Source: Nitrospira sp. (GTDB taxonomy: Bacteria > Nitrospirota > Nitrospiria > Nitrospirales > Nitrospiraceae). Taken from it: 64,000 bases of DNA. Under the pieces are notes generated by a model. The model searched no databases and was not told the DNA's origin. It worked only from the letters and a program-made list of their open reading frames with translations. Position numbers and translations under genes: made by a program. The stretch spans positions 1,434,721 to 1,498,720 of the forward strand of contig JARFXR010000001.1 of the NCBI GenBank assembly GCA_029194535.1. The letters are read 5' to 3'. Shown here piece by piece: positions 1 to 64,000 of this stretch (position 1 is the first letter of the stretch; every line of letters begins with the position of its first letter).

Positions 1-626
1 GGCTCGGACAGGAACAGCGTCTTCCGCTTTCCGGAACCAAATTGATCTGGCAGGTGTTTCCGGCATCCGTGGCCGGCGACGATTCCCATTTGGTCTTGGC
101 CGTCGTCATCCAGGAGGGCATCTTGCATCAATACGAAACGGTGTGCGAGGCCGTCGGTTTTGTTCCGCAGGAAGTGGGTGTGACGAGTTTCAGCTCGTTC
201 AACCTCTGGTTGAGAGCCGCCGGCGGCTACCGCGGATTGGACCATGATCTGGCATGGGTCACGGTGATGGACGGGGCGCTGACCTGCTTCATCTTTCACC
301 AGAAGCGACCAGTGTTCGTCCGGACAAAACTCCTTCCCGAAGAGCAGGTGCATTCGGCTCAGGAGGGGGGCGATATCGAAGACAGAGTGGTGCGGGAGAT
401 CTCGGCGTCGTTTCTAGCCTGCCGGGAGCAATATCCGCACGTGCAGGCGAAGGAAATTATCCTCATGACAGCGGATTCGAGCCAGCATTGGGAATCGATG
501 CTGAGCCGCGAACTCGGTGTGTCCGTGGAATGTCTGACCTGGAACCATATCGATGTGCTGGGATGGAAGGCCTGCAGCGGCGGCACGTCGTTAGCTGCCC
601 TGCCGGTGGTGGCGGGGATGATCTGA
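1..626 (+). CDS. PilM-like type IV pilus / secretion assembly protein (5' partial)
   Basis: The reading frame is open to the left edge of the window, so this is the C-terminal part (about 208 residues) of a longer protein; the TTG at 42 is probably internal. The fragment alternates hydrophobic beta strands and short helices (LVLAVVIQEGIL, AWVTVMDGALTCFIF), as expected for the actin-like ATPase fold of PilM or the cytoplasmic part of GspL. The next four genes have the size, order and single N-terminal membrane segments of PilN, PilO, PilP and a pseudopilin, which supports the call more than the fragment itself. PilM family members sit at the cytoplasmic face and bind the PilN N-terminus. No ATP-binding motif can be checked because the N-terminal half is missing. 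Confidence 0.6.
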   Translation, partial: LGQEQRLPLSGTKLIWQVFPASVAGDDSHLVLAVVIQEGILHQYETVCEAVGFVPQEVGVTSFSSFNLWLRAAGGYRGLDHDLAWVTVMDGALTCFIFHQKRPVFVRTKLLPEEQVHSAQEGGDIEDRVVREISASFLACREQYPHVQAKEIILMTADSSQHWESMLSRELGVSVECLTWNHIDVLGWKACSGGTSLAALPVVAGMI

Positions 627-629
627 GCG

Positions 630-1262
630 ATGAACATTCAAAAGCTCTCGTCGGCTATGTCACTCGGCAGGATTCCACTGTCTGGACCGGGAGATGCGCG
701 ATATTTTCATCTCAACCTCGCCAGCCGGTACCGATGGTATGTCAAACCGGTACGGGCCGGGCTTGCCGCACTCTGTCTCCTGGCCTGTGTGTGGATCGCA
801 TGGACCGTCACGCTCGCGGTGAACCACGGCGCAGAACTGTACGAGATGCAGACCCGTCTCGATCAAGTCCGGGAGCAGGATCGCCGGCTCATGGCCGGTG
901 CTCAACAGGAAGGGATCGATCTGTCGGCCCCAACCCTGCAAGCCTTGCCGTCGGAGGTGAGTTTGGCCAATGAATTGCTGGCGAAACACAGCTTTTCCTG
1001 GACCCGGTTCCTGTCCGGTCTGGAGGAGGCGATTCCTCAGCGCATCTCGATCAAGAGCCTTCGACTCGATTCGGTGGGAGGGATGATTCATCTGACAGGT
1101 GCGGCCATCACGGTCGAGGACATCACAGCCTTGACCGTGAAACTCCAGGACCATCCTGTCTTTCGGGATCCCGTCCTCGGGCAGCATCATACTGGAGGGG
1201 ACGGACTGGTCGAGTTCGACCTTTCAGTGAAGTACAACCTGGAGAGGACATCCGGGACATGA
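630..1262 (+). CDS. PilN-like inner-membrane pilus/secretion assembly protein
   Basis: 210 residues: a cytoplasmic N-terminus of about 40 residues, one membrane segment (about 43-64), a short charged heptad-rich stretch (about 67-95) and a periplasmic domain. This is the PilN/GspL layout. The periplasmic part contains FLSGLEEAIPQRISIKSLRL followed by alternating strands, typical of the ferredoxin-like fold of PilN ('LL..L...lP.gv.L..l'). The ATG lies 3 bp after the stop of the PilM-like gene and the 3' end overlaps the next gene by 4 bp (ATGA), so the genes are translationally coupled. PilN joins the cytoplasmic PilM to the periplasmic PilO. Assignment is by architecture and context; a GspL-type role is equally possible. 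Confidence 0.62.
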   Translation: MNIQKLSSAMSLGRIPLSGPGDARYFHLNLASRYRWYVKPVRAGLAALCLLACVWIAWTVTLAVNHGAELYEMQTRLDQVREQDRRLMAGAQQEGIDLSAPTLQALPSEVSLANELLAKHSFSWTRFLSGLEEAIPQRISIKSLRLDSVGGMIHLTGAAITVEDITALTVKLQDHPVFRDPVLGQHHTGGDGLVEFDLSVKYNLERTSGT

Positions 1263-1819
1263 ATCGATTGATCGGGGCGCTCAAGAGTCCCTATGGGCCG
1301 TTGGTGCCAAGGGTGGGACTCTCAGTGCTGCTGTTCGGGATTCTCTGGCTGACCAGATCTTTCGGAGTCGGATCGACGGACATGCAGCTGGCCAAGCTCG
1401 AACAGGAGTGGTTGCAGGCTCGCAGAGTCCATCAGTTTCACCTGGAGGCACGGCAGGCGAAGAAGGACGTGGGTCAGGTATGGGCGGCCCTTCCGGACGA
1501 ACGTGATTTCGCTCCCTTGGCGCTGGGTATTACGGACGAGGCCAGGCAAAACCACGTAGCCTTGCCGGCTCTATCCTACAAGACGGAGTCCACGGCCGTC
1601 CCTCATATTACCCGCGGGATTCTCCAAGGGACGATGACCGGGAAGTATGAGGATCTCAGACGATTTCTCTTCGACCTCGAGACCGCCGAAGAGCTGGTCT
1701 ATATCGAAGATGTGGATTTGGTACGTGCGCCGGAGCGTCAGGATCAGTCACTGACGTTTAACATCAAGATTGCGACCTATCTCAAAGCCGGTGAGACCTT
1801 GGCTGGAGCTGCCCAGTAA
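1259..1819 (+). CDS. PilO/GspM-like inner-membrane assembly protein
   Basis: 186 residues with one N-terminal membrane segment (about 18-34, VGLSVLLFGILWLT), a helical, Glu/Gln-rich region likely to form a coiled coil (about 45-75) and a C-terminal periplasmic domain. The line 'YEDLRRFLFDLETAEELVYIEDVDL' region resembles the strand-helix pattern of PilO and GspM, where a helix precedes a strand of the ferredoxin-like fold. It overlaps the previous gene by 4 bp and is 9 bp from the next. In known systems PilO dimerises with PilN to form the alignment complex between the cytoplasmic ATPase and the outer-membrane channel. Function is inferred from architecture and position. Confidence 0.6.
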   Translation: MNRLIGALKSPYGPLVPRVGLSVLLFGILWLTRSFGVGSTDMQLAKLEQEWLQARRVHQFHLEARQAKKDVGQVWAALPDERDFAPLALGITDEARQNHVALPALSYKTESTAVPHITRGILQGTMTGKYEDLRRFLFDLETAEELVYIEDVDLVRAPERQDQSLTFNIKIATYLKAGETLAGAAQ

Positions 1820-1828
1820 AGGGGGTCG

Positions 1829-2398
1829 ATGAACGGCGGGTACCAAAAGGCGGGTGTACTGGCGATTCTCCTCGCGATCTGGGGAGGAGCCGGAATGTGG
1901 CTGTGGTCGACGGCGGGAGAACCGGCTCGTGTTCCCCTCACCAACGTGTCGGGTCACCGGCCCATTCAGCAAGGACGAAAAGGTCCCGGCGGCGGCCTGC
2001 ACGTGCAACTTGATCTCCTGACATCCTCACGGGATCAGCGAGGCCTCTCTTTCGTCATGCCCAGGAACATTTTCTCTTTGCCGGAGACGGCTGAGGCGGC
2101 GGGGTCTGCCTCGGACGCTGCTCCGGACATAGCGCAACAGCAACAAGCGATCCTGACGGAATTGGCACAATTTCATTACTTGGGCTTCGTGCGGAAAGAG
2201 GGAAGTGATCGGGCGATACAACATGAGCTGGCCGTCCTGACGAAGAACGATGAGCTGCACGTCGTCCGCAAGGGCGAGACCGTTGAAAACCACGTGGTCG
2301 TGAAAGCGATTACACCGGACAGCGTCACGTTGGAAGATGAGAAATCTCACCTTGAATATGCGGTTCCGCTGTCAGAAGAACCGGCCACTCAACCCTAG
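1829..2398 (+). CDS. PilP/GspC-like periplasmic linker protein
   Basis: 189 residues. An N-terminal membrane anchor (about 7-25) is followed by a low-complexity linker and a compact C-terminal domain (about 115-185). The C-terminus has repeated short strands ending in 'ENHVVVKAITPDSVTLED', the pattern of the homology region of GspC and of PilP (a small beta sandwich in which a 'V..I..d.V.L' strand pair recurs). Such proteins connect the inner-membrane alignment complex to the secretin. The gene fits between the PilO-like and pseudopilin-like genes. A GspC-like role would imply a type II secretion system rather than a pilus; the sequence does not decide this. Confidence 0.55.
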   Translation: MNGGYQKAGVLAILLAIWGGAGMWLWSTAGEPARVPLTNVSGHRPIQQGRKGPGGGLHVQLDLLTSSRDQRGLSFVMPRNIFSLPETAEAAGSASDAAPDIAQQQQAILTELAQFHYLGFVRKEGSDRAIQHELAVLTKNDELHVVRKGETVENHVVVKAITPDSVTLEDEKSHLEYAVPLSEEPATQP

Positions 2399-2406
2399 AG
2401 CGTGTC

Positions 2407-3021
2407 ATGGCGAGGCTTTCCGGCAACGAGCGCGGCATCACCTATCTGTTTCTCATGTTTGTGATCGTCCTGATCGGCATCGCGACGACCACCGCCGCCA
2501 AGCAGTGGAAAGGCATGATTCAGCGGGAAGAGGAAGCGGATTTGCTCACCAAGGGTATCGAGATCCAGAATGCCCTCGCACTGTATTCTTCCACGATGAA
2601 GGCTGGTCGCGTCACGCAGGGAGAAGTGTACCCTCAATCCTTGGCCGAATTGACGAGATTGCCTAAGCCGCTTCTGCGCAAACCCTATCGCGATCCCATG
2701 AATCATGGGGAGTGGGAGTATCTCAAGGGACCCTCCGGCGGCATCATGGGAGTCCGAAGCAGAAGCGTCGCGGAGCCAATCAGGAAACATGAGTTTCCCT
2801 TGCCTGTCCGCCACTTCGAAGGCAAAAAGAGCTATCGAGACTGGATTTTCCAGTTTCCCAATCCGTCCATGCCCAGCGCCTTCCTCCCTACCGCTCCGGT
2901 CAATGTACCGCCCCCGCGGGGGATCGACCAGCTTCCCACCGCACTCAATCAGGCGGATTCCCAGCCTTCGGAATCGCCCCAGCCGCCTGGCGACGCCACA
3001 ATCCCGCCCCCTGCCCCCTAG
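2407..3021 (+). CDS. Pseudopilin-like membrane protein with proline-rich tail
   Basis: 204 residues. The N-terminus NERGITYLFLMFVIVLIGIA is a prepilin-like leader and hydrophobic helix, followed by the helix and 'YPQSLAELTRLPKPLLRKPYRDPMNHGEW' region typical of GspG-type pseudopilins, where P-x-DP-W/G features precede the C-terminal sheet. The last 50 residues are rich in proline and probably disordered. Position +5 after the presumed cleavage glycine is Phe rather than the usual Glu, so normal N-methylation or register-setting may be lost. It closes the pilus/secretion cluster; the next gene, proA, starts 130 bp later behind its own promoter. Confidence 0.62.
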   Translation: MARLSGNERGITYLFLMFVIVLIGIATTTAAKQWKGMIQREEEADLLTKGIEIQNALALYSSTMKAGRVTQGEVYPQSLAELTRLPKPLLRKPYRDPMNHGEWEYLKGPSGGIMGVRSRSVAEPIRKHEFPLPVRHFEGKKSYRDWIFQFPNPSMPSAFLPTAPVNVPPPRGIDQLPTALNQADSQPSESPQPPGDATIPPPAP

Positions 3022-3084
3022 CCGGACAGACATGAGAGCTGCGAGGTTCTCAGCACGCTGACGCGGGGGGGGTACCCAAGTGCC

Positions 3085-3114
3085 TTGACCCCTTGGAAAC
3101 TCCCACGGTATTCT
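3085..3114 (+). promoter_or_regulatory. Probable sigma-70 promoter of proA
   Basis: TTGACC (3085-3090) and TATTCT (3109-3114) are separated by 18 bp and match the consensus at 5 of 6 and 4 of 6 positions. The element lies between the end of the secretion cluster and proA. If it is used, the proA start must lie downstream of it, at 3151 or 3157. Confidence 0.5.
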
Positions 3115-3150
3115 GTTCCTCGCACACGGCGATTTTCAGAAGAAAGCAGG

Positions 3151-4488
3151 ATGGTGATGGCTGACAGTATCCAAGAACGTGCGCTGGCCGTTGGATCCAA
3201 GGAGTCGATCGAAGCCTCCGAGGTTCCTGAACAATCCACTCAAGAATATGTACAGGCCCTGGTGCAGCGAGCGCGGCAAGCTTCGGGACAACTCGCGACC
3301 CTTTCGACATCGGTGAAGAATCGGGCATTGCTGGCCATGGCCGATGCCATAGAAGAGCAATCCGGGTCAATTCTGGCCGCAAATGAGCAGGATCTCGACG
3401 CATTTGGCGCAGCGCCCGAGCGAAAGGCGATGGCGGATCGGCTTCGGTTGTCCCCATCACGGATCTCCGAAATGGCCGACGGTATACGGGAGGTGGCAAA
3501 GCTCGCCGACCCGCTGGGTGAAATCCCCGAGATGTGGATCCGACCCAACGGAATGCAGGTCGGACGAGTTCGGGTCCCCATCGGCGTCATCGGCATCATT
3601 TACGAATCCCGTCCGAATGTCACTGCGGACTCTGCGGCGCTGTGTCTGAAGTCGGGCAATGCCTGCGTTCTACGTGGGGGCAGCGAGGCGATTCACTCCA
3701 ACACCGCAATCGCAGCCGTGCTGTCGGAGGCGGCTGAAAAATCCGGTGTGCCGGCCGGTGCGATCGGTTTCATCACACGAGCTGAACGCGAGGCGGTTCC
3801 CGTCTTCTTGAAGCAGGATCGGTTCATCGATCTGATTATTCCCCGCGGAGGGGAGTCCCTGATGCGAACGGTGGCGGAGCATTCCACCATTCCGGTGCTC
3901 AAACACGACGCGGGGGTCTGTCACGTCTACGTGGATGACGATGCGGATGCCGCGATGGCGGATCGGATCGCCTTCAACGCCAAAGTCCAGCGGCCGTCCA
4001 CGTGCAACGCGATGGAAACCCTGCTGGTCCATCAGGGCATTGCCCGCACCTGGCTTGCCGGGTTTGTCGAGAAGCTCTCGGCGGCGAAAGTCGAAGTGCG
4101 CGGTTGCCTAAAGACCTGTCAACTCTCCTCCCTCGCCAAGCCGGCGACCGACGAAGACTACGGAAAAGAGTTTCTCGATCTGACCTTGGCCGTCAAGGTG
4201 GTGAAGAACGTCGACGAAGCGTTGGAGCATATCGCCCGCTACGGTTCGCGCCACACCGAAGCCATCGTGACAGGCAACTATCAGAAAGCCATGCGATTCC
4301 TCCGGGAAGTCGATGCCAGCGCCGTCCTGGTCAATGCCTCGACCAGATTGAATGACGGGTATCAGTTCGGTCTTGGGGCGGAGATCGGAATCAGCACGTC
4401 CCGGATCCACGCGCGGGGGCCGATGGGACTGCAGGAACTGACCTGCTCGAAGTTTGTCGTCTTGGGCAGCGGTCAGATCCGCGAGTGA
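3151..4488 (+). CDS. proA: Glutamate-5-semialdehyde dehydrogenase (gamma-glutamyl phosphate reductase)
   Basis: Second step of proline synthesis: NADPH-dependent reduction of gamma-glutamyl phosphate to glutamate semialdehyde in the cytoplasm. The protein (446 residues from this ATG) has the aldehyde-dehydrogenase fold. Recognisable blocks are the VPIGVIGIIYESRPNVT segment, LRGGSEAIHSN, the catalytic-cysteine block QRPSTCNAMETLL, and the C-terminal GLGAEIGISTSRIHARGPMG. The ATG at 3157 has a better-spaced AGCAGG ribosome site and may be the true start; the in-frame TTG at 3085 overlaps the proposed promoter and is unlikely. proB is not in the window, so the pathway is split. Length and motifs are normal for the family. 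Confidence 0.96.
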   Translation: MVMADSIQERALAVGSKESIEASEVPEQSTQEYVQALVQRARQASGQLATLSTSVKNRALLAMADAIEEQSGSILAANEQDLDAFGAAPERKAMADRLRLSPSRISEMADGIREVAKLADPLGEIPEMWIRPNGMQVGRVRVPIGVIGIIYESRPNVTADSAALCLKSGNACVLRGGSEAIHSNTAIAAVLSEAAEKSGVPAGAIGFITRAEREAVPVFLKQDRFIDLIIPRGGESLMRTVAEHSTIPVLKHDAGVCHVYVDDDADAAMADRIAFNAKVQRPSTCNAMETLLVHQGIARTWLAGFVEKLSAAKVEVRGCLKTCQLSSLAKPATDEDYGKEFLDLTLAVKVVKNVDEALEHIARYGSRHTEAIVTGNYQKAMRFLREVDASAVLVNASTRLNDGYQFGLGAEIGISTSRIHARGPMGLQELTCSKFVVLGSGQIRE

Positions 4489-4490
4489 CG

Positions 4491-4642
4491 GAATGCTGCA
4501 AAAGGCTGCCAGCGTCGTTCACGCATCGTTCAGACCCTCAACGTACCGATCGGGCCTGAGCTGTTTTGGCAGCTCGGGGTGGGTGAATGAGAAAGGGCGT
4601 GCCTCGCTGCGGCCTTGCTGCACTGCCTTTTTGAGCATTCTG
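4491..4642. repeat. Intergenic element with imperfect terminal inverted repeats
   Basis: The ends 4491-4510 (GAATGCTGCAAAAGGCTGCC) and 4621-4640 read in reverse complement agree at 16 of 20 positions. They bound about 150 bp without coding potential. This looks like a small non-autonomous palindromic or MITE-like element, or a large imperfect hairpin, just after proA. No target-site duplication is obvious and no second copy was found in the window. Confidence 0.4.
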
Positions 4643-4696
4643 TACAGTCTGTCACTCTTGCCTCCGGTCACAGTGATTCTTTCCGTCAACTGCTAG

Positions 4697-6478
4697 ATGT
4701 CTGCCGATCCCGTCCTTGTCGCGCTCAAGACTCCCGGTCATCTTCGATTTCAGGCCAATCATGCTTTCACCGACGACTTTGAACAGGCTGGAGGGTCGGT
4801 TGTCCGCGGACCCTCAGAGCATCTTGTCTTCTACCGTCCTGATGGCCGCCGATTTCTCGCGACGGACCCGGCGGGGCATCCTCTCCACGAATGCGAATGG
4901 GGTCAGGATGCGCACGGGAGGCCTACGCTCCTGCGCGCCAGAATCCGGCTGGACTGGGGGGCGTGGGTCGGCATCAAGCCCGCTGGGCTGGTAAACGAGA
5001 TGAGGTTGAACCTCGCCACTAGGTCGGGGTGGCAGCGGCTCACTCCCGATGATCTCCGCGGCATGGCCGTGCAGGCCCTGCAGGTTCCGGTCGAGGAAGT
5101 CCGCTGGTTCTATCGAGACGAAGATTTGTCTATAGACAGGACTGGAATTGCCAAGATCCGACATCGGAAGGACGCGTTCTACCTGCTCGAACAGGGGGAT
5201 TTCTCCGGCGGTCGTTTCATGTCCTGCATGGGCGCCATGAATTGGGCGAATATCGACTTTCTACCGGTGGTTGAGCTCTTCAAGTCGCTGCTGCCCGGCA
5301 CCGGCTCGGCCGCGTTCGAATTGATCCGCGGGCTCTACGACGATCAGCACCAGTGTCGGTCGGCTCCAACTCCGCTCCGCTATCGGGGGATACCCACCTA
5401 TCCTTCCGAGGCCGCCTTTCGATTGTTCAGCTCGTATTTCACTCCACAGGTGTCCGGGCACCGCAATGTCCATACCGTGTTCATGGACCAGGCGCACGCC
5501 CACGAGGTGCTCTGGTTTCCGTCGCCGTCGCCGCCACTGCGATATTTCGACGCGACCCACGACTGTTGCCTGACCTTCAAAGGGGACCTGCTGCAGAAGG
5601 CGGCGCTTGCCGACGATCCCGCCGGATTGCCGTATGTGAACCCGAGCGCAAGCGGGATGAGCCCGTGCGATCGACTCGCCTATGTCGCCGAAGGATGCGT
5701 GATCCTCCAGGATCGGCATCGTAAGTCGGTGTTGCGGGTCCCCTTGCCGGAAGGTCACCGAGAGCAACCGGTCGAAACGGCGATCAGTCCGGTTGATTGG
5801 AGATCGCTCTTTGTCCCGGCGGTACCCCCGATCACTCCGCACGACGCCTATGGGGCTGTGCTGTTCTACCCCGAAGACGACACGGAGATCGACGAGGCTG
5901 CCGCACAACCGTTTGTCGCGGACTACATCCAGGACTCGGCCGAACAGGATCGCGAGATCGGAAGGATCCTCGCTGAAGCCCAGCGCATCCTCATCATCAA
6001 CGGCGATGCAGTCATCGCCACCTGTGTGCCGTTCGATCGGCCGCGGAACTACACGGTGCGGGTCAGCGTTCCCGCGCTCGCGCAGAAACAGGCGCAACAA
6101 TTGTGGACGATCTGCGCCGGCTTAACGCGATGGGATTGGCTCGCAGGGATCAAGCTGTGGGTCGCGGGTGGCGACCGGGTCGATCAGCCGGCACCCGGTT
6201 CCCATGACCTGGCCTATGTCTGGATTCCTTATGGTCTCGGCAGGGATCGAGACATTCTTGCCGTGTCCGTCGCCGAACTCGGCGCGGCGCTGCGTACTGG
6301 AGGACATGCCTTTGTGACGGCTCCCGAGGGCCTCGGGGCGTCCTGGCGTTCATGGGGGTTCAGGCTTGCCTGGCAGGAACCGGTGGAGGCCTTGCCGCCG
6401 TTTCGAATGCACCGAAACGTTCTTCCCAAGGCGAAACTCAAGCCGGGTTTGACCCTGTATCATGTCAGCAAGACATGA
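4697..6478 (+). CDS. Conserved-looking protein of unknown function
   Basis: 593 residues, no signal peptide and no membrane segment; a soluble protein I do not recognise. Codon pattern and length indicate a real gene. The central part holds many aromatic residues and cysteine/histidine pairs (for example FMSCMGAMNW near 173, HRNVHTVFMDQAHAHEVLWF near 255, FDATHDCCLTF near 285). The last 170 residues have a weak resemblance to the end of a Rossmann-type methyltransferase: 'HDLAYVWIPYGLG' then 'ELGAALRTGGHAFVTAP', like the D-x-V and 'L-x-P-G-G' blocks of that fold, but no glycine-rich SAM loop is visible. An in-frame TAG directly precedes the ATG, fixing the start no earlier; no good ribosome site is seen. 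It stands alone between proA and the pyrimidine operon. Confidence 0.8.
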   Translation: MSADPVLVALKTPGHLRFQANHAFTDDFEQAGGSVVRGPSEHLVFYRPDGRRFLATDPAGHPLHECEWGQDAHGRPTLLRARIRLDWGAWVGIKPAGLVNEMRLNLATRSGWQRLTPDDLRGMAVQALQVPVEEVRWFYRDEDLSIDRTGIAKIRHRKDAFYLLEQGDFSGGRFMSCMGAMNWANIDFLPVVELFKSLLPGTGSAAFELIRGLYDDQHQCRSAPTPLRYRGIPTYPSEAAFRLFSSYFTPQVSGHRNVHTVFMDQAHAHEVLWFPSPSPPLRYFDATHDCCLTFKGDLLQKAALADDPAGLPYVNPSASGMSPCDRLAYVAEGCVILQDRHRKSVLRVPLPEGHREQPVETAISPVDWRSLFVPAVPPITPHDAYGAVLFYPEDDTEIDEAAAQPFVADYIQDSAEQDREIGRILAEAQRILIINGDAVIATCVPFDRPRNYTVRVSVPALAQKQAQQLWTICAGLTRWDWLAGIKLWVAGGDRVDQPAPGSHDLAYVWIPYGLGRDRDILAVSVAELGAALRTGGHAFVTAPEGLGASWRSWGFRLAWQEPVEALPPFRMHRNVLPKAKLKPGLTLYHVSKT

Positions 6479-6555
6479 CAGACGACAATGCTTCGTCGAA
6501 ACTTCCAGGGAACCCTGAGCATGAATGAGGCTCACTCCGGGGTAGCGAAGCATTC

Positions 6556-6690
6556 ATGGCCAATTTTCTGTTGCAGCTCACGAAACCGACGACCATCAGA
6601 TGCGGGAATCCCATCGGCATCATCGTGCCGGGGCTGTTGCCGAAGCAATGTGCGCTGGAGGTATTGCTGAAGGTATTGAAGGTTCCGTAA
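6556..6690 (+). CDS. Possible small protein (44 aa)
   Basis: A short open frame (MANFLLQLTKPTTIRCGNPI...) in the gap between the unknown protein and the pyr leader. It has a moderately hydrophobic composition with two cysteines and ends in VLKVLKVP. The ribosome-binding sequence GTAGCGAAG is poor, so expression is uncertain. It could be a real peptide gene or a chance frame. Confidence 0.25.
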   Translation: MANFLLQLTKPTTIRCGNPIGIIVPGLLPKQCALEVLLKVLKVP

Positions 6691-6704
6691 GACTATCCAT
6701 CGGC

Positions 6705-6734
6705 TTGACAGTGTTCCACGAAGCTCGCTAAGAT
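6705..6734 (+). promoter_or_regulatory. Sigma-70 promoter of the pyr operon
   Basis: TTGACA (6705-6710) matches the -35 consensus fully; TAAGAT (6729-6734) matches the -10 at 4 of 6; spacing is 18 bp. It lies directly upstream of the PyrR-type leader, so transcription would start near 6742 and include the attenuator. Confidence 0.7.
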
Positions 6735-6741
6735 GCCGTAA

Positions 6742-6783
6742 CCTTTAATGCTCATCCTGCGAGGTGGGCAAGGAGCAGGGTAT
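6742..6783 (+). promoter_or_regulatory. PyrR-binding RNA site (anti-antiterminator hairpin)
   Basis: Bases 6753-6766 (CATCCTGCGAGGTG) match 12 of 14 positions of the known PyrR-binding loop consensus ARUCCNGNGAGGYU. The flanks GCTCA (6750-6754) and TGGGC (6765-6769) pair, as do CCTT (6742-6745) and AAGG (6770-6773), giving the bulged hairpin PyrR recognises. AGGGTAT (6777-6783) can pair with ATACCTT (6819-6825) to form an antiterminator that blocks the downstream terminator. When UMP is high, PyrR binding would hold the hairpin and allow termination. The fit to the Bacillus-type mechanism is structural inference. Confidence 0.75.
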
Positions 6784-6785
6784 GA

Positions 6786-7430
<645 letters not shown>

Positions 7431-7513
7431 GAATCCGGTACAGGATCGATCGCAGGTGAACAGGTGAAAATGGAATCGTGGGGCTGTGACGCATTCCCGT
7501 GGAGGAGGGATGT

Positions 7514-8434
7514 ATGAGCCTGAAGCGCAAGGACTTGCTCAGTTTGGCGCCCTTGTCGGTTGAGGAGATCGCGCTCGTTCTCGACACAGCCGATTCCTTC
7601 AAAGAAGTGACTGGACGAGAGATCAAGAAAGTCCCCGCGTTGCGGGGGCGGACCGTCGTCAATCTGTTCTTTGAACCCAGCACGAGAACGAGGACCTCGT
7701 TTGAACTGGCGGCGAAACGGCTCAGCGCGGACGTCATCAATTTTTCTCCCTCGTCGAGCAGCGTGGTCAAAGGCGAAACCCTGCTGGATACCGCACGCAA
7801 CATTGAAGCGATGCAGGCGGACATCATCGTCCTGCGCCATCCGTCCGCAGGCGCGGCAGAAGCGCTCGCGCGTGGGGTGAAATCATCGGTGATCAACGCG
7901 GGGGATGGATGGCACGAACATCCGACTCAGGCGTTGCTCGATCTGTACACCATCCGCCAACGGGGACTCTCGTTCGAGGGTCTCAAGGTCGCGATCGTCG
8001 GCGATGTGGCCCACAGCCGTGTCGCTCGTTCCAACATCTACGCTCTGTCGAAATTGGGGGCAGAGGTGCGGCTCATTGGCCCGCCGACCATGATGCCCTG
8101 GGGTGTGGAGCGGCTGGGAGCGCGGGTCTATTGCAATTTTGACGAAGGGCTCACCGGCGTCCAGGTGATCATGATGTTGAGACTCCAACTGGAGCGACAG
8201 GGTCGGGCGCTGTTCCCCACAATCCGTGAATACGCGAGGCTCTACGGTCTGACGGGAGAACGGGTCAAGCTGGCTGATCCGGGCGCGATCGTCATGCATC
8301 CCGGTCCGATCAATCGCGGCGTGGAAATTGCGCCGGAGGTCGCCGACAGTCTTTCGTCGGTCATTCTCGATCAAGTGGCGAACGGAGTGGCGGTTCGGAT
8401 GGGCATCCTCTATCTGATGTCGGGGGCCAACTAA
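7514..8434 (+). CDS. pyrB: Aspartate carbamoyltransferase catalytic subunit
   Basis: Makes N-carbamoyl aspartate from carbamoyl phosphate and aspartate, the committed pyrimidine step. The 306-residue protein has the carbamoyl-phosphate motif [14 protein letters not shown] (residues about 50-63), the [12 protein letters not shown] block and the C-terminal [13 protein letters not shown] loop. The start has a very strong ribosome site, GGAGGAGGG, ending 4 bp before the ATG. No pyrI regulatory subunit is present, as is usual in organisms controlled by PyrR. pyrC follows after 117 bp; in many bacteria this catalytic chain forms a complex with dihydroorotase. Confidence 0.96.
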
Positions 8435-8551
8435 CGGATGCGGGAAGGTATTCATCCCGGTGCCGGTTGGACTGAAGCAACCTAGGCGCGGTGAGTCTGT
8501 TGCGGACCACCGAGAGTGAATCTTGTCGTGTGGGAGAATGATGAGGCAACC

Positions 8552-9847
8552 ATGGCACTCTTGATCACCGGAGGACACATCATCGATCCTGGACGATTCA
8601 ACGGCGTCGGCGAGGTCTTGATCGACCAGGGACGTATCGCCGCGGTGGGCTCGACGGTTGAGACACCCTCCCATGCGGCGAGGATTTCCGCGAAAGGACG
8701 GCTGGTGGTTCCAGGATTCGTAGACCTTCATGTGCATTTTCGGGAGCCGGGCTTTGAGTACAAGGAAACCATCCAGAGTGGGGCGGCCTCGGCTGTGGCC
8801 GGCGGATTCACCACTGTATGCTGCATGCCCAACACCAGTCCGGTCAACGACAACCAAGCCATTACCGAGTTCATCCTCGAGCGAGCGAGAGTGGCCGGTT
8901 TGGCGAACGTGCTGCCGATTGGGGCGATCACCAAAGGCTCAGAGGGAAAGGAGCTGGCCGAAATCGGCGATTTGCGGCGCGCAGGCTGTGTGGCGATTTC
9001 AGACGACGGGAAACCCGTGATGAACAGCCTGGTCATGCGGCGAGCGATGGAATATGCCTTGGCGTTCGACATTCCGGTGGTGGATCATTGCGAAGATCTC
9101 CATCTGGCCGAGGGCGGGTGCATGAACGAAGGGCTGATTTCCACCGAGCTAGGACTGCCCGGCATTCCCTCGGCGGCAGAAGATGTCATGGTCGCCAGGA
9201 ATGTCGCGTTAGCCGAGTTGACCGGCGCGCGGCTGCATCTGGCTCATATCAGTACGGAAGGATCCGTCCGCATGGTGCGCGAAGCCAAATCGCGCGGGAT
9301 TCGCGTGACGGCGGAAGCTTGTCCGCATCACTTTACCATCACCGAGGAAGCTGTCCGCGGGTATGATACCTGTGCGAAGATGAATCCTCCCCTGCGAACG
9401 TGGAGAGACGTCCAGGCGATCAAACAGGGCTTAGGCGACGGCACGATCGATGTGATCGCGACGGATCATGCCCCGCACGCCACGCAGGAGAAACAGCAGG
9501 GGTTCACGGAAGCGCCGTTCGGCATCGTGGGGTTGGAAACCGCATTGTCCTTGACCTTAGCGCTGGTCGATGAGGGGGTCCTGACGCTCGAGGCGGCCGT
9601 TGCCAAGCTCAGCACCGCCCCGGCGGCCGCATTTGGCCTCACGAAAGGGTCGCTGGCGGTCGGGGCCGATGCCGATGTGACGATTATTGATTCTCATGCA
9701 CAGTGGGAAGTGGATCCGACCAAGTTCCGCTCGAAAAGTCGAAATACACCTTTCGCCGACTGGAAGCTGAAGGGGCGCGTGTGGACGACCATCGTGGGGG
9801 GCAAGGTCGTGTTCGAGGCGGCGGAGCGATCGAGCGTTGGTGGATGA
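8552..9847 (+). CDS. pyrC: Dihydroorotase
   Basis: Cyclises carbamoyl aspartate to dihydroorotate. The protein (431 residues) is of the class I amidohydrolase type: the metal motif DLHVHFREPGFEYKE near residue 58, MPNTSPVNDN, HCEDLHLAEGG, HLAHIS and IATDHAPHA with the catalytic aspartate. This is the type usually adjacent to pyrB. The ATG at 8552 has GAGG five bases upstream and gives the family's normal N-terminus (MALLITGGHIIDPG), so the in-frame start at 8516 is rejected. Confidence 0.96.
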   Translation: MALLITGGHIIDPGRFNGVGEVLIDQGRIAAVGSTVETPSHAARISAKGRLVVPGFVDLHVHFREPGFEYKETIQSGAASAVAGGFTTVCCMPNTSPVNDNQAITEFILERARVAGLANVLPIGAITKGSEGKELAEIGDLRRAGCVAISDDGKPVMNSLVMRRAMEYALAFDIPVVDHCEDLHLAEGGCMNEGLISTELGLPGIPSAAEDVMVARNVALAELTGARLHLAHISTEGSVRMVREAKSRGIRVTAEACPHHFTITEEAVRGYDTCAKMNPPLRTWRDVQAIKQGLGDGTIDVIATDHAPHATQEKQQGFTEAPFGIVGLETALSLTLALVDEGVLTLEAAVAKLSTAPAAAFGLTKGSLAVGADADVTIIDSHAQWEVDPTKFRSKSRNTPFADWKLKGRVWTTIVGGKVVFEAAERSSVGG

Positions 9848-9992
9848 CGGTATGTGCAATGACCAATGATCCAGGCTCTTCAGCGCTGTGCGGCATTGAA
9901 GGCCCTCGGTCTCCATACAGTCGGATCGCGCATCAGGCCAAGAGGGGCGGTGGGATGCGCCTCGGCGGGACGTTCAGCAGCCGGTCGGCCCA

Positions 9993-10514
9993 GTGAATCG
10001 GTGGACGCATTGGGGGTTGCTGTGCGGACTGACGTTGGAGTTGCTCGCACTGGCGACCTGGGTCGGCGGACTGATCGTGTTGATCGGCGCGCTCATCCCA
10101 GCGGTGTTCAATACGCTGGGAGGCCAAGATTCTGGGGGATTTCTGCTCACTCGGGCGTTTGAAGGCTACAACCGATTGGTCGTGGTGGCCATGATCGTTC
10201 TGGCGGTTGTGGCGGTCTTTCGGCAATGGAGCGGTCATCCGGCGGTCCGGGTGAGCCGAACCGAAATCGTGCTGCTGGCGGCGATGGGGATTCTCTTGGG
10301 CGCAATCGTCCTCGTGCTCCATCCGCAGGCGGCGACGCTCCAGGCGGAGGCCTTTGCCGCGAAGGATGAACAGACCAGGAAGGCCGCGTTCGAGGCGTTT
10401 TTTCGTTTGCATATGCCGGTTCGTTCTCTCTACATGGTGAACATGGGTCTGGGGATCGCGCTTCTGACCATGAAAGTCACACGGCTGGTAGCCAGCCGGG
10501 AGCCACATTTATGA
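9993..10514 (+). CDS. DUF4149-like four-helix membrane protein
   Basis: 173 residues, GTG start, with four predicted membrane helices (about 8-34, 58-77, 84-106 and 143-162). The N-terminal '[20 protein letters not shown]' and the pattern of a long loop ending '[15 protein letters not shown]' resemble the DUF4149/TMEM205 family, whose biochemical role is not established. It sits between pyrC and carA and overlaps carA by 4 bp (ATGA), so it is part of the pyrimidine transcript although nothing links it to that pathway. Confidence 0.75.
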
Positions 10515-11686
10515 GCAGGGCATTGTTGGCCTTGGCTGACGGAGCTGTGTTTGAAGGACAGTCCCTCGGGTACGAGGGCGAAACCGTCGGCGAGGTGGTG
10601 TTCAACACGGCGATGACCGGCTATCAAGAGGTATTGACGGACCCTTCATACAAAGGACAGATCATCACGATGACCGCTCCGCATATCGGAAATTACGGCC
10701 TGACACCGGAGGACGTGGAGTCACGCCGAGTCTGGGCGGAGGGTTTCGTCATCAAGGAGGGAAGCGCCCTCACCAGCAATTGGCGCAGCCGTCACCAACT
10801 TCATGAATACCTAGAGGCCGCGAAGCTTGTCGCGATCGAAGGACTCGACACCCGGGCCTTGACTAGGCACTTGAGGCAATACGGTTCGCAGCCTGGCGTG
10901 ATTACTCACGGTGCGGTCAGTGAAGCGGCCGCGGTCGAAAAAGCCAAGCAGGCTCCCAGTATTGTGGGAGTCGATCTGGCTGGGGCCGTGACCTGTTCAC
11001 AGGCTTATCAATGGTCGCATGGGTCTGACGAGTGGACGCCCTCATCCGACCGCCCCCGGGCCAAGTCGCGCCGCCGGTGGAAGGTCGTTGCCTATGATTT
11101 CGGCGTGAAGCAGAATATTCTGAGGCGTCTTGTCGACGTCGGATGCGACGTGACGGTGGTTCCGGCCTCGACGACGGCGAAAGATGTCGAGGCGCTCGAA
11201 CCCGACGGAATCTTCTTGTCGAATGGCCCCGGCGATCCCGAAGGGGTTCCCTATGCCATAGAGGCGATCAGGACCTTGCTCGGGCGTCGGCCGATATTCG
11301 GAATCTGTCTGGGGCACCAGGTCCTTGGCTTGGCCATGGGACTCAAGACCTACAAACTGAAATTCGGCCACCATGGCGTGAATCATCCGGTGATGGACCT
11401 GCGCACGCGAAAGGTCGAGATCACCTCTCAAAACCACAATTTTGCCGTCCAAGCCACCGGTGTTGTATCTGCGATCCCGGAAACTCCGCCCCTGGTCGAG
11501 ACCTCCTTCGGCAGGGTGGCCGTGACCCATGTGAGTTTGAACGATCAATCGGTCGAAGGGCTTGCCTGTGTGGACCAGCCGGTCTTTTCTGTACAATATC
11601 ATCCGGAAGCGTCCCCCGGGCCGCACGATTCGGCCTACTTGTTTACGGATTTTGTTGGCGTCATGGAGAAATTGTATGACTCATAA
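10511..11686 (+). CDS. carA: Carbamoyl-phosphate synthase small (glutaminase) subunit
   Basis: Hydrolyses glutamine and passes ammonia to CarB. The N-terminal domain has the family signature ([32 protein letters not shown]) and the C-terminal class I amidotransferase domain has SNGPGDP, the nucleophile elbow [12 protein letters not shown] with the catalytic cysteine, and the His/Glu pair in [13 protein letters not shown]. 391 residues, normal length. Its start overlaps the membrane-protein gene by 4 bp and its end overlaps sppA by 11 bp. carB is separated from it by two envelope genes. Confidence 0.96.
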
Positions 11687-12650
11687 GATCTATCAAATCC
11701 TTGCCCGCTCCTGTATCGCGGGAGCGACACTGCTCCTCACAAGCTGCATTACTGTAAACCTCATCCAACCGCCTGGTCCGGTACAGGAGACGGTCTTGAG
11801 CGGGAAGGGCGATGCGAAGGTGCTGTTGCTCGATCTATCCGGGGTCATCGGATCGCAGGACAGGGACGGATTGATCCCTCAGCCGAACATGCTGGCGACG
11901 TTTAAAGAAGAGTTATCCAGAGCATCGAAGGACGACAAGGTCAAAGCGGTGGTCGTCCGGATCAACAGCCCCGGAGGCACGGTCACGGCCTCCGACATCT
12001 TGTATCATGAACTCAAGACCTTCAAAGCGACGAAGCGAGTTCCGGTCGTGATCTCCATGATGGATGTCGCCGCGTCGGGAGGGTACTACTTGGCGATGGC
12101 CGGCGATTCCGTGCTGGTGCATCCCTCGACGGTGACGGGCAGCATCGGGGTGATCATGCTCACGGTCAATGCCCGGGGATTGTTGGAGAAGGTAGGAGTG
12201 GAAGCCAATGCCATCACGTCAGGTCCCAGGAAGGACATGGGATCTCCGTTCCGTGTGATGACCGGGGAGGAAAAGGCCATCTTTCAGGGCGTGATCGATT
12301 CATTCTATCAGCGGTTCCTGACGGTGGTGCAGGAAGGCCGGCCGGATCTTTCAGCAGATCAGATCAAGAAATTGGCTGACGGGCGGATTTATTCCGGTGA
12401 GCAGGCCAAAGCAGTGGGCTTAGTCGACGACATCGGCTATCTGGAGGAAGCCATCGAGCAGGCCAAGAGGAAAGCCGGATTGAAAGAGGCTCGAGTGGTC
12501 ACCTATCGGCGCCCTGGCGAGTATCAGAACAATATCTACTCCCATGCATTGCAGGGAACCGGATCGGGCTTGGCAAGTCTGGCCAACATCGATCTGCTGT
12601 CCATGGTGCGGGGAGGGACGCCGCAATTCATGTATCTGTGGATGCCGTGA
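11676..12650 (+). CDS. sppA: Signal peptide peptidase SppA, lipoprotein form
   Basis: 324 residues. A signal sequence ends in the lipobox LLTSC with Cys24, so the protein is probably lipid-anchored rather than held by a membrane helix. The S49 peptidase domain is clear: [33 protein letters not shown] with the nucleophile serine, TVTGSIGVI, and [12 protein letters not shown] with the general-base lysine. SppA degrades cleaved signal peptides. About half the length of E. coli SppA, as in the Bacillus type, so it would act as an oligomer. The start overlaps the carA end by 11 bp; a ribosome site (GGAGAA) is 6 bp upstream. Confidence 0.9.
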
Positions 12651-12657
12651 CGATCTG

Positions 12658-13641
12658 ATGGGGACGTTGCAGACTCAGGGAATGGAATGCCTAGGAAAAT
12701 CGGTTGAGCGCGTGCTTGTCGCGACGATCGACCGCCGAGCCATGTTGACACTGGGCATGCGCGGAGCGATGGGATTATGCGCCGCACTGGGTATGGGCGC
12801 CTTGAGCGGCCTGATGGGTAGTCTCAGCGGCTGCTATCGAGCACCGGGCACCGCGCGCGATCAGCTCATCTTCTTTTCGGAGGAAAAAGAATTGGAGTTC
12901 GGGCTCAGCGCGTATCGCGAAGTCTTGCGGCAGGCGCGGTTGAGCGACGATCCAGACAAGAACGACTTGGTGCAACGGGTGGGGAAAAAAATCGCCGAAG
13001 TGACGAACAAGCCCGAATACCAATGGGAGTTTGCCCTCATCGATGATGACAAAATGGTGAACGCCTTTTGCCTTCCCGGGGGCAAGGTGGCCGTGTTTAG
13101 CGGCATCTTGAAACACACCAAGAACGATGCCGGCATGGCGACCGTGATGGGACACGAAATCGCCCACGCCTTGCAACGGCACGGCGTCGAGCGAATGAGC
13201 CGGAGCATCATCGACCAGATTGCACAGTTAGGCGCATTGGGCGCAGCAGCGTCTGGTCAATCCAGCGGTGCGGCGATTCAAGGGTTGCTCGGTGCCTATG
13301 GCGTCAACGTGTCGTTGCCGTTCAACCGCAAGCAGGAGTCGGAGGCCGACTACATCGGCCTGAGGCTGATGGCGCAAGCAGGATACGATCCGCATGAAGC
13401 GGTACCTTTCTGGGAACGAATGAGCGGATGTCCCAGGCAGATGATCGACAAACTCTGCTTCCGGTCCCAGCACGCGATTCCAGAATTTCTGTCGACGCAC
13501 CCGTCCGACGTCACCCGGATGAACCAAATCGAAGCATGGCTGCCCGAGACCATGCAGTACTACCATGGGGCCACCGGAAAGACGACGCCGGCGCCCGCGC
13601 CCTATATACCTTCCATCGGCCCAATGCCGAAAACCAGCTGA
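12658..13641 (+). CDS. M48-family metalloprotease, probable lipoprotein
   Basis: 327 residues. The zinc site is intact: HEIAH (166-170) and the downstream ESEAD (227-231) supplying the third ligand. The N-terminus has DRRAMLTLG followed by a hydrophobic stretch and the lipobox SLSGC (Cys59), which suggests export as a lipoprotein, possibly by the Tat route given the paired arginines. This is the periplasmic branch of the family (BepA/LoiP/Oma1-like), which degrades misfolded envelope proteins. No tetratricopeptide repeats are seen, so it is closer to LoiP than BepA in length. It lies between sppA and carB. The start is uncertain: 12682 is also possible. Confidence 0.85.
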
Positions 13642-13649
13642 CTGTCGAT

Positions 13650-16600
13650 ATGCCGAAACGTACCGATATCCGCACGGTGCTACTGATCGGATCGGGTCCG
13701 ATCGTCATCGGACAAGCCTGTGAATTCGACTATTCGGGAACGCAGGCATGCAAGGCGCTGAAGGAGGAGGGATTTCGAGTTGTCCTCATCAACAGCAATC
13801 CGGCCACCATCATGACCGACCCCGAACTGGCTGATCGGACGTACATCGAGCCCATTACCGTGGACGTCGTTGAGAAAGTCATTGAACGGGAGCGGCCCGA
13901 TGCGCTGCTGCCGACCATGGGCGGACAGACGGCATTGAACATCACGATGGGCCTGGTCAAGCGGGGGACGCTGGAGAAATTCGGAGTCACACTCATCGGT
14001 GCCTCGGCCGAAGCGATTCACAAGGCCGAAGACCGGGATGCCTTCAAGCAGGCGATGCAACGAATAGGCCTGCGGGTTCCGGAGAGCGGAACCGCTCACA
14101 GCCGTGAGGACGCCGTCCGCGTCTTGGACTCGGTCGGGTTTCCCGCCATCATCCGTCCGTCGTTTACCATGGGGGGAACGGGGGGGAACATCGCCTACAA
14201 TCGGGAGGAGTTTGAAAAGCTTATCGAGTGGGCTCTGGCGATGAGCCCGGTGGGACAGGTGCTCATTGAGCAGTCCCTCATCGGATGGAAGGAGTATGAA
14301 CTGGAGGTCATGCGGGATCTCAAGGACAACGTGGTGATCGTCTGTCCGATCGAGAATTTTGATCCCATGGGTGTTCATACGGGCGACAGCATTACCGTGG
14401 CGCCGACCATGACCTTGACCGACAAGGAATACCAGCGCATGAGGGACGCCGCCGTGTGGATCATCCGCGAGATCGGCGTGGATACAGGTGGTTCCAACAT
14501 TCAGTTCGGTATCAATCCGGACAACGGCGCCATGGTGGTGATCGAAATGAACCCCCGGGTCTCGCGGAGTTCCGCGTTGGCCTCGAAGGCCACCGGGTTT
14601 CCGATCGCCAAGATCGCCGCCAAACTGGCGGTGGGGTATACGCTGGACGAAATCACCAACGACATCACCGGGGTGACCAAGGCCTCCTTCGAGCCGACCA
14701 TCGACTACGTCGTGGTGAAGATTCCTCGGTTCGCGTTCCAGAAGTTCAAGGGAGCCGATCCGACTCTGACCACACAGATGAAGTCGGTGGGAGAGGTCAT
14801 GGCGATCGGTCGAACCTTCAAGGAGTCCTTGCAAAAGGCCATTCGTTCTTTGGAATTGGAACTGAACGGGCTGGCGTCTCGCCTGGGGCTGGACCGGGGG
14901 ATTCCCGAAGGGTTTGACCGAGATGGCGCGATCGAGCGCATGCTGCGGCAGCTGCGAACGCCGGTTCCCGAACGGATGTGGCAAGTTGCGGATGCCATCC
15001 GTCTCGGTTTGACGAACGAGGAGTTGTTCGCTCTCACCAAAATCGATCCCTGGTTCCTCGAGCAACTACGGGACCTGATCCGATTCGAATCGTCGCTTCT
15101 CGCTCAGGTCGGATCTGCAGCCGAGGAGATCGAAGACGGCCTCCTCCGCCGAGCCAAAGCGCTGGGCTTTTCTGATGAACGCATCGGGCAATTGACCGGT
15201 GTTCCGGTTTCCGCAGTCCGCGCTCAACGGAGTCGATGGGGGCGCGGAGTCACGTACAAGCGGGTCGACACCTGCGCGGCCGAGTTCGAAGCGCAGACGC
15301 CGTATCTTTATTCAACCTATGGAATGGAATGCGAGGCCCGTCCTACCGGCCGCAAGAAGATCATGATCCTGGGCGGTGGACCGAATCGAATCGGTCAGGG
15401 GATCGAGTTCGACTATTGCTGCGTGCATGCGGCCATGGCGCTCAGGGATGAAGGCGTCGAAACCATCATGGTGAACTGCAACCCGGAGACTGTCAGCACG
15501 GACTATGATACGTCGGACCGCTTGTATTTCGAGCCTTTGACCGAGGAAGACGTGCTCAACATCGTGAAGTGCGAGGAGCCGCTCGGAGTCGTGCTTCAGT
15601 TCGGCGGGCAGACTCCGTTGAAACTGGCGTTGCCCCTGTCGAAGGCTGGTGTGCGCATCCTGGGAACGAGTCCGGACGCCATTGATCGAGCCGAGGATCG
15701 CGAGCGTTTTCGAGACCTGCTCAACAAGCTTGGTCTCCGTCAGGCCGAGAGCGGAACGGCCCGATCCATAGACGAAGCGGTCCGCGTGGCCTCAGAGATC
15801 AGTTATCCGGTCATGGTCCGGCCGTCATATGTCCTGGGCGGCCGATCCATGCAGATCGTCTATGACGAACCAGGGTTGCTGGCCTACATGGCCTCTGCCG
15901 TGAAGGCTTCGCCCAAGCATCCGGTTCTTATCGACAAGTATCTGTCCGACGCGATCGAGGTTGATGCCGACGCCATCTCCGACGGCACGAGCGTGGTGGT
16001 CGCCGGGATCATGGAGCACATTGAAGAAGCCGGGGTCCATTCCGGTGATTCGGCCTGCTCGTTGCCGCCATATTCCCTCACCGATTCGCTCGTAGAGGAG
16101 ATCCGCCGTCAGATGGCGGCGCTAGCCTTGGAACTTGGGGTCGTCGGCTTGATGAACGCCCAGTTTGCCGTGAAGGAAGATCGGATTTACGTCCTAGAAG
16201 TCAATCCTAGAGGGTCGCGAACGGTCCCTTTTGTGAGTAAGGCCATCGGAGTTCCCTTGGCCAAGCTCGCGATGAAAACGATGCTCGGCAGGAGCCTCAA
16301 GGAGCTGGGCTTCACGCAGGCCCCTGCGCCGCTTCACTTGTCCGTGAAGGAATCCGTCTTTCCGTTCAACAGGTTTCCAGGGGTGGATGTCCTCCTTGGG
16401 CCTGAGATGAAATCGACAGGTGAGGTCATGGGGATCGACGCGGATTTCGGATGGGCTTATGCCAAATCGCAGGGGGGAGCCGGGGCGATGCTCCCACGAG
16501 GAGGGACGGCGTTCATCAGCGTGAAGGAGGGAGACCGAGCTGCGGCTCTCGAGGTCGCCAGGCATCTACGCCGGCTGGGTTTTTCCATTTTGGCCACAAG

Positions 16601-16913
16601 CGGTACCGCGGCCTATCTCCATAGCCACGGGATGGAGGTGCGGACCGTTCATAAGGTCACCGAGGGAAGACCGCATATCGTGGACTATATCAAGAACGGG
16701 GATGTGGCCTTGGTGATCAATACGGTGCGAACCGCATCCGGTCATCAGGATTCGCTCTCCATCAGGCGCGAAGCCTTGAACAGGGGGTTGGCATATTTCA
16801 CGACGATGCGCGGTGCTCGTGCGGCTGTCATGGGGATCGAAGCGGTCGTCAAGAAGGAGTTGGCCATCAAGACTCTGCAAGAGCATCACTGTACGTCGAG
16901 AGGAGATGCATAG
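13650..16913 (+). CDS. carB: Carbamoyl-phosphate synthase large subunit
   Basis: 1087 residues, full length, with the internally duplicated ATP-grasp layout. First half: [45 protein letters not shown] and [18 protein letters not shown]. Second half: [46 protein letters not shown] and [18 protein letters not shown]-terminal MGS-like allosteric domain follows ([14 protein letters not shown]...). It makes carbamoyl phosphate from bicarbonate, ammonia and two ATP for the pyrimidine and arginine pathways. It starts 8 bp after the M48 gene and ends 2 bp before greA. Confidence 0.97.
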
Positions 16914-16915
16914 GC

Positions 16916-17392
16916 ATGCCGACGCCCATCACCAAGAAAGGCTACGACGCGTTGAAAGCGGAGCTGGACCGCTTACGCAAGGTCGAGCGTCCGCAGGTCA
17001 TTGAAGCCATCGCGGAGGCTAGGTCCCACGGTGATCTGAGCGAAAATGCGGAGTACGATGCCGCGAAAGAACGTCAGGGATTCATCGAGTCTCGCATCGT
17101 CGAAATCGAGACGAAACTGGCTGACGCGCGCGTCGTCGAGATTGCGGGCCGAAAGTCGGATACCGTAGTCTTCGGCGCGACCGTTTCGGTGATTGAGCAG
17201 GAGTCGCAGTCCAAACGACAATATACGCTGGTCGGTCAGGACGAAGCGGATATGAAGTTCAACAGAATTTCCATCCAGTCTCCGGTCGGGCGGGCATTGA
17301 TCGGTAAGCGTGTCGGCGATTTTGTCGAGGTCAAGACGCCGGCCAAGATGGTGGAGTACGAGGTGGTGGAGATCCGCTTCGAGGATCTCTAG
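16916..17392 (+). CDS. greA: Transcription elongation factor GreA
   Basis: 158 residues, the standard length. The N-terminal coiled-coil contains the tip motif HGDLSENAEYDAAKERQ, whose acidic residues enter the RNA polymerase channel and stimulate cleavage of backtracked RNA. The C-terminal FKBP-like domain has ISIQSPVGRALIGKRVGD. It starts 2 bp after carB and is likely co-transcribed with it; carB-greA linkage is common in bacteria. A G-rich hairpin follows the stop, without a clear T tract. Confidence 0.96.
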   Translation: MPTPITKKGYDALKAELDRLRKVERPQVIEAIAEARSHGDLSENAEYDAAKERQGFIESRIVEIETKLADARVVEIAGRKSDTVVFGATVSVIEQESQSKRQYTLVGQDEADMKFNRISIQSPVGRALIGKRVGDFVEVKTPAKMVEYEVVEIRFEDL

Positions 17393-17529
17393 CTGGTTCC
17401 GCGGGAGCCGGTTACGGAGCATGGCGGGGGTGACAGCGTCCCGCTCGAAGCTCCGCCGCTCCCTGGGATTTGGCGTCAGCCCGCTTCCCGCTGGTTCGGA
17501 CCCGCATCACACTGAAAGGTCCCATCTCG

Positions 17530-18342
17530 GTGTCGCACCCCTTGGGATTGATCACTCTGTTGACGGACTTCGGAAGTACCGATTGGTTCGTGGCGAGCAT
17601 GAAGGGCGTCATCCTCTCGATCAATCCCCAAGCGACGATCATCGATCTGACCCACGAGGTTCCTCCTCATGCCGTTGAGCATGCCGCATATCTCCTTAGG
17701 TCGTGCTATCGGTCGTTTCCACCAGGCACGGTGCATGTCGCCGTGGTCGATCCAGGCGTAGGCAGCGAACGGCGACCGCTGATCGCCAAGAGCGCGCGGT
17801 ACTTCTTCCTCGCGCCCGATAATGGTTTGCTGTCGCACGTGGCTGAGGACGAGCAGGACATCGAAGTGCGGGAGATCGAGAACAAGCAATACCGCTTGGA
17901 ACCCATCGGACGGACGTTCGACGGACGAGACCTGTTTGCTCCCGCTGCGGCTTGGCTCACGAAACACGAATCATTTGCCTCATTCGGACGGCTACTGCAG
18001 TCGTATAGGAAATTCCACGCTCACTCGCCTCGATGGGAGCGTGCGGGGGAGCAGGCGGCACTGGTCGGAGAAGTCGTTCACATCGATCGCTTCGGTAATC
18101 TGATCACCAATCTCGCCACCGACCACGTCAAGCAATGGCAGGCGGTGGCCAAAAGGCCGAACCCTACGATTCGTCTCCTCGGTCATGTCATTGAGGGCTT
18201 GGTGGGGAGTTATAGTGAGGGGGATTCTCAGACTCCGCATGCTTTGATCAATAGCGGAGGCCACGTCGAGATCTTTTTGAAAGAGTCGAGCGCCTCTCTT
18301 CGGTTGTCCATTTTGCGCGGCGAGCCGGTGCGGCTTTCCTAA
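17530..18342 (+). CDS. SAM hydrolase (SAM hydroxide adenosyltransferase family)
   Basis: 270 residues from the GTG at 17530. Family motifs: ITLLTDFGSTDWFVASMKG at the N-terminus, IIDLTHEVPPH, VVDPGVGSERRP, APDNGLLSHV and DRFGNLITN. Related to fluorinase and chlorinase, but members without the halide pocket split SAM to adenosine and methionine. The usual TFHGRD block reads TFDGRDLFAPAAAWL here, so one otherwise common histidine is aspartate. An upstream in-frame TTG at 17470 would add 20 residues that do not resemble the family. Last gene of the pyr-greA run; convergent with the next gene. Confidence 0.88.
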   Translation: MSHPLGLITLLTDFGSTDWFVASMKGVILSINPQATIIDLTHEVPPHAVEHAAYLLRSCYRSFPPGTVHVAVVDPGVGSERRPLIAKSARYFFLAPDNGLLSHVAEDEQDIEVREIENKQYRLEPIGRTFDGRDLFAPAAAWLTKHESFASFGRLLQSYRKFHAHSPRWERAGEQAALVGEVVHIDRFGNLITNLATDHVKQWQAVAKRPNPTIRLLGHVIEGLVGSYSEGDSQTPHALINSGGHVEIFLKESSASLRLSILRGEPVRLS

Positions 18343-18381
18343 GTCGTGAAGTCACGAATAAGACGGTAGGCTGCGATGGTA

Positions 18382-19599
18382 TCAGAGCGAGGCGAGTACG
18401 AACCTCACGACTCCGGAGATATCCTCCGTGTCGGCCGACGGCGTCGCGTGATTCGTTTGGCGGGTGTAGCCTGCTTCCAGCGAAATCAAGGTCATCCAAT
18501 GTGCCGACTGCTGCAGGTCCCAGGCCAACACGCCTTTTCCCCCAAGGTTCTCGAGATCAACCAGTCTATCGCGTGAGCGAACGCCGGCGTAATTACCCGC
18601 GGCGGTGATCAAGAGCCGTTGGCTCTGCTTGTATTGCAGCGCGAGCGACGCCGAAGGGGAATCGATCCGCACGCCGGACCATTCCTGTTTTTCCTCCCGA
18701 TAAATGAGGGTCGGTGCGATGGTCAATGTATTCAACGGGCGAAAGGACGCCGTTAAAAGCTGCATCTTGATGTTGCTCTCGGCTCCATTGCGAAACAGAT
18801 CGTTGCCGATGATGTAGGTCGAGGCCAGCGTGGCGTTCCAACGAGCACTGTTATAGGCGAGTGCCGCTTCCAACGTATGGTTATGGGTCCGCTGAGGGGC
18901 CAGGTTGATGGGATTGAGCGTGCTGCTGAGCGAATTCTTCGCGTAGGTCAAGGTCAGCGACGGCCAGGCCGGCTTATTCCAACCGACACCGACTCGTCCG
19001 TAGGTCTGTTCGAGCCGGCTTCGGGCAGCGTCCCCGGCGACATTGTTCCATTGCTGGCCGATTGTGCTGCGGAGCGTCGTCCAGCCGTGTTTCCATTCTC
19101 CCCAGACTTCCCGCACCGCCGTATCCGGTCCATTGAGAAAGGCCTGCCCGGCTGAGCGGTACATCATGCCGTAACGGATGACGCCGGCTGTGCCGGTTAA
19201 GCCGACTCTGACCATCCGGGCGGAGATGTCGTCGTATCTGTTGCCGGGAACGCTTCCCAGAATCCAGCCTGTCCCCCCCTGATTGCTGGCGACCTCCGCT
19301 TCAGTCGTGAATGTCCCCTTCAACCAGGTTGTTGCGGCCAGCAAGCCCTGCGTTCGCGGCTGGTCGGTTTCGGGTGACAGGTCCCGCAGGCGGGAGGAGA
19401 CGACGGGTCGTGAGAAGGTGGAGGACAGGTTCGTCTGATACAAGGAGGGAGGCGTATGAGGGACAGGACTGGCCGACTCCTGGTCGGAAAACAAGGCAGC
19501 CCATCGCTCGGAGATATGGTCCGGTTGATCGGCCTGGGTTCGGTAGGGAACAGTCAGCAGGATGATACTTAAGAGGATAATTCGGAGGCAAATCCACAT
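18382..19599 (-). CDS. Outer-membrane beta-barrel protein of unknown function
   Basis: 405 residues on the minus strand. A signal peptide (hydrophobic core about 5-18, ILLSIILLTVPY, cleavage near QAD) precedes a mature protein with many amphipathic strands of 8-12 residues with alternating aromatic residues and ends VRFVLASL, as in outer-membrane barrels. No plug, TonB box or named family was recognised. It may be a porin-like or wzx-independent export barrel, but nothing shows the substrate. It is alone on its transcript, downstream of bioA on the same strand but with a 174-bp gap. Confidence 0.72.
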   Translation of the reverse strand: MWICLRIILLSIILLTVPYRTQADQPDHISERWAALFSDQESASPVPHTPPSLYQTNLSSTFSRPVVSSRLRDLSPETDQPRTQGLLAATTWLKGTFTTEAEVASNQGGTGWILGSVPGNRYDDISARMVRVGLTGTAGVIRYGMMYRSAGQAFLNGPDTAVREVWGEWKHGWTTLRSTIGQQWNNVAGDAARSRLEQTYGRVGVGWNKPAWPSLTLTYAKNSLSSTLNPINLAPQRTHNHTLEAALAYNSARWNATLASTYIIGNDLFRNGAESNIKMQLLTASFRPLNTLTIAPTLIYREEKQEWSGVRIDSPSASLALQYKQSQRLLITAAGNYAGVRSRDRLVDLENLGGKGVLAWDLQQSAHWMTLISLEAGYTRQTNHATPSADTEDISGVVRFVLASL

Positions 19600-19773
19600 G
19601 ATCCGTATGTTCCAGAACGTCGGACCACATGAAGTCTAGCACTCGAAATTTACCCATCTAACTTATTGGTTTATAAGGGTTGTCAATGCTCGCACACGAT
19701 TGTTTCCTGAGCGTAGTCCACTATCAACAGCAGGGTATAAACCGCAGGGGCGACGGAGGGATGCTGAGTCAGT

Positions 19774-21153
19774 CTAGGACGCTGATTGGATCTCGGTTAC
19801 TTGCTCAATGGACAGCCGCAGCAGGGCCACCATCCGTCTCAGCGTGGGAACAGTTGTTGTCAACGGCGGCATGAGGACCATGATATGTCCGAGGGGGCGG
19901 AGCAGGAGCCCTCGCCGGCGAGCCTCCTGCGCGACACGATGACCTATTCTCATTTCGACAGGATAAGGTTCTCTGGTCGGCTTGTTTCGTACCAGCTCGA
20001 CGCCGACCATGAATCCTTGCTGGCGGACGTCTCCGACGTGACGAAGCGAGGAGATGGATTCAAGGAGTCGGGTCATCGCGATGATCTTGGGTCGTAGGCG
20101 CAGCAAGGTCCGTTCCTTTCGGAAGACGGCAAGATTGGCGAGCGCCACGGCGCAACCCAACTGGTTGCCGGTGTAGCTGTGCCCATGAAAGAAGGTCTTG
20201 AATTCCTCGAATTTCCCCCTGAAGGCCGCGTACACCTCCTCCGTGGCGAGCGTGGCGGCTAAGGGCATATACCCGCCCGTGATGCCCTTGCTGATCGCCA
20301 TCAGATCCGGGGTCACGTTCTCGTGTTGGCAGGCGAACAACTTCCCGGTCCGCCCGAATCCTGTCGCGACTTCGTCGGCAATCATGAGCACGTTATGTTG
20401 ACTGCAGAGCGTGCGGATGCGTTTCAAGTATCCGGATGGTGCCACAATCATTCCCGCAGCGGCCTGCACAAGCGGTTCGATGATCAATCCCGCGAGCTCA
20501 TGACCGCGCGTCCGCATGATCTGCTCGATCGGATCCAGGCAGGCGATCCGACAGGAGGGGAATCGAAGGTTCAGCGGGCAACGGTAGCAGTACGGTGGTT
20601 CGGCTTCGATGGTCGGGAAGAGCAATGGTTTGAAGCGAGAATGGAACGCTTCGATATTGCCGACGCTGACGGCGCCGATCGTATCCCCATGGTAGGCGAG
20701 CTTGAGATGCAGAAAGAGGTGTTTGGGACCGGCTGTGGGATCGCGCTGCTGCCAGTACTGGACGGCCATCTTAAGGGCTGCCTCCACGGCGGTGGAACCG
20801 TCATCGGAGTAGAACACGCGCCGCAGCCCTGTGGGTGCCAGACGGATCAGCTCACGGGCCAGCAAAATGGCTGGAGTATTCGAGAGACCCAACAGCGTGG
20901 AATGCGCGATTCGGCCCAATTGATTCCGAAGCGCGCGATCGAGTGTTCGATGTCGATGGCCGTGTAGGTTCACCCAGATTGAGGACGTGCCGTCGAGGTA
21001 CTTACGACCCGCTCTGTCAATCAGGTAGGGGCCGTTGCCCCGCTCGATGATCAACGGTTCCTCCTCTTCCCATTCCTGCATCTGGGTAAAGGGATGCCAG
21101 AGGTAGGTCCGGTCCCACTGACCCAACTGCGCCGTGGTGATGCGTTTCGGCAT
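19774..21153 (-). CDS. bioA: Adenosylmethionine-8-amino-7-oxononanoate aminotransferase
   Basis: Converts KAPA to DAPA in biotin synthesis, with SAM as amino donor and PLP as cofactor. 459 residues on the minus strand. Motifs: LWHPFTQMQEW near residue 19 (the BioA signature distinguishing it from other class III aminotransferases), YSDDGSTAVEAALKMA, IADEVATGFGRTG (258-270) and the PLP lysine in MAISKGITGG (Lys289). No other bio genes are adjacent, so the pathway is dispersed. Its promoter overlaps that of lepA, transcribed divergently. Confidence 0.95.
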   Translation of the reverse strand: MPKRITTAQLGQWDRTYLWHPFTQMQEWEEEEPLIIERGNGPYLIDRAGRKYLDGTSSIWVNLHGHRHRTLDRALRNQLGRIAHSTLLGLSNTPAILLARELIRLAPTGLRRVFYSDDGSTAVEAALKMAVQYWQQRDPTAGPKHLFLHLKLAYHGDTIGAVSVGNIEAFHSRFKPLLFPTIEAEPPYCYRCPLNLRFPSCRIACLDPIEQIMRTRGHELAGLIIEPLVQAAAGMIVAPSGYLKRIRTLCSQHNVLMIADEVATGFGRTGKLFACQHENVTPDLMAISKGITGGYMPLAATLATEEVYAAFRGKFEEFKTFFHGHSYTGNQLGCAVALANLAVFRKERTLLRLRPKIIAMTRLLESISSLRHVGDVRQQGFMVGVELVRNKPTREPYPVEMRIGHRVAQEARRRGLLLRPLGHIMVLMPPLTTTVPTLRRMVALLRLSIEQVTEIQSAS

Positions 21154-21229
21154 TCTGCGGTAGCGGTCGGATGGTGATCGGCGAGGAGAATCACGCGCCG
21201 TTGCGGCGATTCATCAACGTGCGTCGCGA

Positions 21230-21258
21230 ATTATACGAGCGGCTGATCGCTTTGACAA
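21230..21258 (-). promoter_or_regulatory. Promoter of bioA, overlapping the lepA -35
   Basis: Read on the minus strand: TTGTCA (21258-21253), 17-bp spacer, TATAAT (21235-21230); 5 of 6 and 6 of 6 to consensus. The -35 shares five bases with the lepA -35 on the other strand. Confidence 0.75.
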
Positions 21259-21280
21259 CCTTCGGGTCAGTTACTATAAT
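21252..21280 (+). promoter_or_regulatory. Full-consensus sigma-70 promoter of the lepA operon
   Basis: TTGACA (21252-21257), exactly 17 bp, TATAAT (21275-21280): a perfect match to the housekeeping consensus, 18 bp before the lepA start codon. Only a very short leader is possible. Confidence 0.85.
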
Positions 21281-21298
21281 GAACCGATTTTCCTCAGA

Positions 21299-23110
21299 AT
21301 GAGCCTGGATTTGCAAAGCCTTATACGCAATTTCTCAATTATCGCCCATATCGATCACGGCAAATCGACCCTCGCTGACAGGTTCTTAGAAGCTACTGGC
21401 GCCGTTACTGCCCGGGAAGCCAAGGATCAGATCCTGGATGCCATGGATCTGGAGCGCGAGCGGGGCATTACGATCAAGGCTCATGCCGTGGCGATCAAGT
21501 ATCGCGCCAAGGACGGCCGGACCTACTCGCTGCACTTGATCGACACGCCGGGGCACGTCGACTTCACCTACGAGGTTTCTAGAAGCCTTGCCGCCTGTGA
21601 AGGAGCGCTCTTGCTCGTCGATGCGACCCAGGGAGTTCAGGCCCAGACGATCGCCAATGTTAACCTGGCAATGGCCAACAGGCTGACCATTATCCCGGTC
21701 ATCAACAAGATCGATCTGGCCAGCGCCGATGTCGAGAATACGAAGCACTCGATTTCCGAAGTGCTGATGCTCGAGTCGAACGATGCGTTGCCGATCAGCG
21801 CCAAGGAAGGTCGCGGGGTACCCGAAGTCCTGGAAGCCGTCATCGAACGGATCCCTCCGCCGTCCGGCGATCCTGCCGCCCCGCTCAAGGCCCTGATTTT
21901 CGATTCCTGGTTCGACAACTATCAAGGTGTGATCGTGCTGACGAGAATCGTCGATGGAACGGTGCGGCCCGGCATGAAGATCAAGGTCATGTCGAACGAC
22001 AGGACCTTCGAGGTCATGGAAGTCGGCCACTTTACGCCGAAGCGGACCAAGAAAAGCGAGTTGTTGACCGGCGAGGTCGGCTATCTCTGTGCCAACATGA
22101 AGGAAGTCGCGGACGTCAAGATCGGTGACACGCTCACTGACGCGATTCAGCCGACGTCCGAACCCTTTCCCGGCTATAAAGAAGTGAAGCCACTGGTATT
22201 TTGTGGTCTCTACTCGACGGACACCTCGAAATATGAAGACCTCCGGGACGCGCTCCTGAAGCTTCGACTGAACGATTCCTCGTTTGTCTATGAACCGGAA
22301 ACCTCGCTTGCGTTGGGGTTCGGGTTCCGATGCGGCTTTCTCGGGCTGCTCCACATGGAGATTATTCAGGAACGACTCGAGCGGGAATATGGGTTGACGC
22401 TCATCACGACGGCGCCGACCGTGGTGTACCGCGTGACGACGACGAAGGGAGAGATGCTGGAGATCGACAATCCGGCCGAATTGCCGCCCCCAAACAGCAT
22501 TCAGTCCTTCGAGGAGCCGTTCATTCTCGCCACGGTCATCACACCCGAGCGTTACATGGGCGCCATTCTTCAATTGTGCCAGGAGCGGCGAGGCATCCAA
22601 CGCAGCATTCACTTCTTGGACCCCACCAGAGTCATGATCAGTTATGAGCTGCCGTTGAACGAGGTGATCCTCGACTTCTACGACAAGCTGAAGTCGCGCA
22701 CGCAAGGTTACGCGTCGCTCGACTATGAATTGTTGGGATATCGGGAGTCCGACCTCGTGAAGCTCGACATCCTTTTGAACGGAGAAGCGGTTGACGCGTT
22801 GTCCTTCATCACGCACCGGGACCGATCCTATCCGCGCGGGCGGCAGTTGGCGGAAAAGATGAAGGAATTGATTCCTCGGCAAATGTTTGAGATCGCCATT
22901 CAGGCCGCGATCGGCAACAAGATCATTGCGCGCGAGACGATCGGTGCTATGAAGAAGAACGTGACGGCTAAGTGTTACGGCGGCGACATCACTCGAAAGC
23001 GAAAGCTTCTGGAGAAACAAAAGGAAGGGAAGAAGCGGATGAAAGCCGTCGGCAGTGTCGAGGTGCCGCAAGAGGCCTTTCTGGCGATTCTCAAGGTCGG
23101 TGACGAATGA
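21299..23110 (+). CDS. lepA: Elongation factor 4 (LepA), ribosome back-translocation GTPase
   Basis: 603 residues, standard length. G motifs: AHIDHGKST (G1), the [10 protein letters not shown] switch (G2), DTPGHVDF (G3), NKIDL (G4) and SAKEGRG (G5). The C-terminal LepA-specific domain includes [20 protein letters not shown] and lacks domain IV of EF-G. It acts on stalled or mis-translocated ribosomes. First gene behind a perfect promoter, and it overlaps lepB by 4 bp; lepA-lepB coupling is a known arrangement in many bacteria. Confidence 0.97.
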
Positions 23111-23883
23111 GCATGGAACCAAACAGACCGGGCACGGAGGATCTTGTCTCTCCCGTCCGGGAGACGACGCAGGATGCCGGCAACTCGGCGTCGTTGGCGG
23201 AACAGGCCGCCATGGTCCAGCCTGCCAGAAAGTCCGTCTTTCGGGAGTATGCCGAGGCGATCGTCGTGGCGATGCTCTTGGCCTTTGCCATCCGGGTGTT
23301 CGTCGTACAGGCGTTCAAGATCCCCTCCGGTTCGATGATCCCCACCCTGCTGATCGGCGATCACATCCTCGTCAGCAAGCTGTCTTATGGAATTCAATGG
23401 CCGAGTCAGTGCAAGTTTCAATGGGGATTTCCGCCGATCAACTGTTATGCGTCCCATGCCATCGTCGAGTTCGGGAAGCCGCAGCGAGGCGACATCATCG
23501 TGTTTCGCTTCCCCGAGGATGAAGAAAAGGATTTCATCAAGCGGATCGTCGGCATCCCGGGTGATCAGGTGCAGGTGAAGAACAAGGTCGTGTTGGTCAA
23601 CGGAGTGTCGCTGGACGACAAGACGTTTACGCAGCGCATCGACCCCGGCATTATCGACGGGACCATCAACCCGCGGGATAACTTCGGTCCCGTGACGGTG
23701 CCCGAGGGGTCATATTTCGTCATGGGTGACAATCGCGACCAGAGTCTCGACAGCCGGTTTTGGGGCTACGTGCGGGAAGAAAAGATCCGCGGCAAGGCAT
23801 TTCGGATCTATTGGTCATGGAGCGGTCATGGACAGTGGACGGAATGGGTTCGATGGGAGCGGTTCGCCAAGGCTATCCAATGA
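23107..23883 (+). CDS. lepB: Signal peptidase I
   Basis: 258 residues. After a 45-residue polar N-terminus comes one membrane helix (about 48-66) and the catalytic blocks: [15 protein letters not shown] with nucleophile Ser76, [12 protein letters not shown] with the general-base Lys145, and [15 protein letters not shown]. It removes signal peptides from exported proteins at the periplasmic face. Single-helix anchoring is of the Gram-positive/short type. Overlaps lepA and hldA by 4 bp each. Confidence 0.95.
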
Positions 23884-24917
23884 GCAGGTCTCCTCGATCC
23901 TCCATGGTGAAATCTGAAACTTCGAGACGGACGGAGGGGATATCTAACGCCGTCCTTCGTCGTTATATCGAGAGATTCCCTCAGGCGTCGATCCTGGTCA
24001 TCGGCGATCTGATTCTGGATCATTACATCTGGGGGCGTGTCAGCCGTATTTCTCCGGAGGCGCCGGTGCCGGTGGTGCATGTGGAATCCGAGTCCGTGAG
24101 ACTCGGCGGAGCCGCCAACGTATTCAATAATATTCTGGCGCTCGGGGGCAAGGCGGACCTGTGCGGCGCGATCGGTCCGGATGAGACGGGCCGGAAGTTG
24201 CTGAAGGAATTGAGTGCGAAGCGCTCAAGCCGGGGTGGAGTCGTCATCGATCACGATCGGCCGACCACCAGAAAATCCCGTGTCATTGCGCACAACCAGC
24301 AGGTCGTCCGCTATGATTTGGAGCGGCGGGGCGAATTGAAACCGGCGTTGCAGAAGCGCATTCTCCGGTATGTCGAATCCCGTCTGCGCGAGCTGTCCTG
24401 CTTGGTGGTGTCCGATTACTGCAAAGGCGTCGTGACCGCGACGTTGATGTCCGAACTGACCAAGCTCGCGGCCCTCCGGCAGATTCCGATCATCGTCGAT
24501 CCGAAAGTCGAGCACTTCAGTTATTACAAGGGCGTCACGGTGATCACGCCGAACCACCTCGAAGCCACGCAGGCCGCCGGCTTGCACGGCGACGATGATC
24601 AGGTCATCCAGGAGGCCGGATCGATCATCCGTCAACGGCTCGGATGCCGGTCCGTTCTGGTGACGCGAGGCGACCGCGGCATGAGCCTGTTCGAAGCCGA
24701 CGGAGTATCGTGGCACATTCCGACCAGGGCTCGGCAGGTCTATGACGTCACCGGAGCCGGCGATACGGTGGTCGGCACCATGGCGCTTGCGCTGTCGACC
24801 GGCGCCTCGATGCGCGAAGCCGCGTTGTTGGCCAATCAGGCTGCCGGTGTCGTCGTCGGCATGGTCGGCACGGCGACGGTCGGCGCGAAGCAATTGACGG
24901 AGGCATTGGAGGCATGA
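23880..24917 (+). CDS. hldA: D-glycero-beta-D-manno-heptose-7-phosphate kinase
   Basis: 345 residues from the ATG at 23880, which overlaps the lepB stop. PfkB/ribokinase-type sugar kinase: VIGDLILDHYIWGRVSRISPEAPVPV, the LGGAANVFNNILALGG signature, YCKGVV and the anion-hole motif DVTGAGDTVVGTMA. It phosphorylates heptose 7-phosphate at C1 for the ADP-heptose of LPS core. Only the kinase half (RfaE1) is present; the adenylyltransferase half (RfaE2) is not fused and not in the window. Adjacent KDO genes support the LPS role. Confidence 0.9.
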   Translation: MSRSPRSSMVKSETSRRTEGISNAVLRRYIERFPQASILVIGDLILDHYIWGRVSRISPEAPVPVVHVESESVRLGGAANVFNNILALGGKADLCGAIGPDETGRKLLKELSAKRSSRGGVVIDHDRPTTRKSRVIAHNQQVVRYDLERRGELKPALQKRILRYVESRLRELSCLVVSDYCKGVVTATLMSELTKLAALRQIPIIVDPKVEHFSYYKGVTVITPNHLEATQAAGLHGDDDQVIQEAGSIIRQRLGCRSVLVTRGDRGMSLFEADGVSWHIPTRARQVYDVTGAGDTVVGTMALALSTGASMREAALLANQAAGVVVGMVGTATVGAKQLTEALEA

Positions 24918-25714
24918 CCGGCGTGAAGCCTCAAGTCCTGGTCGTCATTCCCGCGCGCTATGGCTCGTCCCGCTTTCCTGGAAAGCCGCTGGTCATGTTG
25001 GGACGAAAATCCTTGATTCAGCTCGTCTACGAGCAAGCCGCCTCTTGCCGCTCGGTCAAGGAGGTGCTGGTTGCGACGGACGATGAACGGATCCGAGACG
25101 CGGTGGAGCGATTCGGCGGCCGGGCGGTCATGGTCGCTGGCGACTATCGGACCGGCACGGATCGGGTGGCGGCCGTGGCGCGGACCGTGCCGGGTGAATA
25201 CTTCGTCAATTTGCAGGGAGACGAAATTCCCGCGACTCCGGCGCTTCTCGAAGATTTGATCGAGCCCTTTCTCGGGTGCGATGCGGAGATGGGCACGTTG
25301 AAGCGAGCGATGGACACGGAGCATGTGATCGAGAATCCGGCGGTCGTGAAGGTGGTGACGGATTCGCAGGGCTATGCCTTGTATTTCTCCAGGGCGCCGA
25401 TCCCGCTTGTCCGCGACGGTATCCGCGGGCAAGTCGTGAGCCGGTTGCATTACCTGCATCTCGGTCTATACATCTACCGACGCGAGGCGCTGTTGCGATT
25501 TGCCGGGTGGCCGACGAGCCAGCTGGAGGACGCCGAAAAGCTCGAACAGCTGCGCGCTCTTCAACAAGGGATGCGGATTCGCGTGTGGGAGACGTCGCAT
25601 CTTTCGCTCCGAGTGGATACGCCAGAGGATGCCGTAGGGGTCGCGGATAAGCTGAAGCAGTACGAGTCACAGAAACAGGATTTGCCGGTCGGGAAGACGG
25701 TGTCGGCGCGATGA
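24914..25714 (+). CDS. kdsB: 3-deoxy-manno-octulosonate cytidylyltransferase
   Basis: Activates KDO as CMP-KDO for lipid A-core assembly. 266 residues with the nucleotidyltransferase motifs [42 protein letters not shown]-like [12 protein letters not shown] (the usual Pro after Glu is Ile), YFSRAPIP and the [15 protein letters not shown] block. Slightly longer than E. coli KdsB (248). Overlaps hldA by 4 bp. Confidence 0.95.
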
Positions 25715-25754
25715 GGGCGTCGCGCGCATCAAGGTCGGACGAACGGGGGTGCCC

Positions 25755-27356
25755 ATGAGCAAATTCATCTTCGTCACCGGCGGTGTCGTCTCCTCTCTCG
25801 GCAAGGGGTTGGCTTCGGCGTCGATCGGCAATCTGCTGGAAAGCCGCGGCCTCAAGATCACCTTTTTGAAGCTCGATCCCTACATCAACGTCGATCCGGG
25901 AACCATGAACCCCTATCAGCACGGCGAAGTGTTCGTGACCGACGACGGCGCCGAAACCGATCTGGATCTCGGCCACTACGAGCGATACACCTCGCTGACG
26001 TTGAATAAGGAGAACAACTACACGACCGGGCGCATCTACAATTCCGTCATCACCAAGGAACGGCGGGGCGACTATCTCGGCGGGACGGTGCAAGTCGTTC
26101 CGCACGTCACGGATGAGATCAAGCAGTGCATCATGCGCATCTCGAAGGGCATGGATGTGACGATCGTCGAGATCGGCGGCACGGTCGGAGACATCGAAAG
26201 CCTGCCGTTTCTCGAGGCCATTCGCCAGATGCCGTACGACGTCGGCCGAGAAAACGTCCTGTACGTGCATCTCACGCTGGTGCCGTACATCGGAGCGGCC
26301 GGAGAGCTGAAGACGAAGCCGACCCAGCATTCGGTCAACAAGCTGCGGGAGATCGGTATCCAGCCCAACATCCTGCTCTGCCGAACCGACCGCTACTTGC
26401 CGCCCGAGCTCAAGGGCAAGATTGCGATGTTCTGCAACGTCGAAAAGGATGCGGTGATCACGGCGAAGGACGTCGAGACGATTTACGAAGTGCCGATCGT
26501 TTTCCGAAAGGAAGGATTGGACGAATTGATCGTGAAGCAGCTCAAACTGGAAACCGGCCCGCCGAATCTTCGCGAATGGGACGCCATGGTGCAGAAGATC
26601 AAGCATCCCAAGCATGAAGTATCCGTTGCGCTCGTCGGGAAGTACGCCGGATTGAAAGAGTGTTACAAGAGCCTGGCCGAAGCGCTGATGCACGGAGGGA
26701 TCGACCACGAAACCAAAGTCAACATCGACTGGATCGAGTCGGAGGACATTGAGCGGCAAGGAACCGAACGTATCTTGCGTGAAGCGGACGGCATTCTCAT
26801 TCCGGGCGGATTCGGCTCCCGTGGAATTGAAGGAAAGATCACCACGATCCGCTACGCGCGGGAACGACACATTCCGTTTTTGGGGCTCTGTTTGGGCATG
26901 CAGTGCGCCACGATCGAGTTTGCGCGCCATGTTGCCGGACTGGCCGGCGCGAACAGCGCGGAATTCGACGAGCGGGCCACGCATCCGGTGATCCATCTGA
27001 TGTCGGACCAACAATCGGTCAGCGACAAGGGGGGCACGATGCGGTTGGGCGCCTATCTGTGTAAGCTGAGCGAAGGGACGCTCGCGCAGAAGATGTACGG
27101 CGTCGGCGAAGTCACCGAGCGTCATCGCCATCGATACGAGTTCAACAACGCGTATCGTGAACAATTGACGGCCAAGGGGTTGGTGTTGAGCGGGGTCTCG
27201 CCGGACGGCCGTCTAGTGGAGATCGTCGAACTGAAGAACCATCCATGGTTTCTTGCCACGCAGTTTCATCCTGAATACAACTCTCGTCCGCACCGGCCCC
27301 ACCCCCTGTTCAGCGGATTTGTCGGGGCTGCGGTGCGTGGCAAGTTGGGACACTAA
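25755..27356 (+). CDS. pyrG: CTP synthase
   Basis: Makes CTP from UTP, ATP and glutamine. 533 residues. N-terminal synthetase domain: [59 protein letters not shown]-terminal amidotransferase: [31 protein letters not shown] with the catalytic cysteine, and [18 protein letters not shown]. The ATG at 25755 has GGGGG five bases upstream; the in-frame GTG at 25749 is less likely. It supplies CTP for the neighbouring KdsB reaction, and pyrG-kdsA linkage is frequent. Confidence 0.97.
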
Positions 27357-27360
27357 TTGT

Positions 27361-27396
27361 CCTTAATCTCAGCCTCAGCCTTAACCTGAGTTGAAG
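27361..27396. repeat. Degenerate 6-bp tandem repeat between pyrG and kdsA
   Basis: Six consecutive hexamers: CCTTAA, TCTCAG, CCTCAG, CCTTAA, CCTGAG, TTGAAG. The array fills the whole 41-bp gap and ends at the kdsA start region. Confidence 0.55.
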
Positions 27397-27397
27397 A

Positions 27398-28225
27398 ATG
27401 CCGACGCTTGTGGATATAGGTGCTTTCAAGGTTGGGCAGGGACAACGTCCGTTCTTGATCGCCGGACCCTGCGTGATCGAGAACGAGCAACTGGCGTTGG
27501 ACACGGCGGGGCGCATCGCCGAAATCACCCGGGCCCTCGGGATGCCGTACGTCTTCAAATCCTCGTACGACAAGGCGAATCGAACCTCGATCCATTCCTT
27601 CCGGGGACCGGGGCTCAAGAAGGGGCTGGCGGTGCTCGCACAGGTCAAGCGAGAGGTCGGGGTTGCGGTCTTGACCGACGTCCATACCGAGGCGGACGCG
27701 ACGGAGGCTGGTACGGTCGTCGATGTGCTGCAGATCCCGGCGTTCCTCTGCCGGCAGACGGACCTGCTGGTCGCCGCCGCCAAGACTGGGAAGGTCGTCA
27801 ACGTCAAGAAGGGTCAGTTCCTCTCTCCTCCGGAAATGGGCAATGCGGTGAAGAAATTGGAAGAATGCGGCAATAACCGAATCGTGCTCACGGAACGAGG
27901 CTCATCGTTCGGGTACAACAATCTGGTCGTCGATATGCGGTCCTTTCCCATTCTGCGCAGCTTCGGGTATCCGGTCGTCTTCGATGCCACGCACAGCGTG
28001 CAGCTTCCCGGGGGGAGCGGAACCAAGTCAAGCGGCCAACGGGAATTCGTGGAGCCGCTTGCCTGCGCCGCTGCCGGTGCCGGGGTCGACGGGTTCTTCA
28101 TGGAAGTACATCCGGATCCTGATCAGGCCCTGTCCGATGGGCCGAACATGGTTCCGCTCCATCAATTGAAGACGCTCCTTGAGCGTGTCATGCGGATATG
28201 CGACGCAACAAGACCCGCAAAGTGA
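27398..28225 (+). CDS. kdsA: 3-deoxy-8-phosphooctulonate synthase
   Basis: Condenses arabinose 5-phosphate and PEP to KDO 8-phosphate. 275 residues with family motifs [29 protein letters not shown], the RGPGLKKGL loop, [61 protein letters not shown] and [18 protein letters not shown]. The cysteine in LCRQT-adjacent regions and the N-in-place-of-C pattern of metal dependence were not resolved. Follows pyrG after 41 bp and overlaps kdsD by 28 bp. Confidence 0.97.
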
Positions 28226-29226
28226 GCCGTCCTTCGCGACCGTCCGTGTTCGCCAAGCGGTCGGGCGGCAGTCTCCACGAAGGTAAACGTGTGCTCAGAA
28301 TTGAGGCGCGCGCGGTTGAAGCGTTGGTCGATCGCTTGGACGATCGATTCGTGCGGGCCGTCGATTTGCTGTATGGCTGTAAGGGGAAAGTCGTCGTATC
28401 CGGTATGGGGAAGTCCGGCCTCGTGGGCCAGAAGATTGCCGCGACCATGGCCAGCACCGGCACTCCCGCATTCTTTCTTCATCCGGCAGAGGGTCTTCAC
28501 GGCGACCTGGGCATGGTCGGCCGACATGATGTCCTCGTGGCCATCTCGAACAGCGGAGAGGCGCAAGAACTTCTCCAATTGCTGCCCTACATGGAACGTA
28601 TGGGTATTCCCGTCGCCGCAATGACGGGCCGGCCGGCTTCGACGTTGGCCAAACACAGCGATTTGGTGTTGGATGTTTCAGTATCCGAAGAGGCTTGTCC
28701 GTTGGGCCTGGCGCCGACCGCCAGTACGACGGCCACCTTGGCGCTGGGCGATGCCTTGGCCCTCGCGTTGCTGCAAAAGCGGGGGTTCCAGGAGAAAGAT
28801 TACGCGCAGTTCCATCCGGGCGGCGCGCTCGGCCGACGTTTGCTCGTTCGCGTCAAAGATCTTATGCACGCTGGCCAGGATGTACCCACAGTGGAGGAGT
28901 CCGTCACAGGCACGACGGCCATGCTGGAAATGACGGCCAAGAAGCTTGGGATGACCACGGTGGTCGATCGAACCGGTGCGCTGAGCGGAGTCATCACGGA
29001 CGGCGATTTGCGGAGATTCATTCAACGAGGCGGAGACTTCCTGAAGGCTACGGCAAGCGAACTGGCTTCCAGAAATCCGAAATCGATCGGGCCGGACAAT
29101 CTGGCGGCTAAGGCGGTGGAGATGATGGAGCGACATTCGATTACGACCTTGGTCGTGACCGAAGGCGCCAGAAAGATCGTCGGCGTGATTCATTTGCATG
29201 ATTTGTTGAAGCACGGCATTGTATAG
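28198..29226 (+). CDS. kdsD: Arabinose-5-phosphate isomerase (KpsF/GutQ family)
   Basis: Makes arabinose 5-phosphate from ribulose 5-phosphate for KdsA. 342 residues: an SIS domain (about 45-195) with [49 protein letters not shown] and [20 protein letters not shown], and two CBS domains (about 220-340). The basic N-terminal 20 residues are encoded within the overlap with kdsA; an internal start is possible. Gene order kdsA-kdsD makes substrate supply and use adjacent. Confidence 0.94.
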
Positions 29227-29275
29227 ACTGGTTTGTTGATCTTGAAGCGGGCGCCTGCCCTCAGGATGCTGAATT

Positions 29276-29872
29276 ATGAATCGTGTCCTCGAAATGTGGA
29301 GAGCCGTCGGCCAAGAATCCCTCAACCTGCCGAACTTCATCACTCTGTTCCGCATCCTGCTGATTCCTGTTTTTGTCCTGCTGTTCATCACTCCGACCGA
29401 AGACCGCTCTCTGAGCGCGGCGGTGATCTTTGCGGTCGCGGCAATGACCGATTTGCTGGACGGCTATGTGGCACGCCGTACCGGGCAGGTTACAAGGCTG
29501 GGCAAGTTGCTCGACCCCATTGCCGACAAGTTGCTCGTGCTCTCCGCCCTCATCCTGCTCGTCAACGTGGATCGTGTCAGCGCGCTCGTGGCCATTTTGG
29601 TCATCGCCCGGGAAGTGACGGTGACGGGCATTCGCGCTATCGCGGCCGGCGAGGGGATGATCATCAGTGCGGAGACCACCGGAAAATACAAGATGGCGCT
29701 CCAGGTCGTGGCAATCACGATGCTGATCTTGGAGGGCACCGAGGTTTCAGAATGGGGGAACCTCCATCTGGCCGGGATCGTGACGTTGTATCTCTCGCTT
29801 GTGCTGGGATACGTTTCGGGCGGTCGGTATGTCCTGAGTTTCTGGAAACAAGTCGTTGCCAAGGGGCTCTAG
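29276..29872 (+). CDS. pgsA: CDP-diacylglycerol--glycerol-3-phosphate 3-phosphatidyltransferase
   Basis: First step of phosphatidylglycerol synthesis, in the inner membrane. 198 residues, about five membrane helices. The CDP-alcohol phosphotransferase motif D-G-x2-A-R-x8-G-x3-D-x3-D is complete (LLDGYVARRTGQVTRLGKLLDPIADKLL, about residues 60-85). Preceded by LPNFITLFRILLIPVF, usual for PgsA. Followed after 43 bp by plsY, another phospholipid gene. Confidence 0.95.
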   Translation: MNRVLEMWRAVGQESLNLPNFITLFRILLIPVFVLLFITPTEDRSLSAAVIFAVAAMTDLLDGYVARRTGQVTRLGKLLDPIADKLLVLSALILLVNVDRVSALVAILVIAREVTVTGIRAIAAGEGMIISAETTGKYKMALQVVAITMLILEGTEVSEWGNLHLAGIVTLYLSLVLGYVSGGRYVLSFWKQVVAKGL

Positions 29873-29915
29873 CCGTACTCCGGTTTATGTGCATCTCCTT
29901 CATCATCCCCGATAT

Positions 29916-30527
29916 ATGGCAGAAGAATTCCTCTGTGCGTTGATGACAGCGTTCGGCTACGTGCTGGGCGCCATTCCGTTCGGTGTGGTGGTGTCTCAGA
30001 CGCTTTCGTTGCCTGATCCCCGCACGGCGGGAAGCAAGAATGTGGGATTCACAAACGTCCTGCGTGTCTCCGGCGCGAAGGCCGGCATTCTCACGCTTCT
30101 GGGGGATATGGGAAAAGGTTGGGTGATGGGATGGAGCGCGATGCAGTGGCTGACCGTGGAATCCTACATCATGGTCGTAGCCCTGTCCCCGATTCTCGGT
30201 CATCTGGTCTCGCCCTTTCTCAATTTCAAGGGCGGCAAGGGCGTGGCGACGGCCTTGGGGTCGGTGCTGGGTCTGTCACCCTCAATGGGAACCTTGTTGT
30301 TGCTGATCTGGCTCGGAGCGGTGGCGATCTGGCGCTATTCCTCCGGCGGTGCGCTGGCTGCGTTCGGCGTGTTTCCGGTGGTGGCAATCGTCAACGAGCA
30401 GCGACAAGAGTTTCTCATCTTTGCCATCGTCGTCAGCGCGCTTATCTGGGTCAAGCACAAGGACAATATCATTAGGCTGTGGAGGGGAACCGAAAGCAAG
30501 ATCGGTGAAAAGAAGGCCACAGCCTAG
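29916..30527 (+). CDS. plsY: Glycerol-3-phosphate acyltransferase PlsY
   Basis: Transfers an acyl group from acyl-phosphate to glycerol 3-phosphate. 203 residues with five membrane helices. The three conserved loops are present: GAIPFGVV with the first motif, DPRTAGSKNVGFTNVLRVSGAKAG (consensus includes G-S-N-G-A-T-N; here SKNVGFTNV, slightly altered) and FLNFKGGKGVATALG. The start at 29916 gives a normal N-terminus. It needs PlsX for substrate, which is not in the window. Its stop is 1 bp from the end of the convergent gene. Confidence 0.93.
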   Translation: MAEEFLCALMTAFGYVLGAIPFGVVVSQTLSLPDPRTAGSKNVGFTNVLRVSGAKAGILTLLGDMGKGWVMGWSAMQWLTVESYIMVVALSPILGHLVSPFLNFKGGKGVATALGSVLGLSPSMGTLLLLIWLGAVAIWRYSSGGALAAFGVFPVVAIVNEQRQEFLIFAIVVSALIWVKHKDNIIRLWRGTESKIGEKKATA

Positions 30528-30528
30528 C

Positions 30529-31545
30529 TCATGGAGATGAGTCTTTGGTCAAGTAGTGCTTGATCAAGAGGGCGCGACTCTCGTTCGCCTTCGCTGAAGG
30601 GTGTCGATCGAGCCGGTGGATGTAGTACTCCCTTCCCATCCTTCCGGTATCCGGGGCAAGCGTCAAATCAATCATGTCAATGCCCATTCCCGCCAGCCGG
30701 TCGATGATTTTCTGGTTGGAGAATGTGCCGGAGAACCAGTCCTCGTCCGCCATGATGAACCCGACAAGGAATCGTTGGCCGCGTGCGCGTGACAGGCGAT
30801 CGAGCTGTTTGATAGTCGCCAAATACAGTTCAATTTCTCCGTCCTGACTCTGTTCATGGATAAATTGGTTTATCTGCCGGTAGAGATTGGAATGACTCAA
30901 AATCCGGCTGCCCAGGCTGTTCCAATCCTCGGGCTTCGGACAACTTCCGTCCAGGACCAATCGGTCATCTCCTCCTAGAATATATTTCGGGGACCCCTGC
31001 CCGAAGGCTGGAACGCATGCGGACCTTTCGGCATGCCATGGAGCGGTGAGCAGAAAATTGATGTTTCCTGCGACATCTTGGCTCCGTTCGAGGATTCGCA
31101 ACGCTTGATGAACTCCGTACCCCGACATCTCGTAATTTTTGACGTCGATATGGTTCGCGATGGCATGGAGAAAGTACGGGAGCGTCTCATTGTCGTTTAA
31201 ACCCTCCCCAAACATGAACGAACAACCGAAAAAGTTCATGTGGAGCTGTGCGGCATGATTGGATTGAGAGGTGACGCGGAAGCGGTCGTCCCCGATGGAA
31301 TAGATGACATCGTAAATAACCTCGCCTTCCGCGCTCAGCCTCTTGCTCGTGTACCTCCCTGGGAGCGGCAGAAACCCAAGCTCGGACATCGAGTGATACA
31401 CGTCCCACCGTTTCACCATATCGCTGTCCGGTGAAAAATACGTCGTCCGGTCTTTCCCGAGAGTCACGCGAGGCTGACCGACCATTCCCGTCGTAAATTC
31501 CGCCAACGCCAACGAGAGCATGATCGCGCTCATCGAGACAAGCAC
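30529..31545 (-). CDS. SGNH/GDSL-like protein, N-terminally cut by an in-frame stop
   Basis: 338 residues on the minus strand from a GTG. The fold signature is HMNFFGCSFMFGEGLNDNETL (block I, with Ser109 as nucleophile) and RLDRHPSAKANESR near the C-terminus (Asp/His of the last block). The N-terminal 20 residues are hydrophobic and are the second half of a longer membrane region: 27 bp upstream of the GTG an in-frame TGA (31573-31575) separates it from another 42 codons that encode a membrane helix. The original gene very likely started at 31701. The domain itself is intact, so a shortened, possibly mislocalised protein could still be made. Related SGNH proteins act as O-acetyl- or other esterases on envelope glycans; the substrate here is unknown. 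Confidence 0.65.
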   Translation of the reverse strand: MLVSMSAIMLSLALAEFTTGMVGQPRVTLGKDRTTYFSPDSDMVKRWDVYHSMSELGFLPLPGRYTSKRLSAEGEVIYDVIYSIGDDRFRVTSQSNHAAQLHMNFFGCSFMFGEGLNDNETLPYFLHAIANHIDVKNYEMSGYGVHQALRILERSQDVAGNINFLLTAPWHAERSACVPAFGQGSPKYILGGDDRLVLDGSCPKPEDWNSLGSRILSHSNLYRQINQFIHEQSQDGEIELYLATIKQLDRLSRARGQRFLVGFIMADEDWFSGTFSNQKIIDRLAGMGIDMIDLTLAPDTGRMGREYYIHRLDRHPSAKANESRALLIKHYLTKDSSP

Positions 31546-31572
31546 GTTGGTTAGAGGTGCAACCCGCAGGAG

Positions 31573-31701
31573 TCACCCCAGGCCGAAGAAAGCAGCGAGA
31601 CACATGCCTCCGATGCTCCTTGCCATAAAGGAGAGCCATGCCAGAAGCACCGCGAGGATCAATGCAGACAGGGACACAAAGAATAGTCGATCTCTCGTCA
31701 T
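31573..31701 (-). pseudogene. 5' fragment of the SGNH-like gene, ending in an in-frame TGA
   Basis: ATG at 31701 (minus strand) opens 42 codons beginning MTRDRLFFVSLSALILAVLL with a membrane helix and ending FFGLG before TGA at 31575-31573. The next codons in the same frame read LLRVAPLTNVLVSMSAIML and run into the downstream frame without any other disruption. TGG (Trp) to TGA is the simplest change that would give this. Confidence 0.6.
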
Positions 31702-31914
31702 CCTGAACGATCCATAGGATCTTGGCGCTCGATGCCCATCCTTCGCTCATGCACAGCAGTTTATCCGAGCCGGCCTGTGCCGACTCGACAGATATGACTT
31801 CAAAAAGAGCACAGAGTGAACTTATTCTGCAATTCACCCACCACTCGAAGGCAAAGCGGGCTCACCCACATGCGAAGTCCGGGTTCTCTCCGGTTGGGTG
31901 ACCTTCGGCTTGAA

Positions 31915-31943
31915 TTGACTCTGTTTCACCCCCTCCATATAAT
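31915..31943 (+). promoter_or_regulatory. Near-consensus promoter of the MutL-Memo operon
   Basis: TTGACT (31915-31920, 5 of 6), 17-bp spacer, TATAAT (31938-31943, 6 of 6), 41 bp before the first gene of the operon. Confidence 0.75.
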
Positions 31944-31984
31944 GCCGACTCAGCTTCTGTTTTGGCCAGGTCTGACCTCCACGG

Positions 31985-32356
31985 ATGCGCCCCTTGTCGA
32001 GGGAACACTTCGCGAAAACACTCCACGAATTGCGAATCGGGTTGCGGCATGCCTTCGCGACGCAATCCGAGCCTGATCCTCTCTCTGTAGAGGAGAGGGA
32101 GTTGATGGAGCGTATAGCCGGTGCGATCGTGAACCGAGGCATGGCGGCTCCGGCCGCAGTATTTCTGGAGTCGATGGGGCCGATGAGTTTTCTCGGCAGT
32201 CAGGCCCTGCATGCCTGCTCTCCGCTTCTCGAATTGGCGGTCGACGCAAAGGATCTCGAGCGATTGGCTCGGTTGATGGAGCGCCGAGAAGCCGTGCCTT
32301 GTCTAATCGCAGCCATCGAGGCCAAAGCATCCTCCCGGGGAGCAGCGGCTCAATGA
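31985..32356 (+). CDS. Small conserved-looking soluble protein
   Basis: 123 residues, mostly helical, no signal or membrane segment. The stretch MAAPAAVFLESMGPMSFLGSQALHACSPLLELAVDAKDLERLARLMERREAV has the regularity of a conserved family (I recall similar 100-120 residue proteins described only as hypothetical). The gene overlaps the MutL-family gene by 4 bp (ATGA), suggesting the products are made together. No catalytic motif is visible. Confidence 0.72.
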   Translation: MRPLSREHFAKTLHELRIGLRHAFATQSEPDPLSVEERELMERIAGAIVNRGMAAPAAVFLESMGPMSFLGSQALHACSPLLELAVDAKDLERLARLMERREAVPCLIAAIEAKASSRGAAAQ

Positions 32357-34206
32357 CCGCGTCTGCTCCTCCCAAGCTCTCCACAGCTGTGCCGTTGAAC
32401 GTGATCGTCGCGACGGATTGCGGGAGCACGACGACCAAGGCCATCCTCATTGAAAAGATTGGCGAGGAATACCGGCAGACGTATCGCGGGGAAGCGCCGA
32501 CGACCGTCGAGGCGCCATTCGAGGATGTCACGCGAGGGGTCCTGAATGCGATCGCCGAGATCGAGGAGCTTTCCGGGCGAAAGATTCTGGACGATGACAA
32601 GATCATCACGCCCAACCGCGCGAGCCAAGGCGATCCCAAGACGGGCGTCGATATCTACATTTCCACCAGCAGCGCGGGCGGCGGCTTGCAGATGATGGTC
32701 ACAGGCGTCGTGCAGAGTATGACCGGGGAGAGTGCTCAACGAGCTGCGCTCGGCGCGGGAGCGATTGTCATCGATGTCTTGGCCTCCAACGATGGACGAC
32801 TGCCGCATGAAAAAATCGAACGAATCCGATCCATGAGACCCGACATGATCCTGATGTCCGGCGGCACGGACGGCGGCGCCGTCACCCACGTCGTCGAAAT
32901 GGCTGAATACGTGGCTGCCGCCGAGCCGCGTCCTCGATTCGGCGCGACCTACAAGCTACCCTTGATTTTTGCAGGTAACAAGGATGCTCGATCCCAGGTG
33001 CAGCGCATTCTCGGAGACAAGGCCGCTTTGGAGATCACCGACAACATCAGACCGGTCTTGGAAAAAGAGAATCTCGCGCCGGCGCGGGACAAAATCCATG
33101 ACTTGTTTCTGGAGCATGTCATGCAGCAGGCGCCCGGCTACAAGAAGCTCATGGAGATGACGGGCGCTCCGATCATGCCGACTCCCGCGGCGGTCGGCGT
33201 CATCATGGAGACGATTGCGAAACGGGAACGGCTCAATCTGATCGGTGTCGACATCGGAGGCGCTACGACGGACGTGTTCTCGGTGTTCCGCGGAATATTT
33301 AACCGCACGGTCAGCGCCAATCTTGGGATGTCCTACAGTATTTCGAATGTGCTGGCCGAAGCGGGCTTGTCCAATATTATGCGGTGGGTGCCCTTCACGA
33401 TCGACGAGCAGACCATCCGCAATCGCATCAAGAACAAGATGATTAGGCCGACGACCATCCCGCAGACGCTCGACGAGTTGCAGATCGAACAGGCGATCGC
33501 GCGGGAGGCGCTCAGGCTGGCATTGATCCATCACAAGTCTCTAGCAAGCGGGCTGAAAGGAGTGCAGCAGGAACGGACGATTTCCGACATGTTCGAGCAA
33601 CAAGCATCTGGGAAGACGCTCATCGACATGTTGCAATTGGATCTGATTGTCGGCAGTGGCGGCATCCTGTCCCACGCTCCCCGTCGCGTGCAATCGATGC
33701 TGATGATGGTGGATGCTTACGAACCTCTCGGCTTCACCGCACTGTCGGTGGACAGTATTTTCATGATGCCTCATTTGGGAGTGCTGTCGACCATCGACGA
33801 GAAAGCGGCCGTGGACGTCTTTGTCCGGGATTGTATGGTCTACCTCGGCACGTGCATCGCTCCCATCGGCCAAGGAAAGGACGGGGAGTCTTGGATGGAC
33901 TGTGACATCGCGTTCTCCGACGGCAGCATCATCGAATCTCATCTGAAATTCGGAGATCTTCAGGTGTTTCCGTTGGAATCCGGCGCCACGGCGAAAATCA
34001 CCGCGCGTCCGGCCAAGCAGGCCGATCTCGGTGCCGGTCCGGGAGTCACGATCACTCGTGAGGTGCGGGGCGGTGTCGTCGGTCTCATGCTGGATGGGCG
34101 AGGTCGGCCTGTGATGCTTCCGGGCGAGCGGACTGCGCGCGCGGCGGCGTTGACGAAATGGTTCAACGCGGTCAATCTTTACCCAGTGCTGGATGCTGAG
34201 GGATGA
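32353..34206 (+). CDS. MutL/GlmL-family ATPase-like protein
   Basis: 617 residues of the actin/ASKHA type: NVIVATDCGSTTTKAILIE (phosphate 1 loop), LIGVDIGGATTDVFSVF (phosphate 2-like loop), and VGSGGILSHAP (adenosine loop). This is the family called glutamate mutase L after its linkage to the glutamate mutase genes of clostridia (not DNA mismatch repair MutL). There is no glutamate mutase in the window, and the neighbours are membrane proteins, so the family name probably does not describe its role here. Its C-terminal codons and TGA stop lie inside a heptamer repeat. The start at 32353 is set by the ATGA overlap and by the family N-terminus. Confidence 0.85.
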   Translation: MTASAPPKLSTAVPLNVIVATDCGSTTTKAILIEKIGEEYRQTYRGEAPTTVEAPFEDVTRGVLNAIAEIEELSGRKILDDDKIITPNRASQGDPKTGVDIYISTSSAGGGLQMMVTGVVQSMTGESAQRAALGAGAIVIDVLASNDGRLPHEKIERIRSMRPDMILMSGGTDGGAVTHVVEMAEYVAAAEPRPRFGATYKLPLIFAGNKDARSQVQRILGDKAALEITDNIRPVLEKENLAPARDKIHDLFLEHVMQQAPGYKKLMEMTGAPIMPTPAAVGVIMETIAKRERLNLIGVDIGGATTDVFSVFRGIFNRTVSANLGMSYSISNVLAEAGLSNIMRWVPFTIDEQTIRNRIKNKMIRPTTIPQTLDELQIEQAIAREALRLALIHHKSLASGLKGVQQERTISDMFEQQASGKTLIDMLQLDLIVGSGGILSHAPRRVQSMLMMVDAYEPLGFTALSVDSIFMMPHLGVLSTIDEKAAVDVFVRDCMVYLGTCIAPIGQGKDGESWMDCDIAFSDGSIIESHLKFGDLQVFPLESGATAKITARPAKQADLGAGPGVTITREVRGGVVGLMLDGRGRPVMLPGERTARAAALTKWFNAVNLYPVLDAEG

Positions 34207-34271
34207 GTGCCGAGACGGGCATTCGGACACGGCTTGGCACGCAGCGCGTAGCACTCAGCACGCAGGACTAT
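34187..34271. repeat. Inverted pair of 7-bp tandem arrays after the MutL-family gene
   Basis: Left arm: TGCTGGA, TGCTGAG, GGATGAG, TGCCGAG (34187-34214). Right arm: GCACGCA, GCGCGTA, GCACTCA, GCACGCA, GGACTAT (34237-34271). The right-arm unit is close to the reverse complement of the left-arm unit. The TGA of the MutL-family gene (34204-34206) lies within the third left unit. Confidence 0.6.
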
Positions 34272-34278
34272 TTGTAGT

Positions 34279-35406
34279 ATGGCGCACAGCTATACGCCCG
34301 GACTGACCGTTACCGACCGCACGATGGTTCATCGCCGTCGACTGTTGCCCTTGGCCGGCGAGGTGTTGGTCAACATCGGCGATAAGGTCCGATCCGACCA
34401 ACCCGTGGCCCGCGTGCGGCTGCCCGGGAAAGTGTATCCGGTCAATCTCGCAAATCAACTCAGTGTGGCTCCAGGCGAGATTAAAGAGTATCTCGTCAAA
34501 CGCGAAGGGGATGCCATTCAAAAGGACGAGATCCTGGCCGAGAACAAGCCGATCATCAAATGGTTTAAGACGGAGATCCGGTCGCCCGTGGGGGGAACGA
34601 TCGAATCGGTGTCGAGCGTGACGGGGCAAGTCCTGCTGCGCGAGCCTCCGCGTGTCCTGGATCTACTCGCCTATGTGGACGGGATCGTCGCGGAGATCAT
34701 CCTCCATCAGGGCGTCGTAGTCGAGGCCGATTGTGCGCTGGTGCAAGGCATCTTCGGTATCGGGGGCGAGACCTGGGGCGACATTGTCGTGGCGGTCGGA
34801 TCTCGCGACGAGCCGTTACTCCCGGCACATGTGAGTCCTGCCATGAAGGGAAAGGTCGTCGTCGGCGGGTCGTTTCTCTCCACGGACACAATGGCGAAGG
34901 CGAAAGCGACGGGAGTGGCCGGCTTGGTTGTCGGCGGTATTCATGATAAGGACCTACGCGAACTGCTTGGTTATGATCTGGGCGTTGCCATCACCGGTAC
35001 GGAGCAAGTCGGATTTACGTTGATTCTCACGGAGGGATTCGGCGCGATTCCCATGGCCGCCAAGACCTTCGGCCTGTTGTCCGCTCATGCGGGACAGAGA
35101 GCGTCGATTTCAGGGGCGACGCAGATTCGGGCCGGTGTGATTAGACCGGAAATCGTGGTGCCCTACAGGGAACCGGCGTCAACAGGTGCCGGTCGGGACC
35201 GACAGCAGGAGGGCGTTAGGCTCGGAGACTCGGTCCGTATCATCCGGGACCCGTTCTTCGGCCGGATCAGCGAGGTGTCGGCGTTGCCGCATGATTTGAA
35301 GAAGATTCCCACGGAGAGCGAGGTTCGGGTACTCGAAGTGAGGTTTTCCGACGGCACGCGAGCGGTGGTTCCTCGCTCGAACATTGAAGTGATCGAAGGA
35401 GGCTAA
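34279..35406 (+). CDS. Barrel-sandwich / KOW-like protein of unknown function
   Basis: 375 residues, no signal peptide or membrane segment. The N-terminal 150 residues look like repeated barrel-sandwich (biotinyl/lipoyl-like) hairpins: LPLAGEVLVNIGDKVRSDQPVARVRLPG and EIRSPVGGTIESVSSVTGQVLL, but there is no lysine in a lipoyl/biotinyl EDK or MKM motif. The middle (about 190-280) has GVAGLVVGGIHDKDLRELLG and VAITGTEQVGFTLILTEGFG, and the C-terminus has a KOW-like segment GDSVRIIRDPFFGRISEVSALP. I recall such proteins next to MutL-family genes; function is unknown. It may form part of a complex with the MutL-family ATPase. Confidence 0.78.
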   Translation: MAHSYTPGLTVTDRTMVHRRRLLPLAGEVLVNIGDKVRSDQPVARVRLPGKVYPVNLANQLSVAPGEIKEYLVKREGDAIQKDEILAENKPIIKWFKTEIRSPVGGTIESVSSVTGQVLLREPPRVLDLLAYVDGIVAEIILHQGVVVEADCALVQGIFGIGGETWGDIVVAVGSRDEPLLPAHVSPAMKGKVVVGGSFLSTDTMAKAKATGVAGLVVGGIHDKDLRELLGYDLGVAITGTEQVGFTLILTEGFGAIPMAAKTFGLLSAHAGQRASISGATQIRAGVIRPEIVVPYREPASTGAGRDRQQEGVRLGDSVRIIRDPFFGRISEVSALPHDLKKIPTESEVRVLEVRFSDGTRAVVPRSNIEVIEGG

Positions 35407-35460
35407 GGCGAGTAGGGTTAGAGGGGTAAGGGGTAGCGGGGTGAAGACAAGGAGTAGGGG
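35405..35460. repeat. Degenerate 7-bp tandem repeat (consensus GTAGGGG)
   Basis: Eight consecutive heptamers fill the gap: AAGGCGA, GTAGGGT, TAGAGGG, GTAAGGG, GTAGCGG, GGTGAAG, ACAAGGA, GTAGGGG. The first overlaps the TAA of the upstream gene. The array is G-rich on the coding strand. Confidence 0.55.
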
Positions 35461-35468
35461 AGACAAGC

Positions 35469-36728
35469 GTGAAGACTGAATGCGCTTGGTCGCTGATTCT
35501 GAAAACCTTCGCAGTCGCGTGGTTGCTGAGCTTGTGGCCTGTGTTCGCGGTGGCGCAGGAGCCGCTTCCTCCGCCGCAAGGTCTTCAAGTGTTCGATACC
35601 CCCAACGATGCCGGGAAGAGTCTGACCGTTCTGTGGGCTCCCGGGCTGGCGGATGATCCCCAGACCCGCTATCAGGTGCTCGCGGGTGAGGGAGGGTTGT
35701 CCGACGCTTCGATGCTCAAGGTCATTGCTGAATTCCCGGCCGACAGCCATTTTGTACGAGAGACGAAAGCTCCTTGGTGGACCAGACGCGCAGAGGCTTC
35801 GTGGCATCAATTCGTGATCAAGAGCGGCAAGAATCTCGAGATCAAGGACGGGCATGTCTATGCCGTCACAGTGGTCGCGGTCCGCGGTGATCAGCGAGCG
35901 GCAGGGTCGATCCTGCAGGCGAGTTCGACTCCTGATTGGTTTAACTGGAATCAGGCGAACAATCTACTGGTCGCGCTGGGGTTCGGGGGTCTTGTCTTTT
36001 ACACGATCAGTCACGCAAAACGAAAAGACATTTTTCTCCGCCGTATTGCCGGTCTCGATGCCGTGGACGAAGCGATCGGACGGTCGACGGAGTTGGGGAA
36101 GCCCATTCTCTATCTGACCGGTGCCCATGACATGAGCGATCCTTCGACGATCGCCGCGGCGGTCATTCTCGGTCGCGTCGCCAAGAAGACCGCTGCCTAT
36201 GAAACGGAATTGATGGTGCCGCACCGAGACCCCATTACGATGGCGGTCTGTCAAGAAATTACCAAGCAGGCGTATTTGGAGGCGGGAAAGCCGGACTTGT
36301 TCAAGGATGACTCCAACTTCTTCATCACATCCGACCAATTCAGCTATACGGCAGCGGTCGATGGGATCATGCTGCGTAAGAAGCCGGCCGCGAATTTCTT
36401 CATGGGATCCTTTTTCGCCGAATCCCTCCTGCTGACTGAGACCGGCGCGAGCACGGGGGCGATCCAGATTGCCGGCACTGATTCCGATCATCAGTTGCCC
36501 TTCTTTGTCACCACCTGCGACTACACGCTGATCGGCGAGGAACTCTATGCCGCCAGCGCCTACCTCTCGAAAGAGCCGATCCAGATCGGCACGTTGCGAG
36601 GGCAGGATATCGGAAAGGCGGTGATTCTGTCCGCCATCGCCATCGGAACCGTGGTGGCGACAATCGGGGTCGTGACGGGCGCTCAATGGCCCCATCTGAT
36701 CATCGACGTCCTCAGGGATCTCAAATGA
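35469..36728 (+). CDS. DUF6754-like membrane protein with Fn3-like domain
   Basis: 419 residues, GTG start. A signal-type hydrophobic segment (about 11-30) is followed by a beta-rich Fn3-like domain (about 40-150: LPPPQGLQVFDTPNDAGKSLTVLW...), a membrane helix (about 165-182), a cytoplasmic alpha/beta domain (about 190-370) with AGLDAVDEAIGRSTELGKPILYLTGAHDMSD and FFMGSFFAESLLLTETGASTGAIQIAG, and a last helix (about 383-403). The pattern matches what I recall of DUF6754, an uncharacterised family. The gene overlaps the next one by 4 bp. Likely a central component of the operon-encoded membrane complex. Confidence 0.75.
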   Translation: MKTECAWSLILKTFAVAWLLSLWPVFAVAQEPLPPPQGLQVFDTPNDAGKSLTVLWAPGLADDPQTRYQVLAGEGGLSDASMLKVIAEFPADSHFVRETKAPWWTRRAEASWHQFVIKSGKNLEIKDGHVYAVTVVAVRGDQRAAGSILQASSTPDWFNWNQANNLLVALGFGGLVFYTISHAKRKDIFLRRIAGLDAVDEAIGRSTELGKPILYLTGAHDMSDPSTIAAAVILGRVAKKTAAYETELMVPHRDPITMAVCQEITKQAYLEAGKPDLFKDDSNFFITSDQFSYTAAVDGIMLRKKPAANFFMGSFFAESLLLTETGASTGAIQIAGTDSDHQLPFFVTTCDYTLIGEELYAASAYLSKEPIQIGTLRGQDIGKAVILSAIAIGTVVATIGVVTGAQWPHLIIDVLRDLK

Positions 36729-37375
36729 TTTTCATGCGACGACAGCTGCCGTTGCTGATCACTATGATCGCAGGATTGACGTTTGCGGCGCAGTACTACA
36801 TCCCGCATCCGCAATCCGAGCAGATGCTGACGTCCGTGACAAAGTGGCTGCAGATCATCGGAGGATTTGCACTCATACTGGGTGTCTCCAGTCTGTTTCA
36901 GCAGCATGCCGTCAAGATTCGCCGGAAGGAATCAGGGTGGGGCTACAGTCTCGTCTTGTACGCAGGCATTGTCGGTACGATTGTCGCCGGGTTGCTCGCC
37001 AATGGAAAAGAAAGCGTCGACGGCTCGATGACCGCATTCGGATGGGTGTACTCCTTCATGATGGTGCCCTTACAAGGCACGATGTTTGCCATTTTGGCTT
37101 TTTTCATTGCGTCCGCCGCATACAGGTCGTTCAGGGCGCGCAGTCGTGAGGCGGCGGTGCTGCTGATCGCCGCCGTGATCGTGATGATGGGTCGAGTTCC
37201 ATTGGGTGAGTACATGCTTCCAATCAGCGGAGATGTGTCGCAATGGATTCTGAACGTGTTGAATGCCTCCGTTCGACGGGCCATCTTGATAGGAGTCAGT
37301 CTCGGAGCCGTCGCCTTGTCCTTCAAGATCATATTCGGAGTCGAACGATCGTATTTAGGAGGGGGGAAAGAATAA
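36725..37375 (+). CDS. Polytopic membrane protein of unknown function
   Basis: 216 residues with about six membrane helices (first at 8-24, last at 187-206) and few charged residues between them. It overlaps the DUF6754-like gene by 4 bp, so the two are probably made as partners. No family motif recognised. The tail ends FKIIFGVERSYLGGGKE. Confidence 0.75.
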   Translation: MIFMRRQLPLLITMIAGLTFAAQYYIPHPQSEQMLTSVTKWLQIIGGFALILGVSSLFQQHAVKIRRKESGWGYSLVLYAGIVGTIVAGLLANGKESVDGSMTAFGWVYSFMMVPLQGTMFAILAFFIASAAYRSFRARSREAAVLLIAAVIVMMGRVPLGEYMLPISGDVSQWILNVLNASVRRAILIGVSLGAVALSFKIIFGVERSYLGGGKE

Positions 37376-37390
37376 CGTGAACGACCGTCT

Positions 37391-37488
37391 CGTGTTTCGA
37401 GTTTCAGGTTTCGGGTTCGTCCGTATCAGAGACTCAAAACCCGCAACCTGAAATTCATGTACTTCACGAAATACGCTTCACGCCTCAC
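37391..37488. repeat. 7-bp tandem arrays with an inverted-repeat core
   Basis: Left arm CGTGTTT, CGAGTTT, CAGGTTT, CGGGTTC (37391-37418); right arm CTCAAAA, CCCGCAA, CCTGAAA (37433-37453) is its near reverse complement: 37402-37417 and 37438-37453 pair at 15 of 16 positions. A third, unrelated set follows in phase: TTCATGT, ACTTCAC, GAAATAC, GCTTCAC, GCCTCAC (37454-37488). It occupies almost all of the gap before the next gene. Confidence 0.6.
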
Positions 37489-37500
37489 GTGGAACGGTTT

Positions 37501-38346
37501 ATGAGCTTCTCTGAACGCATGCTGAAAATCGACCGGCGGATCATTTTTGTGGTGATCGGCCTCTGCACGCTGTTGCCGTTGCTCTATCCCGTCGGTCTGC
37601 CCATCAAGATCTCACCTGAAGTGCGGAGCGTGTACGACTACATGGAGTCGCTGCCTCCCCATTCGGTGTTCCTGCTCTCAATTGATTTTGATCCGGCATC
37701 GAAGCCAGAGTTGCATCCGCAGGCGGTCGCCCTCCTCCGCCATGCATTTCGAAAGGATCTGCGGGTGGTCGCCATGACCTTGTGGGTGAGCGGCACCGGC
37801 ATGGCCGAGCAGCTCGTCACCCAGATGGCGCAAGAGGCTGGGAAGGAGAACGGGAAGGACTATGTGTTTCTCGGATGGAGTCCCGGCGGATCCGCAGTCA
37901 TCATCAATATGGGACAAGATCTGTACACGGCGTTTCCCAGCGACTATGGAGGTCGTGCCACGAAGGGGCTGCCGGTGTTGGATGGCGTGTACAGTCTAAA
38001 GGATGTGACTTATGCCGTCAGTCTCGGGGCGGGCGTGCCGGGTGTGGAAGCCTGGTATGTCTTCGGGAAGGACAAGTACAAGTTTGAACTGGCCGGGGGC
38101 TGCACAGGTGTCATGGCACCGGGATTGTATCCGTTGCTCAGGAGCGGCCAAATCAATGGATTGATCGGAGGACTGCGAGGCGCGGCAGAATACGAAAGCC
38201 TGATCGGCCAGAAGGGACGAGCGGTCGCCGGGATGGACGCCCAGTCCGCAACCCATCTCGCGATCATTGTGCTGGTGGTGATCTGCAATCTGTTCTACTT
38301 TTCGCTCAGAAGGCAGGCCAAACTTCAAAGCCAGAGATCATCGTAA
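37501..38346 (+). CDS. Membrane-anchored alpha/beta protein of unknown function
   Basis: 281 residues with a membrane helix near each end (about 15-33 and 250-268) and a soluble domain between. That domain has strand-helix features of a Rossmann-like fold (SVFLLSIDFDPASKPELHPQ; RVVAMTLWVSGTGMAEQLVTQ; DYVFLGWSPGGSAVIINMGQD). The ATG at 37501 is chosen over the in-frame GTG at 37489, which lies at the end of the repeat array. Found in a fixed order between two polytopic membrane proteins, so it is probably part of the same complex. Confidence 0.75.
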   Translation: MSFSERMLKIDRRIIFVVIGLCTLLPLLYPVGLPIKISPEVRSVYDYMESLPPHSVFLLSIDFDPASKPELHPQAVALLRHAFRKDLRVVAMTLWVSGTGMAEQLVTQMAQEAGKENGKDYVFLGWSPGGSAVIINMGQDLYTAFPSDYGGRATKGLPVLDGVYSLKDVTYAVSLGAGVPGVEAWYVFGKDKYKFELAGGCTGVMAPGLYPLLRSGQINGLIGGLRGAAEYESLIGQKGRAVAGMDAQSATHLAIIVLVVICNLFYFSLRRQAKLQSQRSS

Positions 38347-38361
38347 GGAGTCGGGATTACC

Positions 38362-39114
38362 ATGGATGCCGGAGTTCTAGGGGCGTGGATGGCGACAGGC
38401 TTAACCCTGTTCATTTTCTCGTTTCTCTACAAAGATAATCCCCTCTTCAAGCTTGCCGAGCACCTGTACGTCGGAGTATCCGTCGGCTATGCGATCGTGA
38501 AGACTTTTGACTCGGTGATCCTGCATCTCATTGTAAAGCCCATATTCGAACAAGGTGAGTTCTCATTGTTGATTCCGGTGGCGATCGGGTTGCTGATGCT
38601 GACCCGGTACGTCCCGAACGCCGCCTGGATGTCCCGTTACGCGTTTGCCTTCATTGTCGGAGTGGGGTCGGGGCTTGCGATTCCTCGGACGATTTCCTCG
38701 TTCATTCTCAAGCAGATCGAAGACACCGTGCGCCCGCTGCTCTCGTTGGCCGGTCAAGACGGCGTCGCTTTTTCGGTGAATCTCCTCAATCCGGCGAGTA
38801 ATCTGAATACCATCATCATTTTGATCGGCGTGAGCTCCGTGTTGTTTTATTTTTTCTTCTCCATTGAGCACCAGGGGCCCGGGAAGGTCGTGGCCCGGAC
38901 CGGTGTGTTCTTTCTGATGACCGCCTTCGGCGCCGCATTCGGCTACACTGTCATGGCCCGAATGTCGTTGCTGATCGGTCGCCTGACGGACATGATCGAA
39001 TTTTCGGATGCGTCCTACGGCCGTCCGACCCTCTGGTTGACGGTTCTCACCATTGCTGCTCTGGCCCTGCTGACGCGTCGGCGGGAGAATGAACCCTCCA
39101 CCTCGGACCGGTGA
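38362..39114 (+). CDS. Polytopic membrane protein of unknown function
   Basis: 250 residues with about seven membrane helices (first at 5-23; last at 222-240) and a short polar tail. The loop FKLAEHLYVGVSVGYAIVKTFDSV after the first helix is unusually ordered for a loop and may be conserved. It starts 15 bp after the previous gene with AAGGAG upstream. No family recognised. Confidence 0.75.
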   Translation: MDAGVLGAWMATGLTLFIFSFLYKDNPLFKLAEHLYVGVSVGYAIVKTFDSVILHLIVKPIFEQGEFSLLIPVAIGLLMLTRYVPNAAWMSRYAFAFIVGVGSGLAIPRTISSFILKQIEDTVRPLLSLAGQDGVAFSVNLLNPASNLNTIIILIGVSSVLFYFFFSIEHQGPGKVVARTGVFFLMTAFGAAFGYTVMARMSLLIGRLTDMIEFSDASYGRPTLWLTVLTIAALALLTRRRENEPSTSDR

Positions 39115-39163
39115 CCTTCGCGGTTGCAGCTTCTTCCGCCTCTCCATTACAATTGAGGTCGTC

Positions 39164-40405
39164 ATGACGGCAGGCACTCCCAAAGATCCCGCACAGTATC
39201 CTGTGCTCCGAAACCTCCAGTTCTCTCCGATCAAGGAGGGGGACGATCAGTTTGTGGTACTGTGGGACCCAAGCGGGTTGAGCAAAGACAAGTTGGTGCT
39301 GCCGTTGAGTTATTTCTTTATTATCCAGCATTTTGACGGTGAACATTCCCTCCAGGAAATCGGCGGCTTGTACTTGAAGCGGTTCGGTGAGTTCCTTCTG
39401 CCGAATAAAGTCGAGCAGCTGGTTGCAGACTTGGAGTCAAAACTGTTTCTCGAGGGTCCGCGCACTGATCAAGCCAGAGCGGAGGCGCTTCAGGCATATC
39501 GACAAGGGCCCTTGCGCCATGCGCAGTTCGCCGGAAGAAGTTATGAGGCCGATGGCGCCAAGCTGCGAAAACAAATCGATGGATTCTTTACTTCGAAAGA
39601 AGGGCCGGACTTCAAACCTTCTCCAAACTCAGGAAAGCCGATCCGAGGACTGGTTGTGCCGACCTACGACTTGAAACAAGCGGGTCCGGTCTATGCCTGG
39701 GCCTATAAAGAACTACAGGAAGCGCAACAACCGGACGTTTGCGTGATCGTCGGCACCGCCAACGCGGGACTTGAGAATATCTTTGCCGTCACGGACAAAG
39801 ACTTTGAAACGCCGCTCGGCGTCGTGCGGGCGGACAAAGCCATATTGGGTCGGCTTCAAGCGATCGTGCCGGAGTTTTTTGCCGAAGACATCGCGCATGA
39901 CTCGGAACATGCCATCGAGTTCCAATTGCCGTTTCTTCAAACCAATACCGGCACCACGAGGCCGGTGACCATCGTGCCGATTCTCTCCTCATTTTCCGCG
40001 ATGAGCCTCGGCAACCCATCTGTGCGAGGAACAGTCGATCGTTTTCTGGCGGCGTTGCGAGACGCGATCGTGTCGTCGGGGAAAACCGCTTGCGTGATTG
40101 CGGCGGGAGAGTTAGCCCATCTCGGCATGCGCTACGGCGACAGCGCGCCGCCCACCGACTTTTCGTTTCACCGGTCGATGCAGCACGATCTCGAAATGCT
40201 GAAGCCGGTGGAAGAACTCAAGCCGGAAGAGTTCGCCGCCTACATCGTGAAGGAAAACGACCAGCGCCGCATTTCCGGGTTCTCGCCCATCTATTGCCTG
40301 CTTCGGCTCATCCAAGCCGACAAGGGGCAGGTGCTCCGCTACGACCGCGGCATTACCGATCAATACAACTCCACAGTCACCTACGCCAGCATGAGCTTCC
40401 ACTAG
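39164..40405 (+). CDS. Memo-family (AmmeMemoRadiSam B-like) protein with altered metal site
   Basis: 413 residues. The C-terminal 255 residues have the Memo fold: IRGLVVPTYDLKQAGPVYAWAY, VCVIVGTANAG, DSEHAIEFQLPFLQ, VTIVPIL and VIAAGELAHLG. The N-terminal 100 residues (YPVLRNLQFSPIKEGDDQFVVLWDP..., helical after residue 48) are an added domain resembling a PqqD-like winged helix. In Memo the copper/iron ligands include the His of P-H-A-G-Y and the His of G-P-x-H; here these read PTYD (Thr167) and GTAN (Asn200), while the EH pair (248-249) and His319 remain. The radical-SAM and AmmeA partners are not in the window. The start at 39164 has GAGG six bases upstream. Confidence 0.85.
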   Translation: MTAGTPKDPAQYPVLRNLQFSPIKEGDDQFVVLWDPSGLSKDKLVLPLSYFFIIQHFDGEHSLQEIGGLYLKRFGEFLLPNKVEQLVADLESKLFLEGPRTDQARAEALQAYRQGPLRHAQFAGRSYEADGAKLRKQIDGFFTSKEGPDFKPSPNSGKPIRGLVVPTYDLKQAGPVYAWAYKELQEAQQPDVCVIVGTANAGLENIFAVTDKDFETPLGVVRADKAILGRLQAIVPEFFAEDIAHDSEHAIEFQLPFLQTNTGTTRPVTIVPILSSFSAMSLGNPSVRGTVDRFLAALRDAIVSSGKTACVIAAGELAHLGMRYGDSAPPTDFSFHRSMQHDLEMLKPVEELKPEEFAAYIVKENDQRRISGFSPIYCLLRLIQADKGQVLRYDRGITDQYNSTVTYASMSFH

Positions 40406-40957
40406 AGCCCCATCGCAAGAGGTTCTGGTCCGATTGCCGGTATCTGGAGATCGGTCGGTCGTGGAATCCCACGAGCTTCCCTCTCGGAGGCTTCCTCCAG
40501 AGAGGAGGCAGCCTATGGGAGATTCACTATCGTATGTGAGCGGTTAAACGGGGATTTGGGCGTTTCTAAAACAATGCTTCGACCAATGGTGAGGTATCGG
40601 CGCGCTGATTCGTCTTTACTTAGAGTAGTCGCGCAGGAGGGTGGTTGTGTGTCCTGGCCTCTGGAGTTTGCAGACAGAGCGCTTGCCTGACTATTGAGAG
40701 ATTCTGTGAGGTCGCTGGCTCGCTTCACTGCCTGGCTCGCTTGGCCCTTTCGCGGCGCCTGCAGTGAGCAGCGGAAATTCTGAGGGTGGTCTGAATACGG
40801 TGATACCGCGATTGGTTACCGCAAGCCTGACCCAAGCTTCCTCCGGTAGGACGCTCCGCCTTGGTGATGATTCCTGTTGCAAGAGCATTTCATCATGAGG
40901 GCTGGTTGTCGGTGAGGATCATAGAAGATTGCCACCCCTGGATCCTCGGAACTGTGA
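40406..40957. other. 552-bp gap between the Memo-like gene and tonB, no clear gene
   Basis: No coding region with a convincing ribosome site or recognisable product. It holds a short direct repeat (GGCTCGCTT at about 40718 and 40735) and a 65-codon minus-strand frame (40691-40888) of unusual composition. It marks the border between the MutL-Memo operon and the iron region. Confidence 0.4.
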
Positions 40958-41920
40958 ATGATGACGACCATCGAATTTGCCAGGCTGACACGTAGCGGCG
41001 AAACGCATCACGCTCATAGCTGGTCGGCATCCCTAATTTTTCATGTACTGGGCGTCTGGTGCACGCTTGTACTGGTCGCGGAATTCGAAAAGCCTAATCG
41101 CCCCATTCCATTTGCGTGGGACGTTGTCATGGTAGCGGCTCCACCGAAAGTAGAGCCGGCTCCTAAATCGCCAACGCCTCCGCCTCTCACGCCGCCAGCC
41201 CGTCCTCGTATCACGCCTCAGGTACAACGAACCAGTGACCAGCGTCCATCGGCCCAGACACAGACGGTGGAGACAGTTCAGCAGACTGTCCAAGATATTG
41301 CCATGCCCGTTGAACAGGTAACGGCCACGCCGGTTGAGACTGCGATCCACCGCCCCCAGGTACAGAGCGTCGAAAGTCCGATGGCTGTGGTGCAGGCGGC
41401 AAGGACCACGACGGTTGTTGAGACCAGTCAGAGGGGGTCTGAAGTCGTGACGGAAACTGCGCCGGTGACCGAAAACGCGTTAATGGAGGAGACCGCACCA
41501 GCGACGGAACAAGTGGCCGTCGCGCATCAGCCTGCCGTGATGCCGCGCGAGTCTGCTACACAATCGGATTCCCCAGTGGTAGAAGAAAAGACTGTGCAGC
41601 ACCGTGTTGTGCAATATCGGAAAGTCCAGGCGGATTACGGGTGGCTTCGAGACACTCTCTGGAATCGGATTCAGGAATTAAAGCGCTATCCGGCGCTGGC
41701 AAGGAGCAATCACTGGGAAGGGAAGGTTGTCGTTGCGGCGGTCATCCGTGAGGATGGAACTGTCGTCGGACTGCGTATCGCCGAAAGTTCAGGCCGGCCC
41801 ATTCTCGACCAGGAAGCGCTTTCGGTTATGAGACAGGCATCACCGCTGACACTCAAGCATCCCTTAGGGAAGCCGCAGGTCACGATTCTTATTCCCATCA
41901 GTTATCGATTGGATGGATAG
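40958..41920 (+). CDS. tonB: Energy transducer TonB
   Basis: 320 residues with the TonB layout: short cytoplasmic N-terminus, one membrane helix (about 24-43), a long proline- and valine/threonine-rich periplasmic spacer (about 60-230) and the C-terminal TonB domain (about 240-320) with RIQELKRYPALARSNHWEGKVVVAAVIREDGTV and the final IPISYRLDG strand. It carries proton-motive energy from ExbBD to outer-membrane receptors; exbBD are not in the window. The siderophore receptor at 50732 is a likely partner. Confidence 0.9.
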   Translation: MMTTIEFARLTRSGETHHAHSWSASLIFHVLGVWCTLVLVAEFEKPNRPIPFAWDVVMVAAPPKVEPAPKSPTPPPLTPPARPRITPQVQRTSDQRPSAQTQTVETVQQTVQDIAMPVEQVTATPVETAIHRPQVQSVESPMAVVQAARTTTVVETSQRGSEVVTETAPVTENALMEETAPATEQVAVAHQPAVMPRESATQSDSPVVEEKTVQHRVVQYRKVQADYGWLRDTLWNRIQELKRYPALARSNHWEGKVVVAAVIREDGTVVGLRIAESSGRPILDQEALSVMRQASPLTLKHPLGKPQVTILIPISYRLDG

Positions 41921-41998
41921 CGGTGGCTGCCTGGGTCGTTCCTGCGAACGGCAGTGATCGGGGTTGCACCATATAGAGAATTGCAAAGGAGAAGACTC

Positions 41999-42445
41999 AT
42001 GAGCCGCACGAAGATTGTCTGCACTGTTGCAGTGCTATCAGGGGTACTGAGCGGGCTCCCGGTCGACGGATCCGCCATTGCGCAGATCAAGAGCGACAAA
42101 GTGTTCTACGCCGTCGCGACCGATGCCAAGGGTGTGGAAACCGATGTCAAGAACGTCATTTTCTATTATGAGGAAAAGATCAGCGAAACTGCGTTCGTAC
42201 CGCACGAAATGCGAGAAGTGCCGGTCAAACGTGGCACCGCAACCGTCAAGATCAAGTTTGACAACATCAAGCACATCGATCTTAAACCTTCGGGGAATAG
42301 TACGCCTCCCCACGTGACTATCACATTGGCGGACGGAAAGATCGGCGAATTCATTCTGGCTATGGCCGGAAGTTTCAGAGGTCAATCCGATTTCGGTGAG
42401 GTCGAGCTTCCTGCGGCGGAGATCAGGAAGCTGACGTTCAAGTAA
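41999..42445 (+). CDS. Small periplasmic protein of unknown function
   Basis: 148 residues with a signal peptide (about 1-28, cleavage near AIAQ). The start has AAGGAG eight bases upstream. The mature part is beta-rich with lysine-rich strands (TVKIKFDNIKHIDLKP) and ends ELPAAEIRKLTFK. No family recognised. It follows tonB by 78 bp and so may serve iron uptake. The 289 bp that follow hold no convincing gene. Confidence 0.72.
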   Translation: MSRTKIVCTVAVLSGVLSGLPVDGSAIAQIKSDKVFYAVATDAKGVETDVKNVIFYYEEKISETAFVPHEMREVPVKRGTATVKIKFDNIKHIDLKPSGNSTPPHVTITLADGKIGEFILAMAGSFRGQSDFGEVELPAAEIRKLTFK

Positions 42446-42734
42446 CGTTGGACTCCGTCCCACCCATGACTCAGTCCTCAGTCAACGCTCTACGTCCGGG
42501 GAGCAGAAGACGGGATTGGGAGATCTGTAAGCCGGAAGCGCTGGCTGGGCAAGAACACCACCAGGGCACCATGCCCGGCATCGGCATCAATCTGAGCGGA
42601 TGCATGCAATCCAAAGGGCATTCCTATGTCGAGGATTCTGGGCCGCGGCATCCCAATCCCGACGATGCGAAACCTCACGAGGGGAGTCCGCTGCCGGAAT
42701 TGCCACGATCGAGGCTGGCAGGCAGTGATTGACG

Positions 42735-43037
42735 ATGGGAAACCCCACCAGAACGAAGCAGATTCCTTGGAAAAATGTCGTATCCCGTATCGCTGCGGCG
42801 GCCTTCGGCGGATACACCCTGACCTATACCTTCACGGCGTGCTTGACTCTCCTCCTGCCCCTCTCTAAAACTGAGGCTGTGCTGACAGCGGCGATGTTTT
42901 CCTTCGTGCTCTACACCGGCGCTATTGTCTGGGCGTTTGCGGCTTCAACGCCACGGCGTGCCTGGGTCGGTCTCCTGTCTCCCGCATTCGGCTGCGGAGT
43001 CATTGTGTTCCCGCTGTTCCCAGCCGTCGTCCGCTGA
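42735..43037 (+). CDS. DUF3649-like small membrane protein (iron-uptake associated)
   Basis: 100 residues with three membrane helices. The sequence VVSRIAAAAFGGYTLTYTFTACLTLLLPLSKTEAVLTAAM then FVLYTGAIVWAFAA strongly resembles DUF3649, usually encoded with PepSY, DUF3325 and TonB-receptor genes of siderophore loci. The other members of that set are at 46904 and 48439, so the module is present but split. In-frame TTG at 42729 could be an alternative start. Confidence 0.8.
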   Translation: MGNPTRTKQIPWKNVVSRIAAAAFGGYTLTYTFTACLTLLLPLSKTEAVLTAAMFSFVLYTGAIVWAFAASTPRRAWVGLLSPAFGCGVIVFPLFPAVVR

Positions 43038-43474
43038 AGTGACTTGCCGCCTACACATGCACGAAACTACGGCTTCATGAAAGATGGGTTGTGCAGTCGG
43101 CTGATCGATCCCCTGCTTGGTCACCGCGCAGGGCAGGGAAGGAGCATCCGTGCACGATATTCGTAGCAACCGCTCTTCCGACGCCGTCGAGTGCGATCGA
43201 GCAAAAAGGGCCTGCTTGTGCGCCAGGTCACAACATCGAGCCGGAATGCCATCACGGGAAGTGGTTCGCCCTGTCTGATGGTCGCCGCTCCGGTGAAGGC
43301 ATGCTGGTGTGTAATCCGGCCGGTGGAATGGGTCGGTTCTCGGTATAATGGCTGTGACCGTATGCCGTCGCCTCGTAGCGCGTGAGGACTAGCCGCGGTT
43401 CTGGTGCCTGCATGATTCTATTCGCATCACGGTCGGAATATCGACGACTCGGTCTCTAATCAAGGAGCATGAGA
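43038..43474. other. 437-bp gap upstream of the ZIP transporter
   Basis: No credible gene. A TATAAT hexamer occurs at 43344-43349 but its upstream partner (CGGTGG) is not a -35 element. No Fur- or Zur-like dyad was found. Confidence 0.35.
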
Positions 43475-44224
43475 ATGGATCTCATAGGGCTCGGTGCAAT
43501 CGCCGGTGTCATCCCGGTCTATCTAGGAATTTTCGTGGCGTTGTTTTTGGGGCGAGTGCTGCCTCGGTCGTGGGAAGGGTTGCTCATCGGGGTGGCTACC
43601 GGCGTGTTGGCCTATCTTTTTTTCGACCTCATGCACGAAGCGATTGAACTGACAGGCGCCCGTGATGCAGTCTCATGGATGGTTTTTCTGGGGAGCCTCG
43701 GAGTCAGTCTGGTCGGCTTGGTCTCGTTAGAGTCCAGCCAAATATTCGGGGGAAAAACCGGGAATCGCATGCTCTCCCTTCCTTACATGATTGCGCTGGG
43801 CATGGGCTTCCACAATCTTGGAGAGGGATTGGCGATCGGGGCGAGCTACGCGAATGGTGAATGGGTGCTGAGCGCGCTGCTCGTGGCAGGGTTTGCACTC
43901 CATAACGGGACAGAGGGGTTCGGAATTGTGGGTGCCGCGGGCAAAGCACCGATGACCGGGAAAGATATATTCGTGCTCGGGCTCCTGGCTGGGGCTCCAA
44001 CGTGCTTGGGAGCGCTCTTAAGCGGGCAGGGGCTCTCGTCGTACTTCACAATTTCATTCTATGCGATGGCCGCTGGTTCGCTTTTCTATGTCATTCTCTC
44101 GCTGACCGCCATCTCTTATACGGTCACGCGCCGACTACAGGTTGCCTCAGGCGTTTTTCTGGGCATCAGCCTCATGTACATCACCGCGATGGTTCTCACG
44201 CTGGTCGGCGGAATTCGCACTTAA
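43475..44224 (+). CDS. ZIP-family metal transporter
   Basis: 249 residues with eight membrane helices. The metal-binding helices are clear: LGMGFHNLGEGLAIGASY (HNxGEG, helix 4) and ALHNGTEGFGIVGA (HNxxEG, helix 5), the family signature for divalent cation import (Zn, Fe or Mn). The ATG at 43475 has AAGGAG seven bases upstream; the ATG at 43469 is too close to it. Given the iron genes around it and the Fur box 30 bp downstream, iron or zinc is the likely substrate. Confidence 0.9.
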   Translation: MDLIGLGAIAGVIPVYLGIFVALFLGRVLPRSWEGLLIGVATGVLAYLFFDLMHEAIELTGARDAVSWMVFLGSLGVSLVGLVSLESSQIFGGKTGNRMLSLPYMIALGMGFHNLGEGLAIGASYANGEWVLSALLVAGFALHNGTEGFGIVGAAGKAPMTGKDIFVLGLLAGAPTCLGALLSGQGLSSYFTISFYAMAAGSLFYVILSLTAISYTVTRRLQVASGVFLGISLMYITAMVLTLVGGIRT

Positions 44225-44253
44225 GATCAGGTTAGTCACTGAAGAAAATAGGG

Positions 44254-44295
44254 TTGACAAGGGCATGTGTTAAATGATATTGAGAATACATATCA
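44254..44295 (+). promoter_or_regulatory. Promoter overlapped by a Fur box
   Basis: TTGACA at 44254-44259. The 21 bp at 44275-44295 form TGATAT-N9-ATATCA; its central 19 bp match the Fur consensus GATAATGATAATCATTATC at 14 positions. The operator covers the expected -10 and start (GATATT at 44276-44281 after 16 bp), so iron-loaded Fur would block transcription of the genes at 44413-46076. Confidence 0.75.
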
Positions 44296-44412
44296 ATACC
44301 AACAATGACGTGAGCCTTTGCAAATACAGACTTTCATGACCTGTCAACTGGAAGCACCAAAGGGTGCAAGCAGCGCTTGTTTTTCGAAGCGAGTGCAGGA
44401 AGGCTGCTCAGG

Positions 44413-44637
44413 ATGACCGCTGCAACACAGCGGGAGGCGATCCTAGATGCTCGTGTGTTGAGCATCCCGACTCGTCTGTCTGGTTCCGGTCCTTGCAGGA
44501 AGGTGCCGGCCGGTCTGGTCGACGTGCTCAAGGAATAGCGGCTAGCCCACCCGGTTTTTAGCCGGTGGCTAAAAGAGGAGGTCGAGAATGCCGCGGCTGC
44601 TCCGCTGCCGACCACCAACTCGGCGGCACTCAGGTAG
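44413..44637 (+). pseudogene. Possible small gene interrupted by an amber codon
   Basis: ATG at 44413 opens 41 codons (MTAATQREAILDARVLSIPT...GLVDVLKE) to TAG at 44536-44538; the same frame then continues 32 codons (RLAHPVFSRWLKEEVENAAA...AALR) to TAG at 44637. Both parts have normal bacterial composition and the helix-rich ends join well, so CAG (Gln) to TAG is a plausible loss. It is the first frame after the Fur-controlled promoter. Alternatively two chance frames. Confidence 0.3.
44556..44574 (+). other. Perfect short hairpin before an AGGAGG site
   Basis: TTTTAGCC and GGCTAAAA (44556-44563, 44567-44574) form an 8-bp stem with a 3-base loop, followed by GAGGAGG (44575-44581) and an ATG at 44588. 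The frame from that ATG is arginine-rich and overlaps the next gene, so no protein is claimed; the element may be a processing or translation-control signal in the Fur-regulated transcript. Confidence 0.35.
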
Positions 44638-44723
44638 CTGCAGAGCATCACCCGTTAGACGGAACGATGAGCTAATCCTCCTGCACCATTGCAATCGGTT
44701 TAGTCATGAACCGAAGGAAAAGG

Positions 44724-44891
44724 ATGAAATCGAGCTGTGTAAAGTGCGGCGGGCTCTTGGTGCTCGAAGTAGTGTTGGATTTCTACCGAATGACCGAATG
44801 GAGATGTGTGAACTGCGGGTGGAATCGGCGTGATCTTCATTGGTCGCCAGCAGTCGAGAGGCGTGCGATTGGGAGAGGTGCGTACAAGTGA
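44724..44891 (+). CDS. Small zinc-ribbon protein
   Basis: 55 residues (MKSSCVKCGG...). Two CxxC knuckles (CVKCGG and CVNCGW) separated by 20 residues form a treble-clef or ribbon metal site. The ATG at 44724 has GAAGG eight bases upstream; an ATG at 44706 in the same frame is possible. Second small gene of the Fur-controlled run; function unknown. Confidence 0.6.
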   Translation: MKSSCVKCGGLLVLEVVLDFYRMTEWRCVNCGWNRRDLHWSPAVERRAIGRGAYK

Positions 44892-44916
44892 ACGGCTTGA
44901 GTAAAGGAGAATATCA

Positions 44917-45432
44917 ATGAGGCTCAATGAAGCAAGCATGTTGGATTTTCGCGTGCCGGCCCTGGTAGGAGGCGAGGTGAGGTATCTGTCGGGAAAACAA
45001 TTTCGTGGACGCGTGATTGTGATGTGCTGCTTGCCGGACCAGGGCATCATCGCGGCGGCGGAAACGCTGGACGATCAAACCGAGCGATTTCGGGAAGTTG
45101 ATGCTGAGCTCTTGATTGTCGGGTCGGACGCCTCTCTTCACCACCAACTCTGGCAAGACCGAGAGAGGAGGCGCTGTGCGACGGTGCTCGCCGACCCTTG
45201 TCGGCGTCTGCATCGGATGTTCGGCCTCGCCTCCGGTTCATCTGGCTCTCAGTGCCGAACCCTGCTTTTGGATGAAGCAGGGATAGTACGATTACGTTGG
45301 CGCCATGATTTTTCATCTAGCGAACTGCAGGCCATCCGCAATCTCGTTGTGCTCAATCGATTCTCCTTCAGCGAGCCTACAGAAGCCTGGGAGGGGTCTA
45401 CCGACTTTCGCAGAGAGGTTCTCCCTGTTTAG
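44917..45432 (+). CDS. Peroxiredoxin/thioredoxin-fold protein without the usual active cysteine
   Basis: 171 residues, strong ribosome site AAAGGAG. The fold is that of AhpC/TSA proteins: FRVPALVGGEVRYLSGKQFRGRVIVMCCLPDQ, then AELLIVGSDASLHHQLW and ATVLADPCRRLHRMFGLA and RTLLLDEAGIVRLRW. In peroxiredoxins a PxxxTxxC motif starts the first helix; here that place reads CCLPDQGIIAAAETL, with two cysteines one turn earlier and none at the peroxidatic position. It may be a non-catalytic redox-fold protein or use a different cysteine. Member of the Fur-controlled run. Confidence 0.7.
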   Translation: MRLNEASMLDFRVPALVGGEVRYLSGKQFRGRVIVMCCLPDQGIIAAAETLDDQTERFREVDAELLIVGSDASLHHQLWQDRERRRCATVLADPCRRLHRMFGLASGSSGSQCRTLLLDEAGIVRLRWRHDFSSSELQAIRNLVVLNRFSFSEPTEAWEGSTDFRREVLPV

Positions 45433-45534
45433 CGCCGCTTCGGCAGACAGTAGGCGGTTGGCGTCAGAGGCTGGCATCATATCGGGTGTCACACCACGAG
45501 GTATGAATCGAGGTATGAATCAAGGAGGGAAATC

Positions 45535-45741
45535 ATGCAGGGCCACGGGCAATTGAAACTCGCGGTATGTGGTTGCGGAAGACTTCATGTAACTTACGGG
45601 TCGATCACGCTGCATTTTGAGAGGGAAGAATTCCAAGTATTTGCTGATTCCATCGGGCGTCTGGCCTCAATGCTTAAACAATCCTCTTTAGATTCCGTGT
45701 CTGCGCATGCAGGCTCATCAAGCGTCCACATGTGTCACTGA
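45535..45741 (+). CDS. Small protein of unknown function
   Basis: 68 residues with the strong ribosome site AAGGAGGG. A CGCG motif (VCGCGRLHVTYGSITLHFEREEF) precedes a helix; the shape 'C-x-C-x4-H-V-x-Y/F-G-x2-T/S-L-x-F-x3-E-F' suggests a small conserved domain, but I cannot name the family with certainty. The upstream 24 bp are two perfect copies of GAGGTATGAATC (45498-45521). Confidence 0.6.
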   Translation: MQGHGQLKLAVCGCGRLHVTYGSITLHFEREEFQVFADSIGRLASMLKQSSLDSVSAHAGSSSVHMCH

Positions 45742-45755
45742 TGAGGAGTCAAACG

Positions 45756-45926
45756 ATGAAAATTCGCCATTGTCCTCGGTGTCAACGGAATTGTCTCTTC
45801 CAGACGGGGGCCTTTTGGGCCTGCGCGATCTGCCGCTACGCAATCACACAAAGTGCGCTGATCGTTGATGAAGGTCGACGGTCAAAAAGTGCGATCGTTT
45901 CGGCCGGCACGGCTTCGACTCTCTGA
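45756..45926 (+). CDS. Small zinc-ribbon protein
   Basis: 56 residues (MKIRHCPRCQRNCLFQTGAF...). CPRC and CAIC make a four-cysteine ribbon; the rest is polar. Ribosome site GAGGAG seven bases upstream of this ATG decides the start over the earlier in-frame ATG at 45741. It is 14 bp after the previous gene. Confidence 0.6.
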   Translation: MKIRHCPRCQRNCLFQTGAFWACAICRYAITQSALIVDEGRRSKSAIVSAGTASTL

Positions 45927-45941
45927 ATGAAGGAGTAAAGG

Positions 45942-46076
45942 ATGAAGGCTGACTCCATCATTCGGAATGACACATTTCCAGTGCTCATCAGTCTCGCGGT
46001 GGCGCTCGGAATTCTAGTGGGTGCCATCGTGGCACTATCCATCTGGACGCTATTGTCGGCGGCATTAGAACGGTAG
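45942..46076 (+). CDS. Small single-helix membrane protein (44 aa)
   Basis: 44 residues (MKADSIIRNDTFPVLISLAV...) with one membrane helix (about 13-40) and a polar N-terminus. Ribosome site AAGGAGTAAAGG directly upstream. Last of the five small genes behind the Fur-box promoter. Size and shape are those of small membrane regulators or subunits; no function can be assigned. Confidence 0.55.
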   Translation: MKADSIIRNDTFPVLISLAVALGILVGAIVALSIWTLLSAALER

Positions 46077-46903
46077 TTTTCATGAGTCGTCCCTAGAAAA
46101 ATGTGACATCCATTTCGTGGCCCAATATGTTCCTATTCGCGACACAAGAGAGAAAGCGGACTGCGCGGACCGCTCTGTCATGTTCGGCAGGATGAGGCGG
46201 CGCGCTCATGAGTAGCCGGAGCCTTGCCGCACTCTCCACTCCTCACGTGCGGGGCTGGCGCTCTTGCGAAAGCGGAGTCTTCTGCGAATCCGCTGCGTCC
46301 GATCGAGCTTAAGGAACAAGAGCACGATTCTGCATATACTCGAATAGCCGCCCTTGGCGCATGGGTGAGTCAGCTGCGGATCAAGAGCTAACTCACCTGA
46401 CTCTCGATTCCGCAAATCGTGTACGCATATCATGCATATTGTGCAAGGCGCCAGACATGGCGGATTGGGGATTGGCTGCCCAGTCGTCATACACTCGGTG
46501 TGATCCACATTTGAGGTATATGGCCTAGTTAGCTAACACTAATGATAGTGGTATCGTACACCGCCTTCAAATAGTCCAAAGCTGACGCTTTGGGTGGGTG
46601 CTCCGTCCAAACCGGCAAGAGAACGGCCGCAGCGGAAATAGGCAGGACAAGGTATCTTGGTCAGCCGTAGGCTCATGTGTGGTTACGGGCTCCGTCGCCT
46701 GCTACGCCATCACCGTTATCGCTGCCTTCATTCAGGACAATGCTGCTTCGAGTGTCCAAGATTGATGCCGCAAATTGAGAGCCAGACAGCGACAGGTTTG
46801 GATGTGGGTTGTGGGTAGGCAGGGGTTTGCGCCCTCTACCGCTCGTATGGATCGTGAGTGGTAATCCGCACTGGTGCCCGGATAGATTCGCCCGGCTACA
46901 GTC
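46077..46903. other. 827-bp gap before the PepSY gene, no clear gene
   Basis: No coding region supported on either strand. A palindrome GTTAGCTAAC (46528-46537) adjoins a weak Fur-like sequence around 46540-46555 (TAATGATAGTGGTATC), about 350 bp before the PepSY start. A poor fit to consensus and the distance make a role in its regulation uncertain. Confidence 0.35.
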
Positions 46904-48436
46904 ATGAAAGAGAGTTTTAAACAATCGATGGATTGGCTGCATACGTGGGGTGGGCTCCTGTTCGGGTGGATCCTGTTCGCCATCTTTTTGACCGGCACAC
47001 TGACCGTCTTCGACAAGGAAATCACCTATTGGATGAAGCCGGAATTACATGGGATCAGAACCTCGCCTATCAATCTCCAGGCCGCTACGGATCAACTTGC
47101 CCGACTCGCGCCGCGAGCGGATGAATGGTGGATCGAACTTCCCCATGCCAGGACGCCGGAATTGACGATCTCCTGGCAGAATCCGGGAGAGGAGCAAGAG
47201 CAACGGAAGCTCGATCCGGCGACCGGGCAGATCGTGACGGTCCGTGAGACGCAAGGGGGTGAATTTTTCTATCGGTTCCACTATCAGCTGCATTTGGACC
47301 AACTCGGGACTTGGATTGTCGGCGGTGCCGCGATGGTGATGCTGGCGGTCCTCGTTACCGGCATTGTGATTCATCATCGGATCTTTAAGGACTTCTTCAC
47401 GTTCCGACCCGAGGCATCCTTTCACCGATCATGGCTTGATGCTCACAATGCCACAGGCGTCCTGATATTGCCGTTCCACTTTGTGATCACATTCACGGGA
47501 CTCGTCATCTTCTGGATGATCTATATGCCGGCAGGAGTGGACCTGTTCTACGGCGGTGACTTCGACAAGATGCTGCAGGAGGTAGAGCAGCGTGTCCACC
47601 CCCAGCGCGCGGGTATTCCGGCTCCGTTGATCTCACTTGCCGCGCTCGAACAGCAAGCGAAGACCTACTGGGGCGGAGGCGTCACCGAGGAGATCCACGT
47701 GAGGCATCCAGGAGATCTGCATGCCCAGGTGGAGGTCGTACGCCGCGCAGACGATCGTGTGGACTTGATCTCCGATCGCGTGACGTTCGACGGAGCCACC
47801 GGAAAAGTGCTCAACGTGTGGAAGGGGAAGGGCTCCGCCTTCGTGACCTATTCGGTGCTCTTGGGACTTCATTATCTATGGTTTGATCACGCCATGATTC
47901 GGTGGCTATATTTTTTCATGGGGCTGACCGGGAGCATCATGATTGCGTCGGGGCTGCTCCTATGGGTCATCAAACGGAAGGACCGTCATGCCTGGGATGC
48001 TGTCGGATACCAAATTGTCGAGTCGCTGAATGTTGCCGTGGTCGCAGGATTGCCGGTCGCGATCGCCGCGTTCTTTTGGGCTAATCGGTTATGGCCTCTT
48101 AACGTACCGGAACGAGCGATGTGGGAAATGAACACGTTCTTTTTCCTATGGGCTTTATGCGTCGCGCACGGATTCCTCAGAAAAGGTTGCCTATGGGCAT
48201 GGAAGGAACAAGTAGGCGCGGCCGCCACCCTGTTTGCGCTCCTGCCGCTGTTGAATGTGGGGACGACTGGCGATCATCTGTTGGTCTCGCTCCCGGTCGG
48301 CAATTGGCGATTGGCAGGCATCGATTTGACCTGTCTTGGAGTCGGGGGGCTCTTGTACTGGATTGCATGGCGTGTCGGGCGTCCTGCCGTGCCCGAGTCG
48401 CACGCGACATCAGCCCCGATCGTTGAAGCAGGTTAG
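46904..48436 (+). CDS. PepSY-associated membrane protein (putative siderophore-iron reductase type)
   Basis: 510 residues. Membrane helices near 18-38, 140-160, 185-210, 330-352, 375-395, 420-440 and 465-485. The start MDWLHTWGGLLFGWILFAIFLTGTLTVFDKEITYW is the PepSY_TM signature, with the two histidines-in-helix pattern (HTWGG; HYQLHLD; HNATGVLILPFHF) thought to bind heme. Such proteins are encoded with siderophore receptors and probably reduce ferric siderophores in the membrane. No ribosome site is obvious; an internal ATG at 46928 would still keep the first helix. DUF3325 gene follows after 2 bp. Confidence 0.88.
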   Translation: MKESFKQSMDWLHTWGGLLFGWILFAIFLTGTLTVFDKEITYWMKPELHGIRTSPINLQAATDQLARLAPRADEWWIELPHARTPELTISWQNPGEEQEQRKLDPATGQIVTVRETQGGEFFYRFHYQLHLDQLGTWIVGGAAMVMLAVLVTGIVIHHRIFKDFFTFRPEASFHRSWLDAHNATGVLILPFHFVITFTGLVIFWMIYMPAGVDLFYGGDFDKMLQEVEQRVHPQRAGIPAPLISLAALEQQAKTYWGGGVTEEIHVRHPGDLHAQVEVVRRADDRVDLISDRVTFDGATGKVLNVWKGKGSAFVTYSVLLGLHYLWFDHAMIRWLYFFMGLTGSIMIASGLLLWVIKRKDRHAWDAVGYQIVESLNVAVVAGLPVAIAAFFWANRLWPLNVPERAMWEMNTFFFLWALCVAHGFLRKGCLWAWKEQVGAAATLFALLPLLNVGTTGDHLLVSLPVGNWRLAGIDLTCLGVGGLLYWIAWRVGRPAVPESHATSAPIVEAG

Positions 48437-48438
48437 GA

Positions 48439-48762
48439 ATGAGGGCGGTGGAAATCGCACTGTGCTACAACGGCTTGCTGGCACTGTGCTTGGCGACGCC
48501 CAAGCACTATCGACAACTTTTCTCCCATATGCCTACGGACGTCTCTCGGTGGGCTTTCAGAACCGCCGGCTGGTTGGCGGTGGCCGCTTCATTCTTCTCC
48601 GCAGTCGGTTCAAACGGCTGGTCCTTTGGTCCGATAGAATGGGTAGGGATGATCGGTGTGACAGGACTGGCGCTGATTTTCCTATGGCCGTTCCGGCCCC
48701 GAGCGGCGACGATCCTAGGCGGCTTTGTCCTTCTGATGGCTTTGGCCGGCAAAGCGAGTTGA
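48439..48762 (+). CDS. DUF3325-like small membrane protein
   Basis: 107 residues with three or four membrane helices. The sequence ALCYNGLLALCLATPKHYRQLFSHMPTDVSRWAFRTAGWLA matches the DUF3325 pattern (L-A-L-x-K-H-x-x-Q in the first loop). It is nearly always encoded after the PepSY gene in iron-siderophore loci, as here (2-bp gap). Confidence 0.82.
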   Translation: MRAVEIALCYNGLLALCLATPKHYRQLFSHMPTDVSRWAFRTAGWLAVAASFFSAVGSNGWSFGPIEWVGMIGVTGLALIFLWPFRPRAATILGGFVLLMALAGKAS

Positions 48763-48844
48763 TCTCCAACCCGCGCGCTATCACCCCCACGGTATCAAAG
48801 TCCCCTTGGTCGCTGGGCGCTGGTTTCCATCTTGCGGGTGGGGC

Positions 48845-48900
48845 TAGACAGCCCCACGGTGCCTTGCTATAATAAATTCTGATAGTGTTTCTCAATATCA
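48845..48900 (+). promoter_or_regulatory. Promoter with Fur box upstream of fecI
   Basis: TAGACA (48845-48850), 17-bp spacer, TATAAT (48868-48873). The 21 bp at 48880-48900 read TGATA-N11-TATCA and the central 19 bp match the Fur consensus at 14 of 19. The operator covers the expected start point, so Fur-iron would repress. Confidence 0.8.
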
Positions 48901-48974
48901 TAGCTAGCCGCTTTTCGAGGCCAACGTCTTCCGGGACAGAGCCCACGGCATCAAGAGATGCGCGTGGGTTTTTT
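48880..48974 (+). ncRNA. Candidate iron-responsive small RNA or terminated leader
   Basis: A transcript from the Fur-box promoter (start near 48880) would reach a strong intrinsic terminator ending at 48974, giving an RNA of about 95 nt with no credible coding frame. This resembles RyhB-type Fur-controlled RNAs in size and regulation. The same element could instead be an attenuator in the fecI leader. Confidence 0.4.
48942..48974 (+). terminator. Intrinsic terminator between the Fur-box promoter and fecI
   Basis: CCCACG-GCAT pairs with ATGC-(G)-CGTGGG (48942-48951 and 48958-48968) around a 6-base loop, followed by six T residues (48969-48974). It lies 21 bp before the fecI start, so it ends a short upstream RNA or attenuates fecI. 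Confidence 0.7.
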
Positions 48975-48995
48975 ATGCTGCAACCTGAGGCTGAG

Positions 48996-49514
48996 ATGAT
49001 AAATCTGACCTGCGACGAGATTGAGCGTTTGTTCTACCAACACCGATTCGAGCTGACTAGGCGCCTGTGCCGAATGGTGCGATGTGAGCAAACCGCCGCT
49101 GATTTAGCGCAGGAGACCTATCTGCGCCTGGTCAATCTAGGGCAGACGACATCTGTCACCTATCCACGAGCATTGCTGTTCCGAACCGCTACGAATCTTG
49201 CTATCGATTATCTTCGCAAGGGGAAGTCGGAGCGGCAGAGCGGTGAAACATTGGATCACGCGGCGGATGTCCCGTCCAGCGCGCCTTCGGCGGAGCGAGC
49301 CATGTATGACAAACAACGGCTTCGCGTGTTTTCCCGGGCGATCGACTCGCTTCCGCACCGCTCTCGCGAGGCTTTTCTTCTCCACCGAGTCCACGATCGC
49401 CCGTATCGAGACATCGCGTCCTATCTTGGTGTGTCGGAGAGCGCAGTAGAAAAGCTCATCATGCGGGCTCTCCTGCATTGCCGGACATTCCTGCGAGAAA
49501 ACGATGCAGACTGA
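48996..49514 (+). CDS. fecI: FecI-type ECF sigma factor
   Basis: 172 residues. Region 2 (about 8-75): IERLFYQHRFELTRRLCRMV, DLAQETYLRL and ALLFRTATNLAIDYLRK. Region 4 (about 117-165): LPHRSREAFLLHRVHDRPYRDIASYLGVSESAVEKLIMRAL. These are the FecI/PvdS-group features. It would direct transcription of the receptor operon when its partner FecR is relieved by a siderophore-bound receptor. TGAGG five bases upstream supports the ATG at 48996 over that at 48975, which touches the terminator. Confidence 0.9.
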   Translation: MINLTCDEIERLFYQHRFELTRRLCRMVRCEQTAADLAQETYLRLVNLGQTTSVTYPRALLFRTATNLAIDYLRKGKSERQSGETLDHAADVPSSAPSAERAMYDKQRLRVFSRAIDSLPHRSREAFLLHRVHDRPYRDIASYLGVSESAVEKLIMRALLHCRTFLRENDAD

Positions 49515-49603
49515 CATGAGGGGCTGGCACAGGTATTCGTCTGACGATATACTCGGGCGGTTCCTCAGGCTCCGGCAGGGTCTGAACGTGGCGCGCTGCA
49601 GGC

Positions 49604-50605
49604 ATGACACCATCGGACTCCGATTCCGACATAGACTCTTCGTCCGGCATCGGCAGAACTCTCGAAGAACAAGCTATAGCTTGGTTTGTTCGGCTGCGGT
49701 CTGACACCCTTCCAGAAGAGGATCGCCGGGCATTCGAGTCCTGGCGTCGGCAAAATCCCGCTCATGCGCTTGCCTTTGATGAAGTCTGCCGGCTTTGGGA
49801 TGATCCGTCGCTGAAAGCCGCTGCAGCATCAGCGGCCGCTGTGGAAGCGCTCTTGCCCTTGACACAGCGTCGGACCTCCGCACGAACGAGACGGATTTGG
49901 CATTGGGGTGCGCTCGCCACCGCCTGCGCAGTAGCGATCGTTGTGGCGTATCAGTTGGATATTGTCGTCCGGCTGAAGGCTGACCACCGGACTGCCACAG
50001 GCGAACAGCTTCAGATCGAACTCCCTGATCGCTCCACGGCTACCCTGAATACCAAGAGTGCCATTGCCGTCAACTTCGACGGGATGGCCCGCAAAGTTCG
50101 GTTACTCGATGGAGAAGCCTTTTTTCAGGTCGAACCGGATCAGGACCGGCCGTTTTTGGTCGAAGGACAGCAGATCGTCTCCCGAGCTGTAAGTACCAAG
50201 TTTCTCGTGCGTCGGCAGTCGGATGAAATTCGCGTCACCGTCGTAGAGGGGATCGTCGAGTTGGCTTCGACCGAGGGTGGATGGGAACCTATTCAATTGA
50301 CGGCCGGTCAACAGACCGCTGTCGACAGTCACGTGATGGGACCCATCCGCCAGGTCGATGTGCAGGCCGCGACCGCCTGGCTGCGCGGGCGTCTTATGTT
50401 TGAGAATGTCCGGCTCGCAGAGGTCATCGATGAGATCCGTCGATACCACCGTGGGGTGATCGTGATCTGGGGTCCAACTCTTGGAGATATGAGGGTAAGC
50501 GGAAGCTATACCCTTACTGATCCTGACGAGATTCTCGCTACCCTGGCCCAGACCCTTCCGATACACATGGCTCATCTCGGGAGTCGAGTCGTCGCTCTTT
50601 TCTAG
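49604..50605 (+). CDS. fecR: FecR-type anti-sigma factor
   Basis: 333 residues: N-terminal sigma-binding domain (AIAWFVRLRSDTLPEEDRRAFESWRRQNPAHALAFDEV, about 24-65), membrane helix (about 97-116), FecR periplasmic domain (about 135-230: GEQLQIELPDRSTATLNTKSAI, LLDGEAFFQV) and a C-terminal STN-like part (LMFENVRLAEVIDEIRRYHRGVIV). It passes the signal from the receptor's N-terminal extension to FecI. Standard position between fecI and the receptor. Confidence 0.9.
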   Translation: MTPSDSDSDIDSSSGIGRTLEEQAIAWFVRLRSDTLPEEDRRAFESWRRQNPAHALAFDEVCRLWDDPSLKAAAASAAAVEALLPLTQRRTSARTRRIWHWGALATACAVAIVVAYQLDIVVRLKADHRTATGEQLQIELPDRSTATLNTKSAIAVNFDGMARKVRLLDGEAFFQVEPDQDRPFLVEGQQIVSRAVSTKFLVRRQSDEIRVTVVEGIVELASTEGGWEPIQLTAGQQTAVDSHVMGPIRQVDVQAATAWLRGRLMFENVRLAEVIDEIRRYHRGVIVIWGPTLGDMRVSGSYTLTDPDEILATLAQTLPIHMAHLGSRVVALF

Positions 50606-50731
50606 GCCTTCCCACCACAAAAAATTGCAGGCGACGTGAGGGACCCCTTTCGTATTCCGTCATATGGGGGCGGTCGGTTAGTGTGCTGCATTTTTCACTA
50701 GATACGGACTTATCTTCTGCGGAGAGGAAAT

Positions 50732-53281
50732 ATGACGAATCCAGCTGGCAACGTCGCGCGGAAAGGGTGTCGGCATCCGCGGGTTGCTCGCTCCTGCCTG
50801 ATTTTGATCCTGGCCTTGGGAACGTGGCCGCAATTTGCGCAGGCGGTCTCATCCGGCTCTGCGCAGGCGGTCCCCATGTCGTTCAACATACCTCCACAAC
50901 CACTAAGCTCAGCATTGAACTCGTTTGCTGAGACATCCGGGGTCCAAGTGAGCTACCCGTCACAGTTGGCGGCGGAGGCGACCACCGCGGGCGTGAGCGG
51001 GACGTATACGCCGGACGCGGCGTTACGAACACTTCTCGTCGGCACGGGAGTGACCTATCAGTATACGAATGCCGCGACCATCACTCTGGTTCAGGCCTCT
51101 CCGGAGGCCGTACCGCTGGAAGGTCAGGATCAGCCCGTACAGCCTGAGCCTCAACCGGAAGCCTTCGATTTGGCGGAGTCCAAGCCGGTCAAGGTGCCGG
51201 AGGTGATTGTCAAGGAGGCGAAGGAACGGAGCGATTCCTATACGACCGATGAGGTGACGACGGCGACCCGTCTTCCCGTCCCCGTTCAAGATCTTCCTCG
51301 TTCTGTGGAGACGGTTACGAGACAGGTCCTGGACGATCAGAAATTGATTCGCATGAACGATGCGCTTCGCAATGTCAGCGGAACCTCGATGCCCAGCACG
51401 CAGGGCGGTCGAGCTGGTGATTTCATGATACGTGGATTCCAAAGCGACACCAACGTGTTCAAGAACGGGTTCAGGGAAGACAGCACGTTTGCAGCGCGTG
51501 CAGCCCGAGATGTGGCCAACATCGAAAGCATCGAGGTCGTCAAGGGACCTCCCTCCTATTTGTTCGGCCGGGCTGACCCAGGCGGCATCATCAACCAGAC
51601 CACGAAAAATCCCCTCCGTCACAACTATTACTCCGGGGAAATGATCATCGGCAGCTACAATTTGTACCGCCCGAACATCGATATCGGTGGTCCAATTAAC
51701 GAGAACAAGACGTTGACCTACCGGTTCAACGGTGTCTATGAAAATGCCGAGAGCTATCGTCAAGGCGTCAAGACCGAGCGGCTTTTTCTTACGCCGACGT
51801 TCGGGTGGGAATTTGGCTCGCGGACCACGTTTCGATTCGAAGGCGAATATCTGTACGACAAGTCACCGATCGATCGTGGGCTCGTGGCGGTAGGCGACGG
51901 GCCGGCCAACATTCCCATTAGCCGGTTCCTCGGCGACCCCACCAAACAAGGGTACATCAACCAGGGAAAAGCAACGATTATCATGTTCCATCAACTCAGC
52001 GACCAGTGGAAGGTTCGGAGCGCATTTCGTGCCGCTGTGTCGTCTGAGAAATACAACAGCCTCGAGTCATGGTTTATGGACGATGCGAGTGGAATCTTAC
52101 AGCTGGCTCAGTTTCAGATACCCACACTTGTTCAGAGCTACTATTGGCAGAACGAGTTGCACGGGAACGTTATGACCGGACCAGTGAAGCACAAGCTCAT
52201 GATGGGCGTGGAGTTGGGAAGGGAAAACGCCAGCCAGCAGCAGTATTCCGATACTGCCGGTGCCGCACCGTTGAACACCATCAACATCTATGATCCGGTC
52301 TACTCCTTCGTGTCGAATCCGTTGGACCTGCAGTCCGATACCTCGACGACGAACAACATCATGGGTATCTACGCCGGTGATCAAATCGACCTGCTCGACA
52401 ACCTACACCTCCATGCGGGCGGTCGATTCGATATTTTTGAACAGAAGCAAATCAATCGGCCAAGCGTGTTCAGCCCGGACGGAGGGTCGGACACGCAGTC
52501 CGACAACGCGTTTAGTCCGTCGATCGGCTTGACGTACCAGCCCACCAAAGCCATCGCGCTGTTTGCCGATTACACTCGCTCATTTCTCCCCCAATCCTCC
52601 ATCGCGCGAGGCGTCGACGGACAGTTGTTCAAACCGGAGCGAGGAACACAATACGAAGCAGGCGTCAAGTTCCAAGCGTTCGAGGGGAGATTACGGTCAA
52701 CAGTCGCCGTGTTCGATATTACGAAAACCAATGTGCTCACGCCGGACGTCAGTCAGGGGCCCAGCTCCGGATTTTCGATCGCCACAGGGGAGCAACGGAG
52801 CAAGGGCGTCGAGTTCGATATCGCCGGTCGAATCATGCCCGGCTGGGACATCATTGCAAACTACGCCTATATCGACGCACGAGTCACTCAGGACAATTTT
52901 TTTCAAACTGGCAGCCGACTGCCGAACGTCCCGCTGAGTCAGGGCAGCCTATGGACCACCTATTTCTTCCAAGAGGGGTTGATTAAAGGATTTGGAGCAG
53001 GCATTGGCATGTATGCACAAGGTCAACGAAATGGGCTTCTCCAATGTCAGAACCCAGCAGACTGTCAGCAACAGTTCCAGTTGCCTGGCTTCGTGCGCAT
53101 GGATGGGGCTCTCTACTATCGCAAGCCCGAAGTATTCACGAGGACCAATTTGCTGGCGGCGATCAACTTCACGAACCTCCTGGACCAACGGTATTTCGTA
53201 GGGGCTCAGAACTTCCGGGAGATCATCTATACCGGGGCTCCGCTCACCGTGCTGGGGTCGATCAAGCTGGAGTTCAACTGA
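50732..53281 (+). CDS. TonB-dependent siderophore receptor with signalling (STN) domain
   Basis: 849 residues. Signal peptide (about 20-39), STN domain (about 48-118: FNIPPQPLSSALNSFAETSGVQVSY...), TonB-box region, plug (about 170-290: LPRSVETVTRQVLDDQKLIRMNDALRNVSG; VKGPPSYLFGRADPGGIINQTTKNP) and a 22-strand barrel ending in the outer-membrane C-terminal SIKLEFN. The STN domain shows it is a transducer of the FecA/FpvA type that signals through FecR-FecI. The ferric ligand cannot be deduced. GGAGAGG lies seven bases upstream of the ATG. It closes the fecI-fecR-receptor unit. Confidence 0.94.
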   Translation: MTNPAGNVARKGCRHPRVARSCLILILALGTWPQFAQAVSSGSAQAVPMSFNIPPQPLSSALNSFAETSGVQVSYPSQLAAEATTAGVSGTYTPDAALRTLLVGTGVTYQYTNAATITLVQASPEAVPLEGQDQPVQPEPQPEAFDLAESKPVKVPEVIVKEAKERSDSYTTDEVTTATRLPVPVQDLPRSVETVTRQVLDDQKLIRMNDALRNVSGTSMPSTQGGRAGDFMIRGFQSDTNVFKNGFREDSTFAARAARDVANIESIEVVKGPPSYLFGRADPGGIINQTTKNPLRHNYYSGEMIIGSYNLYRPNIDIGGPINENKTLTYRFNGVYENAESYRQGVKTERLFLTPTFGWEFGSRTTFRFEGEYLYDKSPIDRGLVAVGDGPANIPISRFLGDPTKQGYINQGKATIIMFHQLSDQWKVRSAFRAAVSSEKYNSLESWFMDDASGILQLAQFQIPTLVQSYYWQNELHGNVMTGPVKHKLMMGVELGRENASQQQYSDTAGAAPLNTINIYDPVYSFVSNPLDLQSDTSTTNNIMGIYAGDQIDLLDNLHLHAGGRFDIFEQKQINRPSVFSPDGGSDTQSDNAFSPSIGLTYQPTKAIALFADYTRSFLPQSSIARGVDGQLFKPERGTQYEAGVKFQAFEGRLRSTVAVFDITKTNVLTPDVSQGPSSGFSIATGEQRSKGVEFDIAGRIMPGWDIIANYAYIDARVTQDNFFQTGSRLPNVPLSQGSLWTTYFFQEGLIKGFGAGIGMYAQGQRNGLLQCQNPADCQQQFQLPGFVRMDGALYYRKPEVFTRTNLLAAINFTNLLDQRYFVGAQNFREIIYTGAPLTVLGSIKLEFN

Positions 53282-54571
53282 TCCACGCGTAGACCCCAGG
53301 CCTCTTCGCGACCCCTGGGAGCCACTCGATATGCAGCTTCTCGCAGCTTGAAAGTGCGCGCGATACCATGGGTTGTCGATGGCGGGAGGAAAAGATTCGA
53401 CCGGTATGGCTGCGACGTGTCGGACGACTGGTTCAGTTGTCTGAGGGCCGGCAGAGAGCACAACTTGCGTACAACTCCGGTTTTTCAGCCGACAGGCTGA
53501 AGCCGTTCGTTGCTGCAATCTCCTGCCGTAATCGTTCGATCTCCTGATTTTCAAACTCTGCAACGCTTCCAGATGTCGTTCAGCCAAGGTGGTCAAGACG
53601 GCCTCTCGCGGCGGTATGACTCTAATGTGTCTACGCTTCGGCACTATCTTTCGGCCCAGATTGTTCGCCCTCTGTGTGGATCCATTTGGAGAAACCCTTG
53701 CAGAGAATACGCTCGAACAGCCGTACTGGCCATGCCCGCCAATCTATCAGGGGCTGTGAATTGGTCTCCGCACAATTCCTGCCATCACTTTCCTGCATCC
53801 GGTCGCAGGGAAAAGTGCCTCGCGTGTGAGGGAACAGGTTTCTGTTCCGTCAATGGGAAGGATGGTAGCGATGGTGGAACGTGTCAGCCGCTCGATGTGC
53901 GGTTTGAAGACCAGGATTAGAGTCAGGACGGCAGCCGCGTACAACAAGCCGCTACCCAACGAATACATCGAGGTCTCGGCTCGTCTAGACCCTGGTCGAT
54001 TTTGCCCGCCGGAGAGCCGACGCCTGCTCCGATCGAGCGGCGGATACGTTCATGCCGGACCGGGAGACTCACGCGTATGGGCTGACGTCCGGCGAGTGAG
54101 ATCGCCGTGCGCGTGTGATCGGATCCTGGCTCCTGTCCCGCGAGGAGTCCGACACGTCGGTCGCCGTCCTGAAGGTCGCCAATACGTTGTATCGGGAAAC
54201 TTTCCGGGTACTGCATGCCGTGGAGTTGGCCCAGCCACGGGCACCGATTCACGCCTTGTGAACCGGCGCCACGCTGAGCAGACAAGGAGGAACGCCCATC
54301 GATGGGAGAGGATGTACGAAGGGCTCGGGGGAAACCGGGACGATCGTGGGCGAGCACATGGACGCGGTCCAGAGCATTCAGGTTCACCAGTGCATCAGCG
54401 AGATTCCGGCCGGGGCAGCGAGAATTCAGCCATGAGATCGAAACCGGCCGCCGTGACGCAACCAAGTGGCGGATCGGCCCGATCATTCGTTACGGTTGAC
54501 GAAAGAAAGCGCGCACAATGCGCCATGAATCGTGTTGCGGGTCCGTAACTGACAGGAGCTGATCGGCAGGG
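53282..54571. other. 1.3-kb decayed region between the receptor and the efflux operon
   Basis: No intact gene. The minus strand near 53433-53597 carries a fur remnant (separate entry). Further along, plus-strand frames such as one at about 54115-54260 (SWLLSREESDTSVAVLKVAN...) and its continuation after a TGA (ETGTIVGEHMDAVQSIQVHQ) have normal coding character but are cut by stops. This looks like old, inactivated coding DNA of unknown origin. Confidence 0.4.
53433..53597 (-). pseudogene. Remnant of a fur-like ferric uptake regulator (3' end)
   Basis: Minus strand: 48 codons ending at TGA (53435-53433) read TTSGSVAEFENQEIERLRQE then AATNGFSLSAEKPELYASCA and LCRPSDN. This is the Fur C-terminal signature (usually C-x2-C-G-x-V-x-E-F-x-N-x2-I-E, ending 'ELYG-C-x2-C'). 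The first structural cysteine pair is lost: TTSGS in place of TxCG and TGA where a Cys codon would stand. Upstream, DHL (of HHDHL) is visible after the TGA, then the frame is lost. The N-terminal DNA-binding half is absent or unrecognisable. Confidence 0.65.
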
Positions 54572-55630
54572 ATGAATGTGAAGGGATTATCGGTTCTCCT
54601 CCTGGTCGCCGCACTCGCCGTCGTGTTGGTCGTGCGGGTGTGGGAGCGCTCCACCGAAGAATCGGCCGTCGCGCGGGAAACGTCCAGCCGGTCGATGCTT
54701 GTCGAGACGGTTCAGGCGTCGGTCGGAGTCGTCAACGAATCGATTCAGGCGGTCGGGACCCTGCAGGCCATCGCCTCGATCATGATCCGGCCGGAAATTT
54801 CCGGCATTGTCCGCCGGATTCATTTTTCGGACGGACAGCTGGTCGACCGCCTGGCGCCGCTCGTGCAATTGGACCAGGAAGAGCTGCAGGCGGAGGCCAA
54901 CCAGGCCGTGGCCCAGGAGCGGCTGGCGCAACTGACGTACGAGCGGCTCAAGCGGCTGTCGGCGCAGCAGACCACAATCGTGCCGGCGCAGCAGGTGGAT
55001 GAAGCGAGGCTGGCTCTGCAAGCCGCGACCGCCAACAGCGTGTTGTTCGGCACCCGTTTGAAGAAGAGCCTGATCAAAGCGCCGTTTGCCGGCACGATGG
55101 GACTGCGCCGCGTCTCGGTCGGAGACTATGTGCAACCGGGGCAGGACCTCGTCAATCTCGAAGACCTGCAGACGCTGCACGTGGACTTCAAGGTGCCGGA
55201 AGTGTGGCTCAGCCGGCTGTCCATCAACCAGGCCGTCGGCGTGGCCACCGATGCGTTTCCCGGCATGACCTTCCAGGGCACGGTCACGGCCATCGACCCG
55301 CGCGTCGATTCGGTGAATCGGACGATCGCAGTGCGAGCCGTCGTGCCGAATCAGGACGGCCGCCTGCGTCCCGGATTGTTCGCCACGGTCAGTGTGAGGC
55401 TCGGTCAAGATCTCCGCGCGGTGCTCATTCCGGAAGAAGCCGTCTTCATCCAGCGCGATCGATCGATGACGTACCGCGTGCAAGACGGCTCCGCCCGCCT
55501 GGTCGAACTGGTGATCGGCGCTCATGAACGGGGCTTGGTGCAGGTCAAGGAAGGCTTGTCGGCCGGCGATCAGGTCGTGCGCACCGGCACCCACAAACTT
55601 CATGACGGCATGGCCGTCGTGACCAAATGA
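54572..55630 (+). CDS. RND efflux periplasmic adaptor subunit
   Basis: 352 residues: N-terminal membrane/signal segment (about 7-23), lipoyl half-motifs around a helical hairpin (about 60-165: GTLQAIASIMIRPEISGIVRRIHFSDGQLV ... KAPFAGTMGLRRVSVGDYVQPGQDL), beta-barrel and membrane-proximal domain to the end. This is the MFP of tripartite pumps. It is followed by the pump gene after 60 bp. No outer-membrane channel gene is adjacent; another TolC-like protein must serve. CAGGAG plus CAGGG lie upstream of the ATG. Confidence 0.92.
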   Translation: MNVKGLSVLLLVAALAVVLVVRVWERSTEESAVARETSSRSMLVETVQASVGVVNESIQAVGTLQAIASIMIRPEISGIVRRIHFSDGQLVDRLAPLVQLDQEELQAEANQAVAQERLAQLTYERLKRLSAQQTTIVPAQQVDEARLALQAATANSVLFGTRLKKSLIKAPFAGTMGLRRVSVGDYVQPGQDLVNLEDLQTLHVDFKVPEVWLSRLSINQAVGVATDAFPGMTFQGTVTAIDPRVDSVNRTIAVRAVVPNQDGRLRPGLFATVSVRLGQDLRAVLIPEEAVFIQRDRSMTYRVQDGSARLVELVIGAHERGLVQVKEGLSAGDQVVRTGTHKLHDGMAVVTK

Positions 55631-55690
55631 CCATCCGGATACGGCGAAGGTTGTAACGTTCCAGACGGTCCCGCCGTCGTTCAAACCTCC

Positions 55691-58600
55691 ATGCGGCTCT
55701 CAACCCTGTCCATCCATCGGCCCGTTTTCGCCGTCGTCATGACCCTGTTGCTGGTTCTGTTCGGCCTCTTGAGCTACTTCGTCCTCGACGTCCGCGAATA
55801 TCCGGACATCAAGCCGCCGGTCGTCTCCGTCCGGACCGTATATCCGGGCGCGGGGGCCTCGGTCATCGAGACGGATGTGACGACCCCGCTCGAAGACGTG
55901 CTGAGCGGAATCCAGGGCCTGCGCGCCATCACCTCCAACAGCCGGGAAGAAGTCTCGACGGTCACGCTGGAGTTCGAACTGAACCGCAATCTGGACTCGG
56001 CCACCAACGACGTGCGCGATCGCATCAGTTCGGTTCGCTCGCTGCTGCCGCTGGGGATTCAGGAGCCGCTGGTGAGCAAGGCGGCCTCCGACAGCACCGA
56101 GGTGGTCTGGCTGGCGGCTGCAAGCGACCGGCACTCCGAGCTGGAGATTTCAGACATCGTGGACCGCTTCGTGAACCCCAGGTTGGTGATCATCCCCGGT
56201 GTCTCGAACGTGGTGTTGGACGGGGAGCGGCGCTATGCCATGCGCATTTGGCTCGATCCCGGCATGCTCGCGGCGCGGCGGCTGACGGTGCAGGACGTGG
56301 AAGAGGCGCTGCGGGCGCAGAACGCCTCGATTCCGTCCGGCCGGATCGAAAGCGACCGGGTGGAGTTCGGCGTCTCGCTGAAGGGCTCGCTGCAGACGGA
56401 GAGCCAGTTCGGCGATTTGATCGTGGCCTACCGGGACGACTATCCGGTCCGGGTCCGCGACGTCGGCCGTGTGGAACTGGCGGCCGAAGACACGCGCAAA
56501 CTGAGCCGGATCAACGGCGTGCCCTGCGTAGGGGTGGCCGTGATGAAGCAGTCGAAGGCCAACGCGCTCACGGTCGCGCGCGCGGTGAAAGAGCGCCTGC
56601 CGGAGATCACGGCCACGCTGCCCGAAGGCATCGCGTTGACGGTGGCGTGGGACAGCACGGTGCCCATCGAGCGGTCGCTTCACGAGGTGTATCTGGCCTT
56701 GGGAGTTTCGCTGCTGCTGGTGACGCTGGTGATCTTCGGCTTCCTGGGCAACGCGCGAGCCACGCTGGTGCCGGCCGTGGCCATTCCGGCTTCCATCATC
56801 GGCACGTTTACGGTGATGGCCCTCACCGGCTGTTCGCTGAACGTGCTGACCCTGCTGGCGCTGGTCCTGGCGGTCGGCCTCGTGGTGGACGACGCGATCA
56901 TCGTGCTCGAGAACATTCATCGGCGCATGGCCGAGGGGATGCCGGCGATTCAGGCGGCCGTCGAGGGCACCAAGGAAATTTCATTCGCCGTGATCGCGAC
57001 CACGATCTCGCTGGTGACGGTGTTCATCCCCATTGTGTTTCTGACCGGGGTTGTGGGCCGGCTGTTCGCCGAGTTGGCCATCGCGGTGGCGTCGGCCGTT
57101 CTGCTGTCTGGGTTCGTCGCGCTCACCTTGACGCCCATGATGAGCGGCCGGCTGGTGCGGGCGACCGACGGACCGTCTCATCAGGCGCTCAGCGAGCGGG
57201 TGTGGGGGCGGGTCATGGGACAGTATCGGCAGGGGCTCGTGCGCGCCATGCGGATGCACATCGCGATTCTGGTGATCGGCTTGGCCGCGAGCCTCGGCAG
57301 CCTGCTGATTCTCTTGCGTCTGCCCTCCGAACTTGCGCCCATGGAGGATGTGGGCTGGTTTGCGGGACATCTCACGGCCCCCCAAGGCGCGACCATCCGC
57401 TACACGGATACCTACGCGCAGGAGCTGGACAAGCTCATCAAGCAGATCCCCGAGGTGGATTCGATCTACACCGTCGTCGCGCGCGGCGACCGTCCCACCA
57501 TCGTCAACCGCGCGGGTACGTGGGTGACCCTGAAGGACTGGAGCGACCGATCGCGCTCGCAGCAGGATATCGTGGCCGAGTTGAACGCGCAGATGCCGCA
57601 GTTGGCCGGCGTGAAGGCGTTCCTGATGAATCCTCCGGCGATCAGCGAAGGGTCGGAGAAGGGCTCCTTCCAGTTCGTCATCGGGGGCGTGGACTATCAG
57701 GAGTTGGAACAGACCGCCGAGAAGTTCCTGGCGAAGCTGTCGGAGCACCCGGGGTTCGTGGCGCCTGAGATCGATCTGGTGCTGGACAAACCTCACTTGG
57801 CCGTCGAGGCCCACCGTGCCAAAGCGGCGGATCTCGGCGTATCCGTGGCGTTGATCGGCCGCACGCTGGAAACCCTGCTCAGCGGGCGGGCCGTGAATAC
57901 ATTCTCGCGCAACGGCCGCCAGTACAACGTGATCGTGAAGGTGGACGACCGGCATCGGGAGAAGCCGTCGGACATTACCGAGCTGTACGTGCGGGGCAGG
58001 GGACAAGAACTCGTCCAGCTGAGCAACGTGGCCAGCGTCAGGGAAGAAGCGGCGCCGGAATCCCTCAATCACGTCGACCGCATGCGCGCCGTAATTCTCA
58101 GCGCCGGACTGACGGACGGCTTTACCATGGGAGACGCGGTGGCCTATGTCGAGCGCGAAGCGAAGACCATGTTGAACTCGGGGATGCGGGGCACCTACGC
58201 CGGGGAAGCCAAGGAATATGCGGAGAGCAATCGCAATCTCTATTTTACCTTCGGTCTCGCCCTAGCAGTCATCTACCTGGTGCTGTCCGCCCAGTTCGAA
58301 AGCTTTCGCGACCCGCTGACGATTTTGTTGGCCGTGCCCCCGGCCGTGACCGGCGGCCTGATCGCGCTGGTCCTGACCAAGGGCACGCTCAGCATCTTCA
58401 GCCAGATCGGGCTGGTGATCCTGATCGGCCTGGTGAGCAAGAACGCCATCCTGATCGTCGAGTTCGCCAACCAGCTGCGCGAGCGGGGGATGGACCGCGT
58501 GGACGCCGTAATCGAGGCGGCCACGCTACGGCTCCGGCCCATTCTCATGACGACCAGCGCCACAATCCTGGGCGCGCTCCCGTTGGCCTTGGCGTCGGGT

Positions 58601-58792
58601 GCCGGAGCGGTCAGTCGGCGGCAAATCGGGGTGGTCCTGATCGGCGGGCTCGTCGTCTCCACGATCGTGACGCTGTTCCTGGTTCCGGCGGGCTACGCGG
58701 CCGTGTCGGGCAGGAGAAATGTCTGGAGCGGCGAGGCAGCGGAACGGCGGGAGTCGGCGGGCGCTAGTCTTTTACCGTCACGGTCATCGTGA
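55691..58792 (+). CDS. RND efflux pump, AcrB/MexF-like inner-membrane transporter
   Basis: 1033 residues, standard for HAE1-type pumps, with 12 membrane helices and two large periplasmic loops. Helix 4 has the proton-relay acidic pair (LVLAVGLVVDDAIIVLENI). The N-terminus (RPVFAVVMTLLLVLFGLLSYFVLDVREYPDIKPPVVSV) and the docking/porter motifs (VPCVGVAVMKQSKANAL; LSAQFESFRDPLTILLAVP) are typical. Substrates unknown; drugs or solvents are usual. The last 29 bp overlap the convergent cyclophilin gene. Confidence 0.95.
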   Translation: MRLSTLSIHRPVFAVVMTLLLVLFGLLSYFVLDVREYPDIKPPVVSVRTVYPGAGASVIETDVTTPLEDVLSGIQGLRAITSNSREEVSTVTLEFELNRNLDSATNDVRDRISSVRSLLPLGIQEPLVSKAASDSTEVVWLAAASDRHSELEISDIVDRFVNPRLVIIPGVSNVVLDGERRYAMRIWLDPGMLAARRLTVQDVEEALRAQNASIPSGRIESDRVEFGVSLKGSLQTESQFGDLIVAYRDDYPVRVRDVGRVELAAEDTRKLSRINGVPCVGVAVMKQSKANALTVARAVKERLPEITATLPEGIALTVAWDSTVPIERSLHEVYLALGVSLLLVTLVIFGFLGNARATLVPAVAIPASIIGTFTVMALTGCSLNVLTLLALVLAVGLVVDDAIIVLENIHRRMAEGMPAIQAAVEGTKEISFAVIATTISLVTVFIPIVFLTGVVGRLFAELAIAVASAVLLSGFVALTLTPMMSGRLVRATDGPSHQALSERVWGRVMGQYRQGLVRAMRMHIAILVIGLAASLGSLLILLRLPSELAPMEDVGWFAGHLTAPQGATIRYTDTYAQELDKLIKQIPEVDSIYTVVARGDRPTIVNRAGTWVTLKDWSDRSRSQQDIVAELNAQMPQLAGVKAFLMNPPAISEGSEKGSFQFVIGGVDYQELEQTAEKFLAKLSEHPGFVAPEIDLVLDKPHLAVEAHRAKAADLGVSVALIGRTLETLLSGRAVNTFSRNGRQYNVIVKVDDRHREKPSDITELYVRGRGQELVQLSNVASVREEAAPESLNHVDRMRAVILSAGLTDGFTMGDAVAYVEREAKTMLNSGMRGTYAGEAKEYAESNRNLYFTFGLALAVIYLVLSAQFESFRDPLTILLAVPPAVTGGLIALVLTKGTLSIFSQIGLVILIGLVSKNAILIVEFANQLRERGMDRVDAVIEAATLRLRPILMTTSATILGALPLALASGAGAVSRRQIGVVLIGGLVVSTIVTLFLVPAGYAAVSGRRNVWSGEAAERRESAGASLLPSRSS

Positions 58793-59285
58793 CCGACTCG
58801 AGCGGGTTGTCGAATTCGTCGCGCGGCAGCGCGACGATCCTGTCGACCACGTCCAATCCTCGAAACACTTCCCCAAAAATACTGTAGCGGCGGTCGAGCC
58901 CGCTGTTGTCGGCCAAGCAAATGAAAAACTGCGATCCGTTGTCGTTGAAATCCCGAGTGCTGCTGCCGTCGCGCGGCGTCTTGGCCATGGAGATCGCGCC
59001 CCGCTTGTGCGGCCGGTCGCTCAGCTCGGGATTCAGCCAGAAGCCCGGTCCGCCGGAGCCGTGGCTGCGCCGGTCTCCCGTCTTGCTCAGCGGATCGCCT
59101 CCTTGCAAGACGAAGCCGGGGACGATCCGGTGAAACGTGGTTCCGTCGTAAAACCCCATCTTGGCCAGGTTCATAAAGTTTTCGACGTGCCGCGGCGCGG
59201 CGTCGGGATAGAAGCGGATCTTGATCTCGCCGAACTTGGTCGTGATCGTGGCCCGCGGATCGATCTTCTTGAACTCCATCGCCAT
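58764..59285 (-). CDS. Peptidyl-prolyl cis-trans isomerase, cyclophilin type
   Basis: 173 residues on the minus strand, no signal peptide, so cytoplasmic. Active-site motifs: FYDGTTFHRIVPGFVLQGGDP (with the catalytic Arg), MAKTPRDGSSTRDFNDNGSQFFIC and IFGEVFRGLDVVDRI. It catalyses proline isomerisation in protein folding. The start at 59285 (or 59279) is set by GGAG upstream; a longer frame to 59396 is repeat DNA. Convergent overlap with the pump gene by 29 bp. Confidence 0.92.
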   Translation of the reverse strand: MAMEFKKIDPRATITTKFGEIKIRFYPDAAPRHVENFMNLAKMGFYDGTTFHRIVPGFVLQGGDPLSKTGDRRSHGSGGPGFWLNPELSDRPHKRGAISMAKTPRDGSSTRDFNDNGSQFFICLADNSGLDRRYSIFGEVFRGLDVVDRIVALPRDEFDNPLESVTMTVTVKD

Positions 59286-59334
59286 GCTCCGAATGTAACA
59301 AGCCGGTCCTCTGCGAGGCAAGACCTCGGGGCAG

Positions 59335-59430
59335 TGTTGAGTCCTGGGTGCTGAGTGCTCAGTACTGGGTAGGGAGCATCTTTCACACCTCTGCAATCGC
59401 CGCTCAGCACTCAGGACTCAGCACTGTTCT
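59335..59430. repeat. Inverted pair of 7-bp tandem arrays at the MFS gene end
   Basis: Left arm: TGTTGAG, TCCTGGG, TGCTGAG, TGCTCAG, TACTGGG, TAGGGAG (59335-59376). Right arm: CTCAGCA, CTCAGGA, CTCAGCA, CTGTTCT (59403-59430), the reverse complement of the left unit TGCTGAG. The stop of the minus-strand MFS gene (59413-59411) lies in the second right unit. Same unit as the array at 34187. Confidence 0.65.
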
Positions 59431-60754
59431 CCCGCAGCCCTTCTCCCGGTTTGATCCGGAGCCACAGAGCCGCGCCGGTGAAGGCGACGACGCCGGCGGC
59501 GGCGAGCGACAGGGGCCAGCCCCAATAGCTGGCGATCCAGGGTGTGAGGACCGGCGAGATCGCGCCGCCGACGTTCGCGCCGGTGTTCATGAGGCCGGAC
59601 AGCGCGCCGGCGTGGGTCTTGGACAGGTCGGTCGTGGAAGCCCAGTAGGCCCCGACGCTGAAATAGAGGCAGCCGGCTCCGGCGGACAGACAGGCGATCG
59701 CGAGCAACGGGGAGCCGGCGAAACCTCCGGCGATGATTGCGCATCCGGCCGCCGTCATGCCGCTGATTCCCGCAATCGCCCGTCCGGCTGTGACGCCGTA
59801 ACGCGAGGCCAGCCGGTCGGTGATCCAGCCGCCCACCGGACAGCCGACCAGCATGGCGACAAACGGCGCAGCGCCGTAGAGACCGCCGCGCAACACGTCG
59901 AATCCCCGCACGTTCACCAGGTACAGGTAGAACCAGGACAGATATAGATAGGCGACATAGCCAAGGCACGTGTAGCTGAGCACCAGCCACCAGACCGTGG
60001 GCGTGTGGGCCAACCGACGCCAGGGCACTGGATCGCAGGACTCCGGCTTCGAACGCGGCGACGTCGGTCTCGTCGCCCCGTTCGGCACGCCGTTCGCAAC
60101 CCAAGGATGCTCCTCCGGCCGGTTGCGAGCCAGCGTCCACCAAAGCAAGGCCATGGCCAGGCCGACTGCGGCAGAGAGGTAGAAGACGATCTGCCAGCCC
60201 CAATTCACCATTACCCAGGCGGCGATGGGCGGGGTGACGGCGGAACCCAGCCCGATCCCACCGATGGCGATGCCGATCCCGACGCCTCGCGCGTCGGCCG
60301 GCATCCAGTTGGCGACGGCGCGGTTAAAGCAGGGCAGGGCCACGGCCTCGCCGACGCCCAGCATGAACCGCACGGCGATGAGCGCGCCGAGGATCCCGGT
60401 GACCTCGGCCAAGGCCGAGGTCGCCGCCACCGCGGTGAAGGCCGAGCAGACCGACCACCACAGAAGGGCGCCGGTCAGGACGACTCTTGCGCCCCACCGG
60501 TCCGCGAGCCATCCGCCCGGAAGCTGAAAGAGTGCATAGCCGGCTACGAAGGCGGAAAAGACCCAGCCCATCTCCTGATCGGTCAGCCCGAACGCGGGCA
60601 TCATGTGGCGGGCCGTGACGGAGATGTTCACGCGATCGATGTACGTCACCACGCTGGTGAGAAACAGCAATCCCAGAATAAGCCAGCGGATCGGCGTCGA
60701 TGTGGGGGAGTATCCGTTCACGTGAGCGGTCCGTCCGCCGGGACGGGCGGGCAT
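59411..60754 (-). CDS. MFS transporter, anion:cation symporter-like
   Basis: 447 residues on the minus strand with 12 membrane helices. The loop 2-3 motif GWLADRWGARVVLTG (GxLaDrxGrR type) and the start IRWLILGLLFLTSVVTYIDRVNISVTARHM resemble the anion:cation symporter (hexuronate/phthalate/tartrate, NarK-unrelated) branch of the superfamily. Substrate unknown. The last residues (ENSAES) are encoded by repeat DNA. A TATAAT lies just upstream of the ATG, so the transcript would be almost leaderless; the in-frame GTG 12 codons inside is a possible start. Confidence 0.85.
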   Translation of the reverse strand: MPARPGGRTAHVNGYSPTSTPIRWLILGLLFLTSVVTYIDRVNISVTARHMMPAFGLTDQEMGWVFSAFVAGYALFQLPGGWLADRWGARVVLTGALLWWSVCSAFTAVAATSALAEVTGILGALIAVRFMLGVGEAVALPCFNRAVANWMPADARGVGIGIAIGGIGLGSAVTPPIAAWVMVNWGWQIVFYLSAAVGLAMALLWWTLARNRPEEHPWVANGVPNGATRPTSPRSKPESCDPVPWRRLAHTPTVWWLVLSYTCLGYVAYLYLSWFYLYLVNVRGFDVLRGGLYGAAPFVAMLVGCPVGGWITDRLASRYGVTAGRAIAGISGMTAAGCAIIAGGFAGSPLLAIACLSAGAGCLYFSVGAYWASTTDLSKTHAGALSGLMNTGANVGGAISPVLTPWIASYWGWPLSLAAAGVVAFTGAALWLRIKPGEGLRENSAES

Positions 60755-60789
60755 CGGATTATACCGGTCGACCGATGACGGCACCAGCG

Positions 60790-60818
60790 AAATTCTCGGA
60801 ACGACGACGAAAATTCTC
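60790..60818. promoter_or_regulatory. Two AAATTCTC direct repeats 21 bp apart
   Basis: AAATTCTC occurs at 60790-60797 and 60811-60818, in the divergent gap between the MFS and AsmA-like genes. The 21-bp period puts both on one face of the helix, as for a dimeric or cooperative regulator. Confidence 0.3.
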
Positions 60819-60961
60819 AATTCCGACGCGGACTTGGTAGATTTCTTATCCGGCCTCCGGTAAGATGATTCCAACGTCGCATGGGTCGTGCGCAGCCTGC
60901 CGCGACGCGGGCGGAGACGAATCCAGCCGACGAACCCCTGCCGGATTTCTGGAGAAATTGA

Positions 60962-63900
60962 GTGTCCCGCACACGCGTGGTGGTCGCCGTCATTGCTCTG
61001 GTCGTCGTGGGCGGCATCACCTTTCTGCTTCTGTCTCCCCAGCTCACCGGCGCCGATTACCTCAAGGATTTCTTCCTGCGGCAGCTCGAGCAAAACCTCG
61101 GACGGAAGATCGACGTGCACCGCATCAAGTTCACCGTCTTTCCGAGAATCCGGCTGGAGCTCTCGCAGGTTGTCATTCACGAACGCAATTCCGATCAGGT
61201 CTTTCTGTCCGCCAAGAAACTCGATCTCGTGCTGCGGCTCGTGCCGCTGCTTCGCAAGCAGATCGTGGGAAAACGGCTGACGATCGAAGAGCCCACCCTG
61301 ACGCTCCGGCGGAACGCCGCCGGCCACTGGAACGTGCTCGATCGCGCCAATCCCATTCCGACGAGCGACGACGAAGCGCTCGAGCTGATGACCCGCATGT
61401 TCCGCATAAAGGAGGCCACGGTGATCGACGGCACGGTCATCGTGATCGACGAGGCCAGGCCCGATGGCGTCCGCACGGTGAAGTTGGAGTCCGTCGAGGC
61501 CGCGCTGGTCATTCATCTGGAGCGCAACCAGGCCGATGTGCACATCTCGGCCGACCACATCCGCGATCGGGAACGGTCATCCTTGTCGATGGCGGGCGCC
61601 GTCCGGAGGGCCGATCAACAGTCGATCGAGATGAGCGAAACGACGAGGCCTCCGCTTCTGTTTCAATTCGAGGGTACGGTGGAGGCGGTGGGGCTGAGCC
61701 TGCGCGGACTGGCGGATTTTTTCGGGCCGCGCCCGGTCCCGCCCAACGTGCAGGGTGCCGTCACCGTGCGGAGCAGCATGCGCCTCATTCCCGGTGTGGC
61801 GGGCTACGATGTCGTCATGTCGGATCTGACGGCCAATCTGGATCCGCTGGCCGCGAAGGGTCGCGCGAGCCTGTCGGGTCTATTGACGACGCAGCCGACC
61901 TTCTCGCTTACCTTTTCGGCGCCGCCGGTGCAGTTGAGCGACTTACTGAAACGCATTCCACCCGAATGGTTTCATCCCCAATTGCCCGCCGTAATCGAAG
62001 ACCGTCGCATCAACGGCAAGGTGGAGGTCGTCTCGGCGACCGTGACCGGGTCGTACGGAGAAGGACCGCAGTTGTCCGTGACGGGAGAATTCCGCATCCG
62101 TGAGGGAGAAGCGCTCATCGGCGACAGCCATGTCCCGTCCAAGGATCTCTCGGCGGTCGTCCTGGTCGAAGCGGGCCGGATGCGTGTGACGAACTTGGGG
62201 GGGCGGTACGGAACGATCCAGATGACCGACAGCAAGGGGCTGATCTCGTTTCTGGAAGCAGGTCCTTGGATGGAAATGGAAATCTTGGGTACGATGGCGG
62301 CATCGGACCTGTTGCAATTTCTCTCGAAAACCGTCGAGTCGGAGCAGCTGTCGAAGGTGCTGGGGGAAGCCCGGGACGTGGAGGGGGTGGCCAAGCCCAC
62401 GTTCCGGCTGGTCGGGCCGTTGACACAGCCGGGAGGCGTCACGTTCGCGGGTGGCGAAATCACGGCGCAACAGGTGAGCCTGAGCCATCCGTCGCTCCCG
62501 GAGCGGATGACGGACATCCAAGGGCGTTTCGTTCTGGCCGAAGGGGAGACGCAGTTCGATCAGGTCAGCGGCCATTTGGGCGACTTGACCGTGCAGGTCC
62601 AGGGCGGCATCACGGGCGGCGGCACCAGCTCGTTCCGTGACCTGCTCGTGCGGGTAACCGGCGACTCCTTGCACCTGACGCAGGTGCTGCCGATGAAACA
62701 CATTCCCAAGGGAATGGTCCAGGGTCTGACCAGCGTCGCGGTCGCGCTCAGAGGTCTGACCTCCGTGCCCGAGATGCGGGGCGAGATCGTGCTGACGGAA
62801 TCGAAGGTGATCTGGCCGGAAGTGTTGGAGAAGCCTGTCGGCGCGCCGGCCACCATCAATTTCGAAGGGCATGTGGCGCCGAAGGGAGGGCTGACCCTCA
62901 CGCACATCGAGGCGGACGTGCCGCCGCTGCGTCTGCCGGTAAAGGGGAATATCCGGCTCGGCGAGCGCGTGTCGATCGATGCGTCCCTGGCGACCGGCAC
63001 CGTATCGCTCTCCACGGTGCCCGAATGGATTACCAAGGGGGGATTCGAGGCGGGCAACGTTGAAGTGTCGCTCGACGTCAAGGGCAAAGGCGCCGACTGG
63101 CGAATGTGGAAAACCAACGGCTGGCTGGCCCTGAGCAACGGGCTGGTCAACGTCAGGGGTGCCGATGGCCCCATCCAGGACCTGTACGTGCGCCTGCAGT
63201 TCAATCGCGACGCGGCCGAGCTCAAGCGCCTGTCCTTCCGGCTCCTCGACAGCGACCTGGTGATGGAAGCGATGATCCGAAATTGGGCGACGAAGCCGGC
63301 CATCTCGGGGAAGATGGAATCCAACCAGATGGATCTGGATCTGCTGATTCCTAAGGGCGAGCGGTCGCCCATGCGGGAATTCTTGGAGACCCTGGCGGCG
63401 ACGAGCCGGGTCGCCATGACGGCCTCCATCACACGCGGGCACTACAAGCACCTGAAGTTCGGCGGCCTCTCGGCCCGCATCACGATCCAGGACGGCGTCC
63501 TCGACGTAGATCGGATCTCCGGTCAGTCGACCGACGGTGAAGTCGCCGGCCGGATCGCCGTGCAGTTGCCGCGCCACGAGCCCGCGGAGGCGGAAATCTC
63601 CGTGCGGGCCACCGGCGTGCCGGTCAGCGACATCCTGCGGCTCGTGGGGAAGAACGAGGGTGGAGTGACCGGAGAGATCCGCATCACCGGAACGATCCGC
63701 GGCCACGGCCGGAACCCTCACGGGGTCTATCCCACGCTGAACGGGAAGGCCGACATCCTAATCGAGAACGGCCACATCTTCAAATCGAAGGAGCGGGTGA
63801 CCTGGAAGATCATCAGCATTCTGAACCTGCCGGCCGTGCTTCAGGGCAAGGTGGATCTGGAAAAGGAAGGCCTGCCGTACAACAAGATCACCGCGACCGT

Positions 63901-64000
63901 GACGGTACGCAACGGCCTGTTCGAAACGGAGAACATGATCATCGACAGTCCGATCGTGAAGATCACCGCAGCCGGCAACTACGATCTTCCGACCGACCAG
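60962..64000 (+). CDS. AsmA/YhdP-like envelope protein (3' partial)
   Basis: The frame runs off the right edge after more than 1010 residues. GTG start at 60962 with GGAG seven bases upstream. One N-terminal membrane helix (about 5-26), then a very long repetitive periplasmic region: KIDVHRIKFTVFPRIRLEL near 50 (the AsmA N-terminal motif), LRLVPLLRKQIVGKRLTIEEPTLTL, then many repeats of short strands and 'G-x-V-x-V-x-L-x-G' units. Such proteins form long beta grooves bridging the two membranes and are linked to phospholipid transport to the outer membrane. Function is inferred from the family. Confidence 0.88.
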   Translation, partial: MSRTRVVVAVIALVVVGGITFLLLSPQLTGADYLKDFFLRQLEQNLGRKIDVHRIKFTVFPRIRLELSQVVIHERNSDQVFLSAKKLDLVLRLVPLLRKQIVGKRLTIEEPTLTLRRNAAGHWNVLDRANPIPTSDDEALELMTRMFRIKEATVIDGTVIVIDEARPDGVRTVKLESVEAALVIHLERNQADVHISADHIRDRERSSLSMAGAVRRADQQSIEMSETTRPPLLFQFEGTVEAVGLSLRGLADFFGPRPVPPNVQGAVTVRSSMRLIPGVAGYDVVMSDLTANLDPLAAKGRASLSGLLTTQPTFSLTFSAPPVQLSDLLKRIPPEWFHPQLPAVIEDRRINGKVEVVSATVTGSYGEGPQLSVTGEFRIREGEALIGDSHVPSKDLSAVVLVEAGRMRVTNLGGRYGTIQMTDSKGLISFLEAGPWMEMEILGTMAASDLLQFLSKTVESEQLSKVLGEARDVEGVAKPTFRLVGPLTQPGGVTFAGGEITAQQVSLSHPSLPERMTDIQGRFVLAEGETQFDQVSGHLGDLTVQVQGGITGGGTSSFRDLLVRVTGDSLHLTQVLPMKHIPKGMVQGLTSVAVALRGLTSVPEMRGEIVLTESKVIWPEVLEKPVGAPATINFEGHVAPKGGLTLTHIEADVPPLRLPVKGNIRLGERVSIDASLATGTVSLSTVPEWITKGGFEAGNVEVSLDVKGKGADWRMWKTNGWLALSNGLVNVRGADGPIQDLYVRLQFNRDAAELKRLSFRLLDSDLVMEAMIRNWATKPAISGKMESNQMDLDLLIPKGERSPMREFLETLAATSRVAMTASITRGHYKHLKFGGLSARITIQDGVLDVDRISGQSTDGEVAGRIAVQLPRHEPAEAEISVRATGVPVSDILRLVGKNEGGVTGEIRITGTIRGHGRNPHGVYPTLNGKADILIENGHIFKSKERVTWKIISILNLPAVLQGKVDLEKEGLPYNKITATVTVRNGLFETENMIIDSPIVKITAAGNYDLPTDQ

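Follow-up and report, generated by a model that had tools for sequence, protein, structure and literature searches.

A seven-gene system joining a MutL-type ATPase-like protein to a DUF6754 membrane cassette in Nitrospira and other bacteria

What kind of system is encoded by a compact gene cluster of Nitrospira sp. in which a MutL-type protein, named after glutamate mutase, precedes four membrane proteins and a Memo-family protein? The cluster lies in a window of 64,000 nucleotides (the whole stretch of DNA analysed). An initial annotation had described eight intact open reading frames (ORFs) behind a near-consensus promoter, some gene pairs overlapping or nearly touching, four membrane proteins and, as a whole, a membrane set accompanied by an actin-fold (ASKHA) ATPase-type protein. 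All of this holds. Indeed, the eight ORFs are intact and lie on the + strand between 31985 and 40405, once gene starts are corrected by conservation, and hydropathy places transmembrane (TM) segments in g4, g5, g6 and g7. The features are as follows:

31915–31943, + strand: sigma-70-type promoter, TTGACT-17-TATAAT, matching 11/12 consensus bases

31985–32356, + strand: g1, 123-aa protein without predicted TM segment, motor module

32353–34206, + strand: g2, MutL-type ASKHA ATPase-like protein, 617 aa (PF13941)

34279–35406, + strand: g3, barrel-sandwich protein (PF00364), C end possibly KOW-like; partner of MutL

35469–36728, + strand: g4, signal peptide, Fn3, TM, alpha/beta DUF6754 domain, TM (PF20539)

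36725–37375, + strand: g5, polytopic membrane protein (hydropathy)

37489–38346, + strand: g6, TM, Rossmann-like domain, TM (hydropathy, AF2 model)

38362–39114, + strand: g7, polytopic membrane protein (hydropathy)

39164–40405, + strand: g8, Memo-family protein (PF01875) extended at its N terminus by about 120 residues

The g1/g2 and g4/g5 pairs overlap by 4 nt (ATGA) and g6/g7 are 15 nt apart, the remaining gaps being 72 (g2/g3), 62 (g3/g4), 113 (g5/g6) and 49 nt (g7/g8). No Pfam family scored above its cut-off for g1, g5, g6 or g7, and g1 has no NCBIfam family. Taken alone the promoter is not significant (5 promoter-like sites found versus 4.3 expected). It recurs across Nitrospirales: a score of 11/12 was reached in 35 of 61 scanned upstream regions, all 35 being among the 48 from Nitrospirota (the other 13 are non-Nitrospirota), and in 0 of 1220 shuffled upstream sequences. 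The footprint aATTGACTCTC...cCcct.C.TATAATgc is kept in 37 Nitrospirota rows, the window included. Here and below, counts of loci are not counts of species, upstream DNA being identical in L053/L098 and in L059/L078.

These genes remain neighbours in unrelated phyla, the test that the initial annotation had proposed. Genes g1–g7 occur in order in 20/20 fetched Nitrospirales loci. Outside Nitrospirota, a contig scan limited to the 80 best of at least 430 relatives gave 44 loci; 40 of them show g4-g5-g6-g7 in this order and the remaining four (L068, L123, L134, L140) reach a contig end. These loci carry at least 10 phylum-level names, taken from record titles of mostly metagenome-assembled genomes; given the limit of the scan, this number of phyla is a minimum. 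Within the same sample of 44, g3 is found in 22 loci, MutL in 15 and a g1 homologue in 13; in loci of Brocadiae and Elusimicrobia g1 precedes MutL, and it was not found beside MutL in the four Poribacteria MutL loci.

Co-occurrence extends this linkage to whole genomes. In Nitrospirota, MutL is above cut-off in the identical 31 of 148 genomes as DUF6754 (Fisher p 1e-32), and among 246 Planctomycetota genomes 57 have both, 5 DUF6754 only, 9 MutL only and 175 neither (Fisher p 5e-40), both p-values ignoring relatedness. Distant DUF6754 genomes possess MutL in 27/27 cases and g3 in 26/27 (it was not found in G201), and each of the two was found in 0/6 of the DUF6754-free Nitrospirales genomes tested (6 of 10 DUF6754-free relatives were examined for MutL). 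Of 38 genomes tested, 23 have g4, and these 23 and no others have g5. Poribacteria keep MutL, g3 and g4–g7 on separate contigs amid unrelated genes. Copy numbers also differ: three genomes (G188, G189, G203) have 3, 4 and 3 copies of g5, each with one MutL and one g3, so that as many as four membrane cassettes accompany a single MutL, and locus L146 has a third g4 with no g5 after it. Three Planctomycetota genomes (G353, G269, G255) have a DUF6754-type MutL without g4 or g5; they are either incomplete assemblies or cases of the motor working alone. Finally, MutL is fused to g3-like sequence in two Planctomycetota proteins (L177, 824 aa; L176, 702 aa), and L174 and L175 have a MutL-g3-like pair without an adjoining membrane cassette. 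Large ORFs flanking the fusion in L177 resemble, as judged by eye, antisense noise.

Two modules are thus distinguished: a motor module, made up of g1, the MutL-type ATPase and the barrel-sandwich protein g3, and a membrane cassette, made up of the DUF6754 protein g4 with g5, g6 and g7. What had been unknown genes is now a defined seven-gene system. The set is found in most of the Nitrospira-related genomes tested, these bacteria being nitrite oxidisers, as well as in anammox Brocadia-type genomes, Methylomirabilota and many lineages known mainly from metagenomes; DUF6754 was detected in 0/14 well-known control genomes. In the literature searched DUF6754 is not named, and the listings and abstract beginnings returned nothing on the seven-gene system and, for ‘glutamate mutase L’, only an unrelated match. 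In other phyla the neighbours are ordinary and differ by lineage (PMT-like, B12-radical SAM, ABC/SBP, MscS, trypsin/PDZ, DUF445, MFS, TatD, M42, AP_endonuc_2, sulfatase and others), and a function deduced from them was rejected on account of this variation. Two further proposals were set aside: an anti-phage defence system (PADLOC gave 0 families for all 8 proteins at E up to 0.001) and a mobile element (DUF6754 had no match in plasmids and none confirmed in viral contigs).

On the motor side, g2 belongs to the MutL superfamily (PF13941, E 8e-129, 430.7 bits versus a cut-off of 27) and runs about 125 aa past the end of the GlmL model. Its conserved blocks DCGSTTTKA, GVDIGGATTDVFS and GSGGILSHAP are what we take to be the phosphate-1, phosphate-2 and adenosine motifs. 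A PDB profile search with MutL gave nothing convincing (best E 0.44). The description of g3 as a barrel-sandwich/KOW-like protein stands in its first part, the Biotin_lipoyl (barrel-sandwich) family PF00364 scoring 26.5 bits against a cut-off of 22.1; for the KOW part the matches are weak (best E 0.01).

In the cassette, g4 is a near full-length member of DUF6754 (PF20539, an unnamed Pfam family; E 1.7e-117, 391.6 bits versus a cut-off of 27, profile positions 3–254 of 257), this family covering only the part of g4 that follows the Fn3 domain. The Fn3-like domain reported earlier was recovered both by fold (Z 11.2, rmsd 2.4, 95 aligned residues) and by PDB profile (E 9.5e-6). The AF2 model of g4 has a pLDDT of 89 and a pTM of 0.67; Fn3 matches filled its fold search list, so that the DUF6754 domain was hardly probed. 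By the positive-inside rule, the Fn3 domain would face outward and the DUF6754 domain inward. The g6 model (pLDDT 94.6, pTM 0.89) gives only Rossmann-like matches of a generic kind (best Z 10.8, rmsd 3.5, 140 aligned), with nothing convincing in a PDB profile search (best E 0.36), and its Rossmann-like domain is probably periplasmic. In the models, the alpha/beta domains of g4 and g6 share the same order of helix-strand alternation and both lie between TM helices; homology is not claimed, the profile comparison not being significant. Hydropathy gives g5 and g7 four TM segments each in the window and up to six in relatives, g7 having conserved D25, E33, E169-H170, R200 and R207.

We tentatively favour, at somewhat less than even confidence, the reading that the products of the seven core genes form a complex of the inner membrane, driven by ATP, built of two modules and not described before, by which an envelope component is moved or assembled. 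Support for the seven-gene set is good; what the complex does, we infer. MutL would bind and hydrolyse ATP in its ASKHA fold, and g3 would couple the resulting movement to the cytoplasmic domain of g4. This movement might then be transmitted via g4–g7 to the periplasmic Rossmann-like (g6) and Fn3 (g4) domains, thereby moving or assembling an envelope component across the inner membrane or into it; where one motor has several cassettes, a single ATPase would serve different substrates. Both the substrate and the coupling direction are guesswork, and association between parts is presumed, except for MutL and g3-like sequence, which are found fused. Consistent with such a machine are the constant order of g4–g7, the motor set, the genome co-occurrence even where genes are unlinked, the MutL-g3 fusion, the cassette copy number, the conserved nucleotide-binding motifs, the confident models of g4 and g6 and the conserved promoter; against it, no part matches a known transporter, and the exceptions given above also weigh: the Planctomycetota genomes with a DUF6754-type MutL or DUF6754 but not the other, the MutL-g3-like pairs of L174 and L175, the third g4 of L146, the missing g3 of G201, the missing g1 at the Poribacteria MutL loci and the ordinary, lineage-dependent neighbours. 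Its breadth and steady gene order suggest that the machine is probably important to the bacteria that carry it. More doubtfully, the set could represent a new, phylum-spanning class of ATP-powered membrane machine, with a GlmL-related actin-fold (ASKHA) motor instead of an ABC, AAA+ or P-type one, driving a four-subunit membrane unit, and a single motor for several interchangeable cassettes. If the motor reading is true, this would be a new mode of coupling ATP to membrane work.

The same ASKHA-type motifs are compatible with a membrane-anchored cytoskeletal or positioning system, in which MutL would form actin-like filaments or patches, anchored and localised by g3 and g4–g7 in the manner of PilM with PilN/O/P or MreB with MreC/D. 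A MutL relative has sub-threshold Pfam matches to MreB-like_C and FtsA, MutL is strongly conserved across phyla (the window protein is 63–70% identical to non-Nitrospirota rows), and a soluble adaptor and membrane partners are present. However, several cassettes per single MutL suit a shared motor better, and the closest named MutL relatives, GlmL and the hydantoinase-type ATPases, are to our knowledge not filament formers. We consider this alternative unlikely.

An Rnf/Nqr-like redox complex, in which g3 would be the RnfC/NqrA-like subunit, MutL would act as electron activator driven by ATP and membrane subunits would carry electrons or ions, receives rather little credence from us. The barrel-sandwich parts of g3 and of the fused MutL-g3 protein do weakly resemble RnfC/NqrA subunits, which are likewise partnered with membrane proteins, but the RnfC_N/NqrA_N matches are below cut-off (E 0.01 and 0.001, respectively; RnfC_N gives g3 16.2 bits versus a cut-off of 25.6) and no Rnf/Nqr membrane subunit was recognised among g4–g7. 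DUF6754-type MutL conserves C41 and C512, and mostly C519 (numbering from 32299), whereas g3–g7 conserve few such residues (1–2 His each, one Cys in g4) and no paired heme or Fe-S motif. CxxCH-containing Tll0287-like (PF11845) proteins do lie between g3 and g4 in the six f2 genomes, yet these genes occur only in f2 among the loci examined.

The identification of g8 as a Memo-family protein was correct (PF01875, E 1.2e-39, residues 145–435 of the longer ORF), and the question is whether Memo is a working part of an eight-protein unit, as the initial annotation implied by grouping all eight genes. In its favour, all eight genes are in order, Memo following g7, in 18/20 fetched Nitrospirales loci, Memo adjoins g7 in 49/56 Nitrospirota loci, and one genome without DUF6754 (G023) is also without Memo. 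By contrast, Memo stands beside the cluster in 0/44 non-Nitrospirota loci (from the 80 best-scoring of at least 430 relatives); both f4 genomes tested (G027, G033) have the cluster and lack Memo genome-wide, and the reverse applies to 5/5 f3 genomes tested, with Memo and without DUF6754. Memo is therefore best regarded as co-located and separable, membership of the core being disfavoured; accordingly, the core comprises seven genes in two modules, and a working eight-protein unit is very improbable. As for the AmmeMemoRadiSam system, g8 exceeds the cut-off of its protein B (TIGR04336, 105.9 versus 26 bits), but the AMMECR1 partner (PF01871) was not found in the Nitrospira genome itself and Memo has no fixed link to the seven-gene core.

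The name of g2 remains to be considered. The protein is homologous to GlmL/MutL of glutamate (methylaspartate) mutase, with the nucleotide-binding motif blocks in common, and shows 28% identity to the annotated glmL product of Peptoclostridium acidaminophilum, with 77% of the query aligned. Unlike GlmL, it has g3 and a membrane cassette as partners, and it falls below the cut-offs of the GlmL equivalog NF040745 (235.5 versus 475 bits; an annotated GlmL, L187, scores 632.6, and two glutamate-mutase-linked Planctomycetota GlmLs are also below, at 437 and 431 bits) and of TIGR01319, glmL_fam (168.7 versus 204.05 bits; four glm-type proteins score 273–453). In the MutL tree, built from 51 of 93 rows (92 locus ORFs and the window; Nitrospira rows thinned, truncated or over-long ORFs excluded from alignments, G213, G243 and G275 left out), DUF6754-type MutL forms one group (SH-aLRT 99), with the glm-type rows across a very long branch; the tool gives a warning of long branches. 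Glutamate mutase E (PF06368) is above cut-off in 0/34 genomes, with no match in the Nitrospira genome itself, and glutamate mutase was accordingly rejected as the partner of the window MutL; as a control, the search was positive in 4/19. It adjoins MutL in 4/9 Planctomycetota that have MutL without DUF6754. Since glutamate mutase is absent here and lies beside MutL in four DUF6754-free Planctomycetota, the DUF6754-type MutL is not GlmL, and the suspicion voiced earlier, that the name is misleading for this ATPase, was justified. Hence the view of this MutL as a GlmL-type factor that reactivates or assists a B12-dependent mutase, with the membrane genes as bystanders, is scarcely credible despite the homology, given the cut-offs, the separate group, the missing glutamate mutase and the co-occurrence of membrane genes with DUF6754-type MutL, and is largely refuted for glutamate mutase as the B12 mutase. 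At the least, DUF6754-type MutL is set apart from the glutamate mutase whose name it bears. A single sub-threshold PF06368 match was observed in G188.

The window spans 1434721-1498720 of contig C1 in a genome that named counterparts of its relatives would place in the order Nitrospirales. The operon (window 31985-40405) consists of eight intact + strand genes, g1 to g8, among which g2 encodes a MutL-family protein (PF13941), g3 a barrel-sandwich protein, g4 a DUF6754 protein bearing an Fn3 domain and g8 a Memo protein; g1, g5, g6 and g7 gave no Pfam or NCBIfam family above cut-off. The tight packing reported for three gene pairs was recovered, with ATGA overlaps at g1/g2 and g4/g5 and a gap of 15 nt at g6/g7 (starts corrected by conservation). 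The AlphaFold2 model of g4 (pLDDT 89) comprises a signal peptide, Fn3, TM, an alpha/beta domain and a further TM; in that of g6 (pLDDT 94.6), for which fold matches are generic only, two TM helices flank a Rossmann-like domain. By the positive-inside rule, the alpha/beta domain of g4 would be cytoplasmic, and the g6 and Fn3 domains periplasmic.

The expectation that these genes stay neighbours in unrelated phyla was borne out. Genes g1-g7 are in order in 20/20 fetched Nitrospirales loci, 18 of which also have Memo; both loci without it come from one family of this order, f4. A DUF6754-alignment scan (one genome per species; best 80 of at least 430 relatives used) provided 44 loci outside Nitrospirota, mostly metagenome-assembled genomes of which single cases may be misbinned. 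Their titles, the source of lineage, name Methylomirabilota, Planctomycetota (including Brocadia), Latescibacterota, Elusimicrobia, Poribacteria, Edwardsbacteria, Gemmatimonadaceae, WOR-3, Eisenbacteria, one Proteobacteria MAG and plain ‘bacterium’, a lower bound on the phyla concerned. The order g4, g5, g6, g7 is kept in 40 of these 44 loci, and the other four (L068, L123, L134, L140) stop short of the last cassette genes. On the locus itself, g3 was found in 22, MutL in 15 and g1 in 13; full g1-to-g7 order was found in seven, one of which (L135) has an extra gene between g3 and g4. A 7.8-Mb Planctomycetota genome (L165) carries the run uninterrupted. Sorting ORFs by their extended starts accounts for the seeming order changes in L067 and L125. 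L110 has a split g6 and L105 two copies of it, no g5 stands behind the third g4 of L146, and L081 shows an insert of approximately 4 kb between g5 and g6. This insert (L081:2964-6755), a possible mobile island, encodes a UvrD-like helicase and DUF2290. In L105 (Latescibacterota), a DUF445 protein (L105:7406-8659) lies between MutL and g3, and the six genomes of Nitrospirales family f2 have one or two CxxCH-containing proteins between g3 and g4:

L064:7889-9413, Tll0287-like proteins (PF11845 scanned for L064); also in L065, L066, L071 and the short loci L001-L004, L006 and L008

No match to these proteins was obtained at E 1e-5 in the remaining fetched loci outside f2.

The seven genes fall into two modules, a putative motor (g1, MutL, g3) and a membrane cassette (g4-g7). 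MutL and g3-like sequence are fused in two Planctomycetota loci (L177:4278-6749, 824 aa, with MutL at 5-473 and g3-like parts at 499-732 and 775-824; L176:703-2808, 702 aa, g3-like at 535-651). MutL-g3-like pairs with no adjoining membrane cassette (L174:5391-8329, L175:2001-5014) are possibly a second, related system; their genomes (G214 and G242) carry DUF6754 too. Tandem arrays of two or three g4-g7 cassettes occur in L120, L122, L128, L146 and L164, and partial ones in L142 and L145. Three genomes (G188, G189, G203) have 3, 4 and 3 g5 copies, respectively, versus one MutL and one g3 each. Because cassettes repeat while MutL and g3 stay single, we read this gene content as one motor that would serve several membrane units.

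In Brocadiae and Poribacteria, the two sets lie apart, yet in the same genomes. Among 148 Nitrospirota genomes, DUF6754 and over-cut-off MutL occur in the same 31, and one further genome has a sub-threshold MutL match; among 246 Planctomycetota, 57 have both, 5 DUF6754 only, 9 MutL only and 175 neither, the co-occurrence p-values ignoring relatedness of genomes. Distant DUF6754 genomes contain MutL in 27/27 cases and g3 in 26/27, and neither was found in the six DUF6754-free Nitrospirales genomes tested. Of 38 genomes tested for g5, 23 contain it, and these are the same 23 that have DUF6754.

The MutL of this system is not GlmL, the glutamate mutase accessory protein from which the name derives. 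The initial annotation suspected a misleading name, glutamate mutase being absent, and rightly so: mutase E exceeded its cut-off in 0/34 genomes searched (the window's own included), the window MutL falls below the NCBIfam cut-offs of both GlmL and glmL_fam, and it is approximately 28% identical to annotated GlmL. In the MutL tree, where long branches were flagged, the 42 DUF6754-type rows cluster together (SH-aLRT 99), well separated from the four glm-type rows. Eight of the nine MutL-only Planctomycetota were typed (the ninth is G275): mutase E adjoins MutL on the same contig in four (G213, G243, G300, G435), G397 has a glm-type MutL without mutase E, and G353, G269 and G255 have a DUF6754-type MutL plus g1, with g3 in two and no g4 or g5.

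The proposed eight-gene set holds in part. Memo adjoins the cluster in 49/56 Nitrospirota loci versus 0/44 others. Across the 29 genomes checked, it is present in 5/5 tested genomes of family f3 without the system, absent from 2/2 tested f4 genomes carrying it, and single in the window's own genome, where AMMECR1, its partner in the AmmeMemoRadiSam system, was not found; G023 has neither system nor Memo. Memo is therefore a lineage-specific neighbour. Its N-terminal extension (approx. 120 residues, window 39164-39520), without Pfam match, may resemble PqqD-like winged-helix domains.

As a proposal, the most economical reading is that a putative cytoplasmic ASKHA ATPase (MutL), with g3 as barrel-sandwich adaptor, would act on a membrane unit of four proteins. 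We consider it likelier that the system would move or assemble an envelope component than that it has a redox or scaffold function, because the cassettes are multiplied against a single motor and because domains of the membrane unit seem to lie on either side of the membrane. A role confined to nitrification is unlikely, since Poribacteria and Elusimicrobia carry the set; for Nitrospirales itself, PMC12342949 names the families Nitrospiraceae, UBA8639, NS-4 and UBA2166. DUF6754 was named in no paper found by a literature search whose reach excluded most subscription journals and preprints. We call the system a new kind, set apart from every family or system tested, because none of these accounts for it; given a specialist's other annotation, it could be a variant of GlmL-type ATPase systems.

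The promoter noted ahead of the eight genes recurs across Nitrospirota:

Window 31915-31943, + strand, promoter TTGACT-17-TATAAT, 11/12 consensus bases, upstream of g1

With 5 promoter-like sites found versus 4.3 expected, it is unremarkable on its own. The 11/12 match was reached in 35 of 61 upstream regions scanned, all among the 48 from Nitrospirota (window included) and none among the 13 from elsewhere, and never in 1220 shuffles. The 2.3 million strand-bases of these loci contain 37 exact 17-spaced matches: 34 are no more than 300 nt upstream of g1, one is at 344 nt, and the remaining two fall just within g1 ORFs called from an early start codon. The hexamers belong to a longer footprint in 37 Nitrospirota rows (window included), and the promoter, together with some of its spacer (CCCCT ahead of TATAAT), is unusually conserved across Nitrospirales; it may represent a class of strong housekeeping promoters in this order.

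Divergent from the operon lies a 338-aa ORF (window 30529-31545, - strand; no Pfam match at E 0.001). Further upstream, window 24914-30527 encodes a cytidylyltransferase, CTP synthase, a DAHP/KDO8P-type synthase, a SIS-CBS protein, a CDP-alcohol phosphatidyltransferase and a glycerol-3-phosphate acyltransferase, probably an envelope-lipid block.

Follow-up and report, generated by a model that had tools for sequence, protein, structure and literature searches.

The stretch of DNA upstream of fecI in this Nitrospira genome raises the question of what is gained when a transcript that begins at a Fur-box promoter meets a strong terminator just ahead of the gene. The preliminary description of the 64,000-nt stretch analysed here (the window) had proposed two answers, an iron-responsive small RNA of the RyhB or PrrF kind and a terminator that limits the expression of fecI. 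The features of the locus are as follows.

48845 to 48873, + strand: sigma-70-type promoter, TAGACA (48845-48850), 17-nt spacer, TATAAT (48868-48873)
48880 to 48900, no strand assigned: Fur box over the predicted start site, TGATAGTGTTTCTCAATATCA
about 48880 to 48975, + strand: terminated leader RNA of ~96 nt, 5' end predicted
48917 to 48926, + strand: conserved single-stranded segment GAGGCCAACG (family consensus GAGGCCAGAG)
48919 to 48943, + strand: proposed helix P0, GGC (48919-48921) with GCC (48941-48943), which would exclude the terminator
48926 to 48937, + strand: P1 hairpin, GTCT/GGAC, covarying
48941 to 48974, + strand: intrinsic terminator hairpin (P2) and T6
48996 to 49514, + strand: fecI-type ECF sigma factor, the controlled gene
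49604 to 50605, + strand: fecR-type regulator
50732 to 53281, + strand: TonB-dependent siderophore receptor

The two promoter hexamers match at 11 of 12 positions and a TG precedes the second; promoter-like sites numbered two in an 801-nt region, compared with 0.3 expected, and the -35 element of the leader is conserved as TAGACA or TGGACA in three relatives. The Fur box at the start of the leader, GATAGTGTTTCTCAATATC, scored 14/19 on the + strand and 15/19 on the - strand, and 14/19 on one strand was reached by 0.06% of dinucleotide shuffles of a 195-nt region. Within this box, TTCTCAATATCA is invariant across the four leaders compared (the window and the three relatives). When at most one mismatch was allowed, GATATTGAGAANNNNTATC was found twice in the whole 3.98-Mb genome, both times in the window (44276 and 48881), and its reversed control was not found in that genome at all. 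The terminator is an 11-bp hairpin (CCCACG-GCATC-AAGA-GATGC-g-CGTGGG-T6, 48942-48974) with a one-base bulge, because of which it is overlooked by a mechanical terminator scan; the leader folds at -32.3 kcal/mol (z -3.2). A GTG frame (48885) spans the leader and runs into fecI. Frames here are not conserved in the relatives, and a leader peptide or upstream ORF was ruled out for this reason. The analysis thus bore out what had been read in this segment beforehand, namely TAGACA-17-TATAAT, a 14/19 Fur box over the start, a strong hairpin with T6 ending at 48974, and an RNA of about 95 nt without a coding frame.

A palindrome, GGGCTAGACAGCCC (window 48841-48856), overlaps the -35 hexamer; among the four leaders it is complete only in this genome, and one relative (G001) has GGGGCTAGACAGGGCC in its place.

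The likely start of fecI is the ATG at 48996, which has GAGG ahead of it and lies 20 nt past the end of the leader. Since this gap has no space for a second promoter, expression of fecI from the Fur-box promoter needs read-through. On the other side of the leader lie genes for a PepSY_TM protein and a DUF3325 protein. A second Fur-box promoter-like site was noted in the window at 44255-44296, with TTGACA nearby; its box, GATATTGAGAATACATATC (14/19), is an exact match to the family-type box, and it is followed by a small CxxCGG...CVNCGW frame (near 44725) and then by an AhpC/TSA-like gene (44917). The leader RNA was not detected at this site. An imperfect G+C-rich inverted repeat behind the box, TAGCCCACCCGGTTTTTAGCCGGTGGCTA (approximately window 44549-44577), is possibly a different leader structure.

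A search of related genomes for the 95-nt sequence and its structure, one of the checks suggested in the preliminary description, found both. By BLAST against 41 genomes the leader was detected in three relatives (G001, G003 and G017), each time ahead of a fecI homologue and in the same layout as in the window; G017 belongs to another genus, and in G003 a divergent fur gene lies upstream of the leader. A covariance model built from the four leaders (R1) gave 85 matches, in 47 of 175 genomes of the family. A second model (R2), restricted to the common core and used with E up to 0.001, matched 132 of 396 sampled Nitrospirota genomes in 30 of 169 genera, with up to seven copies per genome, a tally for the phylum that is slightly high since its weakest matches include chance terminators (L160-L162). 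Four weak hits of this model (L160, L161, L162 and L080) were judged to be terminator-only chance matches and were omitted from alignment A7. The common core is ~60-66 nt long including the terminator, and consists of GAGGCCAGAG, the P1 hairpin, CRGAGCCC, a terminator with the foot GCCC/GGGC, and U5-6. Other families and classes contained additional members of the RNA family. When 84,980 species were scanned with a strict pattern, to which diverged members are invisible, only Nitrospirota records were returned (22 titled Nitrospira sp. and one titled 'Nitrospirae bacterium').

The genome under study carries a second copy of the RNA (G000:C2:449272-449337, E 1e-9) ahead of a porin-like gene, at a distance of 6 kb from the sole Fur-family gene found. 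This copy is enclosed by an iron locus (L058 2624-13958, G000:C2) containing fur, exbB, exbD, an ApbE-like gene, and genes for an FMN-binding protein, two porin-like proteins, an MbnH/MauG-like di-heme protein and two ferritin-like proteins. In another genome (G014), a copy of the leader RNA is preceded, at a distance of ~2.2 kb, by a cobalamin riboswitch (RF00174, 67.8 bits; L040 1466-1589).

The leader family is a structured RNA, and both of its helices, P1 and the terminator, covary strongly. In a MAFFT alignment of 58 sequences, 91.5% of the pair cells held standard pairs, as compared to 27-51% when the structure was slid along the alignment, and 126 double changes were counted versus 36 in shuffles. 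Similar values were obtained for 108 distinct sequences (90.5% of cells paired, slid structures at most 54%; 281 double changes versus 85.6 shuffled; covariation score 0.425 versus 0.153), in an alignment that was fitted to the model and is thus biased towards the structure, and against shuffles that do not preserve relatedness. The window gave no match in Rfam 15 at the gathering threshold, and when the window element and 16 other loci were searched by E-value, nothing above the cut-off appeared at the motif; permissive matches to known RNA families at the motif were at chance level only (e.g., NsiR1, E 0.43). A description of a leader RNA between the promoter and fecI was likewise not found in the open-licence literature searched. 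These results support a phylum-wide family of leader RNAs that is absent from Rfam 15 and from the open-licence papers searched.

The genes found downstream of the RNA copies belong mostly to the iron regulon. Of 110 copies, 91 have a recognised gene that begins no more than 450 nt downstream on the same strand, and the other 19 have no assigned neighbour. The neighbours are FecI (25), a small CxxCGG...CVNCGW, Zn-ribbon-like protein (16), Bfd-like proteins (9, assigned by their MYVCLCKG-type sequence, with a single weak match in NCBIfam), TonB (7), HD-domain proteins (7), TonB receptors (6), ExbB (5), MbnH/MauG-like di-heme proteins (5), porins (5), AraC (3), imelysin (1), and a cytochrome c and a multicopper oxidase (1 each, both called by eye from sequence); as the reference families were drawn from genes first noticed beside the motif, these counts express recurrence and do not measure enrichment against a null. 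Upstream of 61% of 67 copies there was a Fur box scoring 13/19 or more; the corresponding values were 3.9% for random stretches and 2.6% for shuffles. The ~55-aa CxxCGG/CVNCGW protein that recurs after the RNA in 16 copies (e.g., L073 8320-8487) had no Pfam hit and weak NCBIfam hits only, and is possibly an uncharacterised iron-regulon protein.

Taken together, these data make it very probable that the leader acts in cis on the gene downstream. The 20-nt gap, and the same layout before fecI in the relatives, make a terminator that limits fecI the better supported of the two options initially proposed. The RNA is most likely an on/off switch located in gene leaders and not a free small RNA, and we consider it probable that it is a regulated, riboswitch-like transcription attenuator of the Nitrospirota iron regulon, in which P0+P1 would alternate with the terminator.

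The switch itself was deduced from folding. Before the 3' arm of the terminator exists, the predicted fold is P0 (GGC/GCC) enclosing P1; computed on this shortened RNA, the probability of P0 averaged 0.87 across the family and exceeded 0.5 in 99 of 108 sequences, the value for the window member being 0.5. P0 occupies the terminator's own 5' foot, and the two are therefore predicted to be mutually exclusive. Attenuators and riboswitches are typically built in this way, with an alternative fold that shares the 5' bases of a terminator. The P0 bases are nearly invariant, with one A-U replacement (L047:1188-1255) and a broken pair in a few other members, and because of this near-invariance P0 shows almost no covariation. 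The terminator foot GCCC/GGGC is also nearly invariant, and the remainder of the stem is variable; this is as expected if the foot bases serve a second role; for a plain terminator such constancy would be unnecessary. A different antiterminator, in which GAGGCC pairs with GGGCUU of the terminator 3' arm in place of P0, is about equally consistent with the counts and is not better than P0. A kink-turn was also considered for the internal loop, on the basis of tandem G-A pairs, and is not claimed.

In the attenuator that we propose, iron-loaded Fur would occupy the promoter, and the leader would be transcribed as iron falls. The nascent RNA would fold first into P0+P1, in which GGC/GCC would close a purine-rich internal loop and the covarying hairpin; as the GCC of P0 would double as the terminator foot, only one of the two structures could form. 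An effector (an ion, a small molecule or a protein) would stabilise or destabilise P0+P1, and thereby decide between a stop at ~96 nt and read-through into fecI. Control would thus have two layers, Fur gating transcription of the leader and a second signal, acting via the leader, gating its continuation into the gene. We put the chance that this effector is an ion or a small molecule at a little less than even. If P0+P1 is the read-through form, a stabilising ligand would turn the uptake genes on, and Fe2+ would then more plausibly favour the terminator; the effector might also be a protein or a signal of low iron.

One possible explanation, held tentatively, is that an iron-responsive RNA-binding or antitermination protein binds the GAGGCCAGAG-P1-CRGA segment and sets the level of read-through. 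Purine-rich conserved unpaired segments flanking a small hairpin would suit a protein site, and one regulator could serve all copies; this scenario is compatible with the attenuator as one kind of effector.

The other option of the preliminary description, a trans-acting, Fur-repressed small RNA of the RyhB/PrrF kind, would use the conserved GAGGCCA as a seed to silence the mRNAs of iron-using proteins. The leader resembles RyhB and PrrF in its Fur box over the promoter, its size of about 90-100 nt and its intrinsic terminator, and it offers an unpaired conserved GAGGCCA next to a short covarying hairpin; moreover, a working terminator necessarily yields a short RNA. However, it matches neither RyhB/PrrF nor any other Rfam family in sequence or structure, and it occurs in several copies per genome, each just ahead of a different iron gene, which is unexpected for a stand-alone small RNA gene. 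In addition, fecI follows the terminator by 20 nt, and the supposed seed is not the same in the two copies that this genome carries (GAGGCCAACG versus GCGGCCAGAG). This option was therefore not supported as the main function; a trans-acting role is a weaker reading than the cis attenuator, and we regard it as unlikely.

Similarly improbable is a passive, unregulated terminator whose sole effect is to reduce the output of fecI, with all regulation left to Fur: the terminator is indeed strong and upstream Fur boxes are common, but a plain terminator requires neither GAGGCCAGAG nor a covarying P1 nor a near-invariant foot throughout the phylum. That the motif is the 3' end or terminator of the upstream gene, as its position within tens of bases after a membrane-protein gene at porin/HD-type loci (e.g., L058, L050, L055) might suggest, is very unlikely, since a promoter and Fur box separate the upstream gene from the motif in the window and in the fecI-type relatives, and the upstream gene in G003, fur, runs divergently.

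The regulated attenuator can be placed beside several known systems. FecI/FecR/FecA-type iron-starvation regulons share with this locus the Fur-box promoter and the gene order fecI, fecR, TonB receptor, but here a conserved terminator-bearing leader RNA lies between the promoter and fecI. With terminator-controlling riboswitches the leader shares a structured conserved core, the predicted exclusion of a terminator, and multiple copies before genes of one pathway; it differs from them in having no Rfam match or known ligand and in its very small core. Features by which riboswitches are recognised, a covariation-supported structure and a 5' leader position before functionally related genes, were found in this family. 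To our knowledge, few RNA sensors for iron have been described. An iron(II) response has been reported for the czcD (NiCo) riboswitch (Xu and Cotruvo 2020, as cited in PMC10043782). The leader, however, did not match this riboswitch in the Rfam scans, and the genes downstream of it are iron-uptake genes. A more speculative proposal is that the family may constitute a novel class of riboswitches, sensing either Fe2+ or a metabolite that reflects iron status, and may serve across the Nitrospirota as a second checkpoint after Fur; with the same reserve, its targets might be fecI, exbB/tonB, TonB-receptor, Bfd-like and imelysin genes.

The Nitrospirota include nitrite oxidisers and comammox bacteria, which rely on iron- and haem-rich enzymes. 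If the proposed attenuator is correct, a conserved RNA switch layered on Fur at their iron-uptake genes would constitute a regulatory RNA family that has not been listed so far. The gene context suggests iron as the sensed signal, and an RNA of ~60 nt makes the question of sensing directly testable.
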